Origin: Geodermatophilus poikilotrophus
Lineage (GTDB): Bacteria > Actinomycetota > Actinomycetes > Mycobacteriales > Geodermatophilaceae
Assembly: GCF_900111455.1 (NCBI RefSeq)
Contig: NZ_FOIE01000001.1
Location: forward strand, 124,001-188,000
Direction of reading: 5' to 3'
DNA length: 64,000 nucleotides
Each line of letters starts with the position of its first letter. Position 1 is the stretch's first letter. Below the pieces are notes generated by a model, which had not been told where the DNA came from, did not search any database, and saw nothing but the letters and a program-made list of their open reading frames with translations. This document shows positions 1 through 64,000 of the stretch, piece after piece. The translations under genes and the position numbers were made by a program.

Positions 1-765
1 TTCCGGTTGCTCCTGCGCGGCCGCTACTGGAACTCGGTCAAGGACGAGCACGTCGACGAGGCCATGGTCGAGCAGGAGACCACCGAGCTGGTCGAGTCGG
101 ACAGCGCGACGCCGCCGCTGGTCGTCTGCCTGCTGCCCATCCTGGTGCCGCTGGTGATGATCGCGTTCGGTGCCTTCGCTGAGCTGTTGGAGTTCTCCAA
201 CGACTTCATCGCCTTCCTCGGCGACGCCAACTTCGCGCTCTTCGTCGGCCTGATCGGTGCCTACGTGCTCTGCCGGCGCACCCTGGGCTCGGAGGGCACG
301 GACACGGCGATGGGCGAGGGTTTCCACACCACCGGCGCCATCCTCCTCATCACCGGCATCGGCGGGTCCCTGGGCGCCGTCATCGGGGAGACCGGGCTGG
401 ACACGATCCTGGCCGGCCTGTTCACCGCCGATGCCGGGGCACCGGTCATCCTCAGCATCCTGCTCGCATGGCTCATCGCGGCGGTGCTGCACCTGGCGAT
501 CGGGTCGGTGTCGGTGGCCGCCATCACAGCCGCCGGCATCATCGGCCCGGTGCTCGGGTCGATCGACGTCTCGCCGCTCGTCATCGGCCTCGCCATCGCC
601 TCGGGCGCGATGTTCGCGCTCCAGGTCAACAGCAACTTCTTCTGGATGTTCAAGTCGTTGCTGGGACTGTCGACCCAGGGCACCTTCAAGACCCTGACGA
701 TGGTCACCTCCGTCGCTTCGGTCGTCTCGCTGCCGATGGTCATGGCGGTGGCGCTCATCGCGTAG
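1..765 (+). CDS. GntP-family gluconate/organic-acid:H+ symporter, C-terminal part
   Basis: The reading frame is open at the left edge, so only the C-terminal ~254 residues are present. The protein is strongly hydrophobic, with about six membrane segments. The stretch around GFHTTGAILLITGIGGSLG and the Ser/Ala-rich segment HLAIGSVSVAAITAAGI are characteristic of the GntP family, which imports gluconate or related sugar acids with protons across the inner membrane. Full members are about 450 residues, so a little under half is missing upstream. A strong GC hairpin follows the stop codon. The true substrate (gluconate, glycerate or another hydroxy acid) cannot be read from this fragment. Confidence 0.8.
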   Translation, partial: FRLLLRGRYWNSVKDEHVDEAMVEQETTELVESDSATPPLVVCLLPILVPLVMIAFGAFAELLEFSNDFIAFLGDANFALFVGLIGAYVLCRRTLGSEGTDTAMGEGFHTTGAILLITGIGGSLGAVIGETGLDTILAGLFTADAGAPVILSILLAWLIAAVLHLAIGSVSVAAITAAGIIGPVLGSIDVSPLVIGLAIASGAMFALQVNSNFFWMFKSLLGLSTQGTFKTLTMVTSVASVVSLPMVMAVALIA

Positions 766-769
766 GGCG

Positions 770-793
770 GCGGCCGGCCGGCGGGCCGGCCGC
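770..793 (+). terminator. Hairpin downstream of the GntP gene
   Basis: GCGGCCGGCC (770-779) and its perfect reverse complement (784-793) enclose a 4-nt loop, 5 nt after the stop codon. There is no T tract, as is usual for high-GC actinobacterial hairpins. Confidence 0.55.
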
Positions 794-927
794 AACCGGG
801 TGTGGGCGGCGACGAGCGGCCACGTCCCGCACAGCGGCGGGACGCGGTGCACCCGGTGCGTCCGCCGGTGCCGACCGCGGGGTCGTGACCCGGGACCGGC
901 GCAGCCGACGCCGGCTGACGTGCTGCC

Positions 928-1692
928 TCAGGACCGGGGACGGTCCTGCTGGACCTCGCGTGCGGGGAGTTCCTCGACGGTCACCGGCGCCTGCGCGGCG
1001 GGCCCGAAGACCCTCGCGGCAGCCGTGACCGTGCCCTTGAGGACGTGTTGCACGTAGTTCGCGGCGGCCATGGGACCCAAGCCGAAGGGCAGCAGCCCGG
1101 CCAGGAGCGGCGGTCCGACCGCCAGCGCCCACGCCCGGAGCATCTCCGACTGCGAGGCGGCGACCTCCTGCCGCTCCTCTGCCGTCAGCGCTGCCAGAGC
1201 GTCGTACGCAGCGGCCTGCCCCAGCAGGTGCGCGTGGGGTCCCAGGATCGCGGCCGGACGGATCCGCCCGGTCTTGTCCAGCTCGACCGCGCCGTCCGTG
1301 AGGACCAGGAGGACGGCGGTGCGGGTCAGCTCGGGGTCGGTGAGGTCCCTGCCGTAGAGCAGTCCGACCTTGACCGCCGCACTCACCGCCTCCTTCAGGA
1401 CCTCCCGCAACGCGACCGGGAGTGCGGCAGCCGAGATCGCCGTCCCGTAACCCGGGAGGATCGACGGCAGGGAGTAGGAGACCGCTCGCGCCGCCCTGAT
1501 CCGGTTTCCGCGCGTCACCTGGCCGACCAGCTCTCCCGGTGCGACCAGGGGCTTGCCCGCACGGACCTTGTCGACGGCCTGCTGGGCCTCCTCGAGGGAG
1601 GGTTGGAGAGTCCGGTTGATCAGCGCCATCGCACGCTCGACGGTCGACTCGATGTCGAACTCCGGCTTGGGGAAGGTGAAACCGCTGCTCAT
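928..1692 (-). CDS. EcsC-like hypothetical protein
   Basis: A 254-residue protein. The ATG at 1692 is chosen because an AGGAG sequence lies about 7 nt upstream; the frame stays open further 5' but that extension looks like a different, broken sequence. The middle (about residues 75-140) has alternating Ala/Leu-rich helices ending in KVGLLYGRDLTDPELTRTAV, which resembles the EcsC family helical domain (LYGYD-type motif). A second Ala/Gly-rich hydrophobic segment lies near residues 195-235. EcsC proteins are membrane-associated and of uncertain function. No operon partner is evident. The family assignment is tentative. Confidence 0.5.
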   Translation of the reverse strand: MSSGFTFPKPEFDIESTVERAMALINRTLQPSLEEAQQAVDKVRAGKPLVAPGELVGQVTRGNRIRAARAVSYSLPSILPGYGTAISAAALPVALREVLKEAVSAAVKVGLLYGRDLTDPELTRTAVLLVLTDGAVELDKTGRIRPAAILGPHAHLLGQAAAYDALAALTAEERQEVAASQSEMLRAWALAVGPPLLAGLLPFGLGPMAAANYVQHVLKGTVTAAARVFGPAAQAPVTVEELPAREVQQDRPRS

Positions 1693-2155
1693 GTCGGTCT
1701 CCTGTCCGTTGGCGACTCCCGAGGATGCCAGCGGGCCGCGCCGAAGAGGGGGCGACGGCGTCCGGCTCGTGGACCGGATCCCCGACTGCTGCGAGGCTGC
1801 CGCACACCGCTCGTGGCCGACCACGAGCACGGCTGCTCCGCCGCCCGGGCCGCACCGTGCCGTGGGCATCCAGGATGTCGCGAACGGCTCGGCACGACCG
1901 GGCGGTGAGCTCGGCGATCTCGCGCCGCAGGCGACCGGCGGCGTCCTCGTCGTCCCCGAAGGGACCGCTCACCCGGCGTCACGCGGAAGGCGCGAGAACG
2001 GGGTCCGACCACGAGCAGCACCGAGCACGTCAGCCTGCCGCGCCGGCTCCGCACACCGCCGCAGCCGCGTGGATCCGCAGGGGAGCCCCTGGGAGGGCAC
2101 GTCGGCCGATGCCGTGATCCGCTCCGGGACAGCACTCGCGGTCGTGGGTGGCGCG
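1693..2155. other. Gap between EcsC-like gene and amidase; possible broken short gene on minus strand
   Basis: On the minus strand from a GTG at 1972 a protein-like stretch begins (about 38 residues, including LRREIAELTARSCRAVRDIL) with near-perfect G/C third positions. It then loses its character, while the neighbouring minus frame becomes protein-like (GGAAVLVVGHERC) and runs open into the EcsC-like start. This pattern suggests a short gene broken by a frameshift. I do not recognise its family. Nothing else is evident between 1973 and 2155. Confidence 0.25.
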
Positions 2156-2989
2156 TCAGGGTGGGGTCGGCCTCAGCGCGGTGACCGCGGCGGGGAACAC
2201 CTCTCGCACCAGTTCGTAGGCGGCATCACCGGGGCACGTGGTGAGCGACATGTCGCGGTGTCCGGCGATCGTGGTGGTCGTCACCGTGGTGCCCCTCGGC
2301 CAGCGGTTGGACCCGCGGGACACGAAGGTGGTCGTGGCACCCGGCGCGGTCTCGATGGCATGGGTGTCCGCCAGTGCTGCCAGCAGGGCCGTCATGGAGC
2401 GCTGGGCCTCCGGGGTCGGGGCCTCGACCTGGTGGTTGCCGATGAAGCAGCACAACTGGGCGAACCCCTGGCTGCCACCGGTCGCATCGGCCATCACGGG
2501 ACCGGCCAGGCTGCCGCTGCGGCCCTCCCACACGGTGCCGTACCGATCGACGAAGAAGTTGTAGGCGACGTCCGGCCACCTCCTGTCCGGGCCGGTGTGG
2601 AACCGGTAGAAGCCGCGGAGCAGACCTGGCACGTCGTCGGGGTCGTAGTCGTTCGAGGAGGCGGTGTGGTGGACGAGCAGGAACCGGGTGTCGCCTGGTC
2701 GCTCCTGCTGCAGCGGACCCGTGGGACCCAGGCCCCGAGCCCACTCGGCTCGCGGGCGCACGTCGACCCCTCTGAAGGGGGTTCGGGCGCGGGCCTCCCC
2801 AGGCATCACTGCGATCAGTGCTACCGCCAGAGCCGTCGCGGACGCGCCGACGAGGAAGGTCCGTCGACCCAGGGTCCGTGGCGACGCAGCGCCGGCGTCT
2901 CCGGCCGCGAGCGTGCCCGGACACCGGTCCACCGTCCTCCCGGCTGCTCGGTGGGCGTGGCGGCGGAGAGCCCCTGACGTGGCGAGCAC
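2156..2989 (-). CDS. Secreted PGRP-type N-acetylmuramoyl-L-alanine amidase
   Basis: A 277-residue protein with a twin-arginine signal: GRRTFLVG (about 41-48) followed by a hydrophobic stretch ending near residue 62, so Tat export is expected. The rest is an amidase_2/PGRP domain that cleaves the bond between muramic acid and the stem peptide of peptidoglycan. Zinc-ligand candidates are His107/108 in VHHTAS, His244 in AGHRD and Cys252 in TTCPGD, in the normal order for amidase-active PGRPs. VAYNFFVDRYGTVWEGR is the usual central motif. The start is a GTG only 3 nt downstream of the stop of a tiny ORF on the same strand. It is one of four cell-wall enzymes in the first 8 kb. Confidence 0.88.
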   Translation of the reverse strand: MLATSGALRRHAHRAAGRTVDRCPGTLAAGDAGAASPRTLGRRTFLVGASATALAVALIAVMPGEARARTPFRGVDVRPRAEWARGLGPTGPLQQERPGDTRFLLVHHTASSNDYDPDDVPGLLRGFYRFHTGPDRRWPDVAYNFFVDRYGTVWEGRSGSLAGPVMADATGGSQGFAQLCCFIGNHQVEAPTPEAQRSMTALLAALADTHAIETAPGATTTFVSRGSNRWPRGTTVTTTTIAGHRDMSLTTCPGDAAYELVREVFPAAVTALRPTPP

Positions 2990-2992
2990 CGT

Positions 2993-3148
2993 TCACACCT
3001 CCCCGCACGGCGCAGCGAACCCGGTGGAGCAGGGGTCGAGGACGGTGCAGGACGTGCTGCCGTCCAGGAGGGACCGGCGCGGCGCCTCGCCGGCGTCCCC
3101 GAGCGTCTCCCATCCGCCCCCCGGCCGAGTCGCCGGCACTGCACGCAT
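2993..3148 (-). CDS. Small 51-residue ORF with a Ser/Thr/Cys-rich C-terminus, upstream of the amidase
   Basis: The ATG at 3148 is preceded by AGGAAGG about 11 nt upstream. The 51 codons have strongly G/C third positions, and the stop lies 3 nt before the amidase GTG, so the two may be co-translated. The C-terminal third contains three cysteines among Ser/Thr residues (GSTSCTVLDPC followed by STGFAAPC), while the N-terminal part is Gly/Pro-rich. There is no signal peptide. This layout superficially resembles a ribosomal-peptide precursor, but no modifying enzyme is nearby. It may equally be a coupling leader or chance. Not recognised. Confidence 0.35.
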   Translation of the reverse strand: MRAVPATRPGGGWETLGDAGEAPRRSLLDGSTSCTVLDPCSTGFAAPCGEV

Positions 3149-3410
3149 CTCCGTCCCGCCCTTCCTGCGCCGTGGCGCGGGCTGGTGACTGCGGTCTATC
3201 CCTACCCACTCCCTCCCGGAGCACGCTGCTGCTGGAGCACGATCGGGGAGTACAGCGGGACGCACCTCCGGGGTCCCTCCGACCGGGAGCCGGCCGCCCG
3301 TCTCCGTCCGTCGTGCCGTCGGCCCGGGATCGGATTCAGGAGGTCACGACCGCTTGCCTGCGGCCCGGTGCTCGCGATGTGCTGGACGCCCGGGCACCGA
3401 GGAGCAGACG
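3149..3410. other. Divergent intergenic region between the small ORF/amidase and the deacetylase
   Basis: This 262-nt spacer separates two divergent transcription units and must hold both promoters. On the minus strand GTAGGGATAG (near 3195-3205) could contribute a -10 element. I see no inverted repeat or riboswitch-like core here. Confidence 0.3.
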
Positions 3411-4283
3411 ATGACGACGCGCGTGGACGGGGGTCCCCGGACACCAGGCCGGTCGATGGCGGCCCTGGCGATCACGTACCTGGCGCTGCTGGTGACCTGC
3501 GGCGGTGGTCCAGGGGACAGCAGCGGGCGTGGCTCGGGGAGCGCTCTGTCGACGGCGTCGGCGTCCACCAGCACGACAGCGACCCCGGAGCCGACGACCG
3601 CCGACCCGTCTGCCGTCCCGGGTCACCTGCGGGGCAAGGACGTCACCGAGATCCCGACCGGGGACCGGGTCGTCGCGCTCACGTTCGATGCGGGTGCCGA
3701 TGCGGCGGGGCTGCCGAGCATCCTCGGGACCCTCGCCGACCAGCAGGTGCCGGCGACCTTCTTCCTGACCGGGCGATGGGTCGACGACCACCCCCAGGAC
3801 GTCGCGGTGATCCACGCGGCCGGTCACCGCCTGGGCAACCACTCGACGACCCACCCCCACTTCACCGCGCTGCCGGACCAGGCGATCCGGGACGAGGTGC
3901 AGGGCGCGGAGCAGCGGATCCTCGCCGCGGGAGCCGACCCTCGGCCGCTGTTCCGCTTCCCGTTCGGGGACCGGGACGAGCGGACCATCGCGGCGGTCAA
4001 CGACCTGGGGTACGTCGCAGTGCGGTGGACGGTGGACACGCTGGGGTGGAAGGGCACGAGCGGCGGGATGAGCGCACAGGAGGTGGCGGACCGGGCGGTG
4101 GACGCCCTCCGACCCGGGGAGATCGTGCTGATGCACCTCGGGTCGAACCCGGAGGACGGCACGACGCTGGACGCCGACGCGCTGCCCGACGTGATCGAAC
4201 GGATGCGTGCGGCCGGCTACACCTTCGTGACCCTGGACGCGTTGCTCACCGCGGAGGATCGCCGTAGCCCTGCGGCCGGGTGA
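3411..4283 (+). CDS. CE4-family polysaccharide deacetylase, probable lipoprotein
   Basis: A 290-residue protein. The ATG at 3411 has GAGGAG 6 nt upstream. A hydrophobic N-terminus ends in LLVTC (Cys30), an imperfect lipobox, followed by a Ser/Thr/Gly-rich linker (31-65), so it is probably anchored outside the membrane. The NodB domain follows: TFDAG at 91-95, the metal-binding His pair in GNHSTTHPH (His144, His148), the RFPFG motif and a C-terminal VLMHLGS motif. Enzymes of this family remove N-acetyl groups from peptidoglycan or chitin-like polymers. The second Asp of the usual TFDD motif, normally a metal ligand, is Ala here. The stop is followed directly by a regulator remnant. Confidence 0.85.
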   Translation: MTTRVDGGPRTPGRSMAALAITYLALLVTCGGGPGDSSGRGSGSALSTASASTSTTATPEPTTADPSAVPGHLRGKDVTEIPTGDRVVALTFDAGADAAGLPSILGTLADQQVPATFFLTGRWVDDHPQDVAVIHAAGHRLGNHSTTHPHFTALPDQAIRDEVQGAEQRILAAGADPRPLFRFPFGDRDERTIAAVNDLGYVAVRWTVDTLGWKGTSGGMSAQEVADRAVDALRPGEIVLMHLGSNPEDGTTLDADALPDVIERMRAAGYTFVTLDALLTAEDRRSPAAG

Positions 4284-4289
4284 CCCGGC

Positions 4290-4562
4290 GAGGCGCTGCG
4301 CCAGGGCCGGCGCCGGCTGGAGGCCGGGCGGGCCCCGCGCGCCGCCGTCGAGGCGTTCGACCGTGCCGGCGCCACGCCGTGGCCGGAGCGGGCCCGCGCC
4401 GAACTCCAGGCGACGGGCGAGACGGTCGTGCGGCGCCAGCCAGCCGACTGGGACCGGCTGCCCCCAGGAGCTCCCGATCACCCGACCGGCTGCCGGCGGC
4501 GCCCCCAGTCCGGGGAACGCTGCGCAGCTGTTCCTGTCCCGCAGGACCGTGACGGCGGGTGC
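4290..4562 (+). pseudogene. Remnant of a LuxR-family (AAA-ATPase type) regulator, C-terminal end, frameshifted
   Basis: Read in the frame of 4290, the DNA encodes a stretch typical of the end of the helical region of large LuxR-type regulators (AFDRAGATPWPERARAEL, then ATGETVVRRQ). Near 4455-4465 the similarity jumps to the next frame, which gives CPQELPITRPAAGGA and then NAAQLFLSRRTV. This matches the LuxR helix-turn-helix pattern TPQELQI..LAA.G.. followed by IAAQLFLSPRTV. No start codon, ATPase part or final helix is present. It is a 5'-truncated, frameshifted relic wedged 6 nt after the deacetylase stop. Recognition is by motif pattern only. Confidence 0.65.
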
Positions 4563-4607
4563 CGGTTCAGCTGACGCGCCCGACGAACCCGCTGCCGACG
4601 GCCGGGG

Positions 4608-5489
4608 TCACGGGGCCGCGCGGCGGAGACCCAGCGCGCGGATGGCGTTCTCCTTCATGATCAGCGGCTTGACCTCGTCGCGGATCTCCAGCTGCTCGAA
4701 GTCCCTGACCCACCGCTCGGGGCGGATCAGCGGGTAGTCCGAGCCGAACAGCACCTTCTGCTTCAGGAAGGTGTTGGCGGCGCGGACCAGCTGCGGCGGG
4801 AAGTACCTGGGTGACCAGCCCGACAGGTCGATGTAGACGTTGGCCTTGTGCTGGGCCACTGCGATCGCGGCGTCCTGCCAGGGCACGGACGGGTGGGCCA
4901 TGATGATCGTCAGACCCGGGAAGTCGGCGGCGACGTCGTCGAGCAGCATCGGGTCGGAGTAGCGCAGCTTGATGCCGCGCCCGCCGGGCAGGCCCGATCC
5001 GATCCCCGTCTGCCCGGTGTGGAACAACGCTGGGACGCCGAGGGACTCCAGTTCCGCCCACAGCGGGTGGTGGCGGCGGTCGTTGGGCTCGAAGGCCTGG
5101 ATGGAGGGGTGGAACTTGAAGCCGCGGATCCCGTGCTGCTCGACCAGTCGACGCGCGGCGCGGATCCCGGCCGTGCCACGGGCGGGGTCGATCGAGCCGA
5201 ACGGGATGAGCACGTCGGGGTGCTGCGCGGCCGACTCGGCGATCTCCTCGTTGGACAGCGCCGGGTGCCCGGTGGTCAGCTCGCTGTCGACGGTGAAGAC
5301 AACAGCGGCCATGCCCTTCGACCGGTAGTCCGCGGCGATCTGCGGCACGGTCGGGTGGTAGGGCTCGCCTTTGAAGTACTCCGCGGCGGCGGCCAGCAGC
5401 TCGTCGTCCATCGACAGGTGCCCGTGCAGGTCCTGCTCGACGTGCACGTGCACGTCGATCGCGACCAGGGCTCCCAGATCCAGGTCCAC
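4608..5489 (-). CDS. Amidohydrolase-2 family metal-dependent hydrolase or decarboxylase
   Basis: A 293-residue protein. The GTG start at 5489 has AGGAGG 7 nt upstream. It shows the TIM-barrel amidohydrolase-2 pattern: DVHVHVEQD near the N-terminus (HxH metal site), GFKFHPS in the middle, IIMAHPS (metal-binding His) and LFGSDYPLIRP near the C-terminus (active-site Asp). Relatives act on aromatic-acid ring-cleavage products or decarboxylate hydroxybenzoates (gamma-resorcylate decarboxylase, amino-carboxymuconate-semialdehyde decarboxylase, 4-oxalomesaconate hydratase-like). It stands alone, with no catabolic neighbour on the same strand, so the substrate cannot be inferred. The long region upstream belongs mainly to the next gene's leader. 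Confidence 0.75.
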   Translation of the reverse strand: MDLDLGALVAIDVHVHVEQDLHGHLSMDDELLAAAAEYFKGEPYHPTVPQIAADYRSKGMAAVVFTVDSELTTGHPALSNEEIAESAAQHPDVLIPFGSIDPARGTAGIRAARRLVEQHGIRGFKFHPSIQAFEPNDRRHHPLWAELESLGVPALFHTGQTGIGSGLPGGRGIKLRYSDPMLLDDVAADFPGLTIIMAHPSVPWQDAAIAVAQHKANVYIDLSGWSPRYFPPQLVRAANTFLKQKVLFGSDYPLIRPERWVRDFEQLEIRDEVKPLIMKENAIRALGLRRAAP

Positions 5490-5865
5490 GTCGGCGCCTC
5501 CTCGCGGTTACGGGCCCACGGTCTGCCGGGCGGGGGACGGGGCGAGAGCCGTCGTGGCCCCACCCGGCCACCGACCGGGACGGTGCAGGGTCGCGACGGG
5601 GTCGCGACGGCGGAACTCCCTGCGCCGCGAGGTCGACGAGCTGCTGCGGCAAGCGCCCGCTGCGCTCCACGATGTCCTGCGGGTCGGCGGAGGGCAACTG
5701 CTCGTCCCCGACGACCCACGGTGCGTGGACGAGCCCTCCGGCCGGCGCTGGTGCCGGGCGCCGCGACCGGTAGGCCGACCGGGATGCGGTTCCGGACCGT
5801 GCGCGCCCGACCCGCGAGGAGTGACGACGCTGCGGCTCTCAGGCGTCCCTCCGTGCAGCATTTGC
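5490..5865. other. Intergenic region without a convincing gene
   Basis: This holds the minus-strand promoter of the amidohydrolase. Short protein-like stretches occur on both strands around 5590-5700, but none has a start, a stop and a coherent length, so no gene is called. Confidence 0.3.
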
Positions 5866-5881
5866 TGTGACCTGGGTCACA
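5866..5881 (+). promoter_or_regulatory. CRP/GlxR-type binding site
   Basis: TGTGACCTGGGTCACA matches the CRP-family consensus TGTGA-N6-TCACA exactly. It lies just upstream of the riboswitch that precedes the secreted transglycosylase. In mycobacteria and corynebacteria CRP/GlxR is known to control rpf-type muralytic genes, so the placement is consistent. Confidence 0.7.
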
Positions 5882-5904
5882 ACCTACGTTCGAGTCGCTC
5901 GCAC

Positions 5905-6085
5905 CCGCGGGACGGTCTGGCAGCACGCCGAATCCTGCCGCTGGCCCGACCGACCTCGACCCACCAGAGGCAGGAACGGGAGATCGCAGACCTCCGGGCC
6001 ACGTCCGTGGTCCTCGGGGTGAAGCCGTGATCGCCACGGCCGGGCAGTCCTCCCGCCCGAACCCGACAGCTCATCCCGCAGGCGC
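5905..6085 (+). ncRNA. c-di-AMP (ydaO/yuaA-type) riboswitch
   Basis: The segment contains the conserved blocks of the ydaO riboswitch in order: GCCGAATCC (5927-5935), GGCAGGAACGGGAGA (5969-5983), GGGGTGAAGCC (6016-6026) and CCGAACCCGACAGC (6057-6070). The outer ends can pair (GCGGGA near 5908-5913 with TCCCGC near 6074-6079). It ends about 15 nt before the start codon of the transglycosylase, next to its ribosome binding site. This class senses cyclic di-AMP and usually turns off cell-wall hydrolase and osmolyte genes when the ligand is bound. Recognition is from memory of the conserved core; the exact borders are approximate. Confidence 0.85.
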
Positions 6086-6099
6086 GCTCGGAGGAACTC

Positions 6100-6609
6100 A
6101 TGCACCAGCACATCCTCGGCACGCGTCGTCCCGTCCGGGCGGTACCGACCCTGCGCCTGGGCGTCGTGACCGTCCTGGCCCTCGTCGCCCTCGCGGTACC
6201 GGCCCCGGCGTCGGCCGCGTCGGACGCCGCCGACGCCTCGGCCAGCGCAGCGGCAGACCTGTGCGCGACGGTCGCGTCGCGCGCCGGCTTCAGCGGCGAG
6301 CGGCTCGTCACCGCGGTCGCGGTGGGCATGGGGGAGTCGTCCTGTCGTGCGGACGCGCAGAACCCGAACGGCCCCACGAAGGGCTGCCCGAACGGCTCGG
6401 TGGACCGCGGCCTCTGGCAGATCAACAGCTGCTGGCACCCCTCGGTCTCCAAGAGCTGCGCCTACGACGCCCAGTGCAACGCCAACGCCGCCCACCGCAT
6501 CTCCGCCAAGGGCACCAACTTCAAGCCGTGGGTGGCCTACACCAACGGCTCGTACAAGAAGCACCTTGACGCGGCGCGAGCCGCGGTCGGCCGACTCGGC
6601 CGGACCTAG
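6100..6609 (+). CDS. Secreted lytic transglycosylase (lysozyme-like fold)
   Basis: A 169-residue protein with GGAGGAAC just upstream of its ATG. A Sec signal peptide (hydrophobic core about 20-38, ending PASA-A) precedes a lysozyme-like domain. The candidate catalytic glutamate is Glu79 in VGMGESSC; GLWQINS and AAHRISAKG are further hallmarks of the SLT/Rpf-like fold. Four cysteines (54, 82 and two near 107-120) probably form disulfides outside the cell. It would cleave the glycan strands of peptidoglycan during growth or resuscitation. It is preceded by a CRP-type site and a c-di-AMP riboswitch, as known for rpfA-type genes in actinobacteria, so its expression should follow carbon/cAMP and c-di-AMP signals. 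Confidence 0.85.
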   Translation: MHQHILGTRRPVRAVPTLRLGVVTVLALVALAVPAPASAASDAADASASAAADLCATVASRAGFSGERLVTAVAVGMGESSCRADAQNPNGPTKGCPNGSVDRGLWQINSCWHPSVSKSCAYDAQCNANAAHRISAKGTNFKPWVAYTNGSYKKHLDAARAAVGRLGRT

Positions 6610-6708
6610 GTCACCGGCGGAGGCACGTAGCCGTGCCCGCACCCGGGATGCGTCGCGGGAGCACGCCGGCGGGATCGGTACCCCCACCACGGCGGCTCCG
6701 CCTGGGCC

Positions 6709-6726
6709 ACCCCGCCGGCGGGGTGA
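6709..6726 (+). terminator. Self-complementary GC hairpin between the transglycosylase and the second deacetylase
   Basis: CACCCCGCCGGCGGGGTG is fully self-complementary and lies about 100 nt after the transglycosylase stop. It may terminate that transcript; there is no T tract. Confidence 0.35.
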
Positions 6727-6808
6727 CCCGAGCCGGACCCCCGCGGCGTCTCCCGGTGCCTGGTCGCGCTGCTCCGCCCGAGCCGGCGCAGGTGCACCGG
6801 GGCGCAGG

Positions 6809-7492
6809 GTGAGCCGGGATCGGGCACCGACGTGCCCGGTCGTCGGCCCGGGGCCGGAGCGCTGGATCGCGTCGGTCCTCGGCGCACTGCTGCTGGTGCT
6901 GCTCGCTCCGCCGGCCCAGGCGGCGTCGGCACCGCAGCAGTGTGCAGCCGGCCACGTCCGGCTCACCTTCGACGACGGGCCCCACCCGACCGCCACACCC
7001 GCCATCCTGGACACGCTGGCGGAGCGGGGCGCGGAGGCGACGTTCTTCGTCACCGGCGAGAAGGCGACTGCCCGACCGGACCTCGTGCGCCGCGCCGCCG
7101 AGCAGGGGCACCGGATCGGGAACCACTCGTGGAGCCACCCCGAGCTCACCACGCTGGACCGGACCCAGGTGGCATCCCAGCTGCGGCGGACCAACCAGGC
7201 CATCGAGCTGGCCACGGGGAGCCCTCCCAGCGAGTGGCGCCCGCCGTACGGGGCGACGAACGACGTCGTCCAGGCGGCCGCCCGGGACGTCGGCCTGGAC
7301 GAGATGGTGCTGTGGACGGTCGACCCCCGCGACTGGGCGGATCCGCCGGCGACGGCGATCCGGGACCGGGTGCTCCGGGCTGTGCGGCCGGGGAGCATCG
7401 TGCTCCTGCACGACGCCACGGGGCAGAACACCCCCGCTGCCCTGCCCATGATCCTGGACGGGCTGTCCGCGCGGGGGTACTGCACGCAGTGA
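6809..7492 (+). CDS. Secreted CE4 polysaccharide deacetylase
   Basis: A 227-residue protein from the GTG at 6809, chosen because it gives a clean signal peptide (hydrophobic 20-36, cleavage after AQA). The frame is open for a further 460 nt upstream but that part overlaps the transglycosylase. The NodB domain is complete: TFDDGPHP (53-60), metal His pair in GNHSWSH (His106, His110), RPPYG, WTVDPRDW and IVLLHD. It should deacetylate peptidoglycan or chitin-type oligomers. Unlike the 3.4-kb paralogue it keeps both Asp residues of motif 1. The ribosome binding site is weak, so the start could be different. Confidence 0.85.
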   Translation: MSRDRAPTCPVVGPGPERWIASVLGALLLVLLAPPAQAASAPQQCAAGHVRLTFDDGPHPTATPAILDTLAERGAEATFFVTGEKATARPDLVRRAAEQGHRIGNHSWSHPELTTLDRTQVASQLRRTNQAIELATGSPPSEWRPPYGATNDVVQAAARDVGLDEMVLWTVDPRDWADPPATAIRDRVLRAVRPGSIVLLHDATGQNTPAALPMILDGLSARGYCTQ

Positions 7493-7583
7493 GGCCGGCG
7501 ACCGCTCCCGTGCCGCTCCCGGGGTCCGACGCGTGGCCGGGCGGTGCTGCATGACGAACCGCTGAGTTGGGCACCACCCAACG

Positions 7584-8033
7584 GTGAAGACCGCTGTCGT
7601 CGCCGTCCTCGGCGGCCTGCTGACCCTCGCCGGTGTCGCGCTGCTCGTGCTGCCCGGTCCCGGCTTCGTGCTGGTCGCCGCCGGCCTGGCGGTGTTGGCC
7701 ACCCGTTTCTCCTGGGCGAAGAAGCCGCTGGACTACGCCAAGGACAAGGCGCAGCAGGGCGTCGAGGAGGTCGCCAAGAACCCGTGGCGCGCCGCCGGGG
7801 CGGTGCTGGCCGCACTCGTGCTGATCGCGCTCGGCGTGCTCGCCCTGGCCGGCGTGGACCTGCCCTTCGTCAACGCGTTCACCGCCGTCGTCCTCATCCT
7901 GTCCGGGCTCTTCCTGGTCGGGACGGTCGTCTTCGCCCGGCGCCAGGAGAAGCTCGAGCAGGCCCGGGCGCACCGCCCGGCGGGCCGGCGCGGCACGGCC
8001 GGCGCCTACCGAGCCGCGCCGCACGGCGACTGA
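7584..8033 (+). CDS. PGPGW-family membrane protein
   Basis: A 149-residue protein from a GTG. Two hydrophobic hairpins (about 4-38 and 72-115) flank a charged region. The first hairpin carries VLPGPGFVLVAAGLAVLA, the signature of the PGPGW (TIGR02611-like) family of small actinobacterial membrane proteins of unknown function. The C-terminal 35 residues are basic and cytosolic in character. It stands between a deacetylase and a convergent GntR gene. No promoter or partner is obvious. Confidence 0.75.
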   Translation: MKTAVVAVLGGLLTLAGVALLVLPGPGFVLVAAGLAVLATRFSWAKKPLDYAKDKAQQGVEEVAKNPWRAAGAVLAALVLIALGVLALAGVDLPFVNAFTAVVLILSGLFLVGTVVFARRQEKLEQARAHRPAGRRGTAGAYRAAPHGD

Positions 8034-8088
8034 GCGCCGCCCGTCCGGCCCGGGGCGGCACGGCGGCGGCAGATCCGAGCAGGTCGCG

Positions 8089-8763
8089 TCAGCCGTCGCT
8101 CAGGACGTCGATCGCCCGGCGCCCGAGGCTGTTGGCCACGTGGCGGCGCATGTGCTCCTCGGCGGCGTCGGGGTCGCCGTCGAGCACGGCGGTCATCAAC
8201 GCCTGGTGCTCGGCCCGCACCCTGGCGCGGTCGTCGGGGGAGTCCTCGCGCGCCTCCAGGGCCGCCCGGCGGTAGCGGTCGGCCTTGTCCCACAGGCCGT
8301 CGAGCAGGCCGATCAAGAGGTCGTTGTGGCTGGCCCGGTACAGGGCGGTGTGGAACGCCCGGTGCGCCTCGAGCGCCGTGAGGCCGCTGCCGGGATCCAG
8401 CGGCTCCAGCGACGCGGCGGACTCACGGATCCGCTGCTGATCGCGGTCGTCGCGCCGTTCCGCGGCCAGCCGGACGGCGAGCGGGTCGAGCTGCTGGCGG
8501 ATCTCGAACAGGCTGCGCGCCTCGGCCGCCGACAGCGGCGCGACGCGCGCGTCCCGGTGGGCGTCGAGGACGACCAGCCCCTCCGAGGAGAGCCGGCGCA
8601 TGGCCTCGCGCAGCGGCGTGGTGCTGACGTCGAGCTCGGCTGCGAGGGCCTCCTGGCTCACGACCGCACCGTGCGGCAGGGCGCCGGACATGATCCGTTC
8701 CCGGACCTCGCCGTAGGCGTAGTCCGCCTTGGTCAGCGCGGGTCGCACCATCGGCGTGGCCAT
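8089..8763 (-). CDS. GntR-family (FCD/FadR subfamily) transcriptional regulator
   Basis: A 224-residue protein. The N-terminal winged helix includes GEVRERIMSGALPHGAVV and LDVSTTPLREAMRRL (recognition helix, about 45-60). The C-terminal all-helical FCD domain (about 85-215) includes ALEAHRAFHTALYRASHN, EHQALMTAVLDGD and a closing H-containing EEHMRRHV, the usual metal-binding carboxylate/His set. It binds an organic-acid effector in this subfamily. It is divergent from the aconitase-type gene, and a perfect TATAG-N-CTATA repeat in the 83-nt spacer is its likely operator, suggesting that it controls both itself and the aconitase unit. Confidence 0.9.
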   Translation of the reverse strand: MATPMVRPALTKADYAYGEVRERIMSGALPHGAVVSQEALAAELDVSTTPLREAMRRLSSEGLVVLDAHRDARVAPLSAAEARSLFEIRQQLDPLAVRLAAERRDDRDQQRIRESAASLEPLDPGSGLTALEAHRAFHTALYRASHNDLLIGLLDGLWDKADRYRRAALEAREDSPDDRARVRAEHQALMTAVLDGDPDAAEEHMRRHVANSLGRRAIDVLSDG

Positions 8764-8812
8764 CCGCCCTCCTCTCCCCGGTCGCCCGGCTCAGGTTACT
8801 GGAGCGTTAAGC

Positions 8813-8823
8813 TATAGCCTATA
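8813..8823. promoter_or_regulatory. Candidate GntR operator
   Basis: TATAG-C-CTATA, a perfect inverted repeat in an otherwise GC-rich background, lies midway between the GntR start (8763) and the aconitase-type start (8847). Confidence 0.55.
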
Positions 8824-8846
8824 AAGAGATACTGATGGAGGTGGGC

Positions 8847-11591
8847 ATGGCCCGGTCGGACAGCTTCGGTGCGCGACGGACCCTCGATCTCGGATGTGGC
8901 GAGTTCGAGACGTGGGCGGTGCACGCCGTCCCCGGCGCGGAGCACCTGCCCTTCTCCCTCAAGATCGTGCTGGAGAACCTGCTCCGCCACGAGGACGGGG
9001 GAACGGGGACCGCCGAGGCCATCCGGCGCCTCGCGGGCGGGGCCGGCACGGGGGACGAGGTGTCGTTCTCACCCGCCCGGGTCTTCCTCCACGACACCAA
9101 CGGGGTCCCCGTCCTGGCGGACCTGGCGGCGATGCGCGAGGCGGTGCGCGACCTGGGCGGGGATCCCGCGGCGGTGGACCCGGTGATCCCGGCGGAGCTC
9201 ACGGTCGACCACTCGGTCGTCACCGACGTCTCCGGCCGCCCGGACGCGATGGCGCTCAACGTGGAACGGGAGTACGCGCGTCACGAGGAGCGCTACCGCT
9301 TCCTCAAGTGGGGTCAGCAGCAGTTCCAGCGGCTGGCCGTCGTCCCCCCGGGGACCGGGATCATGCACCAGATCAACCTCGAGCACCTCGCCGACGTCGT
9401 GGTCCTGCGCGACGGGCGCGCCTTCCCGGACACGCTCGTCGGCACCGACTCCCACACCACGATGATCAACGGTCTCGGGGTGCTGGGGTGGGGTGTCGGC
9501 GGCATCGAGGCCGAGGCGGCGATGCTCGGCCTCCCGGTGGCGACGCTCATCCCCCCGGTCGTCGGTCTGGAGCTGATCGGGGAGCTGCGTCCGGGGGTGA
9601 CCGCGACCGACCTGGTGCTCACCATCGCGGAGCTGCTGCGGTCCCACGGCGTCGTCGGCAGCTTCGTCGAGTTCACCGGACCGTCGGTCGGGGCCGTCCC
9701 GCTCGCCGATCGCGCGACTCTGGCCAACATGAGCCCGGAGTTCGGCTCCACGTGCGCGGTCTTCCCCATCGACCAGGTGACGGTCGACTACCTGCGGTTC
9801 ACCGGCCGGGGCCCCGACCACGTCGCGGCGGTCGAGCGCTACGCCAAGGAGCAGGGGCTCTGGCACGACCCCGCGGCGCGGCTGCGCTTCGACGGCCTGC
9901 TCCGGCTGGACCTCTCGACCGTCGAGCCGTCGCTGGCCGGGCCGCGTCGTCCGCAGGACAGGATCCCGCTGGCCAGCGCGCGCAGCCGCTTCCGGAGCAC
10001 GCTCGCCGAGCTGCTCGCCGACCGGTCGCCGCAGGTCGCCGGCGACGCCGTGGACGAGGCCGGTCGCGAGTCCTCCCCGGCCAGTGACCCGCCGGCCCTC
10101 GCCGCGGTCGCCGAACCGCGGGCGCAGGAGGCGGGGCTCGACCACGGCGCCGTCGCCATCGCGGCCATCACGTCGTGCACGAACACGTCCAACCCCTCGG
10201 TGATGGTCGCTGCCGGCCTGCTGGCGCGGAACGCCGTCGCCGCCGGGCTGGCAGCCAAGCCCTGGGTGAAGACGAGCCTGGCCCCCGGCTCGAAGGTCGT
10301 CACCGACTACCTGCAGCGTGCCGGGCTGGACCGCCCGCTCGAGCAACTCGGCTTCCACACCGTCGGCTACGGCTGCATGACCTGCATCGGGAACTCCGGT
10401 CCGCTGACCCCGGAGGTGAGCAAGGCGGTCGCCGAGCGCGACCTGCTCGTCGCCGCGGTGCTCTCCGGCAACCGCAACTTCGACGGGCGGATCAACAACG
10501 ACGTCTCGCTCAACTACCTGGCCTCGCCCCCGCTGGTCGTCGCCTACGCCCTCGCGGGCTCGGTGGACGTCGACCTGCTGCACGAGCCGCTCGGCGTCGA
10601 CCGGACCGGACGGCCGGTGCACCTGAGCGACCTGTGGCCTCCGGAGGCCGAGATCGAGGAGGTGATCCGGGGCAACCTGGACCCCGCCATGTTCGCCGCG
10701 CGCTACGCCGACGTCTTCACCGGCGAGGAGCGCTGGGCGGAGTTGCCGGCCGGGGGAGGGGCCACCTTCGACTGGGACCCGGACTCGACCTACGTGCGCC
10801 GCCCCCCGTTCCTCGACGACCTCTCCGCGGCCCCGGAGCCGGTCGGGGACATCACCGGCGCCCGTGCCCTGGCCGTGCTCGGGGACTCCATCACGACGGA
10901 CCACATCTGCCCCGCCGGGCGCATCCCCGCGGACAGTCCGGCCGGGGAGTTCCTGCGAGAGCGGGGTGAGACCGACCTCAACACCTACGCCTCCCGTCGG
11001 GGCAACCACGAGGTGATGCTGCGCGGCGCCTTCGGCAACCAGCGGCTGCGCAACCGCCTCGTGCCGCACCGGCGGGGCGGCTGGACCCTCGACCACCTGG
11101 ACGGCCGCGAGAAGACGGTGTTCCAGGCGGCGGAGCACTACCGCGCCGCAGGCACACCGCTGCTGGTCCTCGCCGGCAAGGAGTACGGCACCGGCTCGTC
11201 CCGCGACTGGGCGGCGAAGGGGACGGCGCTGCTCGGCGTCCGGGCGGTCCTCGCCGAGAGCTTCGAGCGGATCCACCGCGCCAACCTGATCGGGATGGGT
11301 GTCCTGCCGCTGCAGTTCCTGCAGGGGGACAGCGTGGAGGGCCTCGGCCTCTCCGGCGGCGAGACCTACGACGTCCGCGGACTGGAGCACCTGACCGAGG
11401 ACGACTGGCCCCGGCGCGTCGTCGTCCACGCCCGGTCCGAGGACGGGGCCACGGTCAGCTTCGCGGCCGCCGTCCGCGTGGACACGGCCAGGGAGGCGTT
11501 GTACCTGTGCCACGGCGGGGTCCTGCCGTACGTCGCCCGCTCCATGGCATCCGCGAGCTCTGAGAGGCTCAGCGCGGTGGTCCTCGGCTGA
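8847..11591 (+). CDS. Aconitate hydratase-type enzyme (AcnA family paralogue)
   Basis: A 914-residue protein. The ATG at 8847 is preferred over the ATG at 8835 because GGAGG at 8837-8841 lies 5 nt upstream of it. The [4Fe-4S] ligands are Cys444 (ITSCTNTSNPS), Cys510 and Cys513 (GCMTCIG), as in AcnA. GTDSHTTMINGLGVLGWGVG is the usual substrate-binding region, and the swivelling C-terminal domain has GKEYGTGSSRDWAAKG. It isomerises citrate/isocitrate or a related tricarboxylate such as methylaconitate. The N-terminus and middle are shorter and more divergent than I expect for housekeeping AcnA. With the divergent GntR, this suggests a pathway-specific paralogue rather than the TCA-cycle enzyme, but this is inference. 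Confidence 0.88.
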   Translation: MARSDSFGARRTLDLGCGEFETWAVHAVPGAEHLPFSLKIVLENLLRHEDGGTGTAEAIRRLAGGAGTGDEVSFSPARVFLHDTNGVPVLADLAAMREAVRDLGGDPAAVDPVIPAELTVDHSVVTDVSGRPDAMALNVEREYARHEERYRFLKWGQQQFQRLAVVPPGTGIMHQINLEHLADVVVLRDGRAFPDTLVGTDSHTTMINGLGVLGWGVGGIEAEAAMLGLPVATLIPPVVGLELIGELRPGVTATDLVLTIAELLRSHGVVGSFVEFTGPSVGAVPLADRATLANMSPEFGSTCAVFPIDQVTVDYLRFTGRGPDHVAAVERYAKEQGLWHDPAARLRFDGLLRLDLSTVEPSLAGPRRPQDRIPLASARSRFRSTLAELLADRSPQVAGDAVDEAGRESSPASDPPALAAVAEPRAQEAGLDHGAVAIAAITSCTNTSNPSVMVAAGLLARNAVAAGLAAKPWVKTSLAPGSKVVTDYLQRAGLDRPLEQLGFHTVGYGCMTCIGNSGPLTPEVSKAVAERDLLVAAVLSGNRNFDGRINNDVSLNYLASPPLVVAYALAGSVDVDLLHEPLGVDRTGRPVHLSDLWPPEAEIEEVIRGNLDPAMFAARYADVFTGEERWAELPAGGGATFDWDPDSTYVRRPPFLDDLSAAPEPVGDITGARALAVLGDSITTDHICPAGRIPADSPAGEFLRERGETDLNTYASRRGNHEVMLRGAFGNQRLRNRLVPHRRGGWTLDHLDGREKTVFQAAEHYRAAGTPLLVLAGKEYGTGSSRDWAAKGTALLGVRAVLAESFERIHRANLIGMGVLPLQFLQGDSVEGLGLSGGETYDVRGLEHLTEDDWPRRVVVHARSEDGATVSFAAAVRVDTAREALYLCHGGVLPYVARSMASASSERLSAVVLG

Positions 11592-11648
11592 GGACGGCGG
11601 GCCGGGCGGGACCATGCGTCCGGTGACGAGGATCCCCCTGGGAGGACA

Positions 11649-12197
11649 GTGACCGTGCAGACCGACGACGCGATCGCGACAGACCTGGCCCGCGACGGGG
11701 CGAGCGACGACCTCCACCGGCTCGCCATGACGATCCTGATGACCCCCGACATGTCGAACTTCTCGGGGAACGTCCACGGCGGCACCTTGCTGAAGTACCT
11801 CGACCAGGTCGCGTACACCTGTGCCACGCGCTACGCCAGGACCTACGCGGTGACGTTGTCCGTCGACCAGGTGGTCTTCCGCGAGCCCGTCCACGTCGGC
11901 GAGCTGGTGACCTTCCAGGCGTCGGTCAACCGCACCGGCCGCACGTCGATGGAGATCGGGGTCCGGGTGACGACCGAGGACCTGGTCCGCCAGGTGGTCC
12001 GGCACACCAACAGCTGCTACTTCACGATGGTCGCCCTCGGTGCCGACGGACGCCCCGTGGAGGTGCCGCCCTGGCAGCCGCGGACCGCCGATGAGCGTCG
12101 CCGGCACGCCGCGGCCGGACGCCGCCGCGACCTGCGCCGGCAGATCGAGCGCGCGACCACGGAGATCAAGTCGTCCACGGCAGGGGGCGAGGGCTGA
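11649..12197 (+). CDS. Acyl-CoA thioesterase, hotdog fold (YciA-like)
   Basis: A 182-residue protein. The GTG at 11649 lies only 3 nt after GGAGG; a second in-frame GTG at 11655 has better spacing and may be the real start. The hotdog domain shows NFSGNVHGGTLLKYLDQVA (the N/D-x-HGG-x-L-x3-D active-site pattern), then VDQVVFREPVHVGELV and RTSMEIGVRV, typical of YciA/BACH-type medium-to-long-chain acyl-CoA hydrolases. A basic C-terminal tail of about 35 residues is added. It follows the aconitase-type gene by 57 nt on the same strand and may share its transcript. Confidence 0.85.
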   Translation: MTVQTDDAIATDLARDGASDDLHRLAMTILMTPDMSNFSGNVHGGTLLKYLDQVAYTCATRYARTYAVTLSVDQVVFREPVHVGELVTFQASVNRTGRTSMEIGVRVTTEDLVRQVVRHTNSCYFTMVALGADGRPVEVPPWQPRTADERRRHAAAGRRRDLRRQIERATTEIKSSTAGGEG

Positions 12198-12403
12198 CGG
12201 CGGGCGGGTGCCGGGCTCCCGGCCGTCCCGGCTGCGGCACCCGACCTGCGTCAGCTCCGCGCCGCTCCTGGTGACCGTCGGCGGCGTCACCGTCGCCGTG
12301 TCCTGCGTCGTCCCACGGATGACACCATCGCTCCCGCGGCGCGGTGGCTCCGCGGCCCCGGCTCCCCGGACCCCGAGACCGATCAGCCAGTGAGGAAGGC
12401 GCC

Positions 12404-13855
12404 ATGACGCAGGACCCAGGACGCACGATCTACGTCGACGGGCGGTGGCGTTCGGCCGACGGGGGTGCGACCTTCGCCGTCACGGACCCGGCCACGGGCG
12501 AGGTCATCGGGCAGGCTGCAGACGGCGGTCGGGCCGACACCGAGGCGGCGATCGCCGCTGCCGACCGTGCGCTGCCGGCCTGGTCGGGCACGACGGCGTA
12601 CCAGCGGGCGGCCGTCCTCGCGAGGGCGGACACGCTGATGCGGGAGCGCCGGAGAGAGCTGGCCGCGCTGATGACACAGGAGCAGGGCAAGCCGCTCAAG
12701 GCCTCGATGAACGAGGTGGCGTATGCCGCGGACTTCCTGGCGTGGTTCGCCGAGGAGGCGAAGCGCATCGGCGGCGTCACGATCCCCTCGGCCCGCGCCG
12801 ACCAGCGGTTCGTGACGATGCGCCAGCCGGTCGGCGTGGTCGCGGCCATCACCCCGTGGAACTACCCGATCTCCATGCTGACCCGCAAGCTCGCGCCGGC
12901 CATCGCGGCCGGTTGCACCTCGGTGCTCAAGCCCGCCGACCAGACCCCCCTGTGCGCGGTCGCGACGGTGCAGCTGCTCGCCGACGCAGGTGTCCCCGCC
13001 GGTGTGGTCAACATGGTCACCACCACGCACGCAGCAGTGGTCGGCGACGCGCTGTTGGAGTCCCCGGTGGTCCGGAAGCTGACCTTCACCGGCTCCACCG
13101 CGGTCGGGAAGCTGCTCGCGGCGAAGGCCGGCGCCACGCTGAAGCGGGTGTCCGTGGAACTGGGCGGCCACGCACCGTTCATCGTCTTCCCCGACGCCGA
13201 TCCGGTGCGTGCGGCCAAGGGGGCGGCGCTGGTGAAGTTCCTCAACACCGGTCAGGCGTGCATCAGCCCCAACCGCATCTACGTCCACCGCTCGATCTAC
13301 GACACCTTCGTCGCGACGCTGGAGCAGCGCATCGCGGCGCTGCGCGTGGGGAGGGGTGACCACGACGGTGTCTCGATCGGCCCGCTGATCGACGAGCCCG
13401 CCGTGGCCAAGATGGAGGCCCAGGTCGTCGACGCGCGCACCAAGGGCGCCCGGGTCGTGGCGGGAGGCGAGCGCGTGCAGGTCGACGGGCTGGACGGCAC
13501 GACCTTCTTCGCGCCGACGCTGCTGGCCGACGTGACGCCGGAGATGCTCATCTCCCGCGAGGAGACCTTCGGGCCCATCGCCGCGGTCACCCCGTTCGAG
13601 GACGAGGACGAGGTCGTCGCCCGGGCGAACGACACCGAGTACGGCCTCGCGGCGTACGTCTACACCAACGACCTGTCGACGGCGATCCGGGTCACCGAGA
13701 AGCTGCGCTTCGGGATGGTGGGCGTCAACGACATCAACCCGACGTCCGCCGCGGCACCGTTCGGCGGGGTCAAGGCCAGCGGGCTGGGACGCGAGGGCGG
13801 GTACGAGGGCATCGACGAGTACCTCGACACCAAGCTCGTCGGCATCTCCATCTGA
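12404..13855 (+). CDS. NAD(P)-dependent aldehyde dehydrogenase (succinate-semialdehyde/vanillin type)
   Basis: A 483-residue protein. The ATG at 12404 follows GAGGA at 7-nt spacing. It has the complete ALDH set: AITPWNYPISM, FTGSTAVGK (cofactor binding), the general base Glu in VELGGHAPF (about 251), the nucleophile Cys286 in GQACISPNR, EETFGPI and PFGGVKASG. The sequence is closest in style to GabD-type succinate-semialdehyde dehydrogenases. Because vanAB lies 2 kb downstream, oxidation of an aromatic aldehyde such as vanillin is an alternative. A strong hairpin after the stop separates it from the MFS-vanAB unit. Confidence 0.9.
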   Translation: MTQDPGRTIYVDGRWRSADGGATFAVTDPATGEVIGQAADGGRADTEAAIAAADRALPAWSGTTAYQRAAVLARADTLMRERRRELAALMTQEQGKPLKASMNEVAYAADFLAWFAEEAKRIGGVTIPSARADQRFVTMRQPVGVVAAITPWNYPISMLTRKLAPAIAAGCTSVLKPADQTPLCAVATVQLLADAGVPAGVVNMVTTTHAAVVGDALLESPVVRKLTFTGSTAVGKLLAAKAGATLKRVSVELGGHAPFIVFPDADPVRAAKGAALVKFLNTGQACISPNRIYVHRSIYDTFVATLEQRIAALRVGRGDHDGVSIGPLIDEPAVAKMEAQVVDARTKGARVVAGGERVQVDGLDGTTFFAPTLLADVTPEMLISREETFGPIAAVTPFEDEDEVVARANDTEYGLAAYVYTNDLSTAIRVTEKLRFGMVGVNDINPTSAAAPFGGVKASGLGREGGYEGIDEYLDTKLVGISI

Positions 13856-13934
13856 TCCGCGCCTCCGAGGCGGTCCACGCCGAGGGGACGGCCGGCCCAG
13901 CGCCTGCCGCACGCAACGCATCGGATGGGCAGCG

Positions 13935-13973
13935 GACGAGGACGTCGCCGGCCCGGCCGGTGACGTCCTCGTC
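13935..13973 (+). terminator. Hairpin after the aldehyde dehydrogenase
   Basis: GACGAGGACGTC (13935-13946) pairs perfectly with GACGTCCTCGTC (13962-13973) around a 15-nt GC-rich loop. Confidence 0.55.
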
Positions 13974-14028
13974 GTCGTCCGTGGGGAGTCGTCGAGGGGG
14001 CCGATCCCGGGGATGCGGCCGGATCTGT

Positions 14029-14077
14029 CTTCCGTCACGTGGAAGCGCGGTATGCCTGGGCGGTGACCTCCGTCACG
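14029..14077 (+). promoter_or_regulatory. Two palindromes upstream of the MFS-vanAB operon, one CRP/GlxR-like
   Basis: CTTCC-N7-GGAAG (14029-14045) is followed by GGTGACCTCCGTCACG (14062-14077), whose core GTGA-N6-TCAC fits the CRP/GlxR half-sites. The element TCCGTCACG occurs in both. The start codon of the MFS gene is at 14132. One may be the operator of the operon's IclR regulator and the other a catabolite-control site. Confidence 0.4.
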
Positions 14078-14131
14078 CTTCCCAGGGTCAGTCGCCGATC
14101 GTCGGCGACGCCCCTCACGAAGGAGCGAGGC

Positions 14132-15634
14132 ATGGCGTCAGGGAGCTCCGAGAGCGACACCGCCCGGGAGGAGCAGCTGCTCGACGCCGGTCGCGACGAC
14201 CGGCCGGTCGCCCCCTACCGGGCCCTGTGGGTGGTGCTGCTGCTCGGCTGGGTGGTCAGCTACGCGGACCGGACGGTCACCGGCCCGGTCATCGCCTGGA
14301 TGATCCAGAACGAGTCGGGGTTCATCGGGGACGCGTCCAACCCGGCGACGGTGGGTGGCCTGGTCGGCTCGATGTTCTTCCTGGGCTACATGCTCACCCA
14401 GTACCCGGGCGGGCGGCTCGGCGACCGGTTCGGTCACCGCGAGATGATCATCGTCTCGCTGCTGGCAGCCGGCGTCCTGACCATCGTCTCCGGCCTGGTG
14501 GCCGGGCTCGTGGCGTTCGTCGCGGCCCGCGTGCTGACCGGCCTGGGCGAGGGCGTGTTCTACTCCAACGACCGCACGCTGATCATCACGCACACCCCGG
14601 CGGCCCAGCGGACGCTCGGTCTGGGCATCGTGATCACCGGCCTGTCCATCGGCCTGACGGTCGGGATCATCGCCACGCCGCTGCTCATCGCCTGGGGCGA
14701 GTCGCTGGGGATGGGCGGCGGCGCCTGGCGTCTGCCGTTCTTCGTGTTCGCCGCGTTCACGTTCGTCGTCGCGGCGGTGGCGTTCGCCTTCTTCCGGTCG
14801 AGGCTCGGTGGGGCGCTGCGGCTGGGGCCGCCGTTCCTGCGGCTGCTGCTGTTCTCCACGCCCACCTTCCTGGTCATCGTCGGCCTCTTCCTGCTGGCCG
14901 AGACGTTCCAGTGGCCGGAGTGGCTGACCGCGACCATCGCGTCGGTCATCGCACTCGTGTACATCGCGATCATCGTGCGCAGCGTCAAGCAGTCCGGTCG
15001 CGGCGCGGCCCTGCTCAACCGGAACATGTGGCTGATCTACATCGCCTACATCGCGATCCTGTGGAACCTGTGGTTCTTCAGCTTCTGGTCGGTGCAGATC
15101 GTCCGGGAGGCAGCGGAGAGCAGTCTGCTGGCCGCTGCGCTGACCGCCGCGTTCAACGCCGGTGCCGGGATCCTCGGCTTCCCCGTCGGTGGCTGGCTCG
15201 CCGACCGCGCTGTCCGCCGCGGCCGCGGGCGCAAGCCACTCGCCCTCGTCTGCACCGCCGTCTACTCCGTGCTGGTGCTCCTCTTCGGCTGGAGCATCTC
15301 CGGTGGGGAGGGCGACCAGCTGCCCTCGCTGGCCCTCCTCGGGCTGCTGCTGTTCAGCTCCGGCGTGTTCTTCAACGCGCTGCAGCCGATCGTGCAGGGC
15401 ATGACCGGCGACCTGGTGCCCGCCAGCGAGCGCGGCTCGGCCTTCGGCATGCTCAACCTGGTCTCCGAGATCGGCGCCGTGCTCAGCCCGGTGGTCAGCG
15501 GCATCCTCCGCGACGCGACCGGCAGCTGGGCTCCCGGGGTCTACCTCGCCGCCGGGATCATGATCGTCTCCTTCTTCCTCTACGCGATGGTCCGGGAGTC
15601 ACCGGCCCGCCACGAGGACCCCATCCCCGCCTGA
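14132..15634 (+). CDS. MFS transporter, probable aromatic-acid permease
   Basis: A 500-residue protein. The ATG at 14132 follows AGGAGCGAGG. About 12 membrane segments; the signature GGRLGDRFGHREMI lies in the loop between helices 2 and 3, and a central cytosolic region near 240-300 separates the halves. DRTVTGPVIAWMI near the first helix is typical of the anion:cation symporter (ACS) group that carries phthalate, hexuronates and other organic acids. It lies 40 nt upstream of vanA, so uptake of vanillate or a related methoxylated aromatic acid is the likely job. It is transcribed with vanAB and the IclR gene. Confidence 0.85.
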   Translation: MASGSSESDTAREEQLLDAGRDDRPVAPYRALWVVLLLGWVVSYADRTVTGPVIAWMIQNESGFIGDASNPATVGGLVGSMFFLGYMLTQYPGGRLGDRFGHREMIIVSLLAAGVLTIVSGLVAGLVAFVAARVLTGLGEGVFYSNDRTLIITHTPAAQRTLGLGIVITGLSIGLTVGIIATPLLIAWGESLGMGGGAWRLPFFVFAAFTFVVAAVAFAFFRSRLGGALRLGPPFLRLLLFSTPTFLVIVGLFLLAETFQWPEWLTATIASVIALVYIAIIVRSVKQSGRGAALLNRNMWLIYIAYIAILWNLWFFSFWSVQIVREAAESSLLAAALTAAFNAGAGILGFPVGGWLADRAVRRGRGRKPLALVCTAVYSVLVLLFGWSISGGEGDQLPSLALLGLLLFSSGVFFNALQPIVQGMTGDLVPASERGSAFGMLNLVSEIGAVLSPVVSGILRDATGSWAPGVYLAAGIMIVSFFLYAMVRESPARHEDPIPA

Positions 15635-15674
15635 ACGTCCCCGACCCGTCCGAGTCCTCTGGAGGGACCCCGAG

Positions 15675-16949
15675 ATGACCGGTTCGACCTCGCCCGCCTC
15701 CATCGGCCGCCCGACCGGGCACGCCGCGTTCCGCTCGTTCCCGCTCAACGCCTGGTACGCGGCGGCGTGGGACCACGAGGTGGGGCGCAACCTGCTCCCC
15801 ACGACGATCGCCAACCGGCCGGTCGTCCTCTACCGGACCACCGGCGGTCGTCCGGTCGCACTGGCCGACGCCTGCTGGCACCGGCTGGCGCCCCTGTCGA
15901 TGGGCAGGTTGCGCGGCGACGACGAGATCATGTGCGGCTACCACGGCATCTGCTACGACCCCGACGGCCGGGCCACGTTCATGCCGGCGCAGGAGACGAT
16001 CAACCCCAGCGCCACGGTGCACTCCTTCCCGGTGGTGGAGCGGCACCGCTACGTGTGGATCTGGCCGGGCGACCCGGCGCTGGCCGACCCGGCGCTGGTG
16101 CCCGACCTGTACTGGAACGAGCACCCCGACTGGGCCGGCGACGGCAAGACCATCCGCGTCAACTGCAGCTACCAGCTGATCGTCGACAACCTCATGGACC
16201 TCACCCACGAGCAGTTCGTGCACGGGTCGAGCATCGGCCACGACGCACTGTCGGAGTCGGAGTTCACCGTGACCCACACCGAGCGGACGGTGACGGTGAC
16301 CAAGTGGATGCTGGGGATCGACCCGCCGCCGTTCTGGAAGCGCAACCTGCAGGACCGCTTCCCCGACTACGAGGGGCCGGTCGACCGCTGGCAGATCATC
16401 CACTACACCGCGCCGTCGACCATCGCGATCGACGTCGGCGTGGCCAAGGCCGGTACCGGTGCACCCGAGGGCGACCGCAGCCAGGGGGTCACCGGCACGG
16501 TGATCAACACGATGACGCCGGAGACCGACAACACCTGCCACTACCTGTGGGCCTTCGCCCGCGACTGGTGCCTGGACAAGCAGGTGATCACCACCCGGCT
16601 GCGCGAGGGCGTGTCCAACGTCTTCTTCGAGGACGAGCAGATGCTCGAGGCCCAGCAGCGGGGGATCGAGGCCAATCCCGACTACGACTTCTACAACCTC
16701 AACATCGACGCGGGCAGCATGTGGACCCGCCGCATCGTGCAACGCATGATCGATGCCGAGCTCGGTTCGGACGTCGGTGCGGTGAGCGACGAGGCCGGGC
16801 ACGCCGCCGCCGCGATGGCCGAGGTCACCGGCGCGGCCAACGCCGAACCGCCGGGCGACGGCGGAACCGGTCAGGCAGCGGAGGTGGCCGGCGGGGTCGC
16901 CCGGCACCGGGAGCAGCCCACGGCCGGCCTCATGGGCCGCGGGCTGTAG
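15675..16949 (+). CDS. vanA: Vanillate O-demethylase oxygenase subunit (Rieske non-heme iron oxygenase)
   Basis: A 424-residue protein. The N-terminal Rieske domain has the ligands Cys67-x-His69 (CWHR) and Cys87-x2-His90 (CGYHG). The catalytic domain carries DNLMDLTHEQFVH, giving iron ligands His178 and His183 with Asp175 as the subunit-bridging carboxylate. This pattern and the adjacent VanB-type reductase identify a VanA-like monooxygenase that removes the methyl group of vanillate as formaldehyde to leave protocatechuate. VanA proteins are usually about 350 residues; here a low-complexity tail of roughly 70 residues (Ala/Gly-rich) is added at the C-terminus. A different methoxy- or aryl-acid substrate is possible. 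Confidence 0.88.
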   Translation: MTGSTSPASIGRPTGHAAFRSFPLNAWYAAAWDHEVGRNLLPTTIANRPVVLYRTTGGRPVALADACWHRLAPLSMGRLRGDDEIMCGYHGICYDPDGRATFMPAQETINPSATVHSFPVVERHRYVWIWPGDPALADPALVPDLYWNEHPDWAGDGKTIRVNCSYQLIVDNLMDLTHEQFVHGSSIGHDALSESEFTVTHTERTVTVTKWMLGIDPPPFWKRNLQDRFPDYEGPVDRWQIIHYTAPSTIAIDVGVAKAGTGAPEGDRSQGVTGTVINTMTPETDNTCHYLWAFARDWCLDKQVITTRLREGVSNVFFEDEQMLEAQQRGIEANPDYDFYNLNIDAGSMWTRRIVQRMIDAELGSDVGAVSDEAGHAAAAMAEVTGAANAEPPGDGGTGQAAEVAGGVARHREQPTAGLMGRGL

Positions 16950-16963
16950 CGGGAGCGGTCGAC

Positions 16964-17974
16964 ATGGCAGCCACGAGCGCCAAGCGGTGGCGGAGGGCGC
17001 GGGTGATCGACGTCCGCGAGGTCGCCCAGCACGTGCGGCGGATCGTCCTGGAGCCCGAGCGGCTCGAGGCGCCTGCGCCCCCCGGCAGCCACATCGACAT
17101 CGGGGTCTACGTCAACGGTCGCGCCGACGTCCGTTCGTACTCCGTCGTGGGCATGAGCGGCTACGGCACCGAGCTGGTCCTCGGTGTGCAGCTGGCCCGG
17201 CAGAGCCGGGGTGGCTCGGCGTACATGCACAACCTGCGGCGCGGACAGGAGGTGTCGATCACCCAGCCGCTGCAGAACTTCCCGCTCAACTACGGCAGGC
17301 CCGGCTACGTCCTGGCCGCCGGGGGCATCGGCATCACCGCCCTGGTGGCCATGGGCACGGCGCTCAGGGCCCGCGGCGCGGACTACCGCTTCGTCTACGG
17401 CGCCCGGTCGCGGGACCTGATGGCGTTCCTCGACGAGCTGGTCCCCGAGCACGGCGACCGCCTCGACCTGCGGATCGACGACGAGGGCGGCTCCCTCGAC
17501 GTCGCCGACCTCGTCGCCGGCGTCCCGGACGGCGGGGAGCTGTACGTCTGCGGTCCCACGCCCATGCTCGACGCGATCAAGGCCGCCTGGGCCCGGGCCG
17601 GACGGCGCCCGGCGGACCTGCGCTTCGAGACGTTCGGCAGCAGCGGCCGGTTCGCCCCCGAGGCGTTCACCGTGCGGATCCCGCGGCTGGGGCTGGAGAC
17701 CCTGGTGCCGCACGACGTGTCGATGCTCGAGGCGCTGGAGGCGTGCGGTGCGGACATGATGTTCGACTGCCGCCGCGGCGAGTGCGGCCTCTGCGAGGTC
17801 AAGGTGCTCGACGTCGAGGGCGTCATCGACCACCGTGACGTCTTCCTCAGTGACGAGCAGCACCGGGCGGGCGACCGGTTGCAGTGCTGCGTCTCCCGTG
17901 TCGTCAGCGCCCGGACCGGCGGGCTGTCCGGCGCCGACGGGCAGCCGGGGGTCGTCACCATCGACGTCCCGTGA
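16964..17974 (+). CDS. vanB: Vanillate O-demethylase reductase subunit
   Basis: A 336-residue protein, 14 nt after vanA. It has the domain order of phthalate-dioxygenase-type reductases: FMN-binding beta-barrel (RSYSVVG near residue 60), NAD(P)H-binding domain (LAAGGIGITALVAMG and YVCGPTPMLDAI), and a C-terminal plant-type [2Fe-2S] domain with Cys269, Cys274, Cys277 (CRRGECGLC) and Cys308 (LQC). It passes electrons from NADH to the VanA Rieske centre. Its TGA stop overlaps the GTG start of the IclR regulator, so the two are translationally coupled. Confidence 0.9.
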   Translation: MAATSAKRWRRARVIDVREVAQHVRRIVLEPERLEAPAPPGSHIDIGVYVNGRADVRSYSVVGMSGYGTELVLGVQLARQSRGGSAYMHNLRRGQEVSITQPLQNFPLNYGRPGYVLAAGGIGITALVAMGTALRARGADYRFVYGARSRDLMAFLDELVPEHGDRLDLRIDDEGGSLDVADLVAGVPDGGELYVCGPTPMLDAIKAAWARAGRRPADLRFETFGSSGRFAPEAFTVRIPRLGLETLVPHDVSMLEALEACGADMMFDCRRGECGLCEVKVLDVEGVIDHRDVFLSDEQHRAGDRLQCCVSRVVSARTGGLSGADGQPGVVTIDVP

Positions 17975-18753
17975 CCAGTCACCTCCGTGCCGGACCGTTG
18001 AGGGCCCGCAGGACGGCGGGCGGCAAGCTGCTCGCCGTCCTCGCGGCCTTCAGCAGGGAGCGGCCGACGCTCACCCTGTCCGAGATCGCCCGGACCGTCG
18101 GCGTCCCGCTGTCGACCGCGCACCGGCTGGTCGGGGAGCTGACCCGGTGGGGAGCGCTCGAGCGGGACGCGGACGGCCGGTTCCGCATCGGACTGCGGAT
18201 CTGGGAACTGGGCGCTCTCGCGCCGCCGGCGCTCGGACTGCGGGAGGCCGCGCTGCCGTTCATGGGTGACCTCTACGAGGTCACCCACCAGAACGTGCAG
18301 CTGGCCGTCCGGGACGGCGACGAGGTCGTCTTCGTCGAGCGGATCGCCGGCCGTGACGCGGTCAACGTCCTCACCCAGGTCGGCGGCCGTTTCGCGCTGC
18401 CGCCCACCGGCGTCGGTCTGGTCCTGCTCGCGCACGCCCCGGCCGAGGTGCAGGAGCACGTCCTGGCCGGCCCCCTGACGGCCTACACGCAGCACACCAT
18501 CACCGATGCGCGGCAGCTGCGCCGGGTCCTCGCCGAGGTGCGCCGCAGCGGGATGGCCGTCAGCGATCGGCAGGTGACCGAGGACGCCGTCTCCGTTGCC
18601 GCGCCGATCGAGGTGCGCGGCGCCGTCGTGGCCGCACTGTCCATCGTCGTCCGCGGGAGTTCCCCGGCCGCCGTCCGCAGTTACGCGCCCGGTGTCCGCG
18701 CTGCCGCGCTCGGCATCGGCCGCATCCTCGCGTCGACGAGCACGTGGAGTTGA
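17971..18753 (+). CDS. IclR-family transcriptional regulator of the vanAB operon
   Basis: A 260-residue protein from the GTG at 17971, which overlaps the vanB stop (GTGA). The N-terminal winged helix includes LTLSEIARTVGVPLSTAHRLVGEL; the C-terminal IclR effector domain includes VQLAVRDGDEVVFVERI, PPTGVGLVLLAHA and SVAAPIEVRGAVVAALSIV. IclR proteins in such positions usually sense the aromatic substrate or product. Being the last gene of the operon it would be autoregulated with vanAB. The paired palindromes at 14029-14077 are candidate binding sites. Confidence 0.88.
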   Translation: MTSHLRAGPLRARRTAGGKLLAVLAAFSRERPTLTLSEIARTVGVPLSTAHRLVGELTRWGALERDADGRFRIGLRIWELGALAPPALGLREAALPFMGDLYEVTHQNVQLAVRDGDEVVFVERIAGRDAVNVLTQVGGRFALPPTGVGLVLLAHAPAEVQEHVLAGPLTAYTQHTITDARQLRRVLAEVRRSGMAVSDRQVTEDAVSVAAPIEVRGAVVAALSIVVRGSSPAAVRSYAPGVRAAALGIGRILASTSTWS

Positions 18754-18811
18754 CCGGGGGGACGTGTGGGTCGCCGCGGCCGGGCCGGTCAGTCCGTCGT
18801 GGGCAGCCGAC

Positions 18812-19438
18812 TCACCTCTGGGCGGGTGCATCGCCCGTCAGGCGAGCGGCGAGGGTCTGCGCGGCATCGGTGACGCACCGGCGGAAGAGGTCGTCGTCGC
18901 CGGTGCACAGCCAGTTCACCGACGCCCCGAAGAGCAGGCCGAGAACAGACTCCGCCAGCACCTCGACGTCGCCGGACCAGGTGCCGCCGGATGCCCCGGC
19001 CACGCGGTGCAGCAGGTCGAGGACGTCGCCGCGGTACTGCTCGGTGGACTCCCGGGCCGCGGCCCGCAGGTCGTCGTCCCGCCCGCCCATCATGGTCAGC
19101 TCCTGGAGCACGATCTCCGCGCCGGGGTCGGCGACGACGCTGTCGACGTAGCCGGTCAGGGCGCGGGTCAGGATCTCCGCGGGGGAGCCCCCGGCCTCCA
19201 CCGCACGCCGGAGCAGGGCGGTGGACCGGTCGCGGTCGGCCTGGAAGACGGCGCGGACCAGCTCGGTCTTGGAGCCGAACGCGTAGTGCACGGCTCCGAG
19301 CGGCACGCCGGCCTCCTTCGCGACCGCCCGCGTGGTGAGCGACCAGGCACCCTTGCGCTGCATCACCCGCATGGCGGCCGCGACGAGCTGGGCCCGGCGC
19401 TGCTCGACGGGCAGGTGCGCACGCTTCCCGCTCGTCAC
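18812..19438 (-). CDS. TetR-family regulator coupled to the DHA2 exporter
   Basis: A 208-residue protein from a GTG overlapping the exporter's stop (GTGA), so it is the second gene of that operon. The N-terminal TetR domain reads RRAQLVAAAMRVMQRKGAWSL, then TTRAVAKEAGVPLGAVHYAFGSK, the recognition helix; the C-terminal ligand-binding domain is helical and not closely recognisable. It is expected to repress the operon through the TTGGTC-N4-GACCAA operator at 21042. The inducer is probably a substrate of the exporter. Confidence 0.9.
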   Translation of the reverse strand: MTSGKRAHLPVEQRRAQLVAAAMRVMQRKGAWSLTTRAVAKEAGVPLGAVHYAFGSKTELVRAVFQADRDRSTALLRRAVEAGGSPAEILTRALTGYVDSVVADPGAEIVLQELTMMGGRDDDLRAAARESTEQYRGDVLDLLHRVAGASGGTWSGDVEVLAESVLGLLFGASVNWLCTGDDDLFRRCVTDAAQTLAARLTGDAPAQR

Positions 19439-20976
19439 CGGGCCACCGTCGCCGTCTCCGGCGCCGGCCGGTCGGCCGGCGCGACCCCGGCTCCCCGGCT
19501 GCCGCGCAGCAGGACGACGGCCTGCACCGCCACGTACGCCGCCAGCAGGGCGGCGATCAGCAGCACGACGTGCATACCGGTCGCGAACGCCTGCCCGGCC
19601 TCGGCCAGGAAGGCCGCGGCGGTGTCCGCCGGCAGCGCTGCGGCGACCTCCGCGGCGCCGCCCAGGGTCTCCCGAGCGGCCTCGACGTCCTGCGCGGGCA
19701 CGCCGTCGACGGCGCCGAGGTGCGCCGCGTAGACCGACAGCCCGACGGTGCCCAGCACCGCCGTCCCCATGGCACCGCCGAACTCGTAGGCGGTCTCGGA
19801 CACCGAGGCGGCGGCACCGGCACGCTCGGGCGGCGCCGTGGCGAGGATGACGTCGTTGGTCAGCGCTTCCGCGGCTCCGACGCCGGTGCCGATGAGCAGG
19901 CCGACCACGACCAGGACGCCCCGGTCTCCGTCGACCCCGAGCAGCGTGCCGGCCGCCAGCCCGGCGGCGGCCAGCGCCATCCCGCCGCCGATCACCCACC
20001 GCAGCGGCAGGGAGCGGGCCAGCCAGGGGGCGGCGAGCGACCCGCCCACGGTCGCGACGGCGAGCGGCAGCATCCACAGGCCGGCCACCAGCGGGCTCAT
20101 CCCCAGCACGAGCATCAGGTACTGCGGCAGGAAGAACATCAGGCCGAGCAGGGCGAAGACGGTCAGCAGGTTCGTCGACACGGCGACGGAGAACGCGCGG
20201 GAACCGAACAGCCGCAGGTCCAGCAGCGGCTCGGCCAGCCGGCGCTGCCGGCGCACGAAGGTCCACAGCAGCCCGAGGCCGGCCGCGAGGCCGACCAGGA
20301 CCGGCACGCTCACGCCGTCGTGCGCGGCGGTCTTGAGCGCGTAGACCAGCGGCAGCACGCCCGCGATGGAGAGCACGGCGGACAGCGCGTCGAACGGGCC
20401 GGGCCGCGGGTTGCGCGACTCGGGCAGCAGCAGCGGGGCGCCGACGAGCAGCAGGACCATGACCGGGGCGTTCACCAGGAACACCGAGCCCCACCAGAAG
20501 TGCTCGAGCAGGAACCCCCCGATGATCGGGCCGAGGGCGGCGCCGCCCGAGAACGCGGCCGCCCAGACGGCGATGGCCAGGCGTCGCTCCTGGGCGTCGG
20601 GAAAGACCGAACGCAGCAGCGCCAGCGTCGAGGGCATCAGCGTGGCCCCGCCGAGCCCGAGCAGCGCCCGGGCCGCGATGAGCATCCCGGCCGTCGTCGA
20701 GAAGGCCGCGACCAGCGAGGCGCACCCGAACGCGGCGGCGCCGACCACGAGCAGCCGGCGGCGGCCGATGCGGTCACCGAGGTTGCCCATCAGCACGAGC
20801 AGGCCGGCGAGCAGGAAGGAGTAGATGTCGACGATCCACAGCAGCTCGGTCGACGTCGGGCCCAGGTCGGCGGTCAGGGCCGGCACGGCGAAGCCGAGCA
20901 CGGTCATGTCGATGCTGATGAGCAGGACCGGCAGCGCCAGCACCGCGAGGGCGGACCAGCGACGGAGCGGACTCAC
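19435..20976 (-). CDS. DHA2-family MFS drug/solvent exporter (EmrB/QacA type)
   Basis: A 513-residue protein from the GTG at 20976, preceded by GAGGAAC; the longer upstream frame has no membrane character. It has about 14 transmembrane helices, motif A variant GNLGDRIGRRRLLVVG after helix 2, and motif C-like ALGPIIGGFLLEHFWWGSVFLVN in helix 5, the hallmark of proton-driven drug antiporters. It exports hydrophobic or cationic compounds. The downstream coupled TetR gene and the upstream palindromic operator indicate substrate-inducible expression. Confidence 0.92.
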   Translation of the reverse strand: MSPLRRWSALAVLALPVLLISIDMTVLGFAVPALTADLGPTSTELLWIVDIYSFLLAGLLVLMGNLGDRIGRRRLLVVGAAAFGCASLVAAFSTTAGMLIAARALLGLGGATLMPSTLALLRSVFPDAQERRLAIAVWAAAFSGGAALGPIIGGFLLEHFWWGSVFLVNAPVMVLLLVGAPLLLPESRNPRPGPFDALSAVLSIAGVLPLVYALKTAAHDGVSVPVLVGLAAGLGLLWTFVRRQRRLAEPLLDLRLFGSRAFSVAVSTNLLTVFALLGLMFFLPQYLMLVLGMSPLVAGLWMLPLAVATVGGSLAAPWLARSLPLRWVIGGGMALAAAGLAAGTLLGVDGDRGVLVVVGLLIGTGVGAAEALTNDVILATAPPERAGAAASVSETAYEFGGAMGTAVLGTVGLSVYAAHLGAVDGVPAQDVEAARETLGGAAEVAAALPADTAAAFLAEAGQAFATGMHVVLLIAALLAAYVAVQAVVLLRGSRGAGVAPADRPAPETATVAR

Positions 20977-20999
20977 AGGTGTTCCTCGGGACGGGGGAC

Positions 21000-21027
21000 G
21001 GGGCGCCGGCCGACCGGCCGGCGCCCC
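21000..21027 (-). repeat. Perfect 12-bp GC hairpin in the leader of the exporter-tetR operon
   Basis: GGGGCGCCGGCC (21000-21011) and its exact reverse complement (21016-21027) enclose a 4-nt loop, 24 nt upstream of the exporter GTG and just downstream of the TetR operator. It has no T tract. It may be a 5'-UTR stability or attenuation element. Confidence 0.6.
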
Positions 21028-21041
21028 ATCGTGGCACGGTC

Positions 21042-21057
21042 TTGGTCGATTGACCAA
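21042..21057. promoter_or_regulatory. TetR operator
   Basis: TTGGTCGATTGACCAA is an inverted repeat with 6-bp perfect arms (TTGGTC/GACCAA), a common TetR-family operator form, 66 nt upstream of the exporter start. A minus-strand -35 (TTGGTC) with CACGAT about 18 nt downstream would overlap it. Confidence 0.7.
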
Positions 21058-21144
21058 CTCGGCGGTTCGAGACTCGTTCCCCGCCCCGTGTCCGCGCACC
21101 CCTGCGGACGCGCCGAGCGCGCCGCGCTCCCGGTGCAGCGTGGC

Positions 21145-21181
21145 GCGGTGGGCGTGCCGACGGGGCCGGCACGCCCACCGC
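21145..21181 (-). terminator. ssb terminator
   Basis: GCGGTGGGCGTGCCG (21145-21159) pairs perfectly with 21167-21181 around a 7-nt loop. It starts 33 nt after the ssb stop on the minus strand. Confidence 0.7.
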
Positions 21182-21213
21182 CTGCTCCGGGCGACGGGCG
21201 CCCCGAGGAGACC

Positions 21214-21690
21214 TCAGAAGGGCGGCTCCTCGCCGGGGTCGCCGTTCGACGCGGCCCACGGATCGGGTGAGCCGCTGCGCCCGGCCGCGGCTCCGCCGTT
21301 CCCGCCGGCGGGAGCGCCGTCGACACGGGCGGTCTTGGAGACCGTCGCCGTGGCGTAGCGGAGCGACGGGCCGATCTCGTCGACCTCGAGCTCGACGACG
21401 GTGCGCTTCTCGCCCTCCTTGGTCTCGAAGGAGCGCTGCTTGAGGCGGCCCTGCGCCATCACCCGCGAGCCGCGGGTGAGTGACCCCGCGACGTGCTCGG
21501 CCATCTGCCGCCAGCAGTTGCAGCGCAGGAAGAGCGCCTCGCCGTCCTTCCACTCCTGCGTCTGGCGGTCCATGGTGCGCGGGGTGGAGGCGATGGTGAA
21601 GTTGGCGACCGCCGCGCCCGAGGGCGTGAAGCGCAGCTCGGGGTCGCTGGTCAGGTTGCCAATGACGGTGATGACTGTGTCGCCGGCCAT
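21214..21690 (-). CDS. ssb: Single-stranded DNA-binding protein (second copy type)
   Basis: A 158-residue protein: OB fold of about 115 residues ([20 protein letters not shown], then [18 protein letters not shown] and [20 protein letters not shown]), a short Gly/Ala/Ser linker and the acidic tip EEPPF that recruits repair proteins. It coats single-stranded DNA and recruits partners through the tail. It is not in the rpsF-ssb-rpsR context, so it is probably a paralogue of the main SSB. A PafBC-like damage promoter lies at 21738-21760, giving a leader of about 40 nt. It is divergent from the RecD2-type helicase. Confidence 0.92.
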
Positions 21691-21737
21691 GATCCGGTCC
21701 TCCGTGTCGTCGGTGCATCGCTCGGGTGAGCATCCGG

Positions 21738-21760
21738 AGGCTAGGCAGACTTACCGACAG
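21738..21760 (-). promoter_or_regulatory. PafBC-type DNA-damage promoter for ssb
   Basis: Read on the minus strand: CTGTCGGTA, then 8 nt, then TAGCCT. The published actinobacterial RecA/LexA-independent damage promoter is TTGTCRGTG-N8-TANNNT; 7 of 9 positions of the first block match, the spacing is exact, and TANNNT is met. The ssb ATG is at 21690. Confidence 0.65.
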
Positions 21761-21803
21761 TTCCCGTGGGCCCGTCGCGTCCGGCGGACGGAGGCCCCGA
21801 GCT

Positions 21804-21834
21804 GTCCCCAGGGGGTGTGACCATCGGTGGGGAC
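21804..21834 (+). repeat. Inverted repeat upstream of the RecD2-type gene
   Basis: GTCCCCA (21804-21810) and TGGGGAC (21828-21834) are perfect complements with a 17-nt spacer, ending 24 nt before the helicase GTG. It could fold in the leader or bind a regulator. Confidence 0.35.
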
Positions 21835-21857
21835 GGCGCGGTGGCGAGGGGACGGCG

Positions 21858-24122
21858 GTGCGAGAGGCGCGGACGGGTGCGGTGCTGGAGGCGACGCTGG
21901 AGCGGATCACGTTCGCCAACGCCCAGACCGGCTACACCGTGGCCCGGGTGGACACCGGGCGGGGCGGTGACCTGGTCACGGTGGTGGGCTCGCTGCTGGG
22001 CGCGCAGCCGGGCGAGACGCTGCGGCTGCAGGGGCGGTGGGGAGCGCATCCCCAGTACGGCCGGCAGTTCCAGGTCGAGGACTACACCACCGTGCTGCCG
22101 GCCACGGTGCAGGGCATCCGGCGCTACCTGGGCTCGGGGCTGGTCAAGGGGATCGGCCCGCGGCTGGCCGAGCGGATCGTGGACCACTTCGGCACCGAGG
22201 CGCTGCGGGTCATCGAGGAGCAGCCCGGGCGGCTGGCCGAGGTGCCGAACCTGGGCCCCAAGCGGACCCGGCTGATCACCGCGGCCTGGGAGGAGCAGCG
22301 GGCCATCAAGGAGGTGATGGTCTTCCTGCAGGGCGTGGGCGTGTCCACCTCGCTGGCCGTCCGCATCTACAAGCAGTACGGCGGCGCGTCGATCGGCGTG
22401 GTCCGGGCCGAGCCCTACCGCCTGGCCGCCGAGGTGTGGGGCATCGGGTTCCGGACCGCCGACACGATCGCGGACGCGGTGGGGATCCCGCACGACAGCA
22501 CGCAGCGGGTCGAGGCGGGGGTGCAGTTCGTGCTCTCCGAGGCGACCGGGCAGGGGCACTGCTTCCTGCCCGAGACCGAGCTGGTGGCCCGGGCAGTGGA
22601 GATCCTGCAGGTCCCGGCGGACCTGGTGGGCCACTGCCTGGCCCTGCTGGTCGCCGACCAGGGGGTCATCCGCGAGGAGTTCCCCGGCGCGGGCGGGGAG
22701 CCCTGCGCGGTGGCGTACTACCTCGTGCCCTTCCACCGGGCGGAGGTCTCCCTGGCCGGGGGACTGAAGAGGCTGGCGAGCGCCGACGACGACCGGCTGG
22801 CGGCCTTCGCGGGCGTGGACTGGGACGCCGCCCTGGCCTGGCTGCACCGGCGCACGGGCGTGGAACTGGCGGCCGGCCAGCAGGAGGCCGTGCGCCTGGC
22901 GCTGACCGAGAAGGTCGCCGTCCTCACCGGTGGCCCCGGCTGCGGCAAGAGCTTCACGGTGCGCTCGATCGTCACCCTCGCGGCGGCCAAGGGCGCGAGG
23001 GTCGTGCTGGCCGCACCGACCGGCCGGGCCGCGAAGCGGCTGACCGAGCTCACCGGGGTCGAGGCGGTCACCGTGCACCGGCTGCTGGAGCTGCGCCCCG
23101 GCGGGGACGCCGCCTTCGACCGGGACCGGCCGCTGCAGGCCGACCTGGTCGTCGTCGACGAGTCCTCGATGCTGGACCTGCTGCTGGCCAACAAGCTGGT
23201 CCGGGCCGTCCCGCCCGGCGCGCACCTGCTGCTCGTCGGCGACGTCGACCAGCTGCCCTCGGTCGGCGCCGGGGAGGTGCTTCGCGACCTGCTCGCCGAG
23301 GGCACCCCGATCCCGCACGTGCGCCTGACGCAGGTCTTCCGGCAGGCCAGCAGGTCGGGAGTGGTGACCAACGCCCACCGGATCAACGCCGGCAGCCCGC
23401 CGCAGGTCCGCGGCCTCGACGACTTCTTCCTGTTCAGCACCGACGACGCCGAGGAGGCCGCCCGGCTGACCGTGGACGTCGTCGTCCGGCGGATCCCGGC
23501 CCGCTTCGGTCTCGACCCCCGCCGGGACGTCCAGGTGCTCACCCCGGTGCACCGCGGACCGGCCGGCGCCGCCACGCTCAACGAGCTGCTGCAGGAGGCG
23601 CTCACCCCCGCTCGCCCCGACCGGGCGGAGAAGCGCTTCGGTGGGCGGGTGTTCCGCGTCGGGGACAAGGTCAGCCAGATCCGCAACGACTACGACAAGG
23701 GCGCCAACGGGGTCTTCAACGGCACCCAGGGCGTCGTCACCGCCGTCGACCCGGTCGAGCAGACCCTCACCGTCGTCACCGACGAGGGGGAGCAGATCCC
23801 CTACGACTTCGGGGAGCTCGACGAGCTGGTCCACGCCTACGCCGTCACCGTCCACCGCTCCCAGGGCAGCGAGTACCCCTGCGTCGTCATCCCGGTGACC
23901 ACCAGCGCCTGGGTGATGCTGCAGCGCAACCTGCTCTACACCGCCGTCACCCGCGCCAAGCAGCTCGTCGTGCTCGTCGGCTCCACCCGGGCCCTCGGCC
24001 AGGCCGTGCGCGTCACCGGCTCCGGACGCCGGCACACCGCCCTCGCCCACCGCCTCCGGGGCGGCCCGCACCGCAGCGCGGCTGCACCGACCCCGCTCGC
24101 CGTCGGGGCCGGACGGGGCTGA
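21858..24122 (+). CDS. recD2: RecD2-type ATP-dependent 5'-3' DNA helicase
   Basis: A 754-residue protein. The GTG at 21858 has GAGGGG upstream; an upstream extension lacks protein character. The N-terminal region (1-~330) has the OB-like start (ITFANAQTGYTVARV) and helix-hairpin-helix elements (VKGIGPRLAERIV, VPNLGPKRTRLI) of RecD2 proteins. Helicase motor: Walker A GGPGCGKS (358-365), Walker B VVDESSMLD (about 432-440), GDVDQLPSVG, LTQVFRQAS, and the C-terminal VTVHRSQGSEYP and YTAVTRAK. RecD2 enzymes act outside RecBCD in repair and fork processing. It sits between a damage-promoter ssb and a Sak4-like ATPase. Confidence 0.93.
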   Translation: MREARTGAVLEATLERITFANAQTGYTVARVDTGRGGDLVTVVGSLLGAQPGETLRLQGRWGAHPQYGRQFQVEDYTTVLPATVQGIRRYLGSGLVKGIGPRLAERIVDHFGTEALRVIEEQPGRLAEVPNLGPKRTRLITAAWEEQRAIKEVMVFLQGVGVSTSLAVRIYKQYGGASIGVVRAEPYRLAAEVWGIGFRTADTIADAVGIPHDSTQRVEAGVQFVLSEATGQGHCFLPETELVARAVEILQVPADLVGHCLALLVADQGVIREEFPGAGGEPCAVAYYLVPFHRAEVSLAGGLKRLASADDDRLAAFAGVDWDAALAWLHRRTGVELAAGQQEAVRLALTEKVAVLTGGPGCGKSFTVRSIVTLAAAKGARVVLAAPTGRAAKRLTELTGVEAVTVHRLLELRPGGDAAFDRDRPLQADLVVVDESSMLDLLLANKLVRAVPPGAHLLLVGDVDQLPSVGAGEVLRDLLAEGTPIPHVRLTQVFRQASRSGVVTNAHRINAGSPPQVRGLDDFFLFSTDDAEEAARLTVDVVVRRIPARFGLDPRRDVQVLTPVHRGPAGAATLNELLQEALTPARPDRAEKRFGGRVFRVGDKVSQIRNDYDKGANGVFNGTQGVVTAVDPVEQTLTVVTDEGEQIPYDFGELDELVHAYAVTVHRSQGSEYPCVVIPVTTSAWVMLQRNLLYTAVTRAKQLVVLVGSTRALGQAVRVTGSGRRHTALAHRLRGGPHRSAAAPTPLAVGAGRG

Positions 24123-24148
24123 CGCCGATCCGCCACCCGGCGGCGTCA
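24120..24148 (+). terminator. Hairpin overlapping the end of the RecD2-type gene
   Basis: TGACGCCG (24120-24127, including the stop codon) pairs with CGGCGTCA (24141-24148). A second small GCCGGC-GAA-GCCGGC hairpin follows near 24171-24185. Confidence 0.4.
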
Positions 24149-24388
24149 GCAGCGACGTGCACGCACGGCTGCCGGCGAAGCCGGCGACGACGATGCGCGC
24201 ACCACGCGCGGGTGCGGACGGCCGTCGAGCAGCCGGGACCGTCCTCCACCCGTGGACGACGTGGCCGCCGCTTTCGCCCGTTTACGCCCAGAGCGAACGG
24301 CCGACACGCCGGTCGCTGCCTGTTCGTGCCTCTGACCTGGTGTTTCCCCACCGGCACCCCGCGGCGCTTGCGCGATGGTCGGCGATGT
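24149..24388. other. Intergenic region upstream of the Sak4-like ATPase
   Basis: This region between the helicase and the ATPase carries no credible ORF. Apart from short palindromes I see nothing until the damage-type promoter at 24389. Confidence 0.3.
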
Positions 24389-24411
24389 GTGTCAGTACCC
24401 GTTCGTAGGTT
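24389..24411 (+). promoter_or_regulatory. PafBC-type DNA-damage promoter for the Sak4-like ATPase
   Basis: GTGTCAGTA (24389-24397), 8 nt, then TAGGTT (24406-24411). This fits TTGTCRGTG-N8-TANNNT at 7 of 9 first-block positions, with exact spacing and -10. Transcription would begin near 24418, inside the GTCGACAT inverted repeat. Confidence 0.65.
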
Positions 24412-24415
24412 CCGT

Positions 24416-24438
24416 GTCGACATCTTCCCCATGTCGAC
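24416..24438 (+). repeat. 8-bp inverted repeat at the predicted transcript start
   Basis: GTCGACAT (24416-24423) and ATGTCGAC (24431-24438) flank CTTCCCC. The second arm ends directly before the GAGGAG ribosome binding site (24439-24444) of the ATPase gene, so it may be an operator or a leader hairpin affecting translation. Confidence 0.5.
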
Positions 24439-24450
24439 GAGGAGTTCACC

Positions 24451-25941
24451 ATGGCCGTCTCTGGCCTCAAGACCCGTCAGCCCACCGGCCGTGTGCCGTG
24501 GCCCTGCATCCTCCTGGAGGGGGAGGAGAAGGCGGGCAAGTCGTGGGCCCTGGCCCAGTTCAGCGCCAGCGAGCGGATCGGCGCGCTGTACTGGATCGAC
24601 CTCAACGAGGGCGCCGGCGACGAGTACGGCGCGATCCCCGGCGCGAACTACCAGATCATCGAGCACGACGGCTCGTACGCCTCCGTGCTGGCCGCGGTGC
24701 AGGCGGTCAAGGCCGAGGCGCGCCGCGCCGCCGACGCCGGCGCACCGCCGGTGGTGCTCGCCATCGACACCGGCTCGGCGATCTGGGACGGCCTCAAGGA
24801 CTGGGCCAGCGACCGCGCGGCGAAGTCCGTCCGCAACCGCGAGCTGCTCAAGCGCGATCCCAACGCCGAGATCACCATCAGCCAGAACCTGTGGAACGAC
24901 GCCGGCGCCCGCTGGCGCAAGCTGCAGACCGAGCTGCTCACCTTCCCCGGCATCGTGGTGGTGACCGCCCGCGGCAAGGAGGTCACCGAGGTCGACGCCA
25001 ACGGCCGCCCGATCGAGGGGCAGAAGACCTGGTCGGTGCAGACCCACCGGGAGTTCCCGTACGCCGCCAGTGTGTGGATGCGGCTGCGCCGGGGGCGACG
25101 GCCGATCATCGTGGGCGCCCGCAGCGTGCACGTGGGCATCAAGCCCAACGACGACCCGGCCAAGGAGGTCACCGATCCTGCCGCCACCGGCCGGCTGCTG
25201 GAGTGGCTGGTCTTCGACGCCCTGAAGTGCGATCCGGGTGCTGCGCACGTGCGGAACCTGGTGACCTTCCACGGCGGCGGGCTGCTCGACCACGAGCGCA
25301 CCGAGCAGGCCCGCACCGAGCAGGCCCGCACCGAGCAGGCCGCCGGCCGTGGGAACGGCCGGTCGACCGGGTCCGGCGAGCCCGACGTCGCCGACCTGGT
25401 CGCGCGGATCGGCGACGCCGCGAACGACGACGAGCTGCGCGAGGTGTGGGCCGAGGCCAACCGGGCCGCGCTGCTCCAGGCCGAGGTGCCGACCCCCGGC
25501 GGCTCCTACACCGTCGCCGAGCTCATGCAGGCCCGCCACGAGGAGTTCCTCACCGCGTCGATGGCGGCCCACCCCGCCGGGCGGCGCAGGGCCCAGGCCG
25601 CTCCTGCCGCTTCGGCGGCTCCGCAGACGCCCGCCGCCGTGGTCCAGGCCGCCCGGGCCGCTGCCGCGGCCGCCCTCCCGGCCACCGGCACGGAGGCCGC
25701 GCCGGCGAACCCGCTGCTGGAGGCCTCGCCGATCCCGGACGACCCGAAGGACCGCCGGCTCAACGCGGCCCGCCGGGGCGTGCTGGCCAGCCTGGAGTCC
25801 CTCGGCGTGACCAGCGAGCAGATCGGCGCCCGTTTCGGCCGCCCCGCCGAGCAGGTGGCGACCAAGCGGCTGACCGCACTCGTGCGCGACGTGATCGCGA
25901 CACAGCGGGCCGGGGTGACCGGGCAGCAGGAGATCGCCTGA
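24451..25941 (+). CDS. Phage-like RecA-fold ATPase (AAA_24/Sak4-type) with long C-terminal extension
   Basis: A 496-residue protein; GAGGAG lies 6 nt before the ATG. The first ~260 residues form a P-loop NTPase: Walker A GEEKAGKS (24-31), Walker B VVLAIDT (101-107) and a sensor-like VVVTARGKEV near 170. This style (short RecA core, LYWIDLNEGAGDEYG) matches phage AAA_24/Sak4 ATPases that anneal single strands with SSB. The second half has three 5-residue repeats (RTEQA, 283-297), an Ala/Pro-rich linker and a C-terminal helical segment (VLASLESLGVTSEQIGARF) that could bind DNA. No phage genes are near, so it looks domesticated. The Sak4 link is inference from pattern. Confidence 0.7.
   Translation: MAVSGLKTRQPTGRVPWPCILLEGEEKAGKSWALAQFSASERIGALYWIDLNEGAGDEYGAIPGANYQIIEHDGSYASVLAAVQAVKAEARRAADAGAPPVVLAIDTGSAIWDGLKDWASDRAAKSVRNRELLKRDPNAEITISQNLWNDAGARWRKLQTELLTFPGIVVVTARGKEVTEVDANGRPIEGQKTWSVQTHREFPYAASVWMRLRRGRRPIIVGARSVHVGIKPNDDPAKEVTDPAATGRLLEWLVFDALKCDPGAAHVRNLVTFHGGGLLDHERTEQARTEQARTEQAAGRGNGRSTGSGEPDVADLVARIGDAANDDELREVWAEANRAALLQAEVPTPGGSYTVAELMQARHEEFLTASMAAHPAGRRRAQAAPAASAAPQTPAAVVQAARAAAAAALPATGTEAAPANPLLEASPIPDDPKDRRLNAARRGVLASLESLGVTSEQIGARFGRPAEQVATKRLTALVRDVIATQRAGVTGQQEIA
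25297..25341 (+). repeat. Three perfect 15-bp tandem repeats inside the ATPase gene
   Basis: CGCACCGAGCAGGCC occurs three times head to tail (25297, 25312, 25327), encoding RTEQA three times in the linker after the ATPase domain. Copy number may vary between strains. Confidence 0.9.
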
Positions 25942-25958
25942 GCGACGGGAGCAGCGCG

Positions 25959-25994
25959 CCGGGGGTCTCCCCGACGGATCGAGGAGACCCCCGG
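25959..25994 (+). terminator. First of two tandem hairpins after the ATPase gene
   Basis: CCGGGGGTCTCC (25959-25970) pairs perfectly with GGAGACCCCCGG (25983-25994), 18 nt downstream of the stop. Confidence 0.65.
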
Positions 25995-26034
25995 GAGGCC
26001 CCTGACCGGCGCACGTGCCGGTCAGGGGCCTCCC
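25993..26034 (+). terminator. Second tandem hairpin, 18-bp perfect stem
   Basis: GGGAGGCCCCTGACCGGC (25993-26010) and its exact reverse complement (26017-26034) enclose GCACGT. It shares two bases with the first hairpin, so the two could be alternative or successive folds. Confidence 0.65.
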
Positions 26035-26647
26035 GTCGTCCTGGGTCCTGCAGCTGAGCTCGCGAGGGGTGGGCCTGCCGGTGCCCCCGAGGCCCCGCGT
26101 CGGGGGTCCCCGTCGAGCTGACCGGTCGCCCCGGCCGCGGCCTGGACCTCTGCGTCCGCAACCCCGTCCGGGTCGGCGGTGGATTCGGCGGCGACGGCAC
26201 TCCTCGGGTGGACGGAGGTGCCCGACCGCGTGCAGATCGCCATCCGCGTCCACGAGGCCGGCCTCGCGTGACGCCCTGGGCGGGGACGTGGGTTGGGTGC
26301 ACCCGGACGGCGGGTACGCGCAGTCCGCACGCGCTGCAGCGACTGCCGCACGTCCCCCTCCCCGGTCCCCGGCGGGCGGGCCGTCCGACGGGCCGGCTCC
26401 GGTGGAGGCGCACGGCCCGAGGGGAGCGACCGGGTGGTCCGACCGAGGGAGGACGGAGGGGGGCACCGCCCTCCGCCGGGTCCGGAGGCGGCGACGCCGC
26501 GCACTGTGACCCACACCAAGCCGGTGCGATTTGAGTCCGGCCGGGGCGGTGGGGGACCATGGCGGGGTGGCCCTGCCGATCTTGACGCGCGACCGCGCCG
26601 TCGATCTGGCCGGCACCGCCAGCTGCCTCTGTCGCTGACGTCCCCGC
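26035..26647. other. Gene-poor region between the ATPase and metNIQ
   Basis: About 600 nt with no ORF that has a plausible start, length and composition on either strand. The frames that stay open are Pro/Arg/Gly-rich shadows. A less GC-rich spot (GATTTGAG near 26528-26535) may mark a promoter. I looked for a SAM riboswitch core in front of metN and found none. Confidence 0.35.
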
Positions 26648-26674
26648 GCGGTCCGGCTCACCGAGCCGGACCGC
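26648..26674 (+). repeat. 12-bp hairpin upstream of metN
   Basis: GCGGTCCGGCTC (26648-26659), loop ACC, then GAGCCGGACCGC (26663-26674). It lies 76 nt before the metN start and may be an attenuator or the terminator of an unseen transcript. Confidence 0.5.
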
Positions 26675-26750
26675 ACCGCGCCGAGTTCCCGCGCGACCGT
26701 GCCGCCCTGTCCGCCGGCCTGCCCTGCTCACCCTCGAGGACCGCGTTCCC

Positions 26751-27785
26751 GTGATCGAACTGACCGACGTCCGCAAGGTGTTCCCCGCCCGGAGACGCGC
26801 CGGGGAGGTGGTCGCCGTCGACGGGGTCAGCCTGCGGGTGCAGGCCGGTGAGTTCGCCGGCGTGGTGGGCCCCAGCGGCTCGGGGAAGAGCACGCTGGTC
26901 CGCCTGGTGAACCTGCTGGAGCGGCCCACGTCCGGATCGGTGACCGTGGACGGGCAGGTGCTCACCGACCTGCCCGACGACCGGGTCCGCGAGGCCCGCC
27001 GCGCCATCGGGATGGTCTTCCAGCACTTCGAGCTGCTGGACTCCCGCACGGCCGCGGGCAACGTCGAGCACCCGCTGGAGCTGGCCGGGGTGGGCCGGGC
27101 CGAGCGCCGCCGCCGGGCCACCGACCTGCTGGACCTGGTGGGGCTGGGTGAGCGGGCCGAGGCGCGGCCGGCGCAACTGTCCGGCGGGCAGAAGCAGCGG
27201 GTGGCCATCGCCCGCGCGCTCGCCGCCCGCCCGAAGGTGCTGCTGTGCGACGAGGCCACCTCCGCGCTGGACCAGGCCAGCACGGCCAGCGTGCTGGAGC
27301 TGCTGCGCCGGGTGCGCTCCGAGCTCGGGCTGACCGTCCTGCTCATCACCCACGAGATGGCGGTGGTGAAGGCGGTCTGCGACAGCGCCGTGCTGCTCGA
27401 GCGGGGCCGGGTCGTCGACGGCGGCCGGCTCAGCGAGGTGCTGACCCGCGGGCACTCACCGCTGGCCGACGCCCTGCTGCCCGCCCCGGTGGCCGACGCC
27501 GGTGCGGGGCACGGCGGGGCGCTGCTGCGGGTGACGGTCACCGACCGCACGCCGGAGACCGTCGTCCTGCAGACGCTCATCGGTGAGCTGGGGCTGGCCG
27601 TGGAGGTCGCCGGCGGCTCGGTGGAGACCGTCGCCGGCGGGCGGTACGGGCGGCTGCTGCTGCGCGTCACCGGGGACCTCGACCGGCTGGAGGCAGGCCT
27701 CCGCGCGCTGCACGACGGCGGCGTCGTCGTCGACCGGGTGCCCGCGCACGGCGGCGTGGCCGCCGGGTCGGGGGCGACCCGATGA
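26751..27785 (+). CDS. metN: Methionine ABC transporter ATP-binding protein
   Basis: A 344-residue protein from a GTG. ABC ATPase motifs: Walker A GPSGSGKST (40-48), Q-loop FQHFELL (about 90-96), signature LSGGQ (143-147), Walker B LLCDEAT (164-170) and H-loop ITHE. The C-terminal ~80 residues (from about 262) form the NIL domain that binds methionine and trans-inhibits the transporter in MetN proteins. It energises import through MetI from the MetQ lipoprotein. Its stop overlaps the metI start (ATGA). No SAM riboswitch is visible upstream; a hairpin at 26648 is the only leader feature. Confidence 0.9.
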   Translation: MIELTDVRKVFPARRRAGEVVAVDGVSLRVQAGEFAGVVGPSGSGKSTLVRLVNLLERPTSGSVTVDGQVLTDLPDDRVREARRAIGMVFQHFELLDSRTAAGNVEHPLELAGVGRAERRRRATDLLDLVGLGERAEARPAQLSGGQKQRVAIARALAARPKVLLCDEATSALDQASTASVLELLRRVRSELGLTVLLITHEMAVVKAVCDSAVLLERGRVVDGGRLSEVLTRGHSPLADALLPAPVADAGAGHGGALLRVTVTDRTPETVVLQTLIGELGLAVEVAGGSVETVAGGRYGRLLLRVTGDLDRLEAGLRALHDGGVVVDRVPAHGGVAAGSGATR

Positions 27786-28441
27786 GCGACTGGGGCCGCG
27801 TCTACCCGCAGCTGTTCGAGGCCACCGGCGAGACCCTCTACATGGTGGGGGTCGCGGCGCTGCTCACCGTGCTGCTCGGCGTCCCGCTGGGCGTGCTGCT
27901 CACCGTCACCGCGCCCGGCGGGCTGGCGCCGCGGCCGCTGCTGAACCGTGCCCTCGGGCTGGTGGTCAACCTGGGGCGCGCGCTCCCGTTCATCATCCTG
28001 CTGGTGCTGGTCGCCCCGGTCACCCGCGGCATCGTGGGGACGACGATCGGGTCGACCGCGGCGATCGTGCCGCTGACCCTCGGGGCCATCCCCTTCCTCG
28101 CCCGGCTGGTGGAGACCAGCCTCCGCGAGGTTGCCTCCGGGAAGGTCGAGGCGGCGCTGTCCATGGGCGCCCGCCGCCGGGACGTCGTCCGCACCGTGCT
28201 GCTGCCGGAGGCGCGGCCCTCACTGGTCGCCGGGGTCACCGTCACCGTCGTGGCGCTGATCAGCTACTCGGCGATGGCCGGTGCCGTGGGGGGCGGAGGC
28301 CTCGGGGACTTCGCGATCCGCTTCGGCTACCAGCAGTTCCGCACCGACATCACCCTGCTGACCGTCGTCCTGCTGCTCGTCATCGTGCAGCTGCTGCAGT
28401 GGGCCGGCGACCGCTGGGCCCGCCGCCTGGCCCACGTCTGA
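27782..28441 (+). CDS. metI: Methionine ABC transporter permease
   Basis: A 219-residue inner-membrane protein, overlapping metN by 4 nt. It has about five membrane helices and the EAA-loop region EVASGKVEAALSMGARRRDVVRTVLLPEA that docks to the ATPase, then SYSAMAGAVGGGGLGDFAIRFGYQ, which is typical of MetI (AGAVGGGGLGD). With MetN and MetQ it forms a D/L-methionine importer. Confidence 0.92.
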   Translation: MSDWGRVYPQLFEATGETLYMVGVAALLTVLLGVPLGVLLTVTAPGGLAPRPLLNRALGLVVNLGRALPFIILLVLVAPVTRGIVGTTIGSTAAIVPLTLGAIPFLARLVETSLREVASGKVEAALSMGARRRDVVRTVLLPEARPSLVAGVTVTVVALISYSAMAGAVGGGGLGDFAIRFGYQQFRTDITLLTVVLLLVIVQLLQWAGDRWARRLAHV

Positions 28442-28500
28442 CCTCCTGCCCCGGTGGCCGGCCGGCCACCACCGCACCACCTCGAAGGAGAACCCCTCCC

Positions 28501-29316
28501 ATGCGCTCCCGATCCGCCCTCCTCCTGGCCGCCTCGGCGATGACGGTCCTCGCCGCGTGCGGCGGCGGGGACCCGCAGCTGTCCGCGGCCGACGAGCCAC
28601 TGCGGGTGGGCGCCTCCCCGGTCCCGCACGCCGAGATCCTGCGGCACGTCGACGAGCAGCTGGCCGCCGACGCCGGCCTGGACCTCGAGATCGTCGAGTT
28701 CACCGACTACGTGCAGCCCAACGTCGCCCTGGACGACGGCTCGCTCGACGCCAACTACTTCCAGACCGTTCCGTACCTGGAGGAGCAGGAGGCCAGCGCC
28801 GGGTACGACTTCACCGCGCTGGCGCCGGTGCACATCGAGCCGCTGGGCATCTACTCCAGCTCGCTGACCGACCTGGCCGCCCTGCCCGAGGGCGCCACCG
28901 TGGCGATCCCCAACGACCCGACCAACGCCGCGCGGGCGCTGCGGCTGCTGGAGGCCAACGGCCTGGTCACCCTGGCCGACACCGGGGACGCCGCGCCGAC
29001 GTCCCTCGACGTCCAGGACAGCCCCAAGGGCCTGCAGATCTCCGAGGTGGAGGCCGCGCAGGTGCCCCGCTCGCTGGCCGACGTGGACATCGCGGTGATC
29101 AACGGCAACTACGCCATCGAGGCCGACCTGGTCCCGGCCGAGGACGCCCTCGCGCTGGAGGAGGCCGAGGGCAACCCCAACGCCAACCTGCTGGTGGTGC
29201 GGACGGGGGACGAGGACGACGAGCGGATCCAGCAGCTCGAGGGGCTGCTGCACTCCGACGAGGTCCGCCAGTTCATCGAGCAGACCTACCAGGGCGCCGT
29301 CATCCCCGCCTTCTGA
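28501..29316 (+). CDS. metQ: Methionine-binding lipoprotein
   Basis: A 271-residue protein; AAGGAG lies upstream of the ATG at 28501. A lipoprotein signal (LLLAASAMTVLAAC, Cys20) is followed by the NlpA/MetQ domain: LRVGASPVPHAEIL, EFTDYVQPNVALDDGSLDAN and YFQTVPYL are family hallmarks. It captures methionine outside the membrane and delivers it to MetI. Third gene of metNIQ; the operon ends at a hairpin. Confidence 0.93.
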   Translation: MRSRSALLLAASAMTVLAACGGGDPQLSAADEPLRVGASPVPHAEILRHVDEQLAADAGLDLEIVEFTDYVQPNVALDDGSLDANYFQTVPYLEEQEASAGYDFTALAPVHIEPLGIYSSSLTDLAALPEGATVAIPNDPTNAARALRLLEANGLVTLADTGDAAPTSLDVQDSPKGLQISEVEAAQVPRSLADVDIAVINGNYAIEADLVPAEDALALEEAEGNPNANLLVVRTGDEDDERIQQLEGLLHSDEVRQFIEQTYQGAVIPAF

Positions 29317-29322
29317 GCGCCC

Positions 29323-29361
29323 GGGGACAGTGGGCCGGTCGTCCGGCCGGCCCACTGCCCC
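29323..29361 (+). terminator. metNIQ terminator (shared with the convergent Lrp gene)
   Basis: CAGTGGGCCGG (29328-29338) pairs perfectly with CCGGCCCACTG (29347-29357); GGGG and CCCC extend the stem past a one-base bulge. It sits between two convergent genes. Confidence 0.65.
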
Positions 29362-29396
29362 CGGGCCGGAGCGCCCCGGTCCTCCGGGCGCCGGCC

Positions 29397-29858
29397 TCAG
29401 GGGCGGCCGCGGTCGATCAGCCGGGACAGCACGACCTCGCTGCGGGTCTGCTGGACGTTGGGCTGCTGCCGGAGCCGCTCGATGGCCTCCTCCAGGTGCG
29501 GGATGTCGGCGGCCAGGATGTGCACCAGCGCGTCCGCGGACCCCGTGACGCTGCACGCGTCCACGATCTCGGGGACCTTCTCCAGCGCGCGGCGCAGCTC
29601 GGACGGGGACGGGATCCCCTTCCAGTACACCTCCACGTACGCCTCGGTCGTCCAGCCGAGGACCTCCGGGTCGACCAGCGCGGTGAAGCCGCGGATCACC
29701 CCCTCGGCCAGCAGCCGGTCCACGCGGCGCTTGACCGCCGGCGCGGACAGGCCCACCTCGTCGCCGATGACGGCGTAGGTGGCGCGGGCGTCGCGCGTCA
29801 GGCAGCCGATGATCTGCCGGTCGAGCGGGTCCAGGCGGTCTCCGGTCCTCTGCAACAC
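29397..29858 (-). CDS. Lrp/AsnC-family regulator
   Basis: A 153-residue protein from the GTG at 29858 (a GTG at 29867 in the same frame is an alternative; no strong ribosome binding site decides). The N-terminal HTH reads LDRQIIGCLTRDARATYAVI and VGLSAPAVKRRVDRLLAEGVI; the C-terminal RAM/AsnC ligand-binding domain includes DACSVTGSADALVHI. It is divergent from the aminotransferase operon and probably activates it in response to an amino acid such as ornithine or lysine. Repeated CGCAACG motifs in the spacer, 22 bp apart, fit an Lrp site. Confidence 0.88.
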   Translation of the reverse strand: MLQRTGDRLDPLDRQIIGCLTRDARATYAVIGDEVGLSAPAVKRRVDRLLAEGVIRGFTALVDPEVLGWTTEAYVEVYWKGIPSPSELRRALEKVPEIVDACSVTGSADALVHILAADIPHLEEAIERLRQQPNVQQTRSEVVLSRLIDRGRP

Positions 29859-29881
29859 ACCGTGCACCGTAGGCCCGACTT

Positions 29882-29947
29882 CGCAACGGATCGACGCTCT
29901 GGACGCAACGAACGCGCATTGATGCCGGTGCGCGGCGTTCCTAGCCT
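29882..29947 (+). promoter_or_regulatory. Promoter and candidate Lrp sites for the aminotransferase operon
   Basis: CGCAACG occurs at 29882 and 29904 (22 bp apart, about two helical turns). Next come a GCGCAT...GGTGCGC imperfect repeat and a sigma70-like promoter TTGATG (29919-29924), 17 nt, TAGCCT (29942-29947). The regulated start codon is at 30022. Confidence 0.5.
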
Positions 29948-30021
29948 TCCAGGACACGGCCCTGCCGCCCCGCCGGCGGCGGCCGGCGAAGCGTGCGACG
30001 TCCGATCCGGAGGAGGCCCCC

Positions 30022-31260
30022 ATGACCACACCTCGGCGCAGTGCGAGCCCGTCGTCCTCGAGGGAGCACGCGGCGCTCACCGGTGCGGTGACGGCGCCCA
30101 ACTACGCGCCCCTGCCGGTGGTCGTGGCCGAGGCGCACGGGGCGTGGGTGACCGACGTCGACGGACGCCGCTACCTCGACTGCCTGGCCGGGTACTCGGC
30201 GCTCAACTTCGGCCACGGGCACCCGGTGCTGCTCCGGGCGGCCCGCGAGCAGCTGGAGCGGGTGACGCTCACCAGCCGCGCCTTCTACAACGACCGCCTC
30301 GGCCCCTTCGCCCGCGACCTGGCGGCGCTGGCCGGGATGGAGCTGGTGCTCCCGATGAACACCGGGGCCGAGGCCGTGGAGACGGCGGTCAAGGTCGCCC
30401 GGCGCTGGGGGTACCAGGTCAAGGGCGTCCCCGCCGGGCGGGCGCAGGTCGTCGTCGCGGCGGGCAACTTCCACGGCCGCACCACCACGATCGTCAGCTT
30501 CTCCACCGACGAGTCGGCGCGCGAGGGCTTCGGCCCCTTCACCCCCGGCTTCACCGTGGTCCCCTACGGCGACGCCGACGCGCTGCGGGCGGCGCTCACG
30601 CCGGAGACGGTCGCGGTGCTGCTCGAGCCGGTGCAGGGCGAGGCCGGCGTCGTCGTGCCGCCGCCGGGCTACCTCGCCGCGGTGCGGCAGGCGTGCACGG
30701 ACGCCGGGGTGCTGTTCGTCGCCGACGAGGTCCAGTCCGGGCTGGGCCGGACGGGGGCGACCTTCGCCTGCGAGCTGGAGGGCGTCGTCCCCGACGTCTA
30801 CCTGCTCGGCAAGGCCCTCGGCGGTGGCATCGTCCCGGTCTCGGCGGTGGTGTCCACCCGCGAGGTCCTCGGCGTCCTGACGCCGGGCAGCCACGGGTCG
30901 ACCTTCGGCGGCAACCCGCTCGCGGCGGCGATCGGGCACGCGGTGGTGGGCCTGCTGGAGACCGGTGAGTACCAGGAGCGGGCGGCCAAGCTGGGCGTGC
31001 AGCTGCGGGACCGCCTCGAGGGGCTGGTCGGGCGCGGTGTGCAGGCGGTGCGCACCCGCGGGCTGTGGGCCGGGATCGACGTCGACCCCGCCCTGATGAC
31101 CGGGCGCGCCGCCTGCGAGCGGCTGGCCGAGCGCGGCGTCCTGGTCAAGGACGCGCACGGGCAGACCATCCGGCTGTCCCCGCCGCTGGTGGTCGAGCCC
31201 GACGACCTCGACCGGGCCGTGGACGCCCTCGCCGCGGTCCTCGACGAGGCAGGGCGCTGA
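30022..31260 (+). CDS. rocD: Ornithine (or lysine) delta/epsilon-aminotransferase
   Basis: A 412-residue class-III PLP aminotransferase with GGAGG upstream. NYAPLPVVVAEAHGAWVTDV, YLDCLAGYSALNFGH, MNTGAEAVETAVKVARRWGY and VADEVQSGLGRTG are the ornithine aminotransferase signatures; the PLP lysine is Lys264 in LLGKALGGG. RocD converts ornithine and 2-oxoglutarate to glutamate semialdehyde. Because an ALDH7-type (aminoadipate-semialdehyde) dehydrogenase lies downstream, use of lysine as amino donor is possible. It leads an apparent operon with an FAD oxidase and ALDH7 and is divergent from an Lrp regulator. Confidence 0.88.
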   Translation: MTTPRRSASPSSSREHAALTGAVTAPNYAPLPVVVAEAHGAWVTDVDGRRYLDCLAGYSALNFGHGHPVLLRAAREQLERVTLTSRAFYNDRLGPFARDLAALAGMELVLPMNTGAEAVETAVKVARRWGYQVKGVPAGRAQVVVAAGNFHGRTTTIVSFSTDESAREGFGPFTPGFTVVPYGDADALRAALTPETVAVLLEPVQGEAGVVVPPPGYLAAVRQACTDAGVLFVADEVQSGLGRTGATFACELEGVVPDVYLLGKALGGGIVPVSAVVSTREVLGVLTPGSHGSTFGGNPLAAAIGHAVVGLLETGEYQERAAKLGVQLRDRLEGLVGRGVQAVRTRGLWAGIDVDPALMTGRAACERLAERGVLVKDAHGQTIRLSPPLVVEPDDLDRAVDALAAVLDEAGR

Positions 31261-31330
31261 CCCGGTCGCTGGTGCCGTGCGGCCCCACCCACCACGATGG
31301 CGGCACACCCGGCGCCCCCGGAGGACCGAG

Positions 31331-32497
31331 ATGACCGCCGTACCGCGCTCCCTCCCGCCCACCGCCTCCGTCGTCGTCATCGGCGGCGGTGTGGTGGGGC
31401 TCAGCGCGGCCCACGCCCTGGCCCGGGCGGGGGTGCGCGACGTCGTCCTGCTGGAGCGGGACGCCCTGGGCTCGGGCTCGACGTGCAAGGCGGCCGGTGG
31501 CGTGCGGGCGCAGTTCTCCGACCCGGTGAACACCGCGCTCGGCGCGCGCAGCCTGGAGACCTTCCGCGACTTCCGGGCGCGGTTCGGCCAGGGCGTCGAC
31601 TTCCGCGAGGTCGGCTACCTGTTCCTGCTGAGCACCCCGGAGTCGGTCGCGGCGTTCGAGGCCAACGTCGCCGTGCAGAACGACCTCGGCGTCCCGAGCC
31701 GGGTCATCGACGTCGAGGAGGCCCGCCGCCTGTCGCCGCTGGTCTCACCGGAGGGGCTGCTCGCCGCGGCGTACTCGCCCACCGACGGCCACTGCACCCC
31801 GGAGTCGGTCGTGCTCGGCTACGCGTCCGCGGCACGCCGGGCCGGCGCGACGCTGCTGCCGCACTGCGCGGCCACCGGGATCGACGTCCGGAACGGCCGG
31901 GTGGCCGGCGTGCGGACCGGGGCCGGGACGATCCGGACCGACGCCGTCGTCTGCGCGGCCGGTGCCTGGTCGGCCGAGGTCGGCTCCTGGGTGGGCGTCG
32001 ACCTGCCGGTCACCCCGCTGCGCCGGCAGGTCCTGGTCACCGAGCCGGTTCCCGGCCTGGACCCGCGCACGCCGTTCACCATCGACTTCGAGACCAGCTT
32101 CTACTTCCACGCCGAGGGTCGCGGTCTGCTGCTGGGCATGTCCGACCCCGACGAGACCCCCGGGTTCCGGCTCACCCGGTCCGACGGCTGGCTGCCGCGC
32201 CTCGGTGCGGCCGTCGAGCGGCGCGCCCCGGCGCTGGCCGGGGTCGGCATCGCCGGGGGGTGGGCGGGGCTGTACGAGATGACGCCGGACCACAACGCCC
32301 TCATCGGTCGGGCCGACACGGTCGAGGGCTTCCTGTACGCCACCGGCTTCTCGGGGCACGGTTTCCTCATGGGACCGGCCGTCGGGGAGGTGGTGCGCGA
32401 CCTCCACCTGGGGGAGCGGCCCGTCGTCGACGTCACCGGCCTCAGCGCCGCGCGCTTCGCCGGCGCCGACGTCCGCCCCGAACTCAACGTGGTGTGA
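31331..32497 (+). CDS. FAD-dependent amine/imino-acid oxidase (DAO family)
   Basis: A 388-residue protein; GAGGA lies 5 nt upstream of the ATG at 31331, and the longer open frame is rejected. N-terminal dinucleotide fold VVVIGGGVVGLSAAHALARAG with ERDALGSGSTCKAAGGVRAQF; C-terminal GLYEMTPDHNALIGR and GFSGHGFLMGPAVGE as in sarcosine oxidase beta/glycine oxidase-like proteins. Set between an omega-aminotransferase and an ALDH7 enzyme, a role like pipecolate/proline-type imino-acid oxidation is plausible (compare amaA-amaB of lysine catabolism). The substrate is not proven. Confidence 0.82.
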   Translation: MTAVPRSLPPTASVVVIGGGVVGLSAAHALARAGVRDVVLLERDALGSGSTCKAAGGVRAQFSDPVNTALGARSLETFRDFRARFGQGVDFREVGYLFLLSTPESVAAFEANVAVQNDLGVPSRVIDVEEARRLSPLVSPEGLLAAAYSPTDGHCTPESVVLGYASAARRAGATLLPHCAATGIDVRNGRVAGVRTGAGTIRTDAVVCAAGAWSAEVGSWVGVDLPVTPLRRQVLVTEPVPGLDPRTPFTIDFETSFYFHAEGRGLLLGMSDPDETPGFRLTRSDGWLPRLGAAVERRAPALAGVGIAGGWAGLYEMTPDHNALIGRADTVEGFLYATGFSGHGFLMGPAVGEVVRDLHLGERPVVDVTGLSAARFAGADVRPELNVV

Positions 32498-32525
32498 ACA
32501 CGAGCGCGAACCCGAGGAGAGCCCC

Positions 32526-34055
32526 GTGACCACCCTGCCCACCGCCGACGACCTCGCCCGCCGGGCCCGGGAGGCCGCCGGCCGCTGCGGCGTCGACCTG
32601 GACCGGCTCGCCGGGGACCGCCCCGTCACCTCGCCGGTGAACGGCCGCCCGCTCGCCTCCGTCCGGTGGCAGGACGCGGCCGACGTCGACGGCGTGGTGA
32701 TCCGCGCCGGCGAGGCGTTCCGCGCGTGGCGGACGGTGCCCGCACCGGTCCGCGGGCAGCTCGTGCGCCGCCTCGGCGAGCTGCTCCGGGAGCACAAGGC
32801 CGACCTCGGCGTCCTGGTCAGCCTGGAGGTCGGCAAGACCACCTCCGAGGCCGAGGGCGAGGTCCAGGAGATGGTCGACATCTGCGAGTTCGCCGTCGGC
32901 CTGTCCCGCCAGCTCTACGGGCGGACGATCAGCTCCGAGCGCCCCGGCCACCGGCTGATGGAGACCTGGCACCCGCTGGGCGTCGTCGGGGTGATCAGCG
33001 CGTTCAACTTCCCGGTGGCCGTCTGGTCCTGGAACACCGCGATCGCCCTGGTCTGCGGGGACCCGGTGGTGTGGAAGCCGTCGGAGCTCGCGCCGCTGTC
33101 CGCGCTGGCGTCCGCCGCCCTGCTCGACCGCGCGATCGCCGAGACCGGAGCCCCGGCCGACCTCGGCCAGGTGGTCGTCGGCGGCCCCGACGTCGGGGAG
33201 GCCCTGGTCGCCCACCCGGGCGTCGCGCTGCTCAGCGCCACCGGATCGACCCGCATGGGCCGCGCCGTCGGCCCGCGCGTGGCCGACCGCTTCGGGCGTT
33301 CCCTGCTGGAGCTCGGCGGCAACAACGCCGCGATCGTGACCCCGTCGGCGGACCTGGACCTCACCACGCGGGGCATCGTGTTCTCCGCGGCCGGCACCGC
33401 CGGCCAGCGCTGCACCACCATGCGCCGGGTCATCGCGCACGTCGACGTGCTGGAGCAGCTCACCGAGCGGCTCGTCGCCGCCTACCGCCGGCTGCCCATC
33501 GGCTCGCCGACGGCCGAGGGGACGCTGGTCGGCCCGCTGATCCACGACGCCGCGTACAAGTCGATGCAGGACGCGCTGCAGGCCGCCCAGCAGCAGGGCG
33601 GCGAGCTCGTCGTCGGCGGCGGTCGCCGCCTCGCCGACGAGGCGCCGGACGCCTACTACGTGGAGCCGGCGATCGTGCGGATGCCCGAGCAGACCGACGT
33701 CGTGCGGCAGGAGACCTTCGCGCCGATCCTCTACGTCCTGCCGTACCGCACGTTGGAGGAGGCGATCGCGCTCAACAACGACGTCCCCCAGGGCCTGTCG
33801 TCGAGCATCTTCACCTCCGACCAGGCCGAGGCCGAGCGCTTCCTGGCCGCCGACGGCTCGGACTGCGGCATCGCCAACGTCAACATCGGCACCTCCGGGG
33901 CCGAGATCGGCGGGGCCTTCGGCGGGGAGAAGCACACCGGCGGCGGCCGGGAGTCCGGCTCGGACGCCTGGCGCAGCTACATGCGGCGGGCCACGAACAC
34001 GATCAACTACTCCGGCGAGCTGCCCCTCGCCCAGGGGGTCGAGTTCCCGATCTGA
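32526..34055 (+). CDS. ALDH7-family semialdehyde dehydrogenase (aminoadipate-semialdehyde type)
   Basis: A 509-residue protein; GAGGAGAGCCCC precedes the GTG at 32526. It shows ALDH7 (antiquitin) features: GVISAFNFPVAVWSWN, SATGSTRMGRAVGP, ELGGNNAAIV, nucleophile Cys296 in AGQRCTTMRR, and IGTSGAEIGGAFGGEKHTGG near the C-terminus. Family members oxidise 2-aminoadipate-6-semialdehyde (or piperideine-6-carboxylate) in lysine breakdown. As third gene of the aminotransferase/FAD-oxidase operon it would take the aldehyde made upstream to the dicarboxylic amino acid. Confidence 0.9.
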   Translation: MTTLPTADDLARRAREAAGRCGVDLDRLAGDRPVTSPVNGRPLASVRWQDAADVDGVVIRAGEAFRAWRTVPAPVRGQLVRRLGELLREHKADLGVLVSLEVGKTTSEAEGEVQEMVDICEFAVGLSRQLYGRTISSERPGHRLMETWHPLGVVGVISAFNFPVAVWSWNTAIALVCGDPVVWKPSELAPLSALASAALLDRAIAETGAPADLGQVVVGGPDVGEALVAHPGVALLSATGSTRMGRAVGPRVADRFGRSLLELGGNNAAIVTPSADLDLTTRGIVFSAAGTAGQRCTTMRRVIAHVDVLEQLTERLVAAYRRLPIGSPTAEGTLVGPLIHDAAYKSMQDALQAAQQQGGELVVGGGRRLADEAPDAYYVEPAIVRMPEQTDVVRQETFAPILYVLPYRTLEEAIALNNDVPQGLSSSIFTSDQAEAERFLAADGSDCGIANVNIGTSGAEIGGAFGGEKHTGGGRESGSDAWRSYMRRATNTINYSGELPLAQGVEFPI

Positions 34056-34082
34056 CCATCACCCACAGGCGTGTCGTCGATT

Positions 34083-34110
34083 GACTCTCGATAGGTAGTA
34101 GTCGAGAGTC
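34083..34110. promoter_or_regulatory. Operator of the DUF2975-HTH operon
   Basis: GACTCTCGA (34083-34091) and TCGAGAGTC (34102-34110) are perfect complements with a 10-nt spacer; with one mismatch the arms extend to 12 bp. It ends 5 nt before the first start codon (34116), so binding would block transcription. The HTH protein of the operon is the natural ligand. Confidence 0.65.
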
Positions 34111-34115
34111 GATGC

Positions 34116-34595
34116 ATGACAACGACACGACGGGTGGTCGTGCCCCTCCGGATCCTGCTCGCGCTGGCGTTCGCCGCCCTGCTGCTCGCCCAGGTCGCCT
34201 TCCTGCCGGCGCTCGCGGGCGCGATGGCGGCGGACTCGCCGGAGCTGGCGTACCTGCGGTGGCCGACGCTCGTCGTGGCCGTGCTGGGGCTGGGGTGCGT
34301 CCAGGTCGTCATCGTGTGCACCTGGCAGCTGCTGACCCTGGTCGAGGACGACCGCATCTTCAGCGCGGCGTCCATGGCCTGGGTCGACGCGATCGTGGGC
34401 GCGCTCGCCGCCGCGTGGTTCCTCCTGCTCGGCACCCTCGTCTGGTCCGTCGTCGGCGTGGGCCTCCCCGGTCCGCCGGTCGTGCTGCTGCTCATGCTGG
34501 TGGCGGTGGCCGTGCTGGGCCTGCTCATGGTGGTGATGCGGGCGCTGCTGCGGCAGGCCACGACGCTGCGGACCGACATGGAAGCGGTCATCTGA
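34116..34595 (+). CDS. DUF2975 membrane protein
   Basis: A 159-residue protein with four hydrophobic segments (about 10-35, 50-75, 90-115, 120-140). LLTLVEDDRIFSAASMAWVDAIVGA is the DUF2975 pattern. This family is commonly paired with a small Cro/C1-type regulator, as here: its stop overlaps the next start (TGATG). Such pairs are thought to form a membrane-linked regulatory module, but the signal is unknown. A strong palindrome overlaps its promoter; the leader is very short. Confidence 0.8.
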   Translation: MTTTRRVVVPLRILLALAFAALLLAQVAFLPALAGAMAADSPELAYLRWPTLVVAVLGLGCVQVVIVCTWQLLTLVEDDRIFSAASMAWVDAIVGALAAAWFLLLGTLVWSVVGVGLPGPPVVLLLMLVAVAVLGLLMVVMRALLRQATTLRTDMEAVI

Positions 34596-34840
34596 TGCCG
34601 ATCGTGGTGCGCATCGACGTCGAGCTGGCCAAGCGCAAGATGAGCGTCGGGGAGTTCGCCGAACGCGTCGGCCTCACGCCGGCGAACGTGGCGGTGCTGA
34701 AGAACGGCCGCGCGAAGGCCGTCCGGTTCAGCACCCTGGAGGCCATGTGCCGGGTGCTGGAGTGCCAGCCCGGCGACCTGCTCGAGTGGGTCCCGGACGA
34801 GCGGGAGGCGCCGCACGCCGCCTCCGCGGCCTCCCGGTGA
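34595..34840 (+). CDS. Small Cro/C1-type HTH regulator (YozG-like)
   Basis: An 81-residue protein starting within the stop of the DUF2975 gene (TGATG). The HTH covers almost the whole chain: VRIDVELAKRKMSVGEFAERV, LTPANVAVLKNGRAKAVRFST, LEAMCRVLECQPGDLLEW. It is the standard partner of DUF2975 proteins and probably represses its own operon at 34083-34110. Its TGA is overlapped by the GTG of the following FAD oxidoreductase. Confidence 0.88.
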   Translation: MPIVVRIDVELAKRKMSVGEFAERVGLTPANVAVLKNGRAKAVRFSTLEAMCRVLECQPGDLLEWVPDEREAPHAASAASR

Positions 34841-35946
34841 CCGTCGACGTCCTGGTGGTCGGTGCCGGGCTGGCCGGCCTGCACACGGCCACGCTGCTCG
34901 CCCGGCGGGGCCACGACGTGCTGCTGACCGAGCGGCGGTCGACGCTCACCGGCGCCATCCGCACCACGGGGATCTTCGTCCGGAAGACGCTCGACGACTT
35001 CGCGCTGCCCCCCGAGCACCTCGGGCCGCCGATCCGGCGGGTGGTGCTCTACCCGCCGGGGCTGCGCCGGCCGGTGAGCCTGGTCAGCGGGCGCGACGAG
35101 TACCGGGTGGGCGACATGGGGCCGCTGTACGGAGCCGCGGCCCGCGCGGCGGCCGACGCCGGCGTGCGCATCCGCCTGGGCACCCGCTACGCCGGCCGGC
35201 AGGACGGCGCGTCCCTGCTGGCCGGTCCGGACGGGCCGGCGCGCGTGCGGGCGCGGTTCGTCGTCGGCGCGGACGGCGCCCGGTCGCGGGTCGCCCGCAA
35301 CCTCGGCCTGGACCGCAACGACCACCTGCTGGTCGGAGCCGAGGAGGTCTTCGAGGTCCCGGGCGGCGGGGAGCCGCCGGCCTTCCACTGCGTGCTCGAC
35401 CCCTCGCTCGCCCCCGGGTACCTGGCGTGGGTCGTCAACGACGGGCAGCACGCCCACGTCGGTGTGGCCGGCTACGCCGAGCGCTTCCCCGGCGGCATGC
35501 GCCGGGCCCTGGACCGGTTCAGCGGCTCGGCACCCGGGCTGGAGGGCGTCGAGCGCCCGGAGGCGGTGGAGCGGCGGGGAGGTCCGATCCCCGTCGGTGG
35601 CCTGCTGCGCCGGATCAGCTGCACCGGCGGGCTGCTCGTCGGCGATGCCGCGGGCGCGGTCTCGCCGCTCACCGCCGGTGGCCTCGACCCGTGCCTGCGG
35701 TTGTCCGAGCACGCCGCCGACGTCCTCGACGCGGCCCTGCGGGCCGGGCGGCCGGACGCGCTGACCGCCTACGACGGGACCGCGCTGCGCGCCGCCTTCC
35801 GGGGGAGGCTCGCGCTGCGCCGGGGGCTGGCCCAGGTCCGCACGCCCGCCGTCGCAGCGGCGGCGTTCGCGCTGCTGCGCACGCCGCCCGGGAGGGCCGC
35901 GGCCCGCCGCATCCTCTTCGGCGACAGGTCCTTCCCGGCTCCCTGA
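34837..35946 (+). CDS. FAD-dependent oxidoreductase, geranylgeranyl-reductase-like
   Basis: A 369-residue protein from the GTG overlapping the HTH gene's stop (GTGA). It has the FAD fold VDVLVVGAGLAGLHTATLLARRG, the mid-chain VVGADGARSRVARNLG, and GLLVGDAAGAVSPLTAGGLDPCLRLSE, the GD-box of group A flavin monooxygenases and geranylgeranyl reductases. The C-terminus is short and Arg-rich. Translational coupling to a DUF2975-HTH pair is unusual and suggests that this enzyme's level is what the pair controls. The substrate may be an isoprenoid or another lipid, but cannot be stated. Confidence 0.78.
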   Translation: MTVDVLVVGAGLAGLHTATLLARRGHDVLLTERRSTLTGAIRTTGIFVRKTLDDFALPPEHLGPPIRRVVLYPPGLRRPVSLVSGRDEYRVGDMGPLYGAAARAAADAGVRIRLGTRYAGRQDGASLLAGPDGPARVRARFVVGADGARSRVARNLGLDRNDHLLVGAEEVFEVPGGGEPPAFHCVLDPSLAPGYLAWVVNDGQHAHVGVAGYAERFPGGMRRALDRFSGSAPGLEGVERPEAVERRGGPIPVGGLLRRISCTGGLLVGDAAGAVSPLTAGGLDPCLRLSEHAADVLDAALRAGRPDALTAYDGTALRAAFRGRLALRRGLAQVRTPAVAAAAFALLRTPPGRAAARRILFGDRSFPAP

Positions 35947-35998
35947 CCCGGGTGCCCGGCAGCCGGGGAGCCGTGCCGGGCCGGTCGGCTCGGGTCGG

Positions 35999-36454
35999 TC
36001 AGCGCCCGGTGCGGTCGCGGTAGCGGGCGGCGCGCCGGGCGTTCGCGGCCCGCCGGCGCTCGCTGTCCCGCAGGTCGCGCAGGTGCGCGGCGCGCTCCCG
36101 GTGCGCGGTGGCGGTACCGGCCGGGTAGCCGGCCTTCACGACCCGGTTCTCCGTGGTCTCGGGCATGTAGGCCAGCGAGTAGATCAGGGCGAGGAAGATC
36201 CCCCCGCCGGCGACCGCCGCGCGCAGCCCCCACGACGCGGGCAGCAGCACCATGACCAGGGCGATCGGGATCGACATCTGGACGAAGACGCGGGCGATGT
36301 GCCGGGCCCACCAGGTGCCGGTCGTGGTGTCGTGCAGCACCCAGCCGCGGTGCCGCGCGGGCAGCCCGCCGCCGAGGGCGTACCAGAGCCACCGGTGCGG
36401 AGCCGGCCGGACGATCGGCTCGGCGGGCGTGCCGCCCTCTTCGGGTTCTGCCAT
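35999..36454 (-). CDS. DUF5313 membrane protein
   Basis: A 151-residue protein from the ATG at 36454, which has AGGAG 12 nt upstream; a GTG at 36487 without ribosome site is the alternative. Two adjacent membrane helices (about 62-80 and 85-105) follow PAPHRWLWYALGGGLPARHRGWVLHDTTTGTWWARH, written here only as the position range 19-54; this Trp-rich lead is typical of the actinobacterial DUF5313 family. A basic Arg/Ala-rich tail follows. Function unknown; no partner is apparent. Confidence 0.75.
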   Translation of the reverse strand: MAEPEEGGTPAEPIVRPAPHRWLWYALGGGLPARHRGWVLHDTTTGTWWARHIARVFVQMSIPIALVMVLLPASWGLRAAVAGGGIFLALIYSLAYMPETTENRVVKAGYPAGTATAHRERAAHLRDLRDSERRRAANARRAARYRDRTGR

Positions 36455-36517
36455 GACCGCTGTCCGCTCCTGCTCGGGAAGGTCCACGCGTCCATGGTCC
36501 CCCAGATGCTGAGGACA

Positions 36518-36536
36518 CCAACGGTTGGGGTACCAA
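36518..36536. promoter_or_regulatory. Possible operator upstream of the DUF5313 gene
   Basis: CCAACGGTTGG (36518-36528) is an inverted repeat, followed by a second ACCAAC at 36532. It lies between two minus-strand genes, where the DUF5313 promoter should be. The bound protein is unknown. Confidence 0.3.
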
Positions 36537-36580
36537 CTGTGACGAGGTCGACAGGCGCCCTCACCGGGGGACCGCCTCGG

Positions 36581-37093
36581 TCAGGCGACGTCCGACGGGG
36601 TCCTCACGGCGGACGTGGGGGCGGCCAGCGCCTGCTGGGAGGCGGCGGTGACCTGGGTCAGCGCCTCGTGCAGGGCCGTCAGCTGCTCGACCGGCATGCC
36701 GAGACGCTCGACGATGCCGACGGGGATCTCCTCCGCCCGGGCACGCAGTGCGCGGCCCCGCTCGGTCAGCGCCAGGGCCAGGTTGCGCTGGTCCGCCGGG
36801 TTGCGCTCGCGGCGCAGCAGGCCGGCCGCCTCCAGCCGCTTGAGCAGCGGCGAGAGCGTGCCGGGATCCAGCTGCAGCAGGCCGGAGAGCTCCTTGACCG
36901 ACAGCTGCCCGTGCTGCCACAGCGCCAGCATGACCAGGTACTGCGGGTGGGTCAGCCCCAGCGGCTCGAGCACCGGCCGGTAGACGGCGACCACGGTGCG
37001 CGCCGCCACCGACAGCGCGAAGCACACCTGGCGCTCCAGGGCGAGCGGGTCACCGGAGTCGAGGACGGCCGGGGAGGGCTGGCTGGTCGTCAC
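36581..37093 (-). CDS. MarR-family regulator, OhrR-like
   Basis: A 170-residue protein. ERQVCFALSVAARTVVAVYRP places a Cys (residue 24) where OhrR proteins carry the peroxide-sensing cysteine; PLGLTHPQYLVMLALWQHGQ and LDPGTLSPLLKRLEAAGLLRR are the MarR helix and wing region. OhrR senses organic hydroperoxides and normally represses ohr; no ohr gene is next to it here, so its target lies elsewhere or it regulates the divergent universal stress gene. Confidence 0.82.
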   Translation of the reverse strand: MTTSQPSPAVLDSGDPLALERQVCFALSVAARTVVAVYRPVLEPLGLTHPQYLVMLALWQHGQLSVKELSGLLQLDPGTLSPLLKRLEAAGLLRRERNPADQRNLALALTERGRALRARAEEIPVGIVERLGMPVEQLTALHEALTQVTAASQQALAAPTSAVRTPSDVA

Positions 37094-37210
37094 CGCTCCA
37101 GGGTAGGTCGGCGGCGCGCCGACGATCGGCCTGCCGACCGTGGAGCCGGCCGGGCCGACGCGGCCGGGAGGGTGGCCACGGGAGGTCCCCGGTCGCCATA
37201 CGCTGCGCCC

Positions 37211-37735
37211 ATGGTGGAGCTGATGGACCTGGAGTCCGACGACGACGACGTCGCACGGGTGGCGGACGTCTCAGGTGGCGTGCTGGTGGGCCACGACGGT
37301 TCGGAGTACGCGCAGGAGGCCCTGCAGTGGGCGGCGGGTCTGGCCCTCCGGGCCGGCTACCCGTTGCACGTGCTGCGCGCGTGGAAGATGACCACCGCGC
37401 CGCAGCCGGCCACCCTGGAGCCGGGGTACATCCCCCCGCTGGAGGACTTCGAGAGGGCGGTGCGGGAGGAGCTCGAGGCCCACGTGGCCGCGGCGGGGCT
37501 GGACCCGGCGCTGACGGTCACCTGCCACACCGCCCACGGCACCCCGGCCCGCGGCCTCATCGAGTCCGCCGCCCGCGCCGACCTCCTGGTGGTCGGCGCC
37601 CGGGGCAGGGGCGGCTTCGCCGGCCTGGTGCTCGGCTCGGTCAGCGACCAGTGCGTGCGGCACGCCCCCTGCCCGGTCACCGTCGTCCGGACCGGGACCA
37701 CGGCGGGCCGCACCGCGGGGCCCAGCGAGCGCTGA
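37211..37735 (+). CDS. Universal stress protein, single domain
   Basis: A 174-residue protein. After an acidic N-terminal tail (1-20) the USP domain begins at GGVLVGHDGSEYAQEALQWA and ends with the ATP-binding motif GARGRGGFAGLVLGSVSDQ (about 130-148), so it is of the ATP-binding type. CATACGCT lies just upstream of the ATG, which suggests a leaderless or very short-leader transcript. Followed by a K+/H+ antiporter pair and another universal stress gene, consistent with a stress/ion homeostasis group. Confidence 0.85.
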   Translation: MVELMDLESDDDDVARVADVSGGVLVGHDGSEYAQEALQWAAGLALRAGYPLHVLRAWKMTTAPQPATLEPGYIPPLEDFERAVREELEAHVAAAGLDPALTVTCHTAHGTPARGLIESAARADLLVVGARGRGGFAGLVLGSVSDQCVRHAPCPVTVVRTGTTAGRTAGPSER

Positions 37736-37812
37736 GCAGGCGCCGCACCGGGCCCGGGGTCGGCGGTCGTCAGCCGCCCTGGGCCCGGGCGCGGCTCTGC
37801 CACCATGCGGCC

Positions 37813-38298
37813 ATGGACCTCGAGGAGACCCTCCTGCCCGGCGTCGGCGTCCGCTACCGGCTGCGGACCTCCGCCGGTGAGGTCCTGGGGATCGTCGTCC
37901 GGCGGGAGGGTGCGGCCGAGCTCGCCGTGTACGACCGGCGTGATCCCGACCGGGCGCGCAGCGTGCTGCGGCTCGAGCCCGACGAGGTCGACGCCGTGGC
38001 GGAGGTGCTCGGCGCTCCCCGGCTGACCCAGCGCTTCGCCGACCTGTCCCGGGAGGTGCCCGGACTGGAGTCGGGCCGGTTCCCGATCGGCGCGGGCTCC
38101 CGCTTCGCGGGCCGCCCCCTGGGGGACACCCGGGCGCGCACCCTGACCGGCTGCTCGATCGTCGCGATCGTGCGGGACGCCGAGGTCGTGCCGTCCCCGG
38201 GACCGGCCGACACGCTGCTCGCGGGGGACGTCCTCGTCGCGATCGGCTCGGTCCGCGGCCTGGAGCAGCTCGAGGCGCGTCTGGCCGAGTCGGCGTAG
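37813..38298 (+). CDS. TrkA-C domain regulatory subunit of a cation:proton antiporter (KhtT-like)
   Basis: A 161-residue soluble protein. N-terminal half: YRLRTSAGEVLGIVVRREG and YDRRDPDRARSVLRLEPDE; C-terminal RCK-C/TrkA-C domain: FPIGAGSRFAGRPLGDTRAR, then GDVLVAIGSVRGLEQLEARL. It ends 10 nt before a CPA2 antiporter gene. This pair matches the KhtT-KhtU arrangement, in which the TrkA-C protein gates K+(NH4+)/H+ exchange, with c-di-AMP as a known ligand of such subunits. Confidence 0.88.
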   Translation: MDLEETLLPGVGVRYRLRTSAGEVLGIVVRREGAAELAVYDRRDPDRARSVLRLEPDEVDAVAEVLGAPRLTQRFADLSREVPGLESGRFPIGAGSRFAGRPLGDTRARTLTGCSIVAIVRDAEVVPSPGPADTLLAGDVLVAIGSVRGLEQLEARLAESA

Positions 38299-38308
38299 GA
38301 CACCGCCG

Positions 38309-39472
38309 GTGGACCACGTCGCGCAGCTGCTGCTCGAGCTCGGCCTGCTGTTCGCCGGTCTGTCCCTGGTCGGGCTGCTCGCCCGGCGCCTGGGGCTGTC
38401 CTCGGTGCCGTTCGTGCTGGTCGCGGCGCTGGCGCTGGGGGAGGGTGGCGTCGTCCCGCTGGCGACCTCGGAGCCGTTCATCGAGGCGGCGGCGGAGATC
38501 GGCGTCGTGCTCCTGCTGCTGGCGCTGGGCCTGGAGTTCTCCGCGGACGAGCTGTTCGCCTCGCTGCGGCACCACGGTCCGTCCGGCGTGGTGGACCTGC
38601 TGCTCAACGCTCTGCCGGGCTTCGCGGCCGGCCTGCTGCTGGACCTGCCCTGGCAGGGAGCGCTCGCGCTGGCCGGGGTCACCTGGATCTCCTCGTCGGG
38701 CATCGTTGCGCGACTGCTCGGCGACCTCGGACGGCTGGCCAACCGGGAGACCCCGGCGGTGCTGTCGGTGCTGGTGCTCGAGGACCTCGCCATGGCGCTG
38801 TTCCTGCCGCTGCTGGTCGTCGCGCTCTCCGGGGGAGGCCCGGCGACCGCGCTCGCCGGCACCGGCCTGGCGGTCGGGGCGGTCGCGCTGGCGCTGCTGG
38901 CCGCCCAGCGGCAGGGACACCGGCTCGGCCGGCTGCTGGCCTCCGCCGACGACGAGCAGCTGCTGCTCCGCCTGGTCGGTCTGACGCTGCTGGTCGCGGG
39001 GCTCGCCCAGTCGCTGGGCGCGTCCGCGGCGGTCGGCGCGTTCCTGGTCGGGCTGGCCCTGCCGACGTCCTTCGCCGAGCGGGCGCGGACGGTCCTGGGC
39101 CCGCTGCGCGACCTGTTCGCGGCGACCTTCTTCGTCGCCTTCGGGCTGTCCACCGACCCCGGGGCGGTGCTGCCCGTGCTGCCCGCCGTCCTGCTGCTCG
39201 CCCTGGTCACCACGGGCACCAAGGTCGCCACCGGGTGGTTCGCCGCCCGGCGCGACGGGGTGGGCCGGCCCGGCCGGCTGCGCGCCGGGACGGCGCTGGT
39301 GGCCCGCGGCGAGTTCTCGATCGTCATCGCCGGCCTCGCGGTGACGGCCGGCGTCCCCCAGCTCGGGCCGCTGGCGACCGGGTACGTGCTCGTGCTCGCC
39401 GTGGCCGGCCCGGTGCTCACCCGCCTCGCCGACCCGCGCGGCGCACGCGGCACCGCGGTGACGCCCGCCTGA
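38309..39472 (+). CDS. CPA2-family cation:proton antiporter (KhtU-like)
   Basis: A 387-residue integral membrane protein from a GTG, 10 nt after its regulatory subunit. Eleven to twelve membrane helices; GVVLLLLALGLEFSADEL (about 63-80) and LEDLAMALFLPLLVV are typical CPA2 helices, and GTALVARGEFSIVIAGLAV near 325 is the conserved late helix. It should exchange K+ or Na+ for H+. There is no attached RCK domain, as expected for the KhtU type. Confidence 0.9.
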   Translation: MDHVAQLLLELGLLFAGLSLVGLLARRLGLSSVPFVLVAALALGEGGVVPLATSEPFIEAAAEIGVVLLLLALGLEFSADELFASLRHHGPSGVVDLLLNALPGFAAGLLLDLPWQGALALAGVTWISSSGIVARLLGDLGRLANRETPAVLSVLVLEDLAMALFLPLLVVALSGGGPATALAGTGLAVGAVALALLAAQRQGHRLGRLLASADDEQLLLRLVGLTLLVAGLAQSLGASAAVGAFLVGLALPTSFAERARTVLGPLRDLFAATFFVAFGLSTDPGAVLPVLPAVLLLALVTTGTKVATGWFAARRDGVGRPGRLRAGTALVARGEFSIVIAGLAVTAGVPQLGPLATGYVLVLAVAGPVLTRLADPRGARGTAVTPA

Positions 39473-39560
39473 CGCCGGCGGACGGCGGCGCCGCCGTCCC
39501 GTGCGGGGACGCTCCCGGGAGGGTAGGAGCCGGTCCGGGGCCAGGACGGAGGGGGGCTGC

Positions 39561-40484
39561 GTGGACGAGACGGGGACGCCGCACGAGGTCGTGGTGGGGG
39601 TGGACGGCTCGGCCGGCGCGCGCACCGCCCTGGCCTGGGGGCTCCGGGAGGCGCGGCTGCGGGGGAGCGCGGTCCGGCTGGTCACCGTCTGGCCGGAGGA
39701 CCGGCCGCCGCACTCCCACGACGGGGGGATCGGCACGCCCGGCCTCGCCGACGTCGAGCGGGACGTGCGGTCGAGCATGAGCACCGAGGCGGCCGCCGTC
39801 GCGGCGTCCACGGCGGGCGAGGCCGTGCCCGTCCACCCGGAGGTGCGGTACGGGCACCCGGCCCGGCAGCTGATCGACACCGCCGGGGACGACGGCCTGC
39901 TGGTGGTCGGCTCGCGCGGCCGGGGGAGCCTCCGCGGGGCCCTCCTGGGTTCGGTGGGCCAGCAGTGCGCCCAGCACGCCCGCGGGCCGGTCGTCGTGGT
40001 CCGCGACGAGGAGACCGCCGGCGGTGCCCCGCTGGGGCGGGGAGCCGCGAGCCGGGTCGTCGTGGGGGTCGACGGCTCGCCGGGCTCCGCAGCCGCCCTG
40101 CGGTTCGCCGCGGAGGAGGCCCGGCTGCGCGGCGGGGAGCTGCACGTGGTCCACGCCTGGATCGACACCGTGTCCGGGTACGGCGGCCCGCCGTGGGCGC
40201 TCCCCGTCACGACGCTGCGCGAGCAGGCCGAAGCCACCCTGCGGGCGAGCCTGGCGGGGGCCTGGCCGACCGGGTCCCCGGGTGTGCAGGTCCGCGCGGG
40301 GACCGTCGAGGGGGTGGAGTGGGACGTGCTCACCCGGGTCGCCGCAGGGGCCGACCTGCTCGTGGTCGGGTCGCGCGGCCGCGGCGGCTGGTCGGGTCTG
40401 CTGCTCGGTTCGGTGGGCCTGCACGCGATCACCGGCGCGCCCTGCCCGGTGGCGGTGGTCCGGCCGGTCCCCGCGGGAGGGTGA
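39561..40484 (+). CDS. Universal stress protein with two tandem domains
   Basis: A 307-residue protein; the GTG at 39561 follows GGAGGGGGG, and the ATG-less upstream extension is rejected. Domain 1 (about 8-150) begins EVVVGVDGSAGARTALAWGL and ends with GSRGRGSLRGALLGSVGQQ; domain 2 (about 165-305) begins RVVVGVDGSPGSAAALRFA and ends GSRGRGGWSGLLLGSVGLH. Both keep the G-x2-G-x9-G ATP-binding motif. Tandem USPs are typical of dormancy or hypoxia regulons in actinobacteria, but no DosR-type site was seen here. Confidence 0.88.
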   Translation: MDETGTPHEVVVGVDGSAGARTALAWGLREARLRGSAVRLVTVWPEDRPPHSHDGGIGTPGLADVERDVRSSMSTEAAAVAASTAGEAVPVHPEVRYGHPARQLIDTAGDDGLLVVGSRGRGSLRGALLGSVGQQCAQHARGPVVVVRDEETAGGAPLGRGAASRVVVGVDGSPGSAAALRFAAEEARLRGGELHVVHAWIDTVSGYGGPPWALPVTTLREQAEATLRASLAGAWPTGSPGVQVRAGTVEGVEWDVLTRVAAGADLLVVGSRGRGGWSGLLLGSVGLHAITGAPCPVAVVRPVPAGG

Positions 40485-40512
40485 GCACTGCGCGTGTGGC
40501 AGCGTTCCCGGC

Positions 40513-41835
40513 ATGGTCAGCCACGAGGACCTCGCCGTGCGCACGCTCGGACCCTGCCGGATCGACTCCCCGCTCGCCGAACGGCTCGTGGCGCGGGAGA
40601 CGACCCAGCACTCCGTCGTGGAGGAGGACCGGATCCTCTTCGACGACACGATCTCCATGGCCGGTGGGCGGGGGCTCCCCGTCGAGCAGCTGCCGAGCCT
40701 GGAGCCGGGCGGCCCCCGGAAGCGGATCTACTTCGACCCCGCCAAGACCCGGGTCGGGATCGTCACCTGCGGTGGCCTGTGCCCCGGCCTCAACGACGTC
40801 ATCCGCGGGCTGGTGCTCGAGCTCTCCCGGCACTACGGGGTGCGGCGCATCGTCGGCTTCCGCAACGGCTACCGCGGCTTCGTCCCGCGGTACGGGGAGG
40901 ACGTCGTCGACCTCACCCCGGAGGTCGTCATGCACATCGACGACGAGGGCGGCACGATCCTGGGCACCTCCCGCGGGGAGCAGGACCCGGACGAGATCGT
41001 CGACGCGCTGGAGCGCCTCAACATCAACATCCTCTTCGTCATCGGCGGTGACGGCACCATCCGCGGGGCCATGGACGTCGTCCGCGTGGTGGGGGAGCGG
41101 GGGCTGAAGGTCGCCGTGGTCGGGATCCCGAAGACGATCGACAACGACATCCCCTACATCGACCAGAGCTTCGGCTTCCAGACCGCGATGGCCGAGGCGA
41201 CCAAGTCCATCCACGCGGCGAGCGTCGAGGCCCGCTCCGCCCCCGGGGGCATCGGCCTGGTCAAGCTGATGGGCCGGCACTCCGGCTTCATCGCCTGCTA
41301 CGCGACGCTGGCCAAGGACGACGCCGACTACGTCCTCATCCCCGAGGTGCCCTTCGCCCTCGACGGGGAGCGCGGGCTGCTGCAGCACCTGCGCCGGCGG
41401 GTGCAGGAGCGGGGGCACGCCGTGGTGGTGGTCGCCGAGGGCGCCGGGCAGGAGTACATCGAGGGGGAGGAGCCGGGCCGGGACGCCTCCGGGAACGTCC
41501 GCTTCGGTGACATCGGCCGGCTGCTGCGCAAGCGGATCGTCGAGCACCTGGACGCGCACGGCGTGGAGAACAACGTCCGGTACTTCGACCCGAGCTACGC
41601 GATCCGCAGCGTGCCGGCCAACCCGTTCGACAGCGCCTACTGCCTCCGTCTGGCGCACGCCGCCGTGCACGCGGCGATGGCCGGGCGGACCGAGGTCATC
41701 GTCGCCCGGCGACGGCGGAGGTTCGTGCACATGCCCATGCCGCTGGCGGTGAGCCGGCGCAACCACGTCGACCCGCTCGGCGATCTGTGGCTGTCGGTGC
41801 TCGAGGCCACCGGGCAGCCCGTGCGCTTCGAGTGA
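40513..41835 (+). CDS. 6-phosphofructokinase, long plant-like clade
   Basis: A 440-residue protein from the ATG at 40513. An N-terminal extension of about 80 residues precedes the PFK fold: VGIVTCGGLCPGLNDVIRGL, GGDGT (178-182), PKTIDND (206-212) and LMGRHSGFIA. The Gly of GGDGT predicts ATP as phosphoryl donor, whereas the Lys of PKTIDND is otherwise seen in pyrophosphate enzymes; this combination is that of plant-type and group X ATP-PFKs. It phosphorylates fructose 6-phosphate in glycolysis. Allosteric control as in E. coli PfkA is unlikely in this clade. It stands next to stress genes rather than glycolytic ones. Confidence 0.9.
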   Translation: MVSHEDLAVRTLGPCRIDSPLAERLVARETTQHSVVEEDRILFDDTISMAGGRGLPVEQLPSLEPGGPRKRIYFDPAKTRVGIVTCGGLCPGLNDVIRGLVLELSRHYGVRRIVGFRNGYRGFVPRYGEDVVDLTPEVVMHIDDEGGTILGTSRGEQDPDEIVDALERLNINILFVIGGDGTIRGAMDVVRVVGERGLKVAVVGIPKTIDNDIPYIDQSFGFQTAMAEATKSIHAASVEARSAPGGIGLVKLMGRHSGFIACYATLAKDDADYVLIPEVPFALDGERGLLQHLRRRVQERGHAVVVVAEGAGQEYIEGEEPGRDASGNVRFGDIGRLLRKRIVEHLDAHGVENNVRYFDPSYAIRSVPANPFDSAYCLRLAHAAVHAAMAGRTEVIVARRRRRFVHMPMPLAVSRRNHVDPLGDLWLSVLEATGQPVRFE

Positions 41836-41870
41836 GCGGCCCCGGCGGCCGCCGGACGACGCGCGGGCCG

Positions 41871-42665
41871 TCAGAGGAGCGCGGCCCGCAGCAGGTCCCC
41901 GGAGGCGAGGTACCACTGCCGGGTCCGCTCCGCCCGCTCCCGCGTCCCGCCGGTCCAGTAGTCGGCGAAACCGGCGTGACCGTTCGCCGCCGCGGTCCCG
42001 ACGATGTCGTAGGACCACTCGTGGTTCTGCCGCACCGCGGTCACCAGGCGTTCCCGGTCGTCGCCGGAGAGCCCGTAGGCGTCGGCGAACAGCCGGAGGC
42101 GGGGTAGCGCCCGGCCGCGCCGCGCGTCGTCGATGAAGCGGTCGGGTCGCAGCGGCGCCCACAGCCGCACCGCGCAGGCGACGTCCCAGACGCGGCAGCC
42201 CGGGCTGGCGAGGTCGAAGTCGATGAGGGCGACGGCCCGTCCGTCGCGGAAGACGACGTTGTCCAGGTTGACGTCGTTGTGGCTGACCAGCTCGCCGGCG
42301 AAGGGCGCCGGCGGCGAGGGCGGCCAGGGGAGCGACGCGGGGTCGAGGGTGCTGACCGCCCGGTGGTAGTCGCGGAGCAGGTGGGCGACGCTCACGAGTG
42401 CCGCGTCGGTGAGGGCCCAGGCGGGGTGGGGCGGCGTGATGGCGGTGCCGGCGACGTAGGAGAGGACCTCCCGCCCCTGGTCGTCCACGCCGAGGAACCG
42501 GGGCGCGCCGGGGAACCCGACGTCGGCGAGGTGGCGCAGGAGGGCGTGGGTCGCCGGGCTCGAGGCGCGCTGCGGCCGCCGGACGGTGTCGCCCACCCGG
42601 ACGACCTGTCCGCGGTTGGCGGTACCGCCGAGGAGGAGGACCTCGGATCCGCTCGTCCCCGGCAT
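41871..42665 (-). CDS. Aminoglycoside-phosphotransferase-fold kinase
   Basis: A 264-residue protein; GGAGGAGG lies just upstream of the ATG at 42665, so the longer open frame is rejected. APH/choline-kinase fold: catalytic loop LVSHNDVNLDNVVF and metal-binding VALIDFDLASPG, then WDVACAVRLWAPL. It probably phosphorylates a small molecule hydroxyl. Clinical aminoglycoside resistance is not implied, since this fold also covers homoserine, methylthioribose and choline kinases. Just downstream of the SorC regulator on the same strand (41 nt), it may be co-transcribed with it. Confidence 0.78.
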   Translation of the reverse strand: MPGTSGSEVLLLGGTANRGQVVRVGDTVRRPQRASSPATHALLRHLADVGFPGAPRFLGVDDQGREVLSYVAGTAITPPHPAWALTDAALVSVAHLLRDYHRAVSTLDPASLPWPPSPPAPFAGELVSHNDVNLDNVVFRDGRAVALIDFDLASPGCRVWDVACAVRLWAPLRPDRFIDDARRGRALPRLRLFADAYGLSGDDRERLVTAVRQNHEWSYDIVGTAAANGHAGFADYWTGGTRERAERTRQWYLASGDLLRAALL

Positions 42666-42706
42666 CGGCCTCCTCCAGGTCGTCCCCGGCCGGTCGGCGC
42701 AGGCGC

Positions 42707-43654
42707 TCACTCCTCGAGGACGGCGTGGGCCAGGGCCGTGTGCGTCACGATGCCACCGACGAGCCCGCTGCGGAGGGCGGCGCGGACGGCGGGGCCCTTC
42801 GACACGCCGTAGGGGATGACGATCACCTCCGGGATGGCCCGCATCTGCTCGGCGTCGATGCCGATCATCCGCTCCGACAGCTCCGTCCGGACGGCCTCGC
42901 CGTCGGCCGAGAGGAAGACGCCGGACACGTCGGCGCAGACGCCCAGGCGGTGCAGTGCCGTGCGGTCGTCCTCGGACAGGGCGTCGTACAGGGTGGACTG
43001 GCCGGGCTTCCAGAGACCGACCCCGGCCACCGCCCTGGTCACGAGCGGCAGCTGGGCGAAGGCGCGCGCCACCTCGGGCTGACCCCGGAGGGCGCGCGCG
43101 GTGGCCGCGTCGGGGACCGTGAAGGGCGCGTAGAAGACGTGCGCCGCGCCGCCCGATGCGCTGGCCACCTCCCGGACGACGTCCACCGAGGTGTCGGGTC
43201 CGTCCGGCAGCGAGAGCGCTCCGGTGAGCTGGACGACCGGCGTCCCGGGCAGCGGTGGCAGCGCCCGGGCCATCGCGCTCACCGCCCGGGCCCACGCGAG
43301 GCCGAGCACGTCCTGCGGCGTGATGATCTCCGCGAGCAGCCGGGCCGCCGCCCGACCGAGGTGTCCGCGGAGCGAGTCGGCGTGGTCGTCGGGTGTGTCG
43401 ATGACGACCGCGTGCTGCAACCCGAACCGGTCCTGCAGCCGCGCCGACAGGTCGACGTCGATCTCGCCCTGGTGGCGGATCTCGATGCGGACCAGCCCGC
43501 TCGTGCGGGCTGCGTCGAGCAGCCGGGCGACCTTGAAGCGGCTCAGGCCGAACTCCTCGGCGATCTCGACCTTCGACCGGCCGTCGAGGTAGTAGCGCCG
43601 TGCGACGGATGCCGTGAGCACGACCTGCGCCGGGCCGTCGGAGACCTCTGCCAT
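42707..43654 (-). CDS. SorC/DeoR-family polyol-responsive regulator
   Basis: A 315-residue protein. N-terminal HTH: VARRYYLDGRSKVEIAEEFG, LSRFKVARLLDAARTSGLVR; the C-terminal sugar-binding domain (SorC type) covers 60-310 and includes DVLGLAWARAVSAMARALP and VIPYGVSKGPAVRAALRSGL. It is divergent from the polyol ABC transporter operon. The spacer carries near-identical palindromes GCTCATCTGAGC and GCTCATATGAGC, one close to each gene, so it likely controls both directions, with a phosphorylated or free polyol as inducer. Confidence 0.9.
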   Translation of the reverse strand: MAEVSDGPAQVVLTASVARRYYLDGRSKVEIAEEFGLSRFKVARLLDAARTSGLVRIEIRHQGEIDVDLSARLQDRFGLQHAVVIDTPDDHADSLRGHLGRAAARLLAEIITPQDVLGLAWARAVSAMARALPPLPGTPVVQLTGALSLPDGPDTSVDVVREVASASGGAAHVFYAPFTVPDAATARALRGQPEVARAFAQLPLVTRAVAGVGLWKPGQSTLYDALSEDDRTALHRLGVCADVSGVFLSADGEAVRTELSERMIGIDAEQMRAIPEVIVIPYGVSKGPAVRAALRSGLVGGIVTHTALAHAVLEE

Positions 43655-43665
43655 GGGGCACCTCT

Positions 43666-43677
43666 GCTCATCTGAGC
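43666..43677. promoter_or_regulatory. SorC operator 1 (regulator-proximal)
   Basis: GCTCATCTGAGC: arms GCTCA/TGAGC, 12 nt upstream of the regulator's start codon. A further half-site TGCTCA follows at 43685-43690. Confidence 0.6.
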
Positions 43678-43761
43678 GTCTGGCTGCTCACTATGGCACA
43701 CCCCTTGACGCCATCACCCGGCAGGGTGAGACTCAGGCCACACACATTTGAGACACCCGGC

Positions 43762-43773
43762 GCTCATATGAGC
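43762..43773. promoter_or_regulatory. SorC operator 2 (transporter-proximal)
   Basis: GCTCATATGAGC, a perfect palindrome 36 nt upstream of the binding-protein start; same arms as operator 1, with TGAG repeated nearby at 43749-43752. Confidence 0.65.
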
Positions 43774-43808
43774 GGTCGCATGGTGTCGGCCCCGAGGAGG
43801 ACCGCCTC

Positions 43809-45176
43809 GTGCACAGACACGTGCGACCTGCACTCGCCGCAGCGACGGCGACCGCACTGGCCGTGGGGGTCGGCGGGTGTGCCGGCTGGGGCGGCGGGCC
43901 CAGCGGTGGCGGGCCGGACACGATCAACGTGCTGATGGTCAACAACCCGCAGATGGTCGACCTGCAGCAGCTCACCGCCGAGCACTTCACCGCGGAGACC
44001 GGCATCACGGTCAACTACACGGTGCTGCCCGAGAACGACGTCCGGGACAAGATCAGCCAGGAGTTCTCCAGCCAGGCGGGGCAGTACGACGTCGCCACCC
44101 TGAGCAACTTCGAGATCCCGATCTACGCCCGGAGCGAGTGGATCGCCCCGCTGGACGAGTACGTCGCGGCCGACGCGGAGTTCGACCAGGACGACGTCCT
44201 CGGCCCGCTGACCGCGTCGCTGTCCGGCGACGACGGCCGGCTGTACGGGGAGCCGTTCTACGGCGAGTCCTCGTTCCTCATGTACCGCGAGGACGTCCTG
44301 GACGCCGCCGGCGTCGAGATGCCGGCGAACCCGACGTGGCAGGAGGTCGCCGACATCGCGGCCGAGGTGGACGGCATCGAGCCGGGGATGGCCGGCATCT
44401 GCCTGCGCGGCCAGCCCGGGTGGGGGCAGGTCTTCGCGCCGCTGACCACGGTGGTGAACACCTTCGGCGGCACCTGGTTCACCGAGGACTGGGAGCCGCA
44501 GGTCGACAGCGAGGAGTTCCGGACGGCCGTGCAGTTCTACGTGGACCTGGTCCGCGAGCACGGTGAGGTCGGTGCCCCGCAGGCGGGCTTCACCGAGTGC
44601 CTCAACAACGTGGTCCAGGGCAACGCCGCGATGTGGTACGACGCGACCTCGGCCGCCGGCTCCCTCGAGGCCGCCGACTCGCCGGTCAAGGGCAAGATGG
44701 GCTACGTCGCGGCGCCGGTGGTCGAGACCGACAGCTCCGGGTGGCTCTACGCGTGGTCCTGGAGCATCCAGCAGGCCAGTGCGAAGAAGGACGCGGCGTG
44801 GGAGTTCATCTCCTGGGCCTCCAGCGCGGAGTACGAGCAGCTCGTCGGCGAGGAGCTCGGCTGGTCGAAGGTCCCCGCCGGCAAGCGGGCGTCGACGTAC
44901 GACAACCCGGACTACCTCGCGGAGGCCTCGGCGTTCGCCGAGCCCACGCTGGCGGCCATCGAGGCCGCCGACCCGAACGACGCGGGCGTGCAGCCCCGCC
45001 CCGCACCCGGCATCCAGTTCATCGGCATCCCGGAGTTCCCGGACCTGGCCACCCAGGTGTCGCAGGACGTCAGCTCCGCGATCGCCGGCCGGACGACCGT
45101 GGACGAGGCGCTCCAACGGGGGCAGCAGCTCGCCGAGGACGTCGCCGAGCGCTACCGCGAGCGGGAGTCGAAGTGA
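43809..45176 (+). CDS. Polyol/sugar ABC transporter substrate-binding lipoprotein
   Basis: A 455-residue protein from a GTG preceded by GAGGA. Lipoprotein signal ending AVGVGGC (Cys about 22), then a family-1 solute-binding fold: INVLMVNNPQMVDLQQLTAEHF, FEIPIYARSEWIAPLDEYV and GYVAAPVVETDSSGW. It would capture a sugar alcohol (mannitol/sorbitol-type, judged from the polyol dehydrogenases downstream) and pass it to the two permeases. First gene of a six-gene operon divergent from a SorC regulator. Confidence 0.88.
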   Translation: MHRHVRPALAAATATALAVGVGGCAGWGGGPSGGGPDTINVLMVNNPQMVDLQQLTAEHFTAETGITVNYTVLPENDVRDKISQEFSSQAGQYDVATLSNFEIPIYARSEWIAPLDEYVAADAEFDQDDVLGPLTASLSGDDGRLYGEPFYGESSFLMYREDVLDAAGVEMPANPTWQEVADIAAEVDGIEPGMAGICLRGQPGWGQVFAPLTTVVNTFGGTWFTEDWEPQVDSEEFRTAVQFYVDLVREHGEVGAPQAGFTECLNNVVQGNAAMWYDATSAAGSLEAADSPVKGKMGYVAAPVVETDSSGWLYAWSWSIQQASAKKDAAWEFISWASSAEYEQLVGEELGWSKVPAGKRASTYDNPDYLAEASAFAEPTLAAIEAADPNDAGVQPRPAPGIQFIGIPEFPDLATQVSQDVSSAIAGRTTVDEALQRGQQLAEDVAERYRERESK

Positions 45177-45213
45177 CCGAGCCGGCAGGACGACACCAGG
45201 GAGAGGCAGCGGG

Positions 45214-46200
45214 ATGAGCACCACTCTGGAGACCGGCCGCGGGCGCGGTCAGCAACCGCCGACACCGCCTCCGGCACCGCCCACGCCCTCGCCGGGCGGA
45301 GCGCTCCGCCGATCGGCCGACTGGGCCCGCCGGGCACCGCTGCTGCCCGCGCTGGTGTTCACGATCATCGTCACCCAGCTGCCGTTCGTGGTCACGCTGA
45401 TCGTCTCGTTCATGGACTGGAACGCCTACTACCCCGACGAGCGCGGCTTCGCCGGGTTCGGCAACTACGCGAGCGTGCTGACCGACGTCAACATGCGCCA
45501 GGCCATCCTCACCACGGTCGTGCTGACCGCGGTCGTCGTCCTGGTCAGCCTGCTGCTCGGGATGGTCATCGCCCTGCTGCTGGACCGGCAGTTCCGCGGC
45601 CGGGGCGCGGTGCGCACCATGATGATCACGCCGTTCCTCATCGTCCCCGTCGCCGCGGCGCTGCTGTGGAAGCACGCGCTGTTCAACCCCGAGTACGGCC
45701 TGCTCAACGGGACGCTCACCGCGATCTGGCGGCTGTTCGGCTCGGACAACGCGCCGCAGCCGGACTGGATCACCATGGCGCCGCTGGTCTCGGTCGAGGT
45801 CGCCCTCATCTGGCAGTGGACGCCGTTCATGATGCTGATCCTGCTGGCCGGGCTGCAGAGCCGGCCGCTGGACGTCATCGAGGCCGCGCGCATCGACGGC
45901 GCCAGCGCCTGGCAGATCTTCCGCTACATGACCTTCCCGCACCTGCGCCGCTACCTGGAGCTGGGCGGGCTGCTCGGGTCGATCTACATCGTGCAGAACT
46001 TCGACGCGGTCTTCACGATCACCTCGGGCGGCCTGGGCACGGCGAACCTCCCGTACGTCATCTACCAGACCTTCTACCAGGCCCACGACTACGGCCGGGC
46101 GTCCGCTGCCGGCGTCGTCGTCGTCATCGGCACGATCGTCATCGCCACGCTGGCGCTGCGGACGGTGTCGACGCTCTTCCAGGAGGAGAACGCGCGATGA
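45214..46200 (+). CDS. Polyol ABC transporter permease 1 (MalF type)
   Basis: A 328-residue protein; GAGAGGCAGCGGG precedes the ATG at 45214. After a Pro-rich cytosolic N-terminus (10-30) it has six membrane helices; the EAA motif RPLDVIEAARIDGASAWQIF (about 225-244) contacts the ATPase. MalF/UgpA-type permease of a carbohydrate importer. Its stop overlaps the next permease start (ATGA). Confidence 0.9.
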   Translation: MSTTLETGRGRGQQPPTPPPAPPTPSPGGALRRSADWARRAPLLPALVFTIIVTQLPFVVTLIVSFMDWNAYYPDERGFAGFGNYASVLTDVNMRQAILTTVVLTAVVVLVSLLLGMVIALLLDRQFRGRGAVRTMMITPFLIVPVAAALLWKHALFNPEYGLLNGTLTAIWRLFGSDNAPQPDWITMAPLVSVEVALIWQWTPFMMLILLAGLQSRPLDVIEAARIDGASAWQIFRYMTFPHLRRYLELGGLLGSIYIVQNFDAVFTITSGGLGTANLPYVIYQTFYQAHDYGRASAAGVVVVIGTIVIATLALRTVSTLFQEENAR

Positions 46201-47090
46201 GCTCCGTCACCGATGTCGCACCGGTCGCCGCCACCCGCACGCCCGAGGGCGCACCCCGCCGGCCGCGCAAGCCGCGGTCCGGCGCCCTGCTGGGGGTGGC
46301 CGCCTGGCTGATCGGCTTCCTGTTCGTCGTGCCCGTGCTGTGGATGGTGCTGACGTCGTTCCACAGCGAGGAGGCCGCGGCGACCAACCCGCCGTCTCTC
46401 CTCGCGCCGCTGACCTTCGCCGGCTACCGGGAGTTCTTCGGCGTCGGCACCGGCACCAGCCCCTGGCCGTCGCTGCTCAACTCGCTGACCGCCAGCGTGG
46501 TCTCGACGGTCATCGTGCTGCTGCTGGCCATCCCGGCCGCCTACGCGCTGTCGATCAAGCCGGTGCGCAAGTGGACCGACGTGATGTTCTTCTTCCTGTC
46601 CACCCGCATGCTGCCGATCGTGGCCGGCCTCCTGCCCATCTACCTGTTCGCGCAGTGGAGCGGCCTGCTGGACAACATCTGGCTGCTCATCGTCCTGTAC
46701 ACGGCCATGAACCTGCCGATCGCGGTGTGGATGATGCGCTCGTTCCTCGCCGAGGTCCCCGTCGAGATCCTCGAGGCGGCCTCGATGGACGGCGCCGGGC
46801 TGCTGCTGACCCTCCGCCAGGTGGTGGCGCCCATCGTCCTGCCGGGCATCGCCGCCACCTCGCTGATCTGCTTCATCTTCAGTTGGAACGAGCTGCTGCT
46901 GGCCCGGACCCTGACCGGCACCGTGGCCGGGACCGCGCCGGTCTACCTGACCGGCTTCGTGACCAGCCAGGGGCTGTTCCTCGCCCAGGTCTGCGCGGCC
47001 TCGTTCGTGGTGTCGCTGCCCGTGCTCGTCGCCGGCTTCGCCGCCCAGGACAAGCTGGTGCAGGGGCTGTCGCTGGGAGCCGTCAAGTGA
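46197..47090 (+). CDS. Polyol ABC transporter permease 2 (MalG type)
   Basis: A 297-residue protein starting 4 nt before the previous stop. Six helices; the EAA motif is VPVEILEAASMDGAGLLLTL (about 188-207). Pairs with the upstream permease to form the membrane channel. Its stop overlaps the GTG of the zinc dehydrogenase (GTGA), so transporter and enzyme are made together. Confidence 0.9.
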   Translation: MSSVTDVAPVAATRTPEGAPRRPRKPRSGALLGVAAWLIGFLFVVPVLWMVLTSFHSEEAAATNPPSLLAPLTFAGYREFFGVGTGTSPWPSLLNSLTASVVSTVIVLLLAIPAAYALSIKPVRKWTDVMFFFLSTRMLPIVAGLLPIYLFAQWSGLLDNIWLLIVLYTAMNLPIAVWMMRSFLAEVPVEILEAASMDGAGLLLTLRQVVAPIVLPGIAATSLICFIFSWNELLLARTLTGTVAGTAPVYLTGFVTSQGLFLAQVCAASFVVSLPVLVAGFAAQDKLVQGLSLGAVK

Positions 47091-48157
47091 GCGCGGCGGC
47101 CGGAACGGTCCCGGGGACCGGACACCTCGGTCCGGCGGCCACGATGCGCGCCTCGGTCCTGCGCGGGCCCGGCGACGTGGTCGTGGAGGAGCGGGCCGTC
47201 CCCCGGCCGGGCCCTGGTGAGGTGGCGGTCCGCGTCGCCTCGGTCGGGGTCTGCGGATCGGACACGCACTACTACGACCACGGGCGCATCGGTCGGTTCG
47301 TCGTCGAGTCCCCGCTCGTGCTGGGGCACGAGGCAGCGGGGGAGGTGGCCGCCCTCGGGCCCGGCGTCTCCTCGCTCGCCGTCGGGCAGCGGGTGTCGGT
47401 CGAGCCGGGGGTCCCGGACCTGACCTGCCCGCAGTGCCTGGCCGGGCGCTACAACCTCTGCCCGGACATGCGCTTCTTCGCGACCCCGCCGATCGACGGC
47501 GCCTTCGCCGAGTACGTCGTCGTCCACGCGGCCTTCGCCCACCCCGTGCCCGAGACGATCAGCGACGACGCCGCCGCACTGCTGGAACCCCTGTCGGTCG
47601 GCATCTGGGCCTGCCGCAGGGGCCGGGTGGGCGCCGGCTCCCGGGTGCTCGTCACCGGGGCCGGACCCATCGGGCTGGTGAGCGTCCAGGTGGCGCGGGC
47701 GTTCGGCGCCACGGAGATCGTGGTGTCCGACGTCAACCCCGCGCGGCTGGCCCTGGCTCGTGACCTCGGCGCCACCGAGGTCGTCGACGCCCGGACGGCC
47801 CGCGTGACGGACCTGCCGCGACCGCCCGAGGTGCTGCTGGAGTGCTCCGGTCACCCGGCGGCCACCGCCGAGGCCATCCGCGCCCTCGACCGGGCCGGTC
47901 GGGCGGTGCTCGTCGGCATGGGCGGCGACGAGCTGCCCCTGCCGCTGTCGGTGGTGCAGGAACGGGAGCTCGAGGTCACCGGCACCTTCCGCTACGCCAA
48001 CACCTGGCCGACGGCGATCGCGCTGGTCGGCGCCGGGCGGATCGACCTCGACCGCCTGGTCACCGGCACCTACCGGCTGGACCAGGCCGAGGACGCCCTG
48101 ACGGCCGGCCGCCGCGACCCGCGGTCGGTGAAGGTCGTCGTCCACCCGCAGACCTGA
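47087..48157 (+). CDS. Zinc-dependent polyol (sorbitol/xylitol-type) dehydrogenase
   Basis: A 356-residue medium-chain dehydrogenase. Catalytic zinc site: VGVCGSDTHYYDHGRIG (Cys) and VLGHEAAGEV (His-Glu); structural-zinc-like TCPQCLAGRYNLC has three cysteines. NAD-binding VTGAGPIGLVSVQVARAFGA. HYYDHGRIG is typical of sorbitol and xylitol dehydrogenases. It oxidises the imported polyol to the ketose. Encoded inside the ABC transporter operon, coupled to the second permease. Confidence 0.88.
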   Translation: MSAAAGTVPGTGHLGPAATMRASVLRGPGDVVVEERAVPRPGPGEVAVRVASVGVCGSDTHYYDHGRIGRFVVESPLVLGHEAAGEVAALGPGVSSLAVGQRVSVEPGVPDLTCPQCLAGRYNLCPDMRFFATPPIDGAFAEYVVVHAAFAHPVPETISDDAAALLEPLSVGIWACRRGRVGAGSRVLVTGAGPIGLVSVQVARAFGATEIVVSDVNPARLALARDLGATEVVDARTARVTDLPRPPEVLLECSGHPAATAEAIRALDRAGRAVLVGMGGDELPLPLSVVQERELEVTGTFRYANTWPTAIALVGAGRIDLDRLVTGTYRLDQAEDALTAGRRDPRSVKVVVHPQT

Positions 48158-48194
48158 CGTTCCCCTGACCTCTGCTCCAGCAAGGAGAGATCCC

Positions 48195-49307
48195 ATGGCC
48201 TCCGTCACCTACGACCGGGCGAGCCGCATCTACCCCGGCTCCGACAAGCCCGCGGTCGACGCCCTCGACCTCCAGATCGCCGACGGCGAGTTCCTCGTCC
48301 TGGTCGGCCCCTCCGGCTGCGGCAAGTCCACCAGCCTCCGGATGCTCGCCGGTCTGGAGGACGTCGACGACGGGGCGATCCGCATCGGGGACCGGGACGT
48401 CACGCACCTGAAGTCCAAGGACCGGGACATCGCGATGGTGTTCCAGAGCTACGCGCTGTACCCGCACATGACCGTCGGGGACAACATGGGCTTCGCGCTC
48501 AAGATCGCCGGGGTGCCGAAGGAGGAGATCACGCAGCGGGTCCGGGAGGCGGCGAAGATCCTCGACCTGGAGACCTTCCTGGACCGCAAGCCCAAGGCCC
48601 TCTCCGGCGGCCAGCGCCAGCGCGTCGCGATGGGCCGGGCGATCGTGCGCTCGCCGCAGGTGTTCCTCATGGACGAGCCGCTGTCCAACCTCGACGCCAA
48701 GCTGCGCGTGCAGACCCGCACCCAGATCGCCGCGCTGCAGCGCCGGCTCGGGACCACGACGGTCTACGTCACCCACGACCAGGTCGAGGCGATGACCATG
48801 GGCGACCGCGTGGCGGTGCTGCGGGCCGGCCTGCTGGAGCAGTGCGACACGCCCCTGCGGCTCTACCAGGAGCCGGCCAACGTCTTCGTCGCCGGGTTCA
48901 TCGGTTCCCCCGGCATGAACATCGCCGAGTTCCGGCTGCACGACGGGCACGCGGTGCTCGGCAGCGCCCGCCTCCCGCTGAGCACCGCGGCGCTGGGCGC
49001 GCTCTCGGCGGAGGGGGCCGACCGCGTCGTCGTCGGCTTCCGGCCGGAGGCCCTCGACCTCGCCACGGAGGCCGAGCCCGGCGCCTTCGCCGTGGACGTC
49101 GGGGTGGTGGAGGAACTGGGCTCCGACGCGTTCCTGCACGGGACGCTGCCGGAGCTGCGCGGGGAGTCCGGCTCGCTCGCCGAGAACATCGTCGCGCGGG
49201 TCGACCCCGCCCGGCCGCCGGCGAAGGGGGAACGGGTGCACCTGCGCATCCAGCCGGGCAAGGAGCACCTCTTCTCCCCGTCGACCGGCCGCCGCATCCC
49301 CGCCTGA
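48195..49307 (+). CDS. Carbohydrate ABC transporter ATP-binding protein (UgpC/MsmK type)
   Basis: A 370-residue protein; AAGGAGAG lies upstream of the ATG. Walker A GPSGCGKSTS (about 37-46), Q-loop FQSYALYPHM, signature LSGGQRQR, Walker B VFLMDEPLSNLDAK, H-loop YVTHDQVEAM, and a C-terminal TOBE regulatory domain (from about 240). It energises the polyol permeases encoded upstream in the same operon. Confidence 0.93.
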   Translation: MASVTYDRASRIYPGSDKPAVDALDLQIADGEFLVLVGPSGCGKSTSLRMLAGLEDVDDGAIRIGDRDVTHLKSKDRDIAMVFQSYALYPHMTVGDNMGFALKIAGVPKEEITQRVREAAKILDLETFLDRKPKALSGGQRQRVAMGRAIVRSPQVFLMDEPLSNLDAKLRVQTRTQIAALQRRLGTTTVYVTHDQVEAMTMGDRVAVLRAGLLEQCDTPLRLYQEPANVFVAGFIGSPGMNIAEFRLHDGHAVLGSARLPLSTAALGALSAEGADRVVVGFRPEALDLATEAEPGAFAVDVGVVEELGSDAFLHGTLPELRGESGSLAENIVARVDPARPPAKGERVHLRIQPGKEHLFSPSTGRRIPA

Positions 49308-49328
49308 CCGCAGCGCAGGAGGACCCCC

Positions 49329-50846
49329 GTGCCACAGCTCAGCAGCGCGACCCTGGCCTCCCTCGGCGGCTCGCTGTCCGTGCCGTCCTACGACCGGTCC
49401 TCGGTGCGGACCGGGATCGTGCACCTGGGGGTGGGCGCTTTCCACCGGTCGCACCAGGCCATGTACCTCGACCGGCTCATGGAGCAGGGGCAGGCGCGGG
49501 ACTGGGGCATCTGCGGTGTCGGCGTGCTGCCGTCCGACCGCCGGATGGCGGAGGTGATGGCCGCCCAGGACTGCCTGTACACCCTGGTGGTCAAGCACTC
49601 CGACGGGCGCTTCGACGCCCGCGTCGTGGGTTCGGTCGTCGAGTACCTGCTCGCACCGGACGACCCCGACGCGGTCGTCGAGAAGATGGCGGCCGAGGGC
49701 ACCCGGATCGTGTCGCTGACGGTCACCGAGGGCGGCTACAACATCGGGGCGGTCACCGGTGAGTTCGACCCGACCCACCCCGACGTCGTCTCCGACCTCC
49801 GGCCCGGCGCCGCGCTGCGGACGTCGTTCGGGCTGGTCACCGAGGCGCTGGTGCGCCGGCGCGACCGCGGCCTGCCCCCGTTCACCGTGGTGTCCTGCGA
49901 CAACATCCAGCACAACGGCGACGTCGCCCGGCGCAGCTTCGCCGCCTTCGCCACCCTGCGGGACCCGGACCTGGGCGCGTGGGTCGAGCGGGAGGTGCCG
50001 TTCCCGAACTCGATGGTCGACCGGATCACCCCCGCCACCACGGACGACGACCGGGCCGAGGTCGCCCGGCGGTTCGGCGTCGACGACGCGTGGCCGGTGG
50101 TCTGCGAGGACTTCACCCAGTGGGTCCTCGAGGACCGGTTCGGCCTCGGGCGCCCGCCGCTGGAGGACTCCGGCGTCCAGATCGTCGACGACGTCGACCC
50201 CTACGAGCGGATGAAGCTGCGGCTGCTCAACGCCAGCCACCAGGCGCTCGCCTACCTCGGCCACCTCGCCGGCTACCGGCTCGTCCACGACGCGGCGCAG
50301 GACCCGCTGTTCCGGCGGTTCCTGCTCGGCTACATGGAGGGGGAGGCCACGCCCACCCTCCGGCCGGTCCCCGGGATCGACCTCGAGGACTACCGGAGGA
50401 CCCTGATCGCCCGCTTCTCCAACCCGCACATCCGCGACACGCTGGCGCGGCTGGCCTTCGACGGGTCCGAGCGGCTGCCCAAGTGGCTGCTCCCGGTCGT
50501 GCGGGACCAGCTCGCCCGCGGCGGGGAGGTGCGCCGCTCGGCCGCGGTCGTCGCGGGCTGGGCCCGGTACTCCGAGGGCGTGGACGAGGAGGGCCGGCCG
50601 ATCGAGATCGCCGACCGCCGGCGGGACCCCCTCATGGCCGCGGCGCGCCGCGAGCGGGAGGAGCCGCTCGCGTTCCTCGCCGACCGGGCGCTGTTCGGGG
50701 ACCTCGCGGACGACGAGCGGTTCACCGGGCCCTACCTGGCGGCGCTGGCCTCGCTGCACGAGCGGGGGGCCAGGGCGACCCTCGAGGCCCTGGTCGTGGA
50801 CGCCCTGCCGACGCCGTCCACGTCGCTCGGCGGTCCGGTTCGCTGA
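49329..50846 (+). CDS. Mannitol/polyol 2-dehydrogenase (long-chain, MtlD/UxuB superfamily)
   Basis: A 505-residue protein from a GTG preceded by AGGAGGACC. IVHLGVGAFHRSHQAMYLDRL is the N-terminal signature of the polyol-specific long-chain dehydrogenases; VVSCDNIQHNGDVARRSF and ERMKLRLLNASHQALAYLG (catalytic Lys/His region) follow. About 500 residues fits mannitol 2-dehydrogenase rather than mannitol-1-phosphate dehydrogenase (about 380). It would oxidise D-mannitol or D-arabinitol to fructose or xylulose. Last gene of the polyol operon. Confidence 0.9.
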   Translation: MPQLSSATLASLGGSLSVPSYDRSSVRTGIVHLGVGAFHRSHQAMYLDRLMEQGQARDWGICGVGVLPSDRRMAEVMAAQDCLYTLVVKHSDGRFDARVVGSVVEYLLAPDDPDAVVEKMAAEGTRIVSLTVTEGGYNIGAVTGEFDPTHPDVVSDLRPGAALRTSFGLVTEALVRRRDRGLPPFTVVSCDNIQHNGDVARRSFAAFATLRDPDLGAWVEREVPFPNSMVDRITPATTDDDRAEVARRFGVDDAWPVVCEDFTQWVLEDRFGLGRPPLEDSGVQIVDDVDPYERMKLRLLNASHQALAYLGHLAGYRLVHDAAQDPLFRRFLLGYMEGEATPTLRPVPGIDLEDYRRTLIARFSNPHIRDTLARLAFDGSERLPKWLLPVVRDQLARGGEVRRSAAVVAGWARYSEGVDEEGRPIEIADRRRDPLMAAARREREEPLAFLADRALFGDLADDERFTGPYLAALASLHERGARATLEALVVDALPTPSTSLGGPVR

Positions 50847-50910
50847 GGCCGGATCGCCCGCGCCGGGCTCCGCCGGGACGTCCCCGGCCGCGGAGCGCCG
50901 TACCCGAGGA

Positions 50911-51843
50911 GTGGCTGGGCCCTCCGCTGGGAACCAGCGGGGCGTGTCCCGGTCAGGTGACGTCACGAGGCGCGGCGGGCCCCACGCGTCCCTGCACGCG
51001 GCCTTCCAGCACGCGCCCATGGGCATGGCCGTGACGACCGTCGACGGCGTCCTGCTGGAGGTCAACCCGGCTCTGGGCCGGCTGCTGCGGCGCACGCCCG
51101 ACGCACTGACGGGCACGTCCCTGTTCGACCTGACGCACCCCGACGACCGCGACGGCGCCCACCGGTCCTGCGCCGCACTGCGGGTCCACCGCAGCTCCCT
51201 CTGGCGTCACGAGTGCCGGTTCCTGCGCACCGGCGGCGAGCACGTCGCGGTGCAGGTCGCGACGTCGTGGGTCGACGCCGACGGCGGGCAGCCAGCGCAC
51301 CTGGTGATGGTCATCGAGGACATCGGGGACCGGAAGGCCGTCGAGGCGGGGCTGCGGCACCAGGCGGTGCACGACCCGCTGACGGGTCTGCCGAACCGGG
51401 TGCTCTTCCGGGACCGCCTGCAGCACGCGCTGGACCGGGGCCACCGCGAGGGCACCGAGACCTGCGTGCTGATGATCGACCTCGACGGGTTCAAGGCGAT
51501 CAACGACCGGTACGGGCACCCGGTCGGGGACCGGGTGCTGGCCGCGTTCGCCGGCCGCCTCACCGCGGCCCTGCGCGCCAGCGACACCGCGGCGCGCCTC
51601 GGCGGCGACGAGTTCGCCGTCATCTGCGAGCGGAGCGCCCCGTACGACGCCGAGGCCCTCGTCGCGCGCCTCCACACGCTGCTCGTCGAGCCGTTCGACC
51701 TGGACGGCAGTCCGGTCGTGGTCCGCTGCTCCATCGGGCTCGGGCACGTCGACGGCGGCACGGACACGTCGGCCGGGGTGGCGACGCTGATCGGCGACGC
51801 CGACCGGCGGATGTACGCCGACAAGCGCCGCAGCCGCGACTGA
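50911..51843 (+). CDS. PAS-GGDEF diguanylate cyclase
   Basis: A 310-residue protein. PAS domain about 28-145 (LHAAFQHAPMGMAVTTVDGV, GTSLFDLTHPDDRDG); GGDEF domain about 150-305 with DPLTGLPNRVLFRDRL and the active-site GGDEF at 231-235, which is intact, so c-di-GMP synthesis is expected. No EAL domain. The GTG at 50911 has GAGGA directly adjacent, too close; the in-frame GTG at 50944 is an alternative start. No membrane segment, so a cytosolic sensor. Confidence 0.88.
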   Translation: MAGPSAGNQRGVSRSGDVTRRGGPHASLHAAFQHAPMGMAVTTVDGVLLEVNPALGRLLRRTPDALTGTSLFDLTHPDDRDGAHRSCAALRVHRSSLWRHECRFLRTGGEHVAVQVATSWVDADGGQPAHLVMVIEDIGDRKAVEAGLRHQAVHDPLTGLPNRVLFRDRLQHALDRGHREGTETCVLMIDLDGFKAINDRYGHPVGDRVLAAFAGRLTAALRASDTAARLGGDEFAVICERSAPYDAEALVARLHTLLVEPFDLDGSPVVVRCSIGLGHVDGGTDTSAGVATLIGDADRRMYADKRRSRD

Positions 51844-51898
51844 CGCCCCGCCGCTCGCCCCCGACAGCCGCCGGCCGGTGACCCCGGGTGCGGTGCCC

Positions 51899-54439
51899 TC
51901 AGTGCGCGGGCACGCGGTCCTGCTCCCGGGGCGCCAGCCCCAGGGCCCGCTCGAGCAGCCGCGCGCGGTACACCGCACTGAGCAGGACGAACCAGACCAC
52001 CAGCGCGGGCAGCACGGTGCGGAAGACCGGGTCCGCGGCGTCGGTGAGACCGAAGTAGCCGGTGAACGCGGGGACGAACAGGCCCGCGGAGAACGCTGCG
52101 ACCAGCGCGGCGACGAGCACGGCCGGGCGCCGGTCCCCGTCCGGCCGCGTCCACGAGGCGAAGAACCGGTACGGCGGCCGCAGGAACAGGATGAGCAGGA
52201 ACGCCGCGTAGGAGACGAACGTGGACAGGGCGGTCTGCGCGCCGATGGTGGCCGCCGCCTCGGCGAAGCCCACGTCGTCGGAGGACAGCCCGGTGAAGCG
52301 CTCGAAGGCGGTCAGGAAGCCGTCGGGTGCGTCCGCCCTGCTCAACCCGTCCAGCAGGGACGTGTAGTGGAAGGCATACACCCCGACCCCGCCGGCCGCG
52401 GTGACCACCACGGCCGGGACGACGAACCGCCACAGCGTGGTCAGCAGCCGCGGGTCGGGCCGGGTCGGACGGGCCCACGTGGTGAGGAACAGCGTCGGGA
52501 CGCCGACGGTCAGCAGCGTCAGCCCGACGTTCGCCGGTGAGTAGGGGAAGCCCAGGCCGAGCATGGTGACGGCGAGGATCACCAGACCCTGGGTGCCGAC
52601 GCGGGCCAGGAAGACCTGCATCGAGGTCCCGATGCCGCTGATGATCCGGCGTCCCTCGTGCTGCGCGGGCAGCAGCGCGGCCAGGGAGTCCTCGGTCAGC
52701 ACGATGTCCGCGACGTCGCGGGTCACGGCGCTGCCGCTCTTCATCGCCACGCCGACCTGGGCCCGCTTGAGCGCCCGCGCGTCGTTGACGCCGTCCCCGA
52801 TCATGGCGACGTAGCGGCCCTGCCGGCGCAGCGCGTCGACCAGCCGCTCCTTCTGCTCCGGCGCGATCCGGCCGAAGACGGCGGCCCGCGCGACCAGCGC
52901 GTCGAGCTCGGGGTCGGCGAGGGCGTCGAGGTCGGCGCCGCTCACCGGCTCGCCGCCGTCCAGCCCGGCCTGCCGGGCGAGCGCCGCCACGGTGCGGGGG
53001 TCGTCGCCGGACACCACCTTGAGGTCGGTGCCGTCGGCGGCGAACCGCGCGATCGTCTCGGGGACCCCGGGCCGCAGCTCGTCGGCGAGGACCACCAGCG
53101 CCAGGGGGTCGAGGGCGGGCAGCCGAGGCCGGCCGGAGGCATCGCGCAGCGGGGTCGCGGGGTCGGTGGCGCGGGCGACGACGAGCACCCGCAGGCCCTG
53201 CGCCGTCCGTTCGGTGACCGCGTCGGTGAGCGGCGCCCCGGACAGCTGGGGGGCGAGCCGGTCGGGCGCGCCGAGGACGTACCCGCCGTCGTCGGTGCGC
53301 AGCGCGCTCCAGCGCGACGAGGAGGAGAACGGGACCTCGTCGCGGACCGCCCACGCCTCACCGGGCAGGGCGGCGGCCAGCGCCGCGGTCGTCAGGTTGC
53401 CCGCCGTCGCGCTGCGGGCCATCGAGCCGACCAGCCGGTCGACCTCCCCGGCCGGCACCGGGCCGACCGGGACCACCTCCGTCAGCACCAGCCGGCCCGT
53501 GGTCAGCGTGCCGGTCTTGTCGGTGCAGACGACGTCGACGTTGCTCATCGACTCGACGGCGTTGACCTGCTGGACCAGCGCGCCGTTGCCGGCGCTCCGC
53601 GCCGCGCCGACCGTGTAGGCCAGCGCCACCAGGAAGAACAACCCGTAGGGCACCAGGCCGGAGAGCACGGCGGTGGTCTGCACGACGCGGACCAGCGAGA
53701 ACCCCTCCAGCGCGGCCTGCAGCAGGATCGTCGCGCTCATCAGGGCCACGAGCAGCATGACCAGGCGCACGACGAAGTCGATCTGCCGTTGCAGCGGCGT
53801 CGCGTCCGTGGAGACCCGGCGGACGTCGGCGGTGAGCCGGCTGGCGTGGCTGGCGGCGCCGACGTCGCGGGCCAGCTGGTGCCCCTCGCCGCCGACGCAG
53901 AAGCTGCCGGACAGCAGGTCGTCGCCGGGCTCCTTGAGCAGCGCCTCGGACTCACCGGTGAGCAGCGACTCGTCGACCTCGACCAGGCCGCCGTTGAGCA
54001 CCGGGCCGTCGACGACGACCTGGTCCCCGGGGCGCACGTGCAGCACGTCGCCGCGCACCACCTCCTCGGGCACCACCTGGACGTCCCGGCCGTCGCGGAC
54101 GACGGTGACCCGCGCGCGGTCGAGCAGCTGCAGCTGGTCGAGCTTGCGCTTGGCCCGGATCTCCTGGACGGCGCTGATGCCCGCGTTGACCAGCCCGAGG
54201 CCGACGCTGGTGAACGCGTCGTTGTAGCGACCGAGGGCCAGCAGCGCGGCGCCGATGACGAACAGGATCGTGTTGAAGAAGGAGAAGACGTTGGTGCGCA
54301 GGATCCGGCCGTAGCTGCGCGAGGACCCGCGGACGGCGGTGTTGCCCTCCCCGCGCCGGCGCCGGGTGTCGGCCTCCCGCTGGGTCAGCCCCGGCGGGGC
54401 GACGACGCCGTCCGCCCGCCCCTGCTCCTGCACGTCCAT
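51899..54439 (-). CDS. P-type cation-transporting ATPase (CtpE-like)
   Basis: An 846-residue protein from the ATG at 54439 (GGAGGG about 11 nt upstream). Actuator motif TGES (161-164), phosphorylation motif DKTGT (307-311), hinge MIGDGVNDARALKRAQVGVAM and about ten membrane helices in a 2-2-6 arrangement; there is no N-terminal metal-binding domain and no CPC motif, which excludes the heavy-metal type. The layout resembles mycobacterial CtpE, a calcium transporter needed for envelope integrity. The exact ion is an inference. Confidence 0.9.
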   Translation of the reverse strand: MDVQEQGRADGVVAPPGLTQREADTRRRRGEGNTAVRGSSRSYGRILRTNVFSFFNTILFVIGAALLALGRYNDAFTSVGLGLVNAGISAVQEIRAKRKLDQLQLLDRARVTVVRDGRDVQVVPEEVVRGDVLHVRPGDQVVVDGPVLNGGLVEVDESLLTGESEALLKEPGDDLLSGSFCVGGEGHQLARDVGAASHASRLTADVRRVSTDATPLQRQIDFVVRLVMLLVALMSATILLQAALEGFSLVRVVQTTAVLSGLVPYGLFFLVALAYTVGAARSAGNGALVQQVNAVESMSNVDVVCTDKTGTLTTGRLVLTEVVPVGPVPAGEVDRLVGSMARSATAGNLTTAALAAALPGEAWAVRDEVPFSSSSRWSALRTDDGGYVLGAPDRLAPQLSGAPLTDAVTERTAQGLRVLVVARATDPATPLRDASGRPRLPALDPLALVVLADELRPGVPETIARFAADGTDLKVVSGDDPRTVAALARQAGLDGGEPVSGADLDALADPELDALVARAAVFGRIAPEQKERLVDALRRQGRYVAMIGDGVNDARALKRAQVGVAMKSGSAVTRDVADIVLTEDSLAALLPAQHEGRRIISGIGTSMQVFLARVGTQGLVILAVTMLGLGFPYSPANVGLTLLTVGVPTLFLTTWARPTRPDPRLLTTLWRFVVPAVVVTAAGGVGVYAFHYTSLLDGLSRADAPDGFLTAFERFTGLSSDDVGFAEAAATIGAQTALSTFVSYAAFLLILFLRPPYRFFASWTRPDGDRRPAVLVAALVAAFSAGLFVPAFTGYFGLTDAADPVFRTVLPALVVWFVLLSAVYRARLLERALGLAPREQDRVPAH

Positions 54440-54526
54440 GCCGTCCGCGTCCCTCCGCCGTCCCGGGGAGTGTGTCCCGGCGCGACCGGCGCCGCCCCCG
54501 GACACACCGGCCCATGACGAGCTCAC

Positions 54527-54581
54527 AGCCGGGCAGCGGGGCAGCGGGGACGCGGCGACCGGGTCGGGTCGCTGCCCGGCT
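54527..54581. repeat. 12-bp inverted repeat between CtpE-like and small Cys protein genes
   Basis: AGCCGGGCAGCG (54527-54538) and CGCTGCCCGGCT (54570-54581) are exact complements with a 31-nt spacer, in the divergent promoter region. Confidence 0.5.
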
Positions 54582-54628
54582 GCGAGCCGGGTTGGACCCG
54601 GGCGTGCTGGGTACCTGTCCTTCATCAC

Positions 54629-54690
54629 GGGAGCGCGCAGGCTCGCGCCGGAGGTATCCGGCTCCCCGGCTGGGTCGTGGACGTCCACGG
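54629..54690 (+). promoter_or_regulatory. Structured leader with a three-way-junction-like fold
   Basis: GGGAGC (54629-54634) pairs with GCTCCC (54661-54666) around two small hairpins, one being CCGGA-GGTA-TCCGG (54648-54660 region). CGTGGACGTCCACG, a perfect palindrome, follows at about 54677-54690. The next start codon is at 54708. It matches no riboswitch core I know. Confidence 0.35.
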
Positions 54691-54707
54691 CCACGAGGTG
54701 TCCTGTC

Positions 54708-54917
54708 ATGAGCACGAGTGAGCGCCTCACCTGGGAGACCTGCCCGAGCTGCGGGCGGTGCGCCGCGGTGGGCTGGCGCGGCGGCATCCCGCTCGAGGTG
54801 GACTGTCCCGGCGGCTGCGCAGTGGGTGCGGAGGTGTTCGCCCGGCGGACACCGCGGACCGGCGACCTGCCGTCGTCGGCCGCACGCTGGACGGCCGCGG
54901 CCCGGACCTGGGCGTGA
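54708..54917 (+). CDS. Small Cys-rich (zinc-ribbon-like) protein
   Basis: A 69-residue protein. TCPSCGRCAAVGWRGG and VDCPGGC give five cysteines in the first 40 residues, suggesting a zinc-binding knuckle. The C-terminal half is Arg/Ala/Thr-rich without motif. The leader is highly structured. I do not recognise the family; the coding character is supported by strong G/C third positions and the Cys pattern. Confidence 0.55.
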   Translation: MSTSERLTWETCPSCGRCAAVGWRGGIPLEVDCPGGCAVGAEVFARRTPRTGDLPSSAARWTAAARTWA

Positions 54918-54951
54918 GGCGCCGGGCGACCGGGCGCCCGCGACGGGCCGG

Positions 54952-55689
54952 TCAGTGCTCGCTGCCGGCGCCCGTGCGCAGCCGGTCGGGTGCGAGGCGG
55001 CGCTCGACCAGGTCGGCGGCGACGTCGTCGGCGGTCCGGCCCGCGGCGTAGGCGTAGCCCCGCAGCAGCGCCAGGGCGTCCGCGGCGGGCACCTCCAGGG
55101 CCAGCGTGAGCATGCCGACGGCCATCCACAGCCGGCCGCGGCGCCGCGCGTCCGGGGTGTCCACCCAGGCCGGCGCCTCGGTGGGGGTCCACACCGACCA
55201 GTCGGCCGCGCCGTCCAGGTGGTCGGCCACCAGCTCGGCGACGCACCGGGCCGCGAAGGCGTCGACGGCGGTGGCCCCGTCGGGGTCGGCGCAGTAGAGG
55301 TCCATCCCGCCGACGCCCCTCAGCCGGCCGGGCAGCGACAGGGCGAGCACGCTGCGCAGCGCCGTGGAGGTGACGAGCAGGTCGTGGAAGACCGGCCAGC
55401 GGCGCGCCAGGACCGCCTCGGTGCCGAAGACCGGCAGCCCGGACTCGGCGGCCAGCAGGCACGGCCCGCTGCCGGCGGTGAACTGCAGCCGCTCGGCCGT
55501 CGCGGCGACCTCGCTGCTGGCCGCCAGGGGGGTGCGCAGGTTGCGCTCCCCGTGGACGCTCAGCCCGACCCCCTCGACGGGGAGGACGGCGGCGGCGGCG
55601 CGCGCCAGCCGGACGGCGAGCAGGTCCGGGTCGTCGGGACCGCCGGAGCGCTCGTGCAGGGCCTCGGCGAAACGGGTGGCGATGTCCAC
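54952..55689 (-). CDS. GAF-ANTAR signalling protein
   Basis: A 245-residue protein from the GTG at 55689 (GAGAGG upstream). GAF domain about 10-165 (FTAGSGPCLLAAESGLPVF and LRSVLALSLPGRL), then a C-terminal ANTAR RNA-binding domain about 180-240 (GRLWMAVGMLTLALEVPAAD and ALALLRGYAYAAGRTADDVA). ANTAR proteins prevent transcription termination at paired-hexaloop RNA hairpins; the GAF part senses a small ligand or redox state. Convergent with the small Cys protein gene; no target hairpin pair was identified nearby. Confidence 0.85.
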   Translation of the reverse strand: MDIATRFAEALHERSGGPDDPDLLAVRLARAAAAVLPVEGVGLSVHGERNLRTPLAASSEVAATAERLQFTAGSGPCLLAAESGLPVFGTEAVLARRWPVFHDLLVTSTALRSVLALSLPGRLRGVGGMDLYCADPDGATAVDAFAARCVAELVADHLDGAADWSVWTPTEAPAWVDTPDARRRGRLWMAVGMLTLALEVPAADALALLRGYAYAAGRTADDVAADLVERRLAPDRLRTGAGSEH

Positions 55690-55888
55690 GGCGGCCTCTC
55701 GACGTCCCGCGCTGCGGCGCGGCGACCGCGGGCGGGTTTCGGAACGGACCTGCCCGCCGCGTCCCGTCCGAAACCCCGCCGGAGGCGGCGACGCCCGTTC
55801 GTGCCGTGCGGCTCGGTGGCCACGACGTCCCGCTGCCGCAGCGCCTGCTGCGAGCGGACCTCGACGACCGGTGCCGCTCCCGTCCCCG

Positions 55889-57064
55889 TCAGCCCGGAGT
55901 GGTGGTCGCGAGCTCGGCGAAGGTGTCGGCGACCCAGTCGGCGACGAACGAGCTGACGTACGGCAGGTGGTCCAGGCCGATGTGCTCGGTCGCGCCCTCC
56001 TCGGGCGTGAAGACACGCAGCTCGCGTTTGGGGGAGTTGACCGCCTGGTCGTACGAGCGGTGCGCCATCTCCAGCGGGATCTGCCGGTCGTTGGCGCCGT
56101 GCGCGATCAGGAACGGCACGGTGATCTGCTCGACGACGCCCTCGAGGTTCACCGCATCGGCGACGTCCAGGAACTCGTCGAGGTCGGTGTGGCCCCACAC
56201 CCAGAGCACGTGCTTCCAGTAGTGCGGCACCGGGCGCTCGCCCTCGTGCTGCCGGCGTCGGCGCTGCACCGCGCCCCAGTCGTGGTTCGCGCCCCACGCC
56301 ACGCACAGCGCGAACCGCTTCTCGAACGCGGCCGCACGAGGGGAGTAGTAGCCGCCGAGCGACCAGCCCACGATGCCGATCCGGGAGGCGTCGACGTCGG
56401 GGCGGGTCTCCAGCCAGTCGACGGCCGCCCCCGCCCACACCTCGGTGTCGATGCGGGCGGGGAGCCCCTGCAGCCGCAGCGCCTCGCCGGTGCCGGGCTG
56501 GTCGAGCATCAGGCAGGAGATGCCGCGGGCGGCCAGCTCCTCCCAGTGGTTGGAGGCGTACATGTGCTCCTTGGTGGAGTCCAGCCCGTTGACCAGCACG
56601 ACCACCGGAGCGGGGCCGTGGTCGGTGGCCGGCGCAGCGCTGAAGTAGGCCGGCAGCGTCGTCCCCTCGTAGGGGATGGCCACCCGGGAGACCCGCGGGC
56701 TGTGCGTCTCGAACGCCTTCTGCGCGATCTCCAGCATCCGCCGGTAGGTCGGCACGCGGTTCGGGTCGGATCGGGCGAGCATCCGCTCGGCCTGGGCCAG
56801 GTAGTTGCTGGCGCGGAACCACAGCTGCCCGGCGGTGCGGACGTGCCCGGCCTTCTCCGCGGCCTCGGCCTGCCCGACGAGCTGGTCGGTCAGCGCGGTC
56901 CAGGCCCGCAGGAAGTCAGGGGTCCCGGCGTCCTCACCGGCGTCGGCGGCGTCCTTGATCGGCCGGCAGGCCCGGTCGACCTCGTCGATCAGGCCGCCGG
57001 AGTTCAGCGTCGCGACGACGCCGAGGTTCCAGGTGTAGGGGCCGGTGGGGAAGTACTCGAACAC
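55889..57064 (-). CDS. Alpha/beta-hydrolase of the C-C bond hydrolase/FrsA-like group
   Basis: A 391-residue protein from a GTG (GAGGA 6 nt upstream). A helical N-terminal cap (about 1-120) precedes the hydrolase domain: VVVLVNGLDSTKEHMYASNH (oxyanion region), nucleophile elbow GWSLGGYY (about 231-238), acid near AHGANDRQIP and the final His in EHIGLDH. The N-terminal cap plus GLDSTKE style recalls 2,6-dihydroxypseudooxynicotine hydrolase, which cleaves a C-C bond in nicotine breakdown. Last gene of the minus-strand ring-cleavage cluster; it likely hydrolyses a ring-fission or side-chain diketone. Confidence 0.8.
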   Translation of the reverse strand: MFEYFPTGPYTWNLGVVATLNSGGLIDEVDRACRPIKDAADAGEDAGTPDFLRAWTALTDQLVGQAEAAEKAGHVRTAGQLWFRASNYLAQAERMLARSDPNRVPTYRRMLEIAQKAFETHSPRVSRVAIPYEGTTLPAYFSAAPATDHGPAPVVVLVNGLDSTKEHMYASNHWEELAARGISCLMLDQPGTGEALRLQGLPARIDTEVWAGAAVDWLETRPDVDASRIGIVGWSLGGYYSPRAAAFEKRFALCVAWGANHDWGAVQRRRRQHEGERPVPHYWKHVLWVWGHTDLDEFLDVADAVNLEGVVEQITVPFLIAHGANDRQIPLEMAHRSYDQAVNSPKRELRVFTPEEGATEHIGLDHLPYVSSFVADWVADTFAELATTTPG

Positions 57065-57074
57065 TGCGGTCCTC

Positions 57075-57131
57075 TCAGGTGGTGGCTGCGGCGACGGCGT
57101 CGCTGGTGGACTCCACGCCGTGGGCGGTCAT
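57075..57131 (-). CDS. Tiny 18-codon ORF, ATGA-coupled
   Basis: Its ATG overlaps the stop of the preceding 37-codon ORF (ATGA) and it ends 11 nt before the hydrolase GTG. It may only carry ribosomes through the operon, or be part of a decayed gene. No family. Confidence 0.2.
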   Translation of the reverse strand: MTAHGVESTSDAVAAATT

Positions 57132-57241
57132 GCCCCGTCGACGGCGCCCTCGGCCGTGAGCAGGAGTGCTTCGGCGGCACCGGGCCCGCGGCCGGCGCCG
57201 GCGAGCGCGACCCTCCAGGCGAGGCTGCTCGTGGTGCTCAC
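57128..57241 (-). CDS. Tiny 37-codon ORF coupled to the FAH-family gene
   Basis: The GTG at 57241 overlaps the FAH-family stop (GTGA), like other couplings in this cluster. The product is Ala/Leu/Gly-rich without a known motif (SLAWRVALAGAGRGPG). Together with the following 18-codon ORF it fills the 173-nt space before the hydrolase. Either a small protein or the relic of a lost enzyme gene. Confidence 0.25.
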   Translation of the reverse strand: MSTTSSLAWRVALAGAGRGPGAAEALLLTAEGAVDGA

Positions 57242-58221
57242 GCCGGGCGCTTGCGGGCCCGGGGCCGGGGGCGGGCGGCCCGCACCGGGGGCAGCTGGAC
57301 ACCCTCGACCACGCGGTTGCGGAGCGTGCCGATGCCCTCGACGGTCATCTCCACGACGTCGCCCGGCTGCAGCGGGGGAGGGGCCTGCTGGCCGCGCCGT
57401 CCCCACAGCTCGGCCAGGCAGCCGCCGTTGCCGCAGGTGCCCGAGCCGAGCACGTCACCGGCGCGGACCTCCGTGCCGCGGGAGGCGTAGGAGATCAGCT
57501 CCTCGAACGGCCAGCCCATGTTCGACAGCAGGTCCTGGCCGACCTCGGTGCCGTTCACCGACACCCGCATGTCCAGGGCCAGGAAGCCCTCGTCGTCCCG
57601 GTACGGCTCGAGCTCGTCGGCGGTGACCAGCCACGGGCCCAGCGTCGTCGCCGAGTCCTTGCCCTTGGCCGGCCCGAGGCTGACCCTCATCTCCCGTGCC
57701 TGCAGGTCACGGGCGGACCAGTCGTTGAACACGGTGTAGCCGAAGACGTGGTCGCGCGCCTGCTCGGGCGTCAACGAGGCACCGTCCCGGCCGATGACGA
57801 CGGCCACCTCGAGCTCGAAGTCGAAGCGCTGGGAGCCGGGCGGCACGGCGACGTCGTCGTTCGCGCCGACCAGCGCGTACGGGTTGGTGAAGTAGAACGT
57901 CGGCGCCTGGTACCACTCCGGCACGACCCCGGCCTGACCGTCGATCGCCTTGCGCACACCCTCGACGTGCTCCTCGAACGCGACGAAGTCGCGCACCGTC
58001 GGCGCCTGCAGCGGGGGCAGCAACCGCACCGACTCTAGCGGCACGGCAGGCCCGTCGAGCGCGGCGGCGCCGGCCTCGAGCGCGGCCGGCAACCCCGCGC
58101 GGACGAGGTCGAGCACCGTCGTCCGCGCGGGGAGTTCGTGGAGGCCGGCTGTGCCGTCGGGGCGGTCGGAGACGACGCCGGCGGAGACCCGGCCGTCGGC
58201 CTCCCAGGTGGCGAACCGCAT
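57238..58221 (-). CDS. Fumarylacetoacetate-hydrolase-family enzyme
   Basis: A 327-residue protein; its ATG overlaps the stop of the dioxygenase gene (ATGA). FAH fold: DFVAFEEHVEGVRKA, FDFELEVAVVIGRDG (metal-binding Glu residues), VFGYTVFNDWSARDLQ and GDVLGSGTCGNGGCLAELWG. Family members hydrolyse or decarboxylate acylpyruvates and ring-fission products (e.g. fumarylpyruvate, HHDD). It should act after the extradiol dioxygenase. The C-terminal end is Arg/Pro-rich. Confidence 0.88.
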   Translation of the reverse strand: MRFATWEADGRVSAGVVSDRPDGTAGLHELPARTTVLDLVRAGLPAALEAGAAALDGPAVPLESVRLLPPLQAPTVRDFVAFEEHVEGVRKAIDGQAGVVPEWYQAPTFYFTNPYALVGANDDVAVPPGSQRFDFELEVAVVIGRDGASLTPEQARDHVFGYTVFNDWSARDLQAREMRVSLGPAKGKDSATTLGPWLVTADELEPYRDDEGFLALDMRVSVNGTEVGQDLLSNMGWPFEELISYASRGTEVRAGDVLGSGTCGNGGCLAELWGRRGQQAPPPLQPGDVVEMTVEGIGTLRNRVVEGVQLPPVRAARPRPRARKRPA

Positions 58222-59159
58222 CAGACCGGGGGAGCGACGAACAGACCCTTGTCGGGGTCGTTGAACGAGCGCTGGGCGACGAACTCGTTCATGGCGTTCG
58301 CCGTGCCCCACTGGTCGCTGACCTCGGGGTTGCTGAAGTCGTAGACGTGCGGGTGCCAGGTGTCCTCGTCCAGGACCTCCAGCTCGGTCGTGTACTCCAC
58401 GGTGTTCCCGTGCGGGTCGAGGAAGTAGCTGAAGGTGTTGTTGCCGGCCATGTGCCGGCCCGGGCCCCAGAGCTTCTCCACGCCGGCGCGGATGAGGCGG
58501 CCGGTGCCGCGCATGTACTCGTCGATGCCGCGCATCTCGAACGAGGCGTGGTGCAGCGAGGGGTGCGGGCCGCGGGCGATCGCCATGCTGTGGTGCCAAG
58601 CGTTGGTGCGCAGGAACCACATCATGTTGCCCATGCGCGGGTGCATGAGCGTGTCCGACAGCGAGAAGCTCAGGTACTCGTCGTAGAACGCGACGGTGCC
58701 CTCGGGGTCGGCGGAGTTGATGACCACGTGGGAGAGCCGCACGGGGATGGACTCGCCCTCCTCGATCGTGCGGTGCTGCCGCACCTCGACGTCGGAGCTG
58801 ACCTCGATGGTGCGGCCCTCGTTGTCGAAGAACCGGAAGCCGTAGCCACCGCCCGGGGTCTGCAGGTCGGTCGGCTCGTGCACGAGCTGGACGCCGTCGG
58901 CGGCCAGCTGCGCGGCGAGGGTGTCGACGTCGGCGGCGTTCGCGGCGCCGAAGGAGATGAGGTCGATCCGCTTGTCGGTGGCCTCGCGCAGCCGGACGAC
59001 GTACTGCTCCGGCGACCCCTCGGCCGCCAGGAAGGCCAGGCCGGTGTCGGTGTGCTCGGGCGTCAGGCCCCAGATGCCGGAGTAGAAGTCGAGCTGCTTG
59101 GCGAAGTCCGGCACGGCGAGGTCGACGTGCCGCAGATGGGTGATCAGGCGCTGGGTCAT
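58221..59159 (-). CDS. Extradiol ring-cleavage dioxygenase (VOC, two-domain type I)
   Basis: A 312-residue protein; GGAG lies 7 nt before the ATG. Two VOC domains: the N-terminal one starts THLRHVDLAVPDFAKQLDFY, the C-terminal one contains LSHVVINSADPEGTVAFYDE (first metal His), HHASFEMRG (second His) and YFLDPHGNTVEYTTE (metal Glu). It opens a catecholic or hydroxylated ring next to the diol using Fe(II) and O2. It follows the FAD hydroxylase that would make the diol by 13 nt and is coupled to the FAH-family gene. Confidence 0.9.
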   Translation of the reverse strand: MTQRLITHLRHVDLAVPDFAKQLDFYSGIWGLTPEHTDTGLAFLAAEGSPEQYVVRLREATDKRIDLISFGAANAADVDTLAAQLAADGVQLVHEPTDLQTPGGGYGFRFFDNEGRTIEVSSDVEVRQHRTIEEGESIPVRLSHVVINSADPEGTVAFYDEYLSFSLSDTLMHPRMGNMMWFLRTNAWHHSMAIARGPHPSLHHASFEMRGIDEYMRGTGRLIRAGVEKLWGPGRHMAGNNTFSYFLDPHGNTVEYTTELEVLDEDTWHPHVYDFSNPEVSDQWGTANAMNEFVAQRSFNDPDKGLFVAPPV

Positions 59160-59172
59160 GGGTGTCTCCGGG

Positions 59173-60303
59173 TCACGCGGGCTGGCTGGTGAGGATCGCG
59201 ATGCTGCGCATCAGGCTCGGGATGTCGCCCTGCACGTGGTCGAGCTGCCACTGCGCGAGCTGGTTGGAGGCGTCGACCACGGTCCTCGCGCGCTCGAGCC
59301 GGCGGGCGTGGAAGGCGTCCCACAGGTCCTGGTCGAGCGCGTGGCGCTCGACGAGCAGCTCGGCGAGGACGACGGCGTCCTCCAGGGCCATGGCGCCGCC
59401 CTGGGCGATGGTGGGCGGGCAGGTGTGCGCGGCGTCGCCGATCAGGACGACCCGGCCCCGGTTCCACGGCTCGTCGAGGACGTGGGTCTCGAACCAGGTG
59501 TAGTTCACCCGGCTCGGGTCGGTCAGCGTCTCGCGGATCTCGTCCCAGGGGCCGTGGTAGGCCTGCGACAGCTGCTTCATCGTGGCCAGCTGCTCGTCCG
59601 GCGTCATGGCGCTGCGGTCCTGCGCGTCCTCGACGATGTAGGCGTAGAGTGAGTCCTCGCCGGTGGGGCAGTACCCGGCAATGTAGGACGGGCCGCCGTA
59701 GTAGAGGTCGGTGCGCGTGACGCTCGCCGGCCGCGGGCCGAACGCGCGCCAGATGCCCATGCCGACCGACCTCGTCTCGAGGTTGATCCCGAGGGCACGG
59801 CGGGTCCACGAGCGGAGGCCGTCGGCCCCCACCACCACGTCGTACCGGCCGGTCGAGTGGTCCGAGAAGGTGACGTCGACGCCGTCGTCGTCCTGGGCCA
59901 GCTCGGTGAACGTGGTGCCGGAGCGGACCTCGACGCCCACCTCCGTCGCGCGGTCGGCCAGGATCCGAGCCAGCTCGGGTCGGGGCATCCCCATCACGGC
60001 CGGCAGGTCGGGGCCGCCGGTCCTGGCGTCGGAGACCTCCGCGACGACGGTGCCGTTCGGGTCGGGCGCGCGGATCCCGGTGGTGTCGAAGGCGTAACCC
60101 GCGGCCTCGACCTGTTCCCAGACGCCGAGCGAGCGCAGCTCGCGCAGGGCGTTGCCCTGGAGGGTGATGCCGGAACCGAGGGCGGCGACGTCGGGCTTGA
60201 TCTCGATCAGGTCGACGGCGACGCCGGCCTTCGCGAGGTGGATCGCCGTCGCGGCACCGGCGAGACCACTGCCGACGACGAGGACGTTGTTCACCGCAGG
60301 CAT
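59173..60303 (-). CDS. FAD-dependent aromatic hydroxylase (group A flavoprotein monooxygenase)
   Basis: A 376-residue protein with GGAG 7 nt before the ATG. FAD fold VLVVGSGLAGAATAIHLAKAG, DG motif VVGADGLRSWTRRALG, and GD motif VVLIGDAAHTCPPTIAQGG. This is the p-hydroxybenzoate-hydroxylase/salicylate-hydroxylase class, which adds one oxygen atom to an aromatic ring using NAD(P)H. In this cluster it should create the substrate for the extradiol dioxygenase. No thioredoxin-like C-terminal domain, so it is the short type. Confidence 0.9.
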   Translation of the reverse strand: MPAVNNVLVVGSGLAGAATAIHLAKAGVAVDLIEIKPDVAALGSGITLQGNALRELRSLGVWEQVEAAGYAFDTTGIRAPDPNGTVVAEVSDARTGGPDLPAVMGMPRPELARILADRATEVGVEVRSGTTFTELAQDDDGVDVTFSDHSTGRYDVVVGADGLRSWTRRALGINLETRSVGMGIWRAFGPRPASVTRTDLYYGGPSYIAGYCPTGEDSLYAYIVEDAQDRSAMTPDEQLATMKQLSQAYHGPWDEIRETLTDPSRVNYTWFETHVLDEPWNRGRVVLIGDAAHTCPPTIAQGGAMALEDAVVLAELLVERHALDQDLWDAFHARRLERARTVVDASNQLAQWQLDHVQGDIPSLMRSIAILTSQPA

Positions 60304-60313
60304 CTCGGGACTC

Positions 60314-61318
60314 CTACTTGACGGCGATCGGGTTGACCGGGGCGCCGACGGCGCCGGTCACGGGCAGCGGGGCGGCGGTGAGGAAGAACTCCCAGACGCC
60401 GTCGGCGGCGCAGTCGGCCGCGAGGCCGTCGAGGTCCCACATCTCGCCGATGAACAGCCCGGTGTTGGGGATGCACACCTGGTGCAGCGGCTGGAAGGCG
60501 ACGTCGAACTCGTTGGGCCGCACCTCGAAGCCCCAGGTGTCGGTGGCGATGCCGGCGATCTCGGTGCCGTGCAGCCAGTCGGCGGTGGTGAACGACAGGC
60601 CGGGGGAGGCCCCGCCTGCGTAGTCGCCCCAGCCGCGACCCTCGGCGATGTCGCGGCGCGCGCGGGTCAGCCGTCCGGTGCGCACCAGCAGCAGGTCGCC
60701 GCGGCCGACCCGGGCGCTCCCGCCCTGCGCGGCGATGGTCGCCTCGAGGTGCTCGGCGGTGATGGCGAAGCCGTCGGGCAGCTCGCCGTCGGTGCCCACC
60801 GTCCGGCCGACGTCCAGCAGCACACCACGCCCGGCGAAGAGCGCGGCGGTGGTCTCGATCCCGGTCACCCCGTCGCCGTCGCTGGTGACCACGTCACCGG
60901 CACGGCGACCGTTCCAGGCCATGCCGTGGTCGAAGATGTGACCGAGGCCGTCCCACTGCGTCGAGGCCTGCAGCGGCATCGCGATGACGTCGTCGGCGCC
61001 GCCGAGGCCGTGCGGGAAGCCCTGGACACCGCGCTCGGCGTCGGTGCCCGTGTCGAGCATCGTGTGCACCGGGTTGGTGCGACGCCGCCAGCCCTTCTGC
61101 GGGCCGTCCATGTCGAACGACTGGGCGAGGGAGAAGCTCGCGCCACGGCGCACGAGGCGGGCGCCCTCGAGCCGCTTGGCCTCGTCGAGGAAGTTCAGCG
61201 TGCCCAGGACGTCGTCCGCGCCCCAGCGACCCCAGTTGGAGCAGCGCTCGGCGGCGGCGGCGATGGCGCCCTCCGGGTCGGTGCGGTCGAGCTCCGCGGG
61301 TGGGGGGGCGTCGGTCAC
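60314..61318 (-). CDS. Cyclase-family metal-dependent hydrolase
   Basis: A 334-residue protein. The GTG at 61318 (AGGAGG just upstream, tight spacing) is preferred over an ATG at 61378 that would run into the LysR control region. The family's HxGTHxDxxxH motif appears as QASTQWDGLGH: both first histidines are Gln, as in one subgroup annotated only as cyclase family. Relatives hydrolyse N-formylkynurenine, isatin or other cyclic amides and lactones. First gene of the minus-strand cluster; its product would feed the FAD hydroxylase. Confidence 0.78.
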   Translation of the reverse strand: MTDAPPPAELDRTDPEGAIAAAAERCSNWGRWGADDVLGTLNFLDEAKRLEGARLVRRGASFSLAQSFDMDGPQKGWRRRTNPVHTMLDTGTDAERGVQGFPHGLGGADDVIAMPLQASTQWDGLGHIFDHGMAWNGRRAGDVVTSDGDGVTGIETTAALFAGRGVLLDVGRTVGTDGELPDGFAITAEHLEATIAAQGGSARVGRGDLLLVRTGRLTRARRDIAEGRGWGDYAGGASPGLSFTTADWLHGTEIAGIATDTWGFEVRPNEFDVAFQPLHQVCIPNTGLFIGEMWDLDGLAADCAADGVWEFFLTAAPLPVTGAVGAPVNPIAVK

Positions 61319-61344
61319 GCCTCCTACGGTCGGGTGAGCCAGGT

Positions 61345-61354
61345 CATCAGGGAA
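61345..61354. promoter_or_regulatory. Candidate LysR site in the divergent cyclase/LysR promoter
   Basis: CATCAGGGAA, followed after 6 nt by ATGGTTGATG, a partly matching inverted arm. The same ten bases recur at 62357 in front of the MFS gene. Confidence 0.5.
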
Positions 61355-61402
61355 GACGAGATGGTTGATGCCGGTCATCGACAGCGTTTATGGTCCGCCG
61401 CT

Positions 61403-62323
61403 GTGAACCTGGCCAACCTGGACCTCAACCTGCTCGTGTCCCTCGACGCGCTGCTCGACCAGCGCAGCGTGACGCGGGCGGGCCGGCAGCTGGGGTTGAG
61501 CCAGCCGGCGCTGTCGGCGTCCCTGGCCCGGCTGCGGCGGCACTTCGGCGACGAGCTGCTGTCCCGGGTCGGCAACTCCTACCGGCTCACCCCGCTGGCC
61601 GCGCAGCTCAAGCCGAGGGTCCGGCTGGCCCTCGACGGCGTGGAGCGGGTGTTCACCGCGCAGCCGGAGTTCGACCCGGTCGAGTCCACCCGCGAGTTCT
61701 CGGTGCTGGTGAGCGACTACGGGTGCGCCGTCCTGGGGGACACGCTGGCCCAGCTGCTGTCGGAGGAGGCGCCCGCCGCCCGCCTGCGCCTGGCGCACAA
61801 CACGCCGGAGGCGGTGGACCAGGCGGCGCAGACGCTGCTCAGCACCGACCTGATCGTCCTCCCGCACGGTTTCATCAGCGACCTCCCGCACGGGGATCTG
61901 CACCGGGACCGGTGGGTGCTCGTCGTGTCGGCCGACAACGCCGACGTGGGGGACGCCCTCACCGTGGGGCAGCTGGAGACCATGCCCTGGGTGGCCACCT
62001 ACCACGGGCCGACGGCGTCCACCCCCGCCGCCCGGCAGATGCGGATGCTCGGGATCGAGCCCCGCGTCCAGGTCGTCACGGAGAGCTTCCTGACCGTCCC
62101 GGGGCTGGTCGCCGGCAGTGGCCGCATCGCCCTGCTGCAGGAGCGGCTGGTGCAGCTGCTGCCCCTCGACGCGGGTGTCCGGGCCCTGCCACCTCCGTTC
62201 GAGCTCGGGCCGCTGGTCGAGGCCATGTGGTGGCACCCGGTCTACGACCGCGACCCCGAGCACCAGTTCTTCCGGGACCTCGTGCGGCGCGCCGCCCACC
62301 AGGCGACCGACCCGCTGCCGTGA
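61403..62323 (+). CDS. LysR-family regulator of the ring-cleavage cluster
   Basis: A 306-residue protein from the GTG at 61403. VNLANLDLNLLVSLDALLDQ, SVTRAGRQLGLSQPALSASL and LRRHFGDELLSRVGNSYRLT form the winged HTH typical of the NodD/PcpR-like branch; the C-terminal co-inducer domain spans about 90-300. It is divergent from the cyclase-FAD hydroxylase-dioxygenase operon (84-nt spacer) and upstream of an MFS gene; a shared CATCAGGGAA motif at both promoters suggests that it controls both. Confidence 0.9.
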   Translation: MNLANLDLNLLVSLDALLDQRSVTRAGRQLGLSQPALSASLARLRRHFGDELLSRVGNSYRLTPLAAQLKPRVRLALDGVERVFTAQPEFDPVESTREFSVLVSDYGCAVLGDTLAQLLSEEAPAARLRLAHNTPEAVDQAAQTLLSTDLIVLPHGFISDLPHGDLHRDRWVLVVSADNADVGDALTVGQLETMPWVATYHGPTASTPAARQMRMLGIEPRVQVVTESFLTVPGLVAGSGRIALLQERLVQLLPLDAGVRALPPPFELGPLVEAMWWHPVYDRDPEHQFFRDLVRRAAHQATDPLP

Positions 62324-62356
62324 CATCCCGCGGGCATCGACGGGACTGATGATCAG

Positions 62357-62382
62357 CATCAGGGAATCCTCATTCCCTGATG
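62357..62382. promoter_or_regulatory. Strong palindrome upstream of the MFS gene
   Basis: CATCAGGGAAT (62357-62367) and ATTCCCTGATG (62372-62382) are perfect 11-bp arms around CCTC. The first ten bases repeat the motif at 61345. The MFS start is at 62459. Confidence 0.65.
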
Positions 62383-62458
62383 GGGCGGGATCTGAGCACA
62401 CTGCCTCGCCAGTGACGCCGGTCACCGGAACCGGCGCTCGTCCCCACCGGAGCAGCCC

Positions 62459-63712
62459 GTGTCCGAGCACGTCCTCGACCCCGCCGGGGTCGCCCGCGAG
62501 CCCCTCGCCGCGGAGGTGGCCCTCGACCCCGCGACGGGCCGTCCCGCCGGCCGGGCGCAGGCCCTCGTCCTCCTGCTCTCCAGTTGCCTCGCGGTGCTCG
62601 GGGCGGTGCTGCTCGCACCGGTGCTCCCGCGCATCCAGGACGCCTTCGCGGGCACTCCCGGTGTCGAGACCCTGACCCCGGTGGTGCTGACCGCACCCGC
62701 CCTGGTGATCGGGCTGACCGCGATGGTCGCCGGGCGCATCGTCGACCGGGTCGGCCGCAAGCGGCTGCTGGTCGGGGCGCTCGTCGTCTACGCGCTCGTG
62801 GGCACCGCGCCGCTGTGGCTGCCGTCCCTGCAGCTGATCGTGGCCAGCCGCGTGCTCCTCGGCCTCACCGAGGCGGCGATCATGACCTGCTGCACCACGC
62901 TGCTCGCCGACTACTTCCACGGCTCGCAGCGGGAGCGCTACTTCGGCCTCCAGGTCGTCTTCACGACCGTCGCCGCCACGCTCTTCTTCGGCCTCGGTGG
63001 CGCACTGGGGGCCCAGGACTGGCGGACGCCGTTCTGGCTCTACGCCGTCAGTCTGCCGCTGGCCCTTCTCGCCGCGAAGTACGTGTGGCAGCCCGCGCCG
63101 CAGGCGCGGGCGCGGGCCACGGAGCTGCCTCCGCTGCCGTGGCGGCAGCTGGCCGCACCGGTCGGCGTGACGTTGCTCGGCGGGCTGGTCTTCTACGTCC
63201 TCATCGTCCAGCTGTCGTTCGTGCTCGACGGCATCGGCGTCGGGTCGACGGCCACGATCGGCGCCGCCAGCGCCATCGCCTCGCTCGGCACCGCGGTCGG
63301 GGCGTTCCTCTTCGGTCGGCTGGCCAGGCTCGGTCCCGCGGTCACTGTGCCGCTGGCCTTCGGGCTGTCCGGGGTGGGGATTGTCGGGCTGGGTCTGGCC
63401 TCCGCCGTCCCGCTCGTCATCGCCTCCGCTGTCGTCACCGGCTTCGGTAACGGCCTGCTGCTGCCCTCCCTGCTGACCTGGGCGCTCGGCTCGCTGGGCT
63501 TCGAGCAGCGCGGCCGCGGGACCGGTGTGTGGACGTCGGCCCTCTTCATCGGTCAGTTCATCTGCCCGCTCGTCGTCCTGGCGCTCAGCGGTGCCATCGG
63601 CGGCCTGGGCTCCGCGCTGGTCGTCGTCGGGACCGTGGCCATCGCCGCAGCCGCCGGTGTGCGTTCCCTCCGGCCGGCGCAGCCGGGTGGGCAGGCTCTG
63701 GCCGCGCACTGA
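62459..63712 (+). CDS. MFS transporter of the ring-cleavage cluster
   Basis: A 417-residue protein from a GTG with GGAG 6 nt upstream. Twelve membrane helices; motif A variant AGRIVDRVGRKRLLVGALVV follows helix 2. Its promoter carries the CATCAGGGAAT palindrome shared with the LysR/catabolic operon, so import of the cluster's substrate (or export of an intermediate) is the likely role. A terminator hairpin follows the stop. Confidence 0.87.
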   Translation: MSEHVLDPAGVAREPLAAEVALDPATGRPAGRAQALVLLLSSCLAVLGAVLLAPVLPRIQDAFAGTPGVETLTPVVLTAPALVIGLTAMVAGRIVDRVGRKRLLVGALVVYALVGTAPLWLPSLQLIVASRVLLGLTEAAIMTCCTTLLADYFHGSQRERYFGLQVVFTTVAATLFFGLGGALGAQDWRTPFWLYAVSLPLALLAAKYVWQPAPQARARATELPPLPWRQLAAPVGVTLLGGLVFYVLIVQLSFVLDGIGVGSTATIGAASAIASLGTAVGAFLFGRLARLGPAVTVPLAFGLSGVGIVGLGLASAVPLVIASAVVTGFGNGLLLPSLLTWALGSLGFEQRGRGTGVWTSALFIGQFICPLVVLALSGAIGGLGSALVVVGTVAIAAAAGVRSLRPAQPGGQALAAH

Positions 63713-63719
63713 CCGTGCG

Positions 63720-63758
63720 GACGGCGGCCCCGCCAGGACTCCTCGCGGGGCCGCCGTC
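63720..63758. terminator. MFS terminator, bidirectional position
   Basis: GACGGCGGCCCCGC (63720-63733) pairs perfectly with GCGGGGCCGCCGTC (63745-63758) around an 11-nt loop, between convergent genes. Confidence 0.7.
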
Positions 63759-63773
63759 GTGAGGGCCGGTCGG

Positions 63774-64000
63774 TCAGCGGTCGAGCGTCTCCGGGGAGGT
63801 CCGCTCGCGGCTCGCCGGCAGCGGGGTGGTCGGCACCGCGATGCGCTGGAACTGCTCGGACCACCGGTCTCACCGGCCCACCCGGCGGGCGTGGCCGAGC
63901 ACCCCCGTCCAGCTCCCGGGGACCGGCCACGACCCGCTGCAGGAGGAGGTCGGCCAGCTCCTCCCACGACGCCACGACCGCGCCGGCGCCGGCCTCCCGC
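63774..64000 (-). pseudogene. Disrupted minus-strand gene running off the right edge
   Basis: From the edge one frame reads REAGAGAVVASWEELADLLL and RVVAGPRELDGG, clearly protein-like, up to about 63890. The plausible C-terminus (WSEQFQRIAVPTTPLPASRE, ending ETLDR and a stop at 63774) lies in another frame whose upstream part is closed by a TGA at 63870-63872. One frameshift explains this; sequencing error is possible. The gene is also cut by the window edge. Family not recognised. Confidence 0.4.

Follow-up and report, generated by a model that had tools for sequence, protein, structure and literature searches.

The window analysed here, a stretch of 64,000 nucleotides from Geodermatophilus poikilotrophus, carries near its right end what we read, with a probability of roughly 0.55, as a LysR-controlled catabolic operon working like the fde and ifc flavonoid pathways. 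The cluster probably enables this soil actinobacterium to cleave the ring of a flavonoid-like molecule from plants, the substrate we infer. All seven genes of the original prediction (cyclase, FAD hydroxylase, VOC dioxygenase, FAH, hydrolase, LysR and MFS permease) are present where it had placed them:

55889..57064, minus strand: capped alpha/beta hydrolase, FdeB-like by sequence
57065..57237, no strand: gap, the site of an SDR gene in 15 of 31 hydrolase-bearing relative loci (SDR by Pfam in L053)
57238..58224, minus strand: FAH-family enzyme (PF01557, E 2e-60)
58221..59159, minus strand: two-domain VOC extradiol dioxygenase (PF00903)
59173..60303, minus strand: group A FAD monooxygenase, PRK06847 subfamily (PF01494)
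60314..61318, minus strand: PF04199 protein of the cyclase family, from a subfamily whose metal motif is altered (the open reading frame reaches ATG 61378)
61366..61379, no strand: operator-like palindrome TGATG-N5-CATC in the region that separates the diverging LysR and cyclase genes
61403..62323, plus strand: LysR-type regulator, transcribed away from the enzyme operon (PF00126, PF03466; Pfam run from 61409)
62459..63712, plus strand: MFS permease adjoining LysR (PF07690)
63720..63758, no strand: terminator-like inverted repeat directly after the permease gene, 19-nt arms, 95% complementary

The start of the FAH gene overlaps the stop of the dioxygenase gene (58221-58224). For the search for the same gene order that had been proposed earlier, 51 loci were compared, 49 fetched via relatives of the dioxygenase and two (L024 and L025) via relatives of the FAD enzyme; they are not independent, as six genomes contribute two loci each, and homologues below 44% identity (38% for SDR, decarboxylase and second FAH) or 60 bits were dropped before counting. 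The order LysR(divergent)-cyclase-FAD-VOC-FAH-(SDR)-hydrolase is kept in 27 of the 51. The flanks of relative loci differ, no neighbour outside the core recurring in more than seven of 32 loci, window included, in a survey whose crude gene caller overlooked a number of FAH, SDR and cyclase genes; no substrate-indicating gene was found among the recurrent neighbours of these 32 loci. Of 28 regions between the LysR and cyclase genes, that of the window among them, 21 contain the motif GATG-N5-CATCA, which appears in 0.014% of mononucleotide shuffles. Five of the seven regions without the exact motif have TATG instead of GATG, as judged by eye. With looser spacing, the operator-like motif had no match in three fde-type regions (L130, L127 and L018) or in two decarboxylase-type regions (L047 and L012), and the window holds seven further copies of the shorter GATG-N5-CATC elsewhere. 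Because the gene order is kept amid differing flanks and the operator-like motif recurs, we regard the cluster as a real unit, which its substrate may induce through the regulator. The start of LysR was revised to GTG 61403, and that of the cyclase is most likely GTG 61318 because ATG 61378 sits inside the conserved palindrome.

The fde comparison set consisted of 80 of the 512 loci found by one scan, fetched via the dioxygenase. Herbaspirillum seropedicae is absent from the 80 loci kept, so that the fde operon of strain SmR1 is known here via H. huttiense L130, H. frisingense L127, H. aquaticum L129 and others, on which the letters A-J are our own assignment. The hydrolase of the window is 47-53% identical to its counterpart in the 79 loci that have one (median cover 98%), as expected of an FdeB-type hydrolase, and the FAD enzyme is 34-42% identical in the 76 loci that have one. 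Identities are 28-34% for the FAH enzyme (61/80 loci), 30-50% for LysR (58/80, median 35%) and 26-37% for the dioxygenase against FdeC-type enzymes, over a median of 44% of its length; the cyclase had no match in the 80 loci at E 1e-4. The fde operon for naringenin in Herbaspirillum shares with the window LysR, FAD monooxygenase, VOC dioxygenase, FdeB-type hydrolase, FAH, PF04199 protein and MFS permease, whereas its gene order is unlike that of the window and the dioxygenase, FAH and cyclase are of other lineages. In the trees, the clade of the window dioxygenase is separate from the fde clade with full support, and the FAD enzyme falls outside the FdeE clade (99/99), in a supported clade of its own (98/95). 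Homologues of the Rieske protein FdeD, the cupin FdeH, the epimerase FdeJ and FdeA were not found between window position 45001 and 17.9 kb past its right end (E 1e-4). Since the hydrolase and hydroxylase are related while the other enzymes are of other lineages and no Rieske, cupin or epimerase gene was found in that range, the cluster appears from sequence to work like fde without being a strict member.

The isoflavone pathway ifc of Variovorax sp. V35, compared here through its published description (PMC11069340), also has an FAD 8-hydroxylase followed by a VOC A-ring dioxygenase, and an alpha/beta hydrolase 25% identical to 2,6-dihydroxypseudooxynicotine (DHPON) hydrolase. In contrast to the window, its cupins IfcD1/D2 serve a later step, no cupin being found from window position 45001 to 17.9 kb past the right end, and IfcB is 65.8% identical to FdeC. 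The distance of the window FAD enzyme from fde-type enzymes is about that given in the same text for IfcA and FdeE (36.3%). In an ifc-like set of P. hospita (L179), the FAD enzyme belongs to another clade than that of the window. On sequence grounds, the cluster resembles fde/ifc A-ring cleavage more than the nicotine or kynurenine pathways.

The FAD enzyme would ortho-hydroxylate the substrate to a catechol. It carries the GxGxxG, DG and GD motifs and passes model NF005313 (PRK06847) with 440.8 bits against a cut-off of 372. Close characterised orthologues from one pathway, which the original prediction had named as evidence against itself, were looked for and none was found; among the matches listed, PRK06847, a subfamily with no function attached, is the only NCBIfam model above its curated cut-off. 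The VOC dioxygenase is the candidate ring-cleaving enzyme. It aligns with catechol 2,3-dioxygenase 1mpy and with 3b59, and the six catalytic positions of a two-domain type I extradiol dioxygenase, placed by the 1mpy alignment, are intact in all 37 aligned rows, window included; we take two His and one Glu to be the iron ligands and a further two His and a Tyr to be catalytic. The dioxygenase leaves the substrate unfixed because close relatives stand beside other hydroxylases in Corynebacterium (L010) and Rhodococcus (L011).

The capped hydrolase is proposed to split off the acyl side chain, the A-ring remnant, after ring fission. Its best PDB sequence match is the DHPON hydrolase of Arthrobacter nicotinovorans (2jbw, E 4e-26), and the predicted fold matches 2jbw (Z 36.6), AntI (34.5) and Ayg1p (31.6) over nearly full length. 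The best fold match is 3fnb (Z 38.0), an acylaminoacyl peptidase by name, and FrsA also matches well (33.0). The hydrolase has the features of the DHPON/Ayg1p type, namely a cap and alpha/beta fold by prediction and a Ser-Asp-His site by aligned residues. Ser235, Glu248, Asp326 and His361 are invariant in a 16-row alignment; in a larger one of 30 rows, window included, every row has the Ser and the His, 27 have the Glu and 28 the Asp. DHPON hydrolase shares the aligned Ser, Glu and Asp (its His falls outside the aligned stretch) and has GLESTKE where the window has GLDSTKE, but it is only 22-25% identical, and no nicotine-pathway context was observed around the cluster. Ayg1p, Wdyg1p and AntI, which cut acyl groups from polyketides, share the fold over nearly full length (Z 31-34); however, they are 15-20% identical and biosynthetic rather than catabolic. 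Afyg1p is described in PMC11165489 as taking the acetoacetyl side chain off YWA1 to give tetrahydroxynaphthalene and 3-oxobutanoate. The GLDG named there as the binding motif reads GLDS in the window hydrolase and is invariant in the 16 rows.

These enzymes would act in the following order. The FAD enzyme would hydroxylate the phenolic A ring beside an existing hydroxyl (C8 in flavonoid numbering), and the dioxygenase would open the C8-C8a bond, converting the fused ring into a lactone with a 2,4-dioxo-acid side chain. Hydrolysing a C-C bond, the hydrolase would then detach this side chain from the lactone, yielding oxaloacetate and a 3-oxo-valerolactone, much as Ayg1p trims acetoacetyl off a naphthol. 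Products would be handled downstream by the FAH enzyme and the cyclase, joined by the SDR in roughly half of the relatives. By our own arithmetic the formulas balance (C15H12O8 + H2O = C11H10O4 lactone + C4H4O5 oxaloacetate), and the C11H10O4 lactone is a published intermediate (PMC10755750, section 3.4). Disruption of the ifc hydrolase is described in PMC11069340 as leaving daidzein degradation intact, which would be because the daidzein product is without the C5 ketone. In the same genome, a protocatechuate 3,4-dioxygenase beta gene scores above its cut-off and a PobA-like gene below its own; these could in principle perhaps take a B-ring product.

In some relatives, the hydrolase is exchanged for another module. 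It occurs without an ACMSD-like decarboxylase in 31 of the 51 loci, the decarboxylase occurs without it in 10, always with a second FAH in place of the hydrolase, and no locus has both. The remaining 10 have neither, two of them (L081 and L083) with a second FAH; in L085 and L086 the hydrolase is truncated where the contig stops. A second sample, fetched via the hydrolase (10 of 296 genomes, comprising our own, G050 and eight fetched ones), is less clean, so that we see in the swap a strong tendency and no fixed rule. In it, L207 combines an fde-type hydrolase with an amidohydrolase match of 32%, L204 has the hydrolase with a second FAH of 52%, L202 has a second-FAH match of 34%, L201 only the hydrolase and SDR, and the genes of L203 are scattered. 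We tentatively suggest, as a possibility short of even odds, that an actinobacterial flavonoid A-ring pathway was independently assembled and that two interchangeable modules can each make its last C-C cut: one is a polyketide-trimming-type hydrolase that releases oxaloacetate in a single step, the other a second FAH with an ACMSD-type decarboxylase, giving pyruvate and CO2. FdeB would then be the missing oxaloacetate-releasing enzyme of classical fde, a pathway in which, according to PMC10755750, no enzyme besides FdeE and FdeC was reported to have been verified by experiment. Compatible with the main reading, albeit rather improbable, is that FAH cuts the dioxo-acid side chain to pyruvate in both cluster types and the hydrolase acts on a later lactone. 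FAH gene F is found with either module, and FAH-family enzymes with solved structures include acylpyruvases; however, the decarboxylase that this would require was not found in any of the 31 hydrolase-bearing loci at the cut-offs used.

The same enzymology could also serve another substrate, namely an acyl-resorcinol, acylphloroglucinol, chromone or aromatic polyketide that comes from microbes or lichens. Its ring fission would likewise leave an ortho-hydroxy ketone for the hydrolase to trim. The separation of the actinobacterial dioxygenase and FAD clades from fde points this way, as do the polyketide-trimming members of the hydrolase fold family and a lichen Polymorphobacter (L015) with dioxygenase, FAD enzyme, alpha/beta hydrolase, FAH and MFS, its hydrolase only 27% identical. 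Yet no nearby gene indicates such a substrate and the flanks are not conserved, and we consider this alternative unlikely but worth keeping in mind. A conventional meta-cleavage pathway for a simple hydroxylated aromatic acid or phenol, with the hydrolase as a dienoate C-C hydrolase or esterase, is very improbable: the dioxygenase stays below the cut-offs of the HpaD and catechol 2,3-dioxygenase models that it matches, and the hydrolase is of DHPON/FdeB type by sequence. As had been foreseen, plain catechol meta-cleavage does not fit, the seven genes including no meta-pathway hydratase, aldolase or semialdehyde dehydrogenase.

An N-heterocycle route of nicotine, hydroxypyridine, quinolone, kynurenine or isatin type is scarcely credible either, even though the best PDB matches recall it (DHPON hydrolase for the hydrolase, and for the FAD enzyme 6-hydroxynicotinate 3-monooxygenase, E 1.8e-23) and the alternative module contains an ACMSD-like decarboxylase. 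The metal motif of PF04199, as in kynurenine formamidase and isatin hydrolase, is HxGTHxD; the window cyclase has QASTQWD in its place, whereas an fde-type cyclase of B. anthina has HSGTHLD. The window protein shares only the Pfam superfamily with those enzymes, and up to E 5 the PDB offers a single match to it, the uncharacterised 5ibz. FdeG is said to have been described by Marin et al. in 2016 as a putative cyclase. The kynurenine/isatin reading was rejected on the altered motif and on the position of the kynureninase gene, elsewhere in the genome on contig C12; the mere presence of kynureninase in the genome is neutral for the cluster. Of the resemblances first proposed for the outer enzymes, the last enzyme is indeed a relative of the nicotine C-C hydrolase, whereas the isatin/kynurenine link of the first is weak. 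Likewise, of the two substrate classes put forward, a plant phenolic is likely, and the nicotine reading is lowered. The hydrolase being 47-53% identical to fde-type enzymes against 22-25% to the nicotine enzyme, we therefore favour a flavonoid-type route that is a variant of a described kind, and not the wholly undescribed one once suggested.

In the literature found, genes for oxidative breakdown of flavonoids by A-ring cleavage come from fde and ifc, both of Pseudomonadota, and one ifc step is left without a gene in PMC11069340. No actinobacterial flavonoid cluster was among the literature matches listed, and one could still be in print elsewhere. The cluster described here is common to many actinobacteria and offers a candidate enzyme for releasing the A-ring remnant, and the natural swap of modules among its relatives could reveal the chemistry.

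The coordinates of the original prediction, 55889-63712, coincide exactly with gene boundaries in this high-GC genome of 4.83 Mb, which its relatives suggest is actinobacterial, and the gene set that it named, a LysR regulator, a permease and five enzymes, was recovered by Pfam family and similarity:

Within 55889-63712, minus strand: enzyme genes, in transcription order PF04199 cyclase, PF01494 FAD monooxygenase, PF00903 two-domain dioxygenase, PF01557 FAH enzyme, alpha/beta hydrolase
Within 55889-63712, plus strand: LysR and MFS permease genes
63720-63758: terminator-like repeat, downstream of the permease gene

The dioxygenase stop is overlapped by the FAH start. GATG-N5-CATCA is present in 21 of the 28 intergenic regions between LysR and cyclase, counting the window's own, as opposed to 0.014% of shuffles. 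Because the window palindrome overlies the cyclase ATG chosen by the ORF finder, GTG 61318 is the better start. Close to the cluster but outside it lies a P-type ATPase gene (PF00122, PF00702; 51899-54463, minus strand). The window also holds a sugar block (40024-51843) of phosphofructokinase, sugar-binding regulator, solute-binding protein, ABC ATPase and mannitol dehydrogenase, followed by a PAS-GGDEF protein.

Dioxygenase relatives at E 1e-40 or better were found in 8 of 396 genomes phylum-wide, and the search of close kin matched 38 of 98, the own genome counted in both. We took 48 loci around the listed matches, leaving out two fragmentary G457 matches and the window's own, and added three plasmid-collection loci (L012, L024, L025). 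The database search proposed with the prediction found the five-gene order: LysR(divergent)-cyclase-FAD-dioxygenase-FAH-(SDR)-hydrolase is kept in 27 of these 51 loci. Among the 32 hydrolase-bearing loci compared, counting the window, no non-core neighbour is shared by more than 7, and the cassette is thus a self-contained block. The cassette seems to be in decay in L079, where the hydrolase match is broken into pieces and the FAD gene matches over just 15%. In Corynebacterium (L010) and Rhodococcus (L011), dioxygenase relatives with 68% identity have different hydroxylases as neighbours. On the window's own contig (66000-85900), a second FAD-monooxygenase-like gene precedes a 33% hydrolase relative in a different neighbourhood.

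Plasmid-collection searches with the dioxygenase, hydrolase and FAD enzyme led to fde-like clusters. Those of Burkholderia anthina (L018) and Diaphorobacter (L093) comprise LysR, hydrolase, dioxygenase, Rieske protein, FAD enzyme, MFS, cyclase, cupin, FAH and epimerase; Azospirillum B510 (L021) has a shorter version, in which no MFS, cupin or epimerase is annotated. As far as published descriptions go, these sets fit the fde operon, where FdeE is the FAD monooxygenase and FdeD the Rieske protein (PMC8552027), and FdeC a glyoxalase-type dioxygenase (PMC11069340). A Deinococcus aetherius plasmid (L097) carries an fde-like set beyond Pseudomonadota and actinobacteria: its hydrolase is of fde type (64% to B. 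anthina) and is accompanied by an FAD enzyme, a cyclase, an FAH enzyme, an additional FAD oxidoreductase and a P450. A Paraburkholderia hospita plasmid (L179:13065-16568 and L094) has both a complete fde-type set and, some 5 kb away, an ifc-like set of FAD enzyme, dioxygenase (66% to that of B. anthina) and Rieske protein.

As fde-type reference, 80 loci were kept from the 512 that a single scan of named genomes found. The fde-like set is also present, in one shared order, in Herbaspirillum huttiense, frisingense and aquaticum. Identity to the window hydrolase was 47-53% in 79 of the 80, compared with 34-42% for the FAD enzyme (76/80), 30-50% for LysR (median 35%; 58/80), 28-34% for FAH (61/80) and 26-37% for the dioxygenase (80/80, median coverage 44%). 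The window cyclase had no match among the 80 and, aligned directly to its B. anthina counterpart, reached E 0.11. In trees, the window dioxygenase and FAD enzyme each group, with support, apart from the fde clades, and no Rieske, cupin, epimerase or FdeA homologue was found from window position 45001 to 17.9 kb past its right end. By these identities, trees and missing genes, the window cluster is a parallel assembly sharing one strongly related enzyme with fde, the hydrolase. We regard it as a real, conserved actinobacterial cluster, probably for A-ring cleavage, that would be fde-like in working but is not a strict fde member.

In the fde route, FdeE hydroxylates naringenin at C8 and FdeC then opens the A ring. 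An extradiol cut at C8-C8a would convert C15H12O6 to C15H12O8, with C8a as lactone carbonyl, C8 as carboxylate, and C7 and C5 as ketones; C4a-C5 hydrolysis would then yield C11H10O4 and oxaloacetate (C4H4O5), for which our atom balance holds. DHPON hydrolase acts on substrates in which a hydroxylated ring bears an acyl group. The ring-fission product would be of this type, shared with Afyg1p, which is described as cleaving off an acetoacetyl group (PMC11165489). For the window hydrolase, an AlphaFold2 model with a mean pLDDT of 81.7 matched the DHPON hydrolase 2jbw (Z 36.6, rmsd 3.3, 347 aligned), AntI (Z 34.5, rmsd 3.6, 360 aligned) and Ayg1p (Z 31.6, rmsd 3.5, 352 aligned). However, 3fnb (Z 38.0, rmsd 3.1, 360 aligned) and FrsA (Z 33.0, rmsd 3.1, 353 aligned) also match, so the modelled fold by itself would be no proof of C-C hydrolysis. 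By analogy, hydroxylation, A-ring opening and side-chain C-C hydrolysis is most likely how the window cluster works. Daidzein lacks the 5-hydroxyl, and its fission product therefore lacks the C5 ketone; the ifc step from X2 to X3 loses C4H4O4 and cannot be the oxaloacetate-releasing reaction. We infer that the absent ketone fits a dispensable ifc hydrolase, whose disruption is described as leaving daidzein degradation unaffected (PMC11069340).

In 10 of the 51 loci, the hydrolase is absent and an amidohydrolase and a second FAH are present:

L047 (10020-14140), L012, L025, L046, L048, L049, L071, L078, L082, L024: sister loci with amidohydrolase and second FAH

The L047 amidohydrolase (PF04909) is nearest to ACMSD (PDB 4ofc, E 3.1e-51). 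An FAH cut would give pyruvate and a pyranone carboxylate, whose decarboxylation would produce the same lactone (atoms balance); the two modules would thereby be equivalent. Hydrolase and amidohydrolase occurred together in none of the 51 loci at the cut-offs used. Eight loci fetched through the hydrolase showed a looser pattern than this sample, one with a 32% amidohydrolase match alongside an fde-type hydrolase and another with a second FAH at 52%.

Elsewhere in the genome (G000:C7:785000-804900), a protocatechuate 3,4-dioxygenase beta gene scored above its cut-off, and a PobA-like 4-hydroxybenzoate hydroxylase gene nearby reached 486 bits, under the cut-off of 538.7; these genes could conceivably process a 4-hydroxyphenyl product. 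The cluster points to the unassigned carbon-carbon-cleaving step of flavonoid catabolism.
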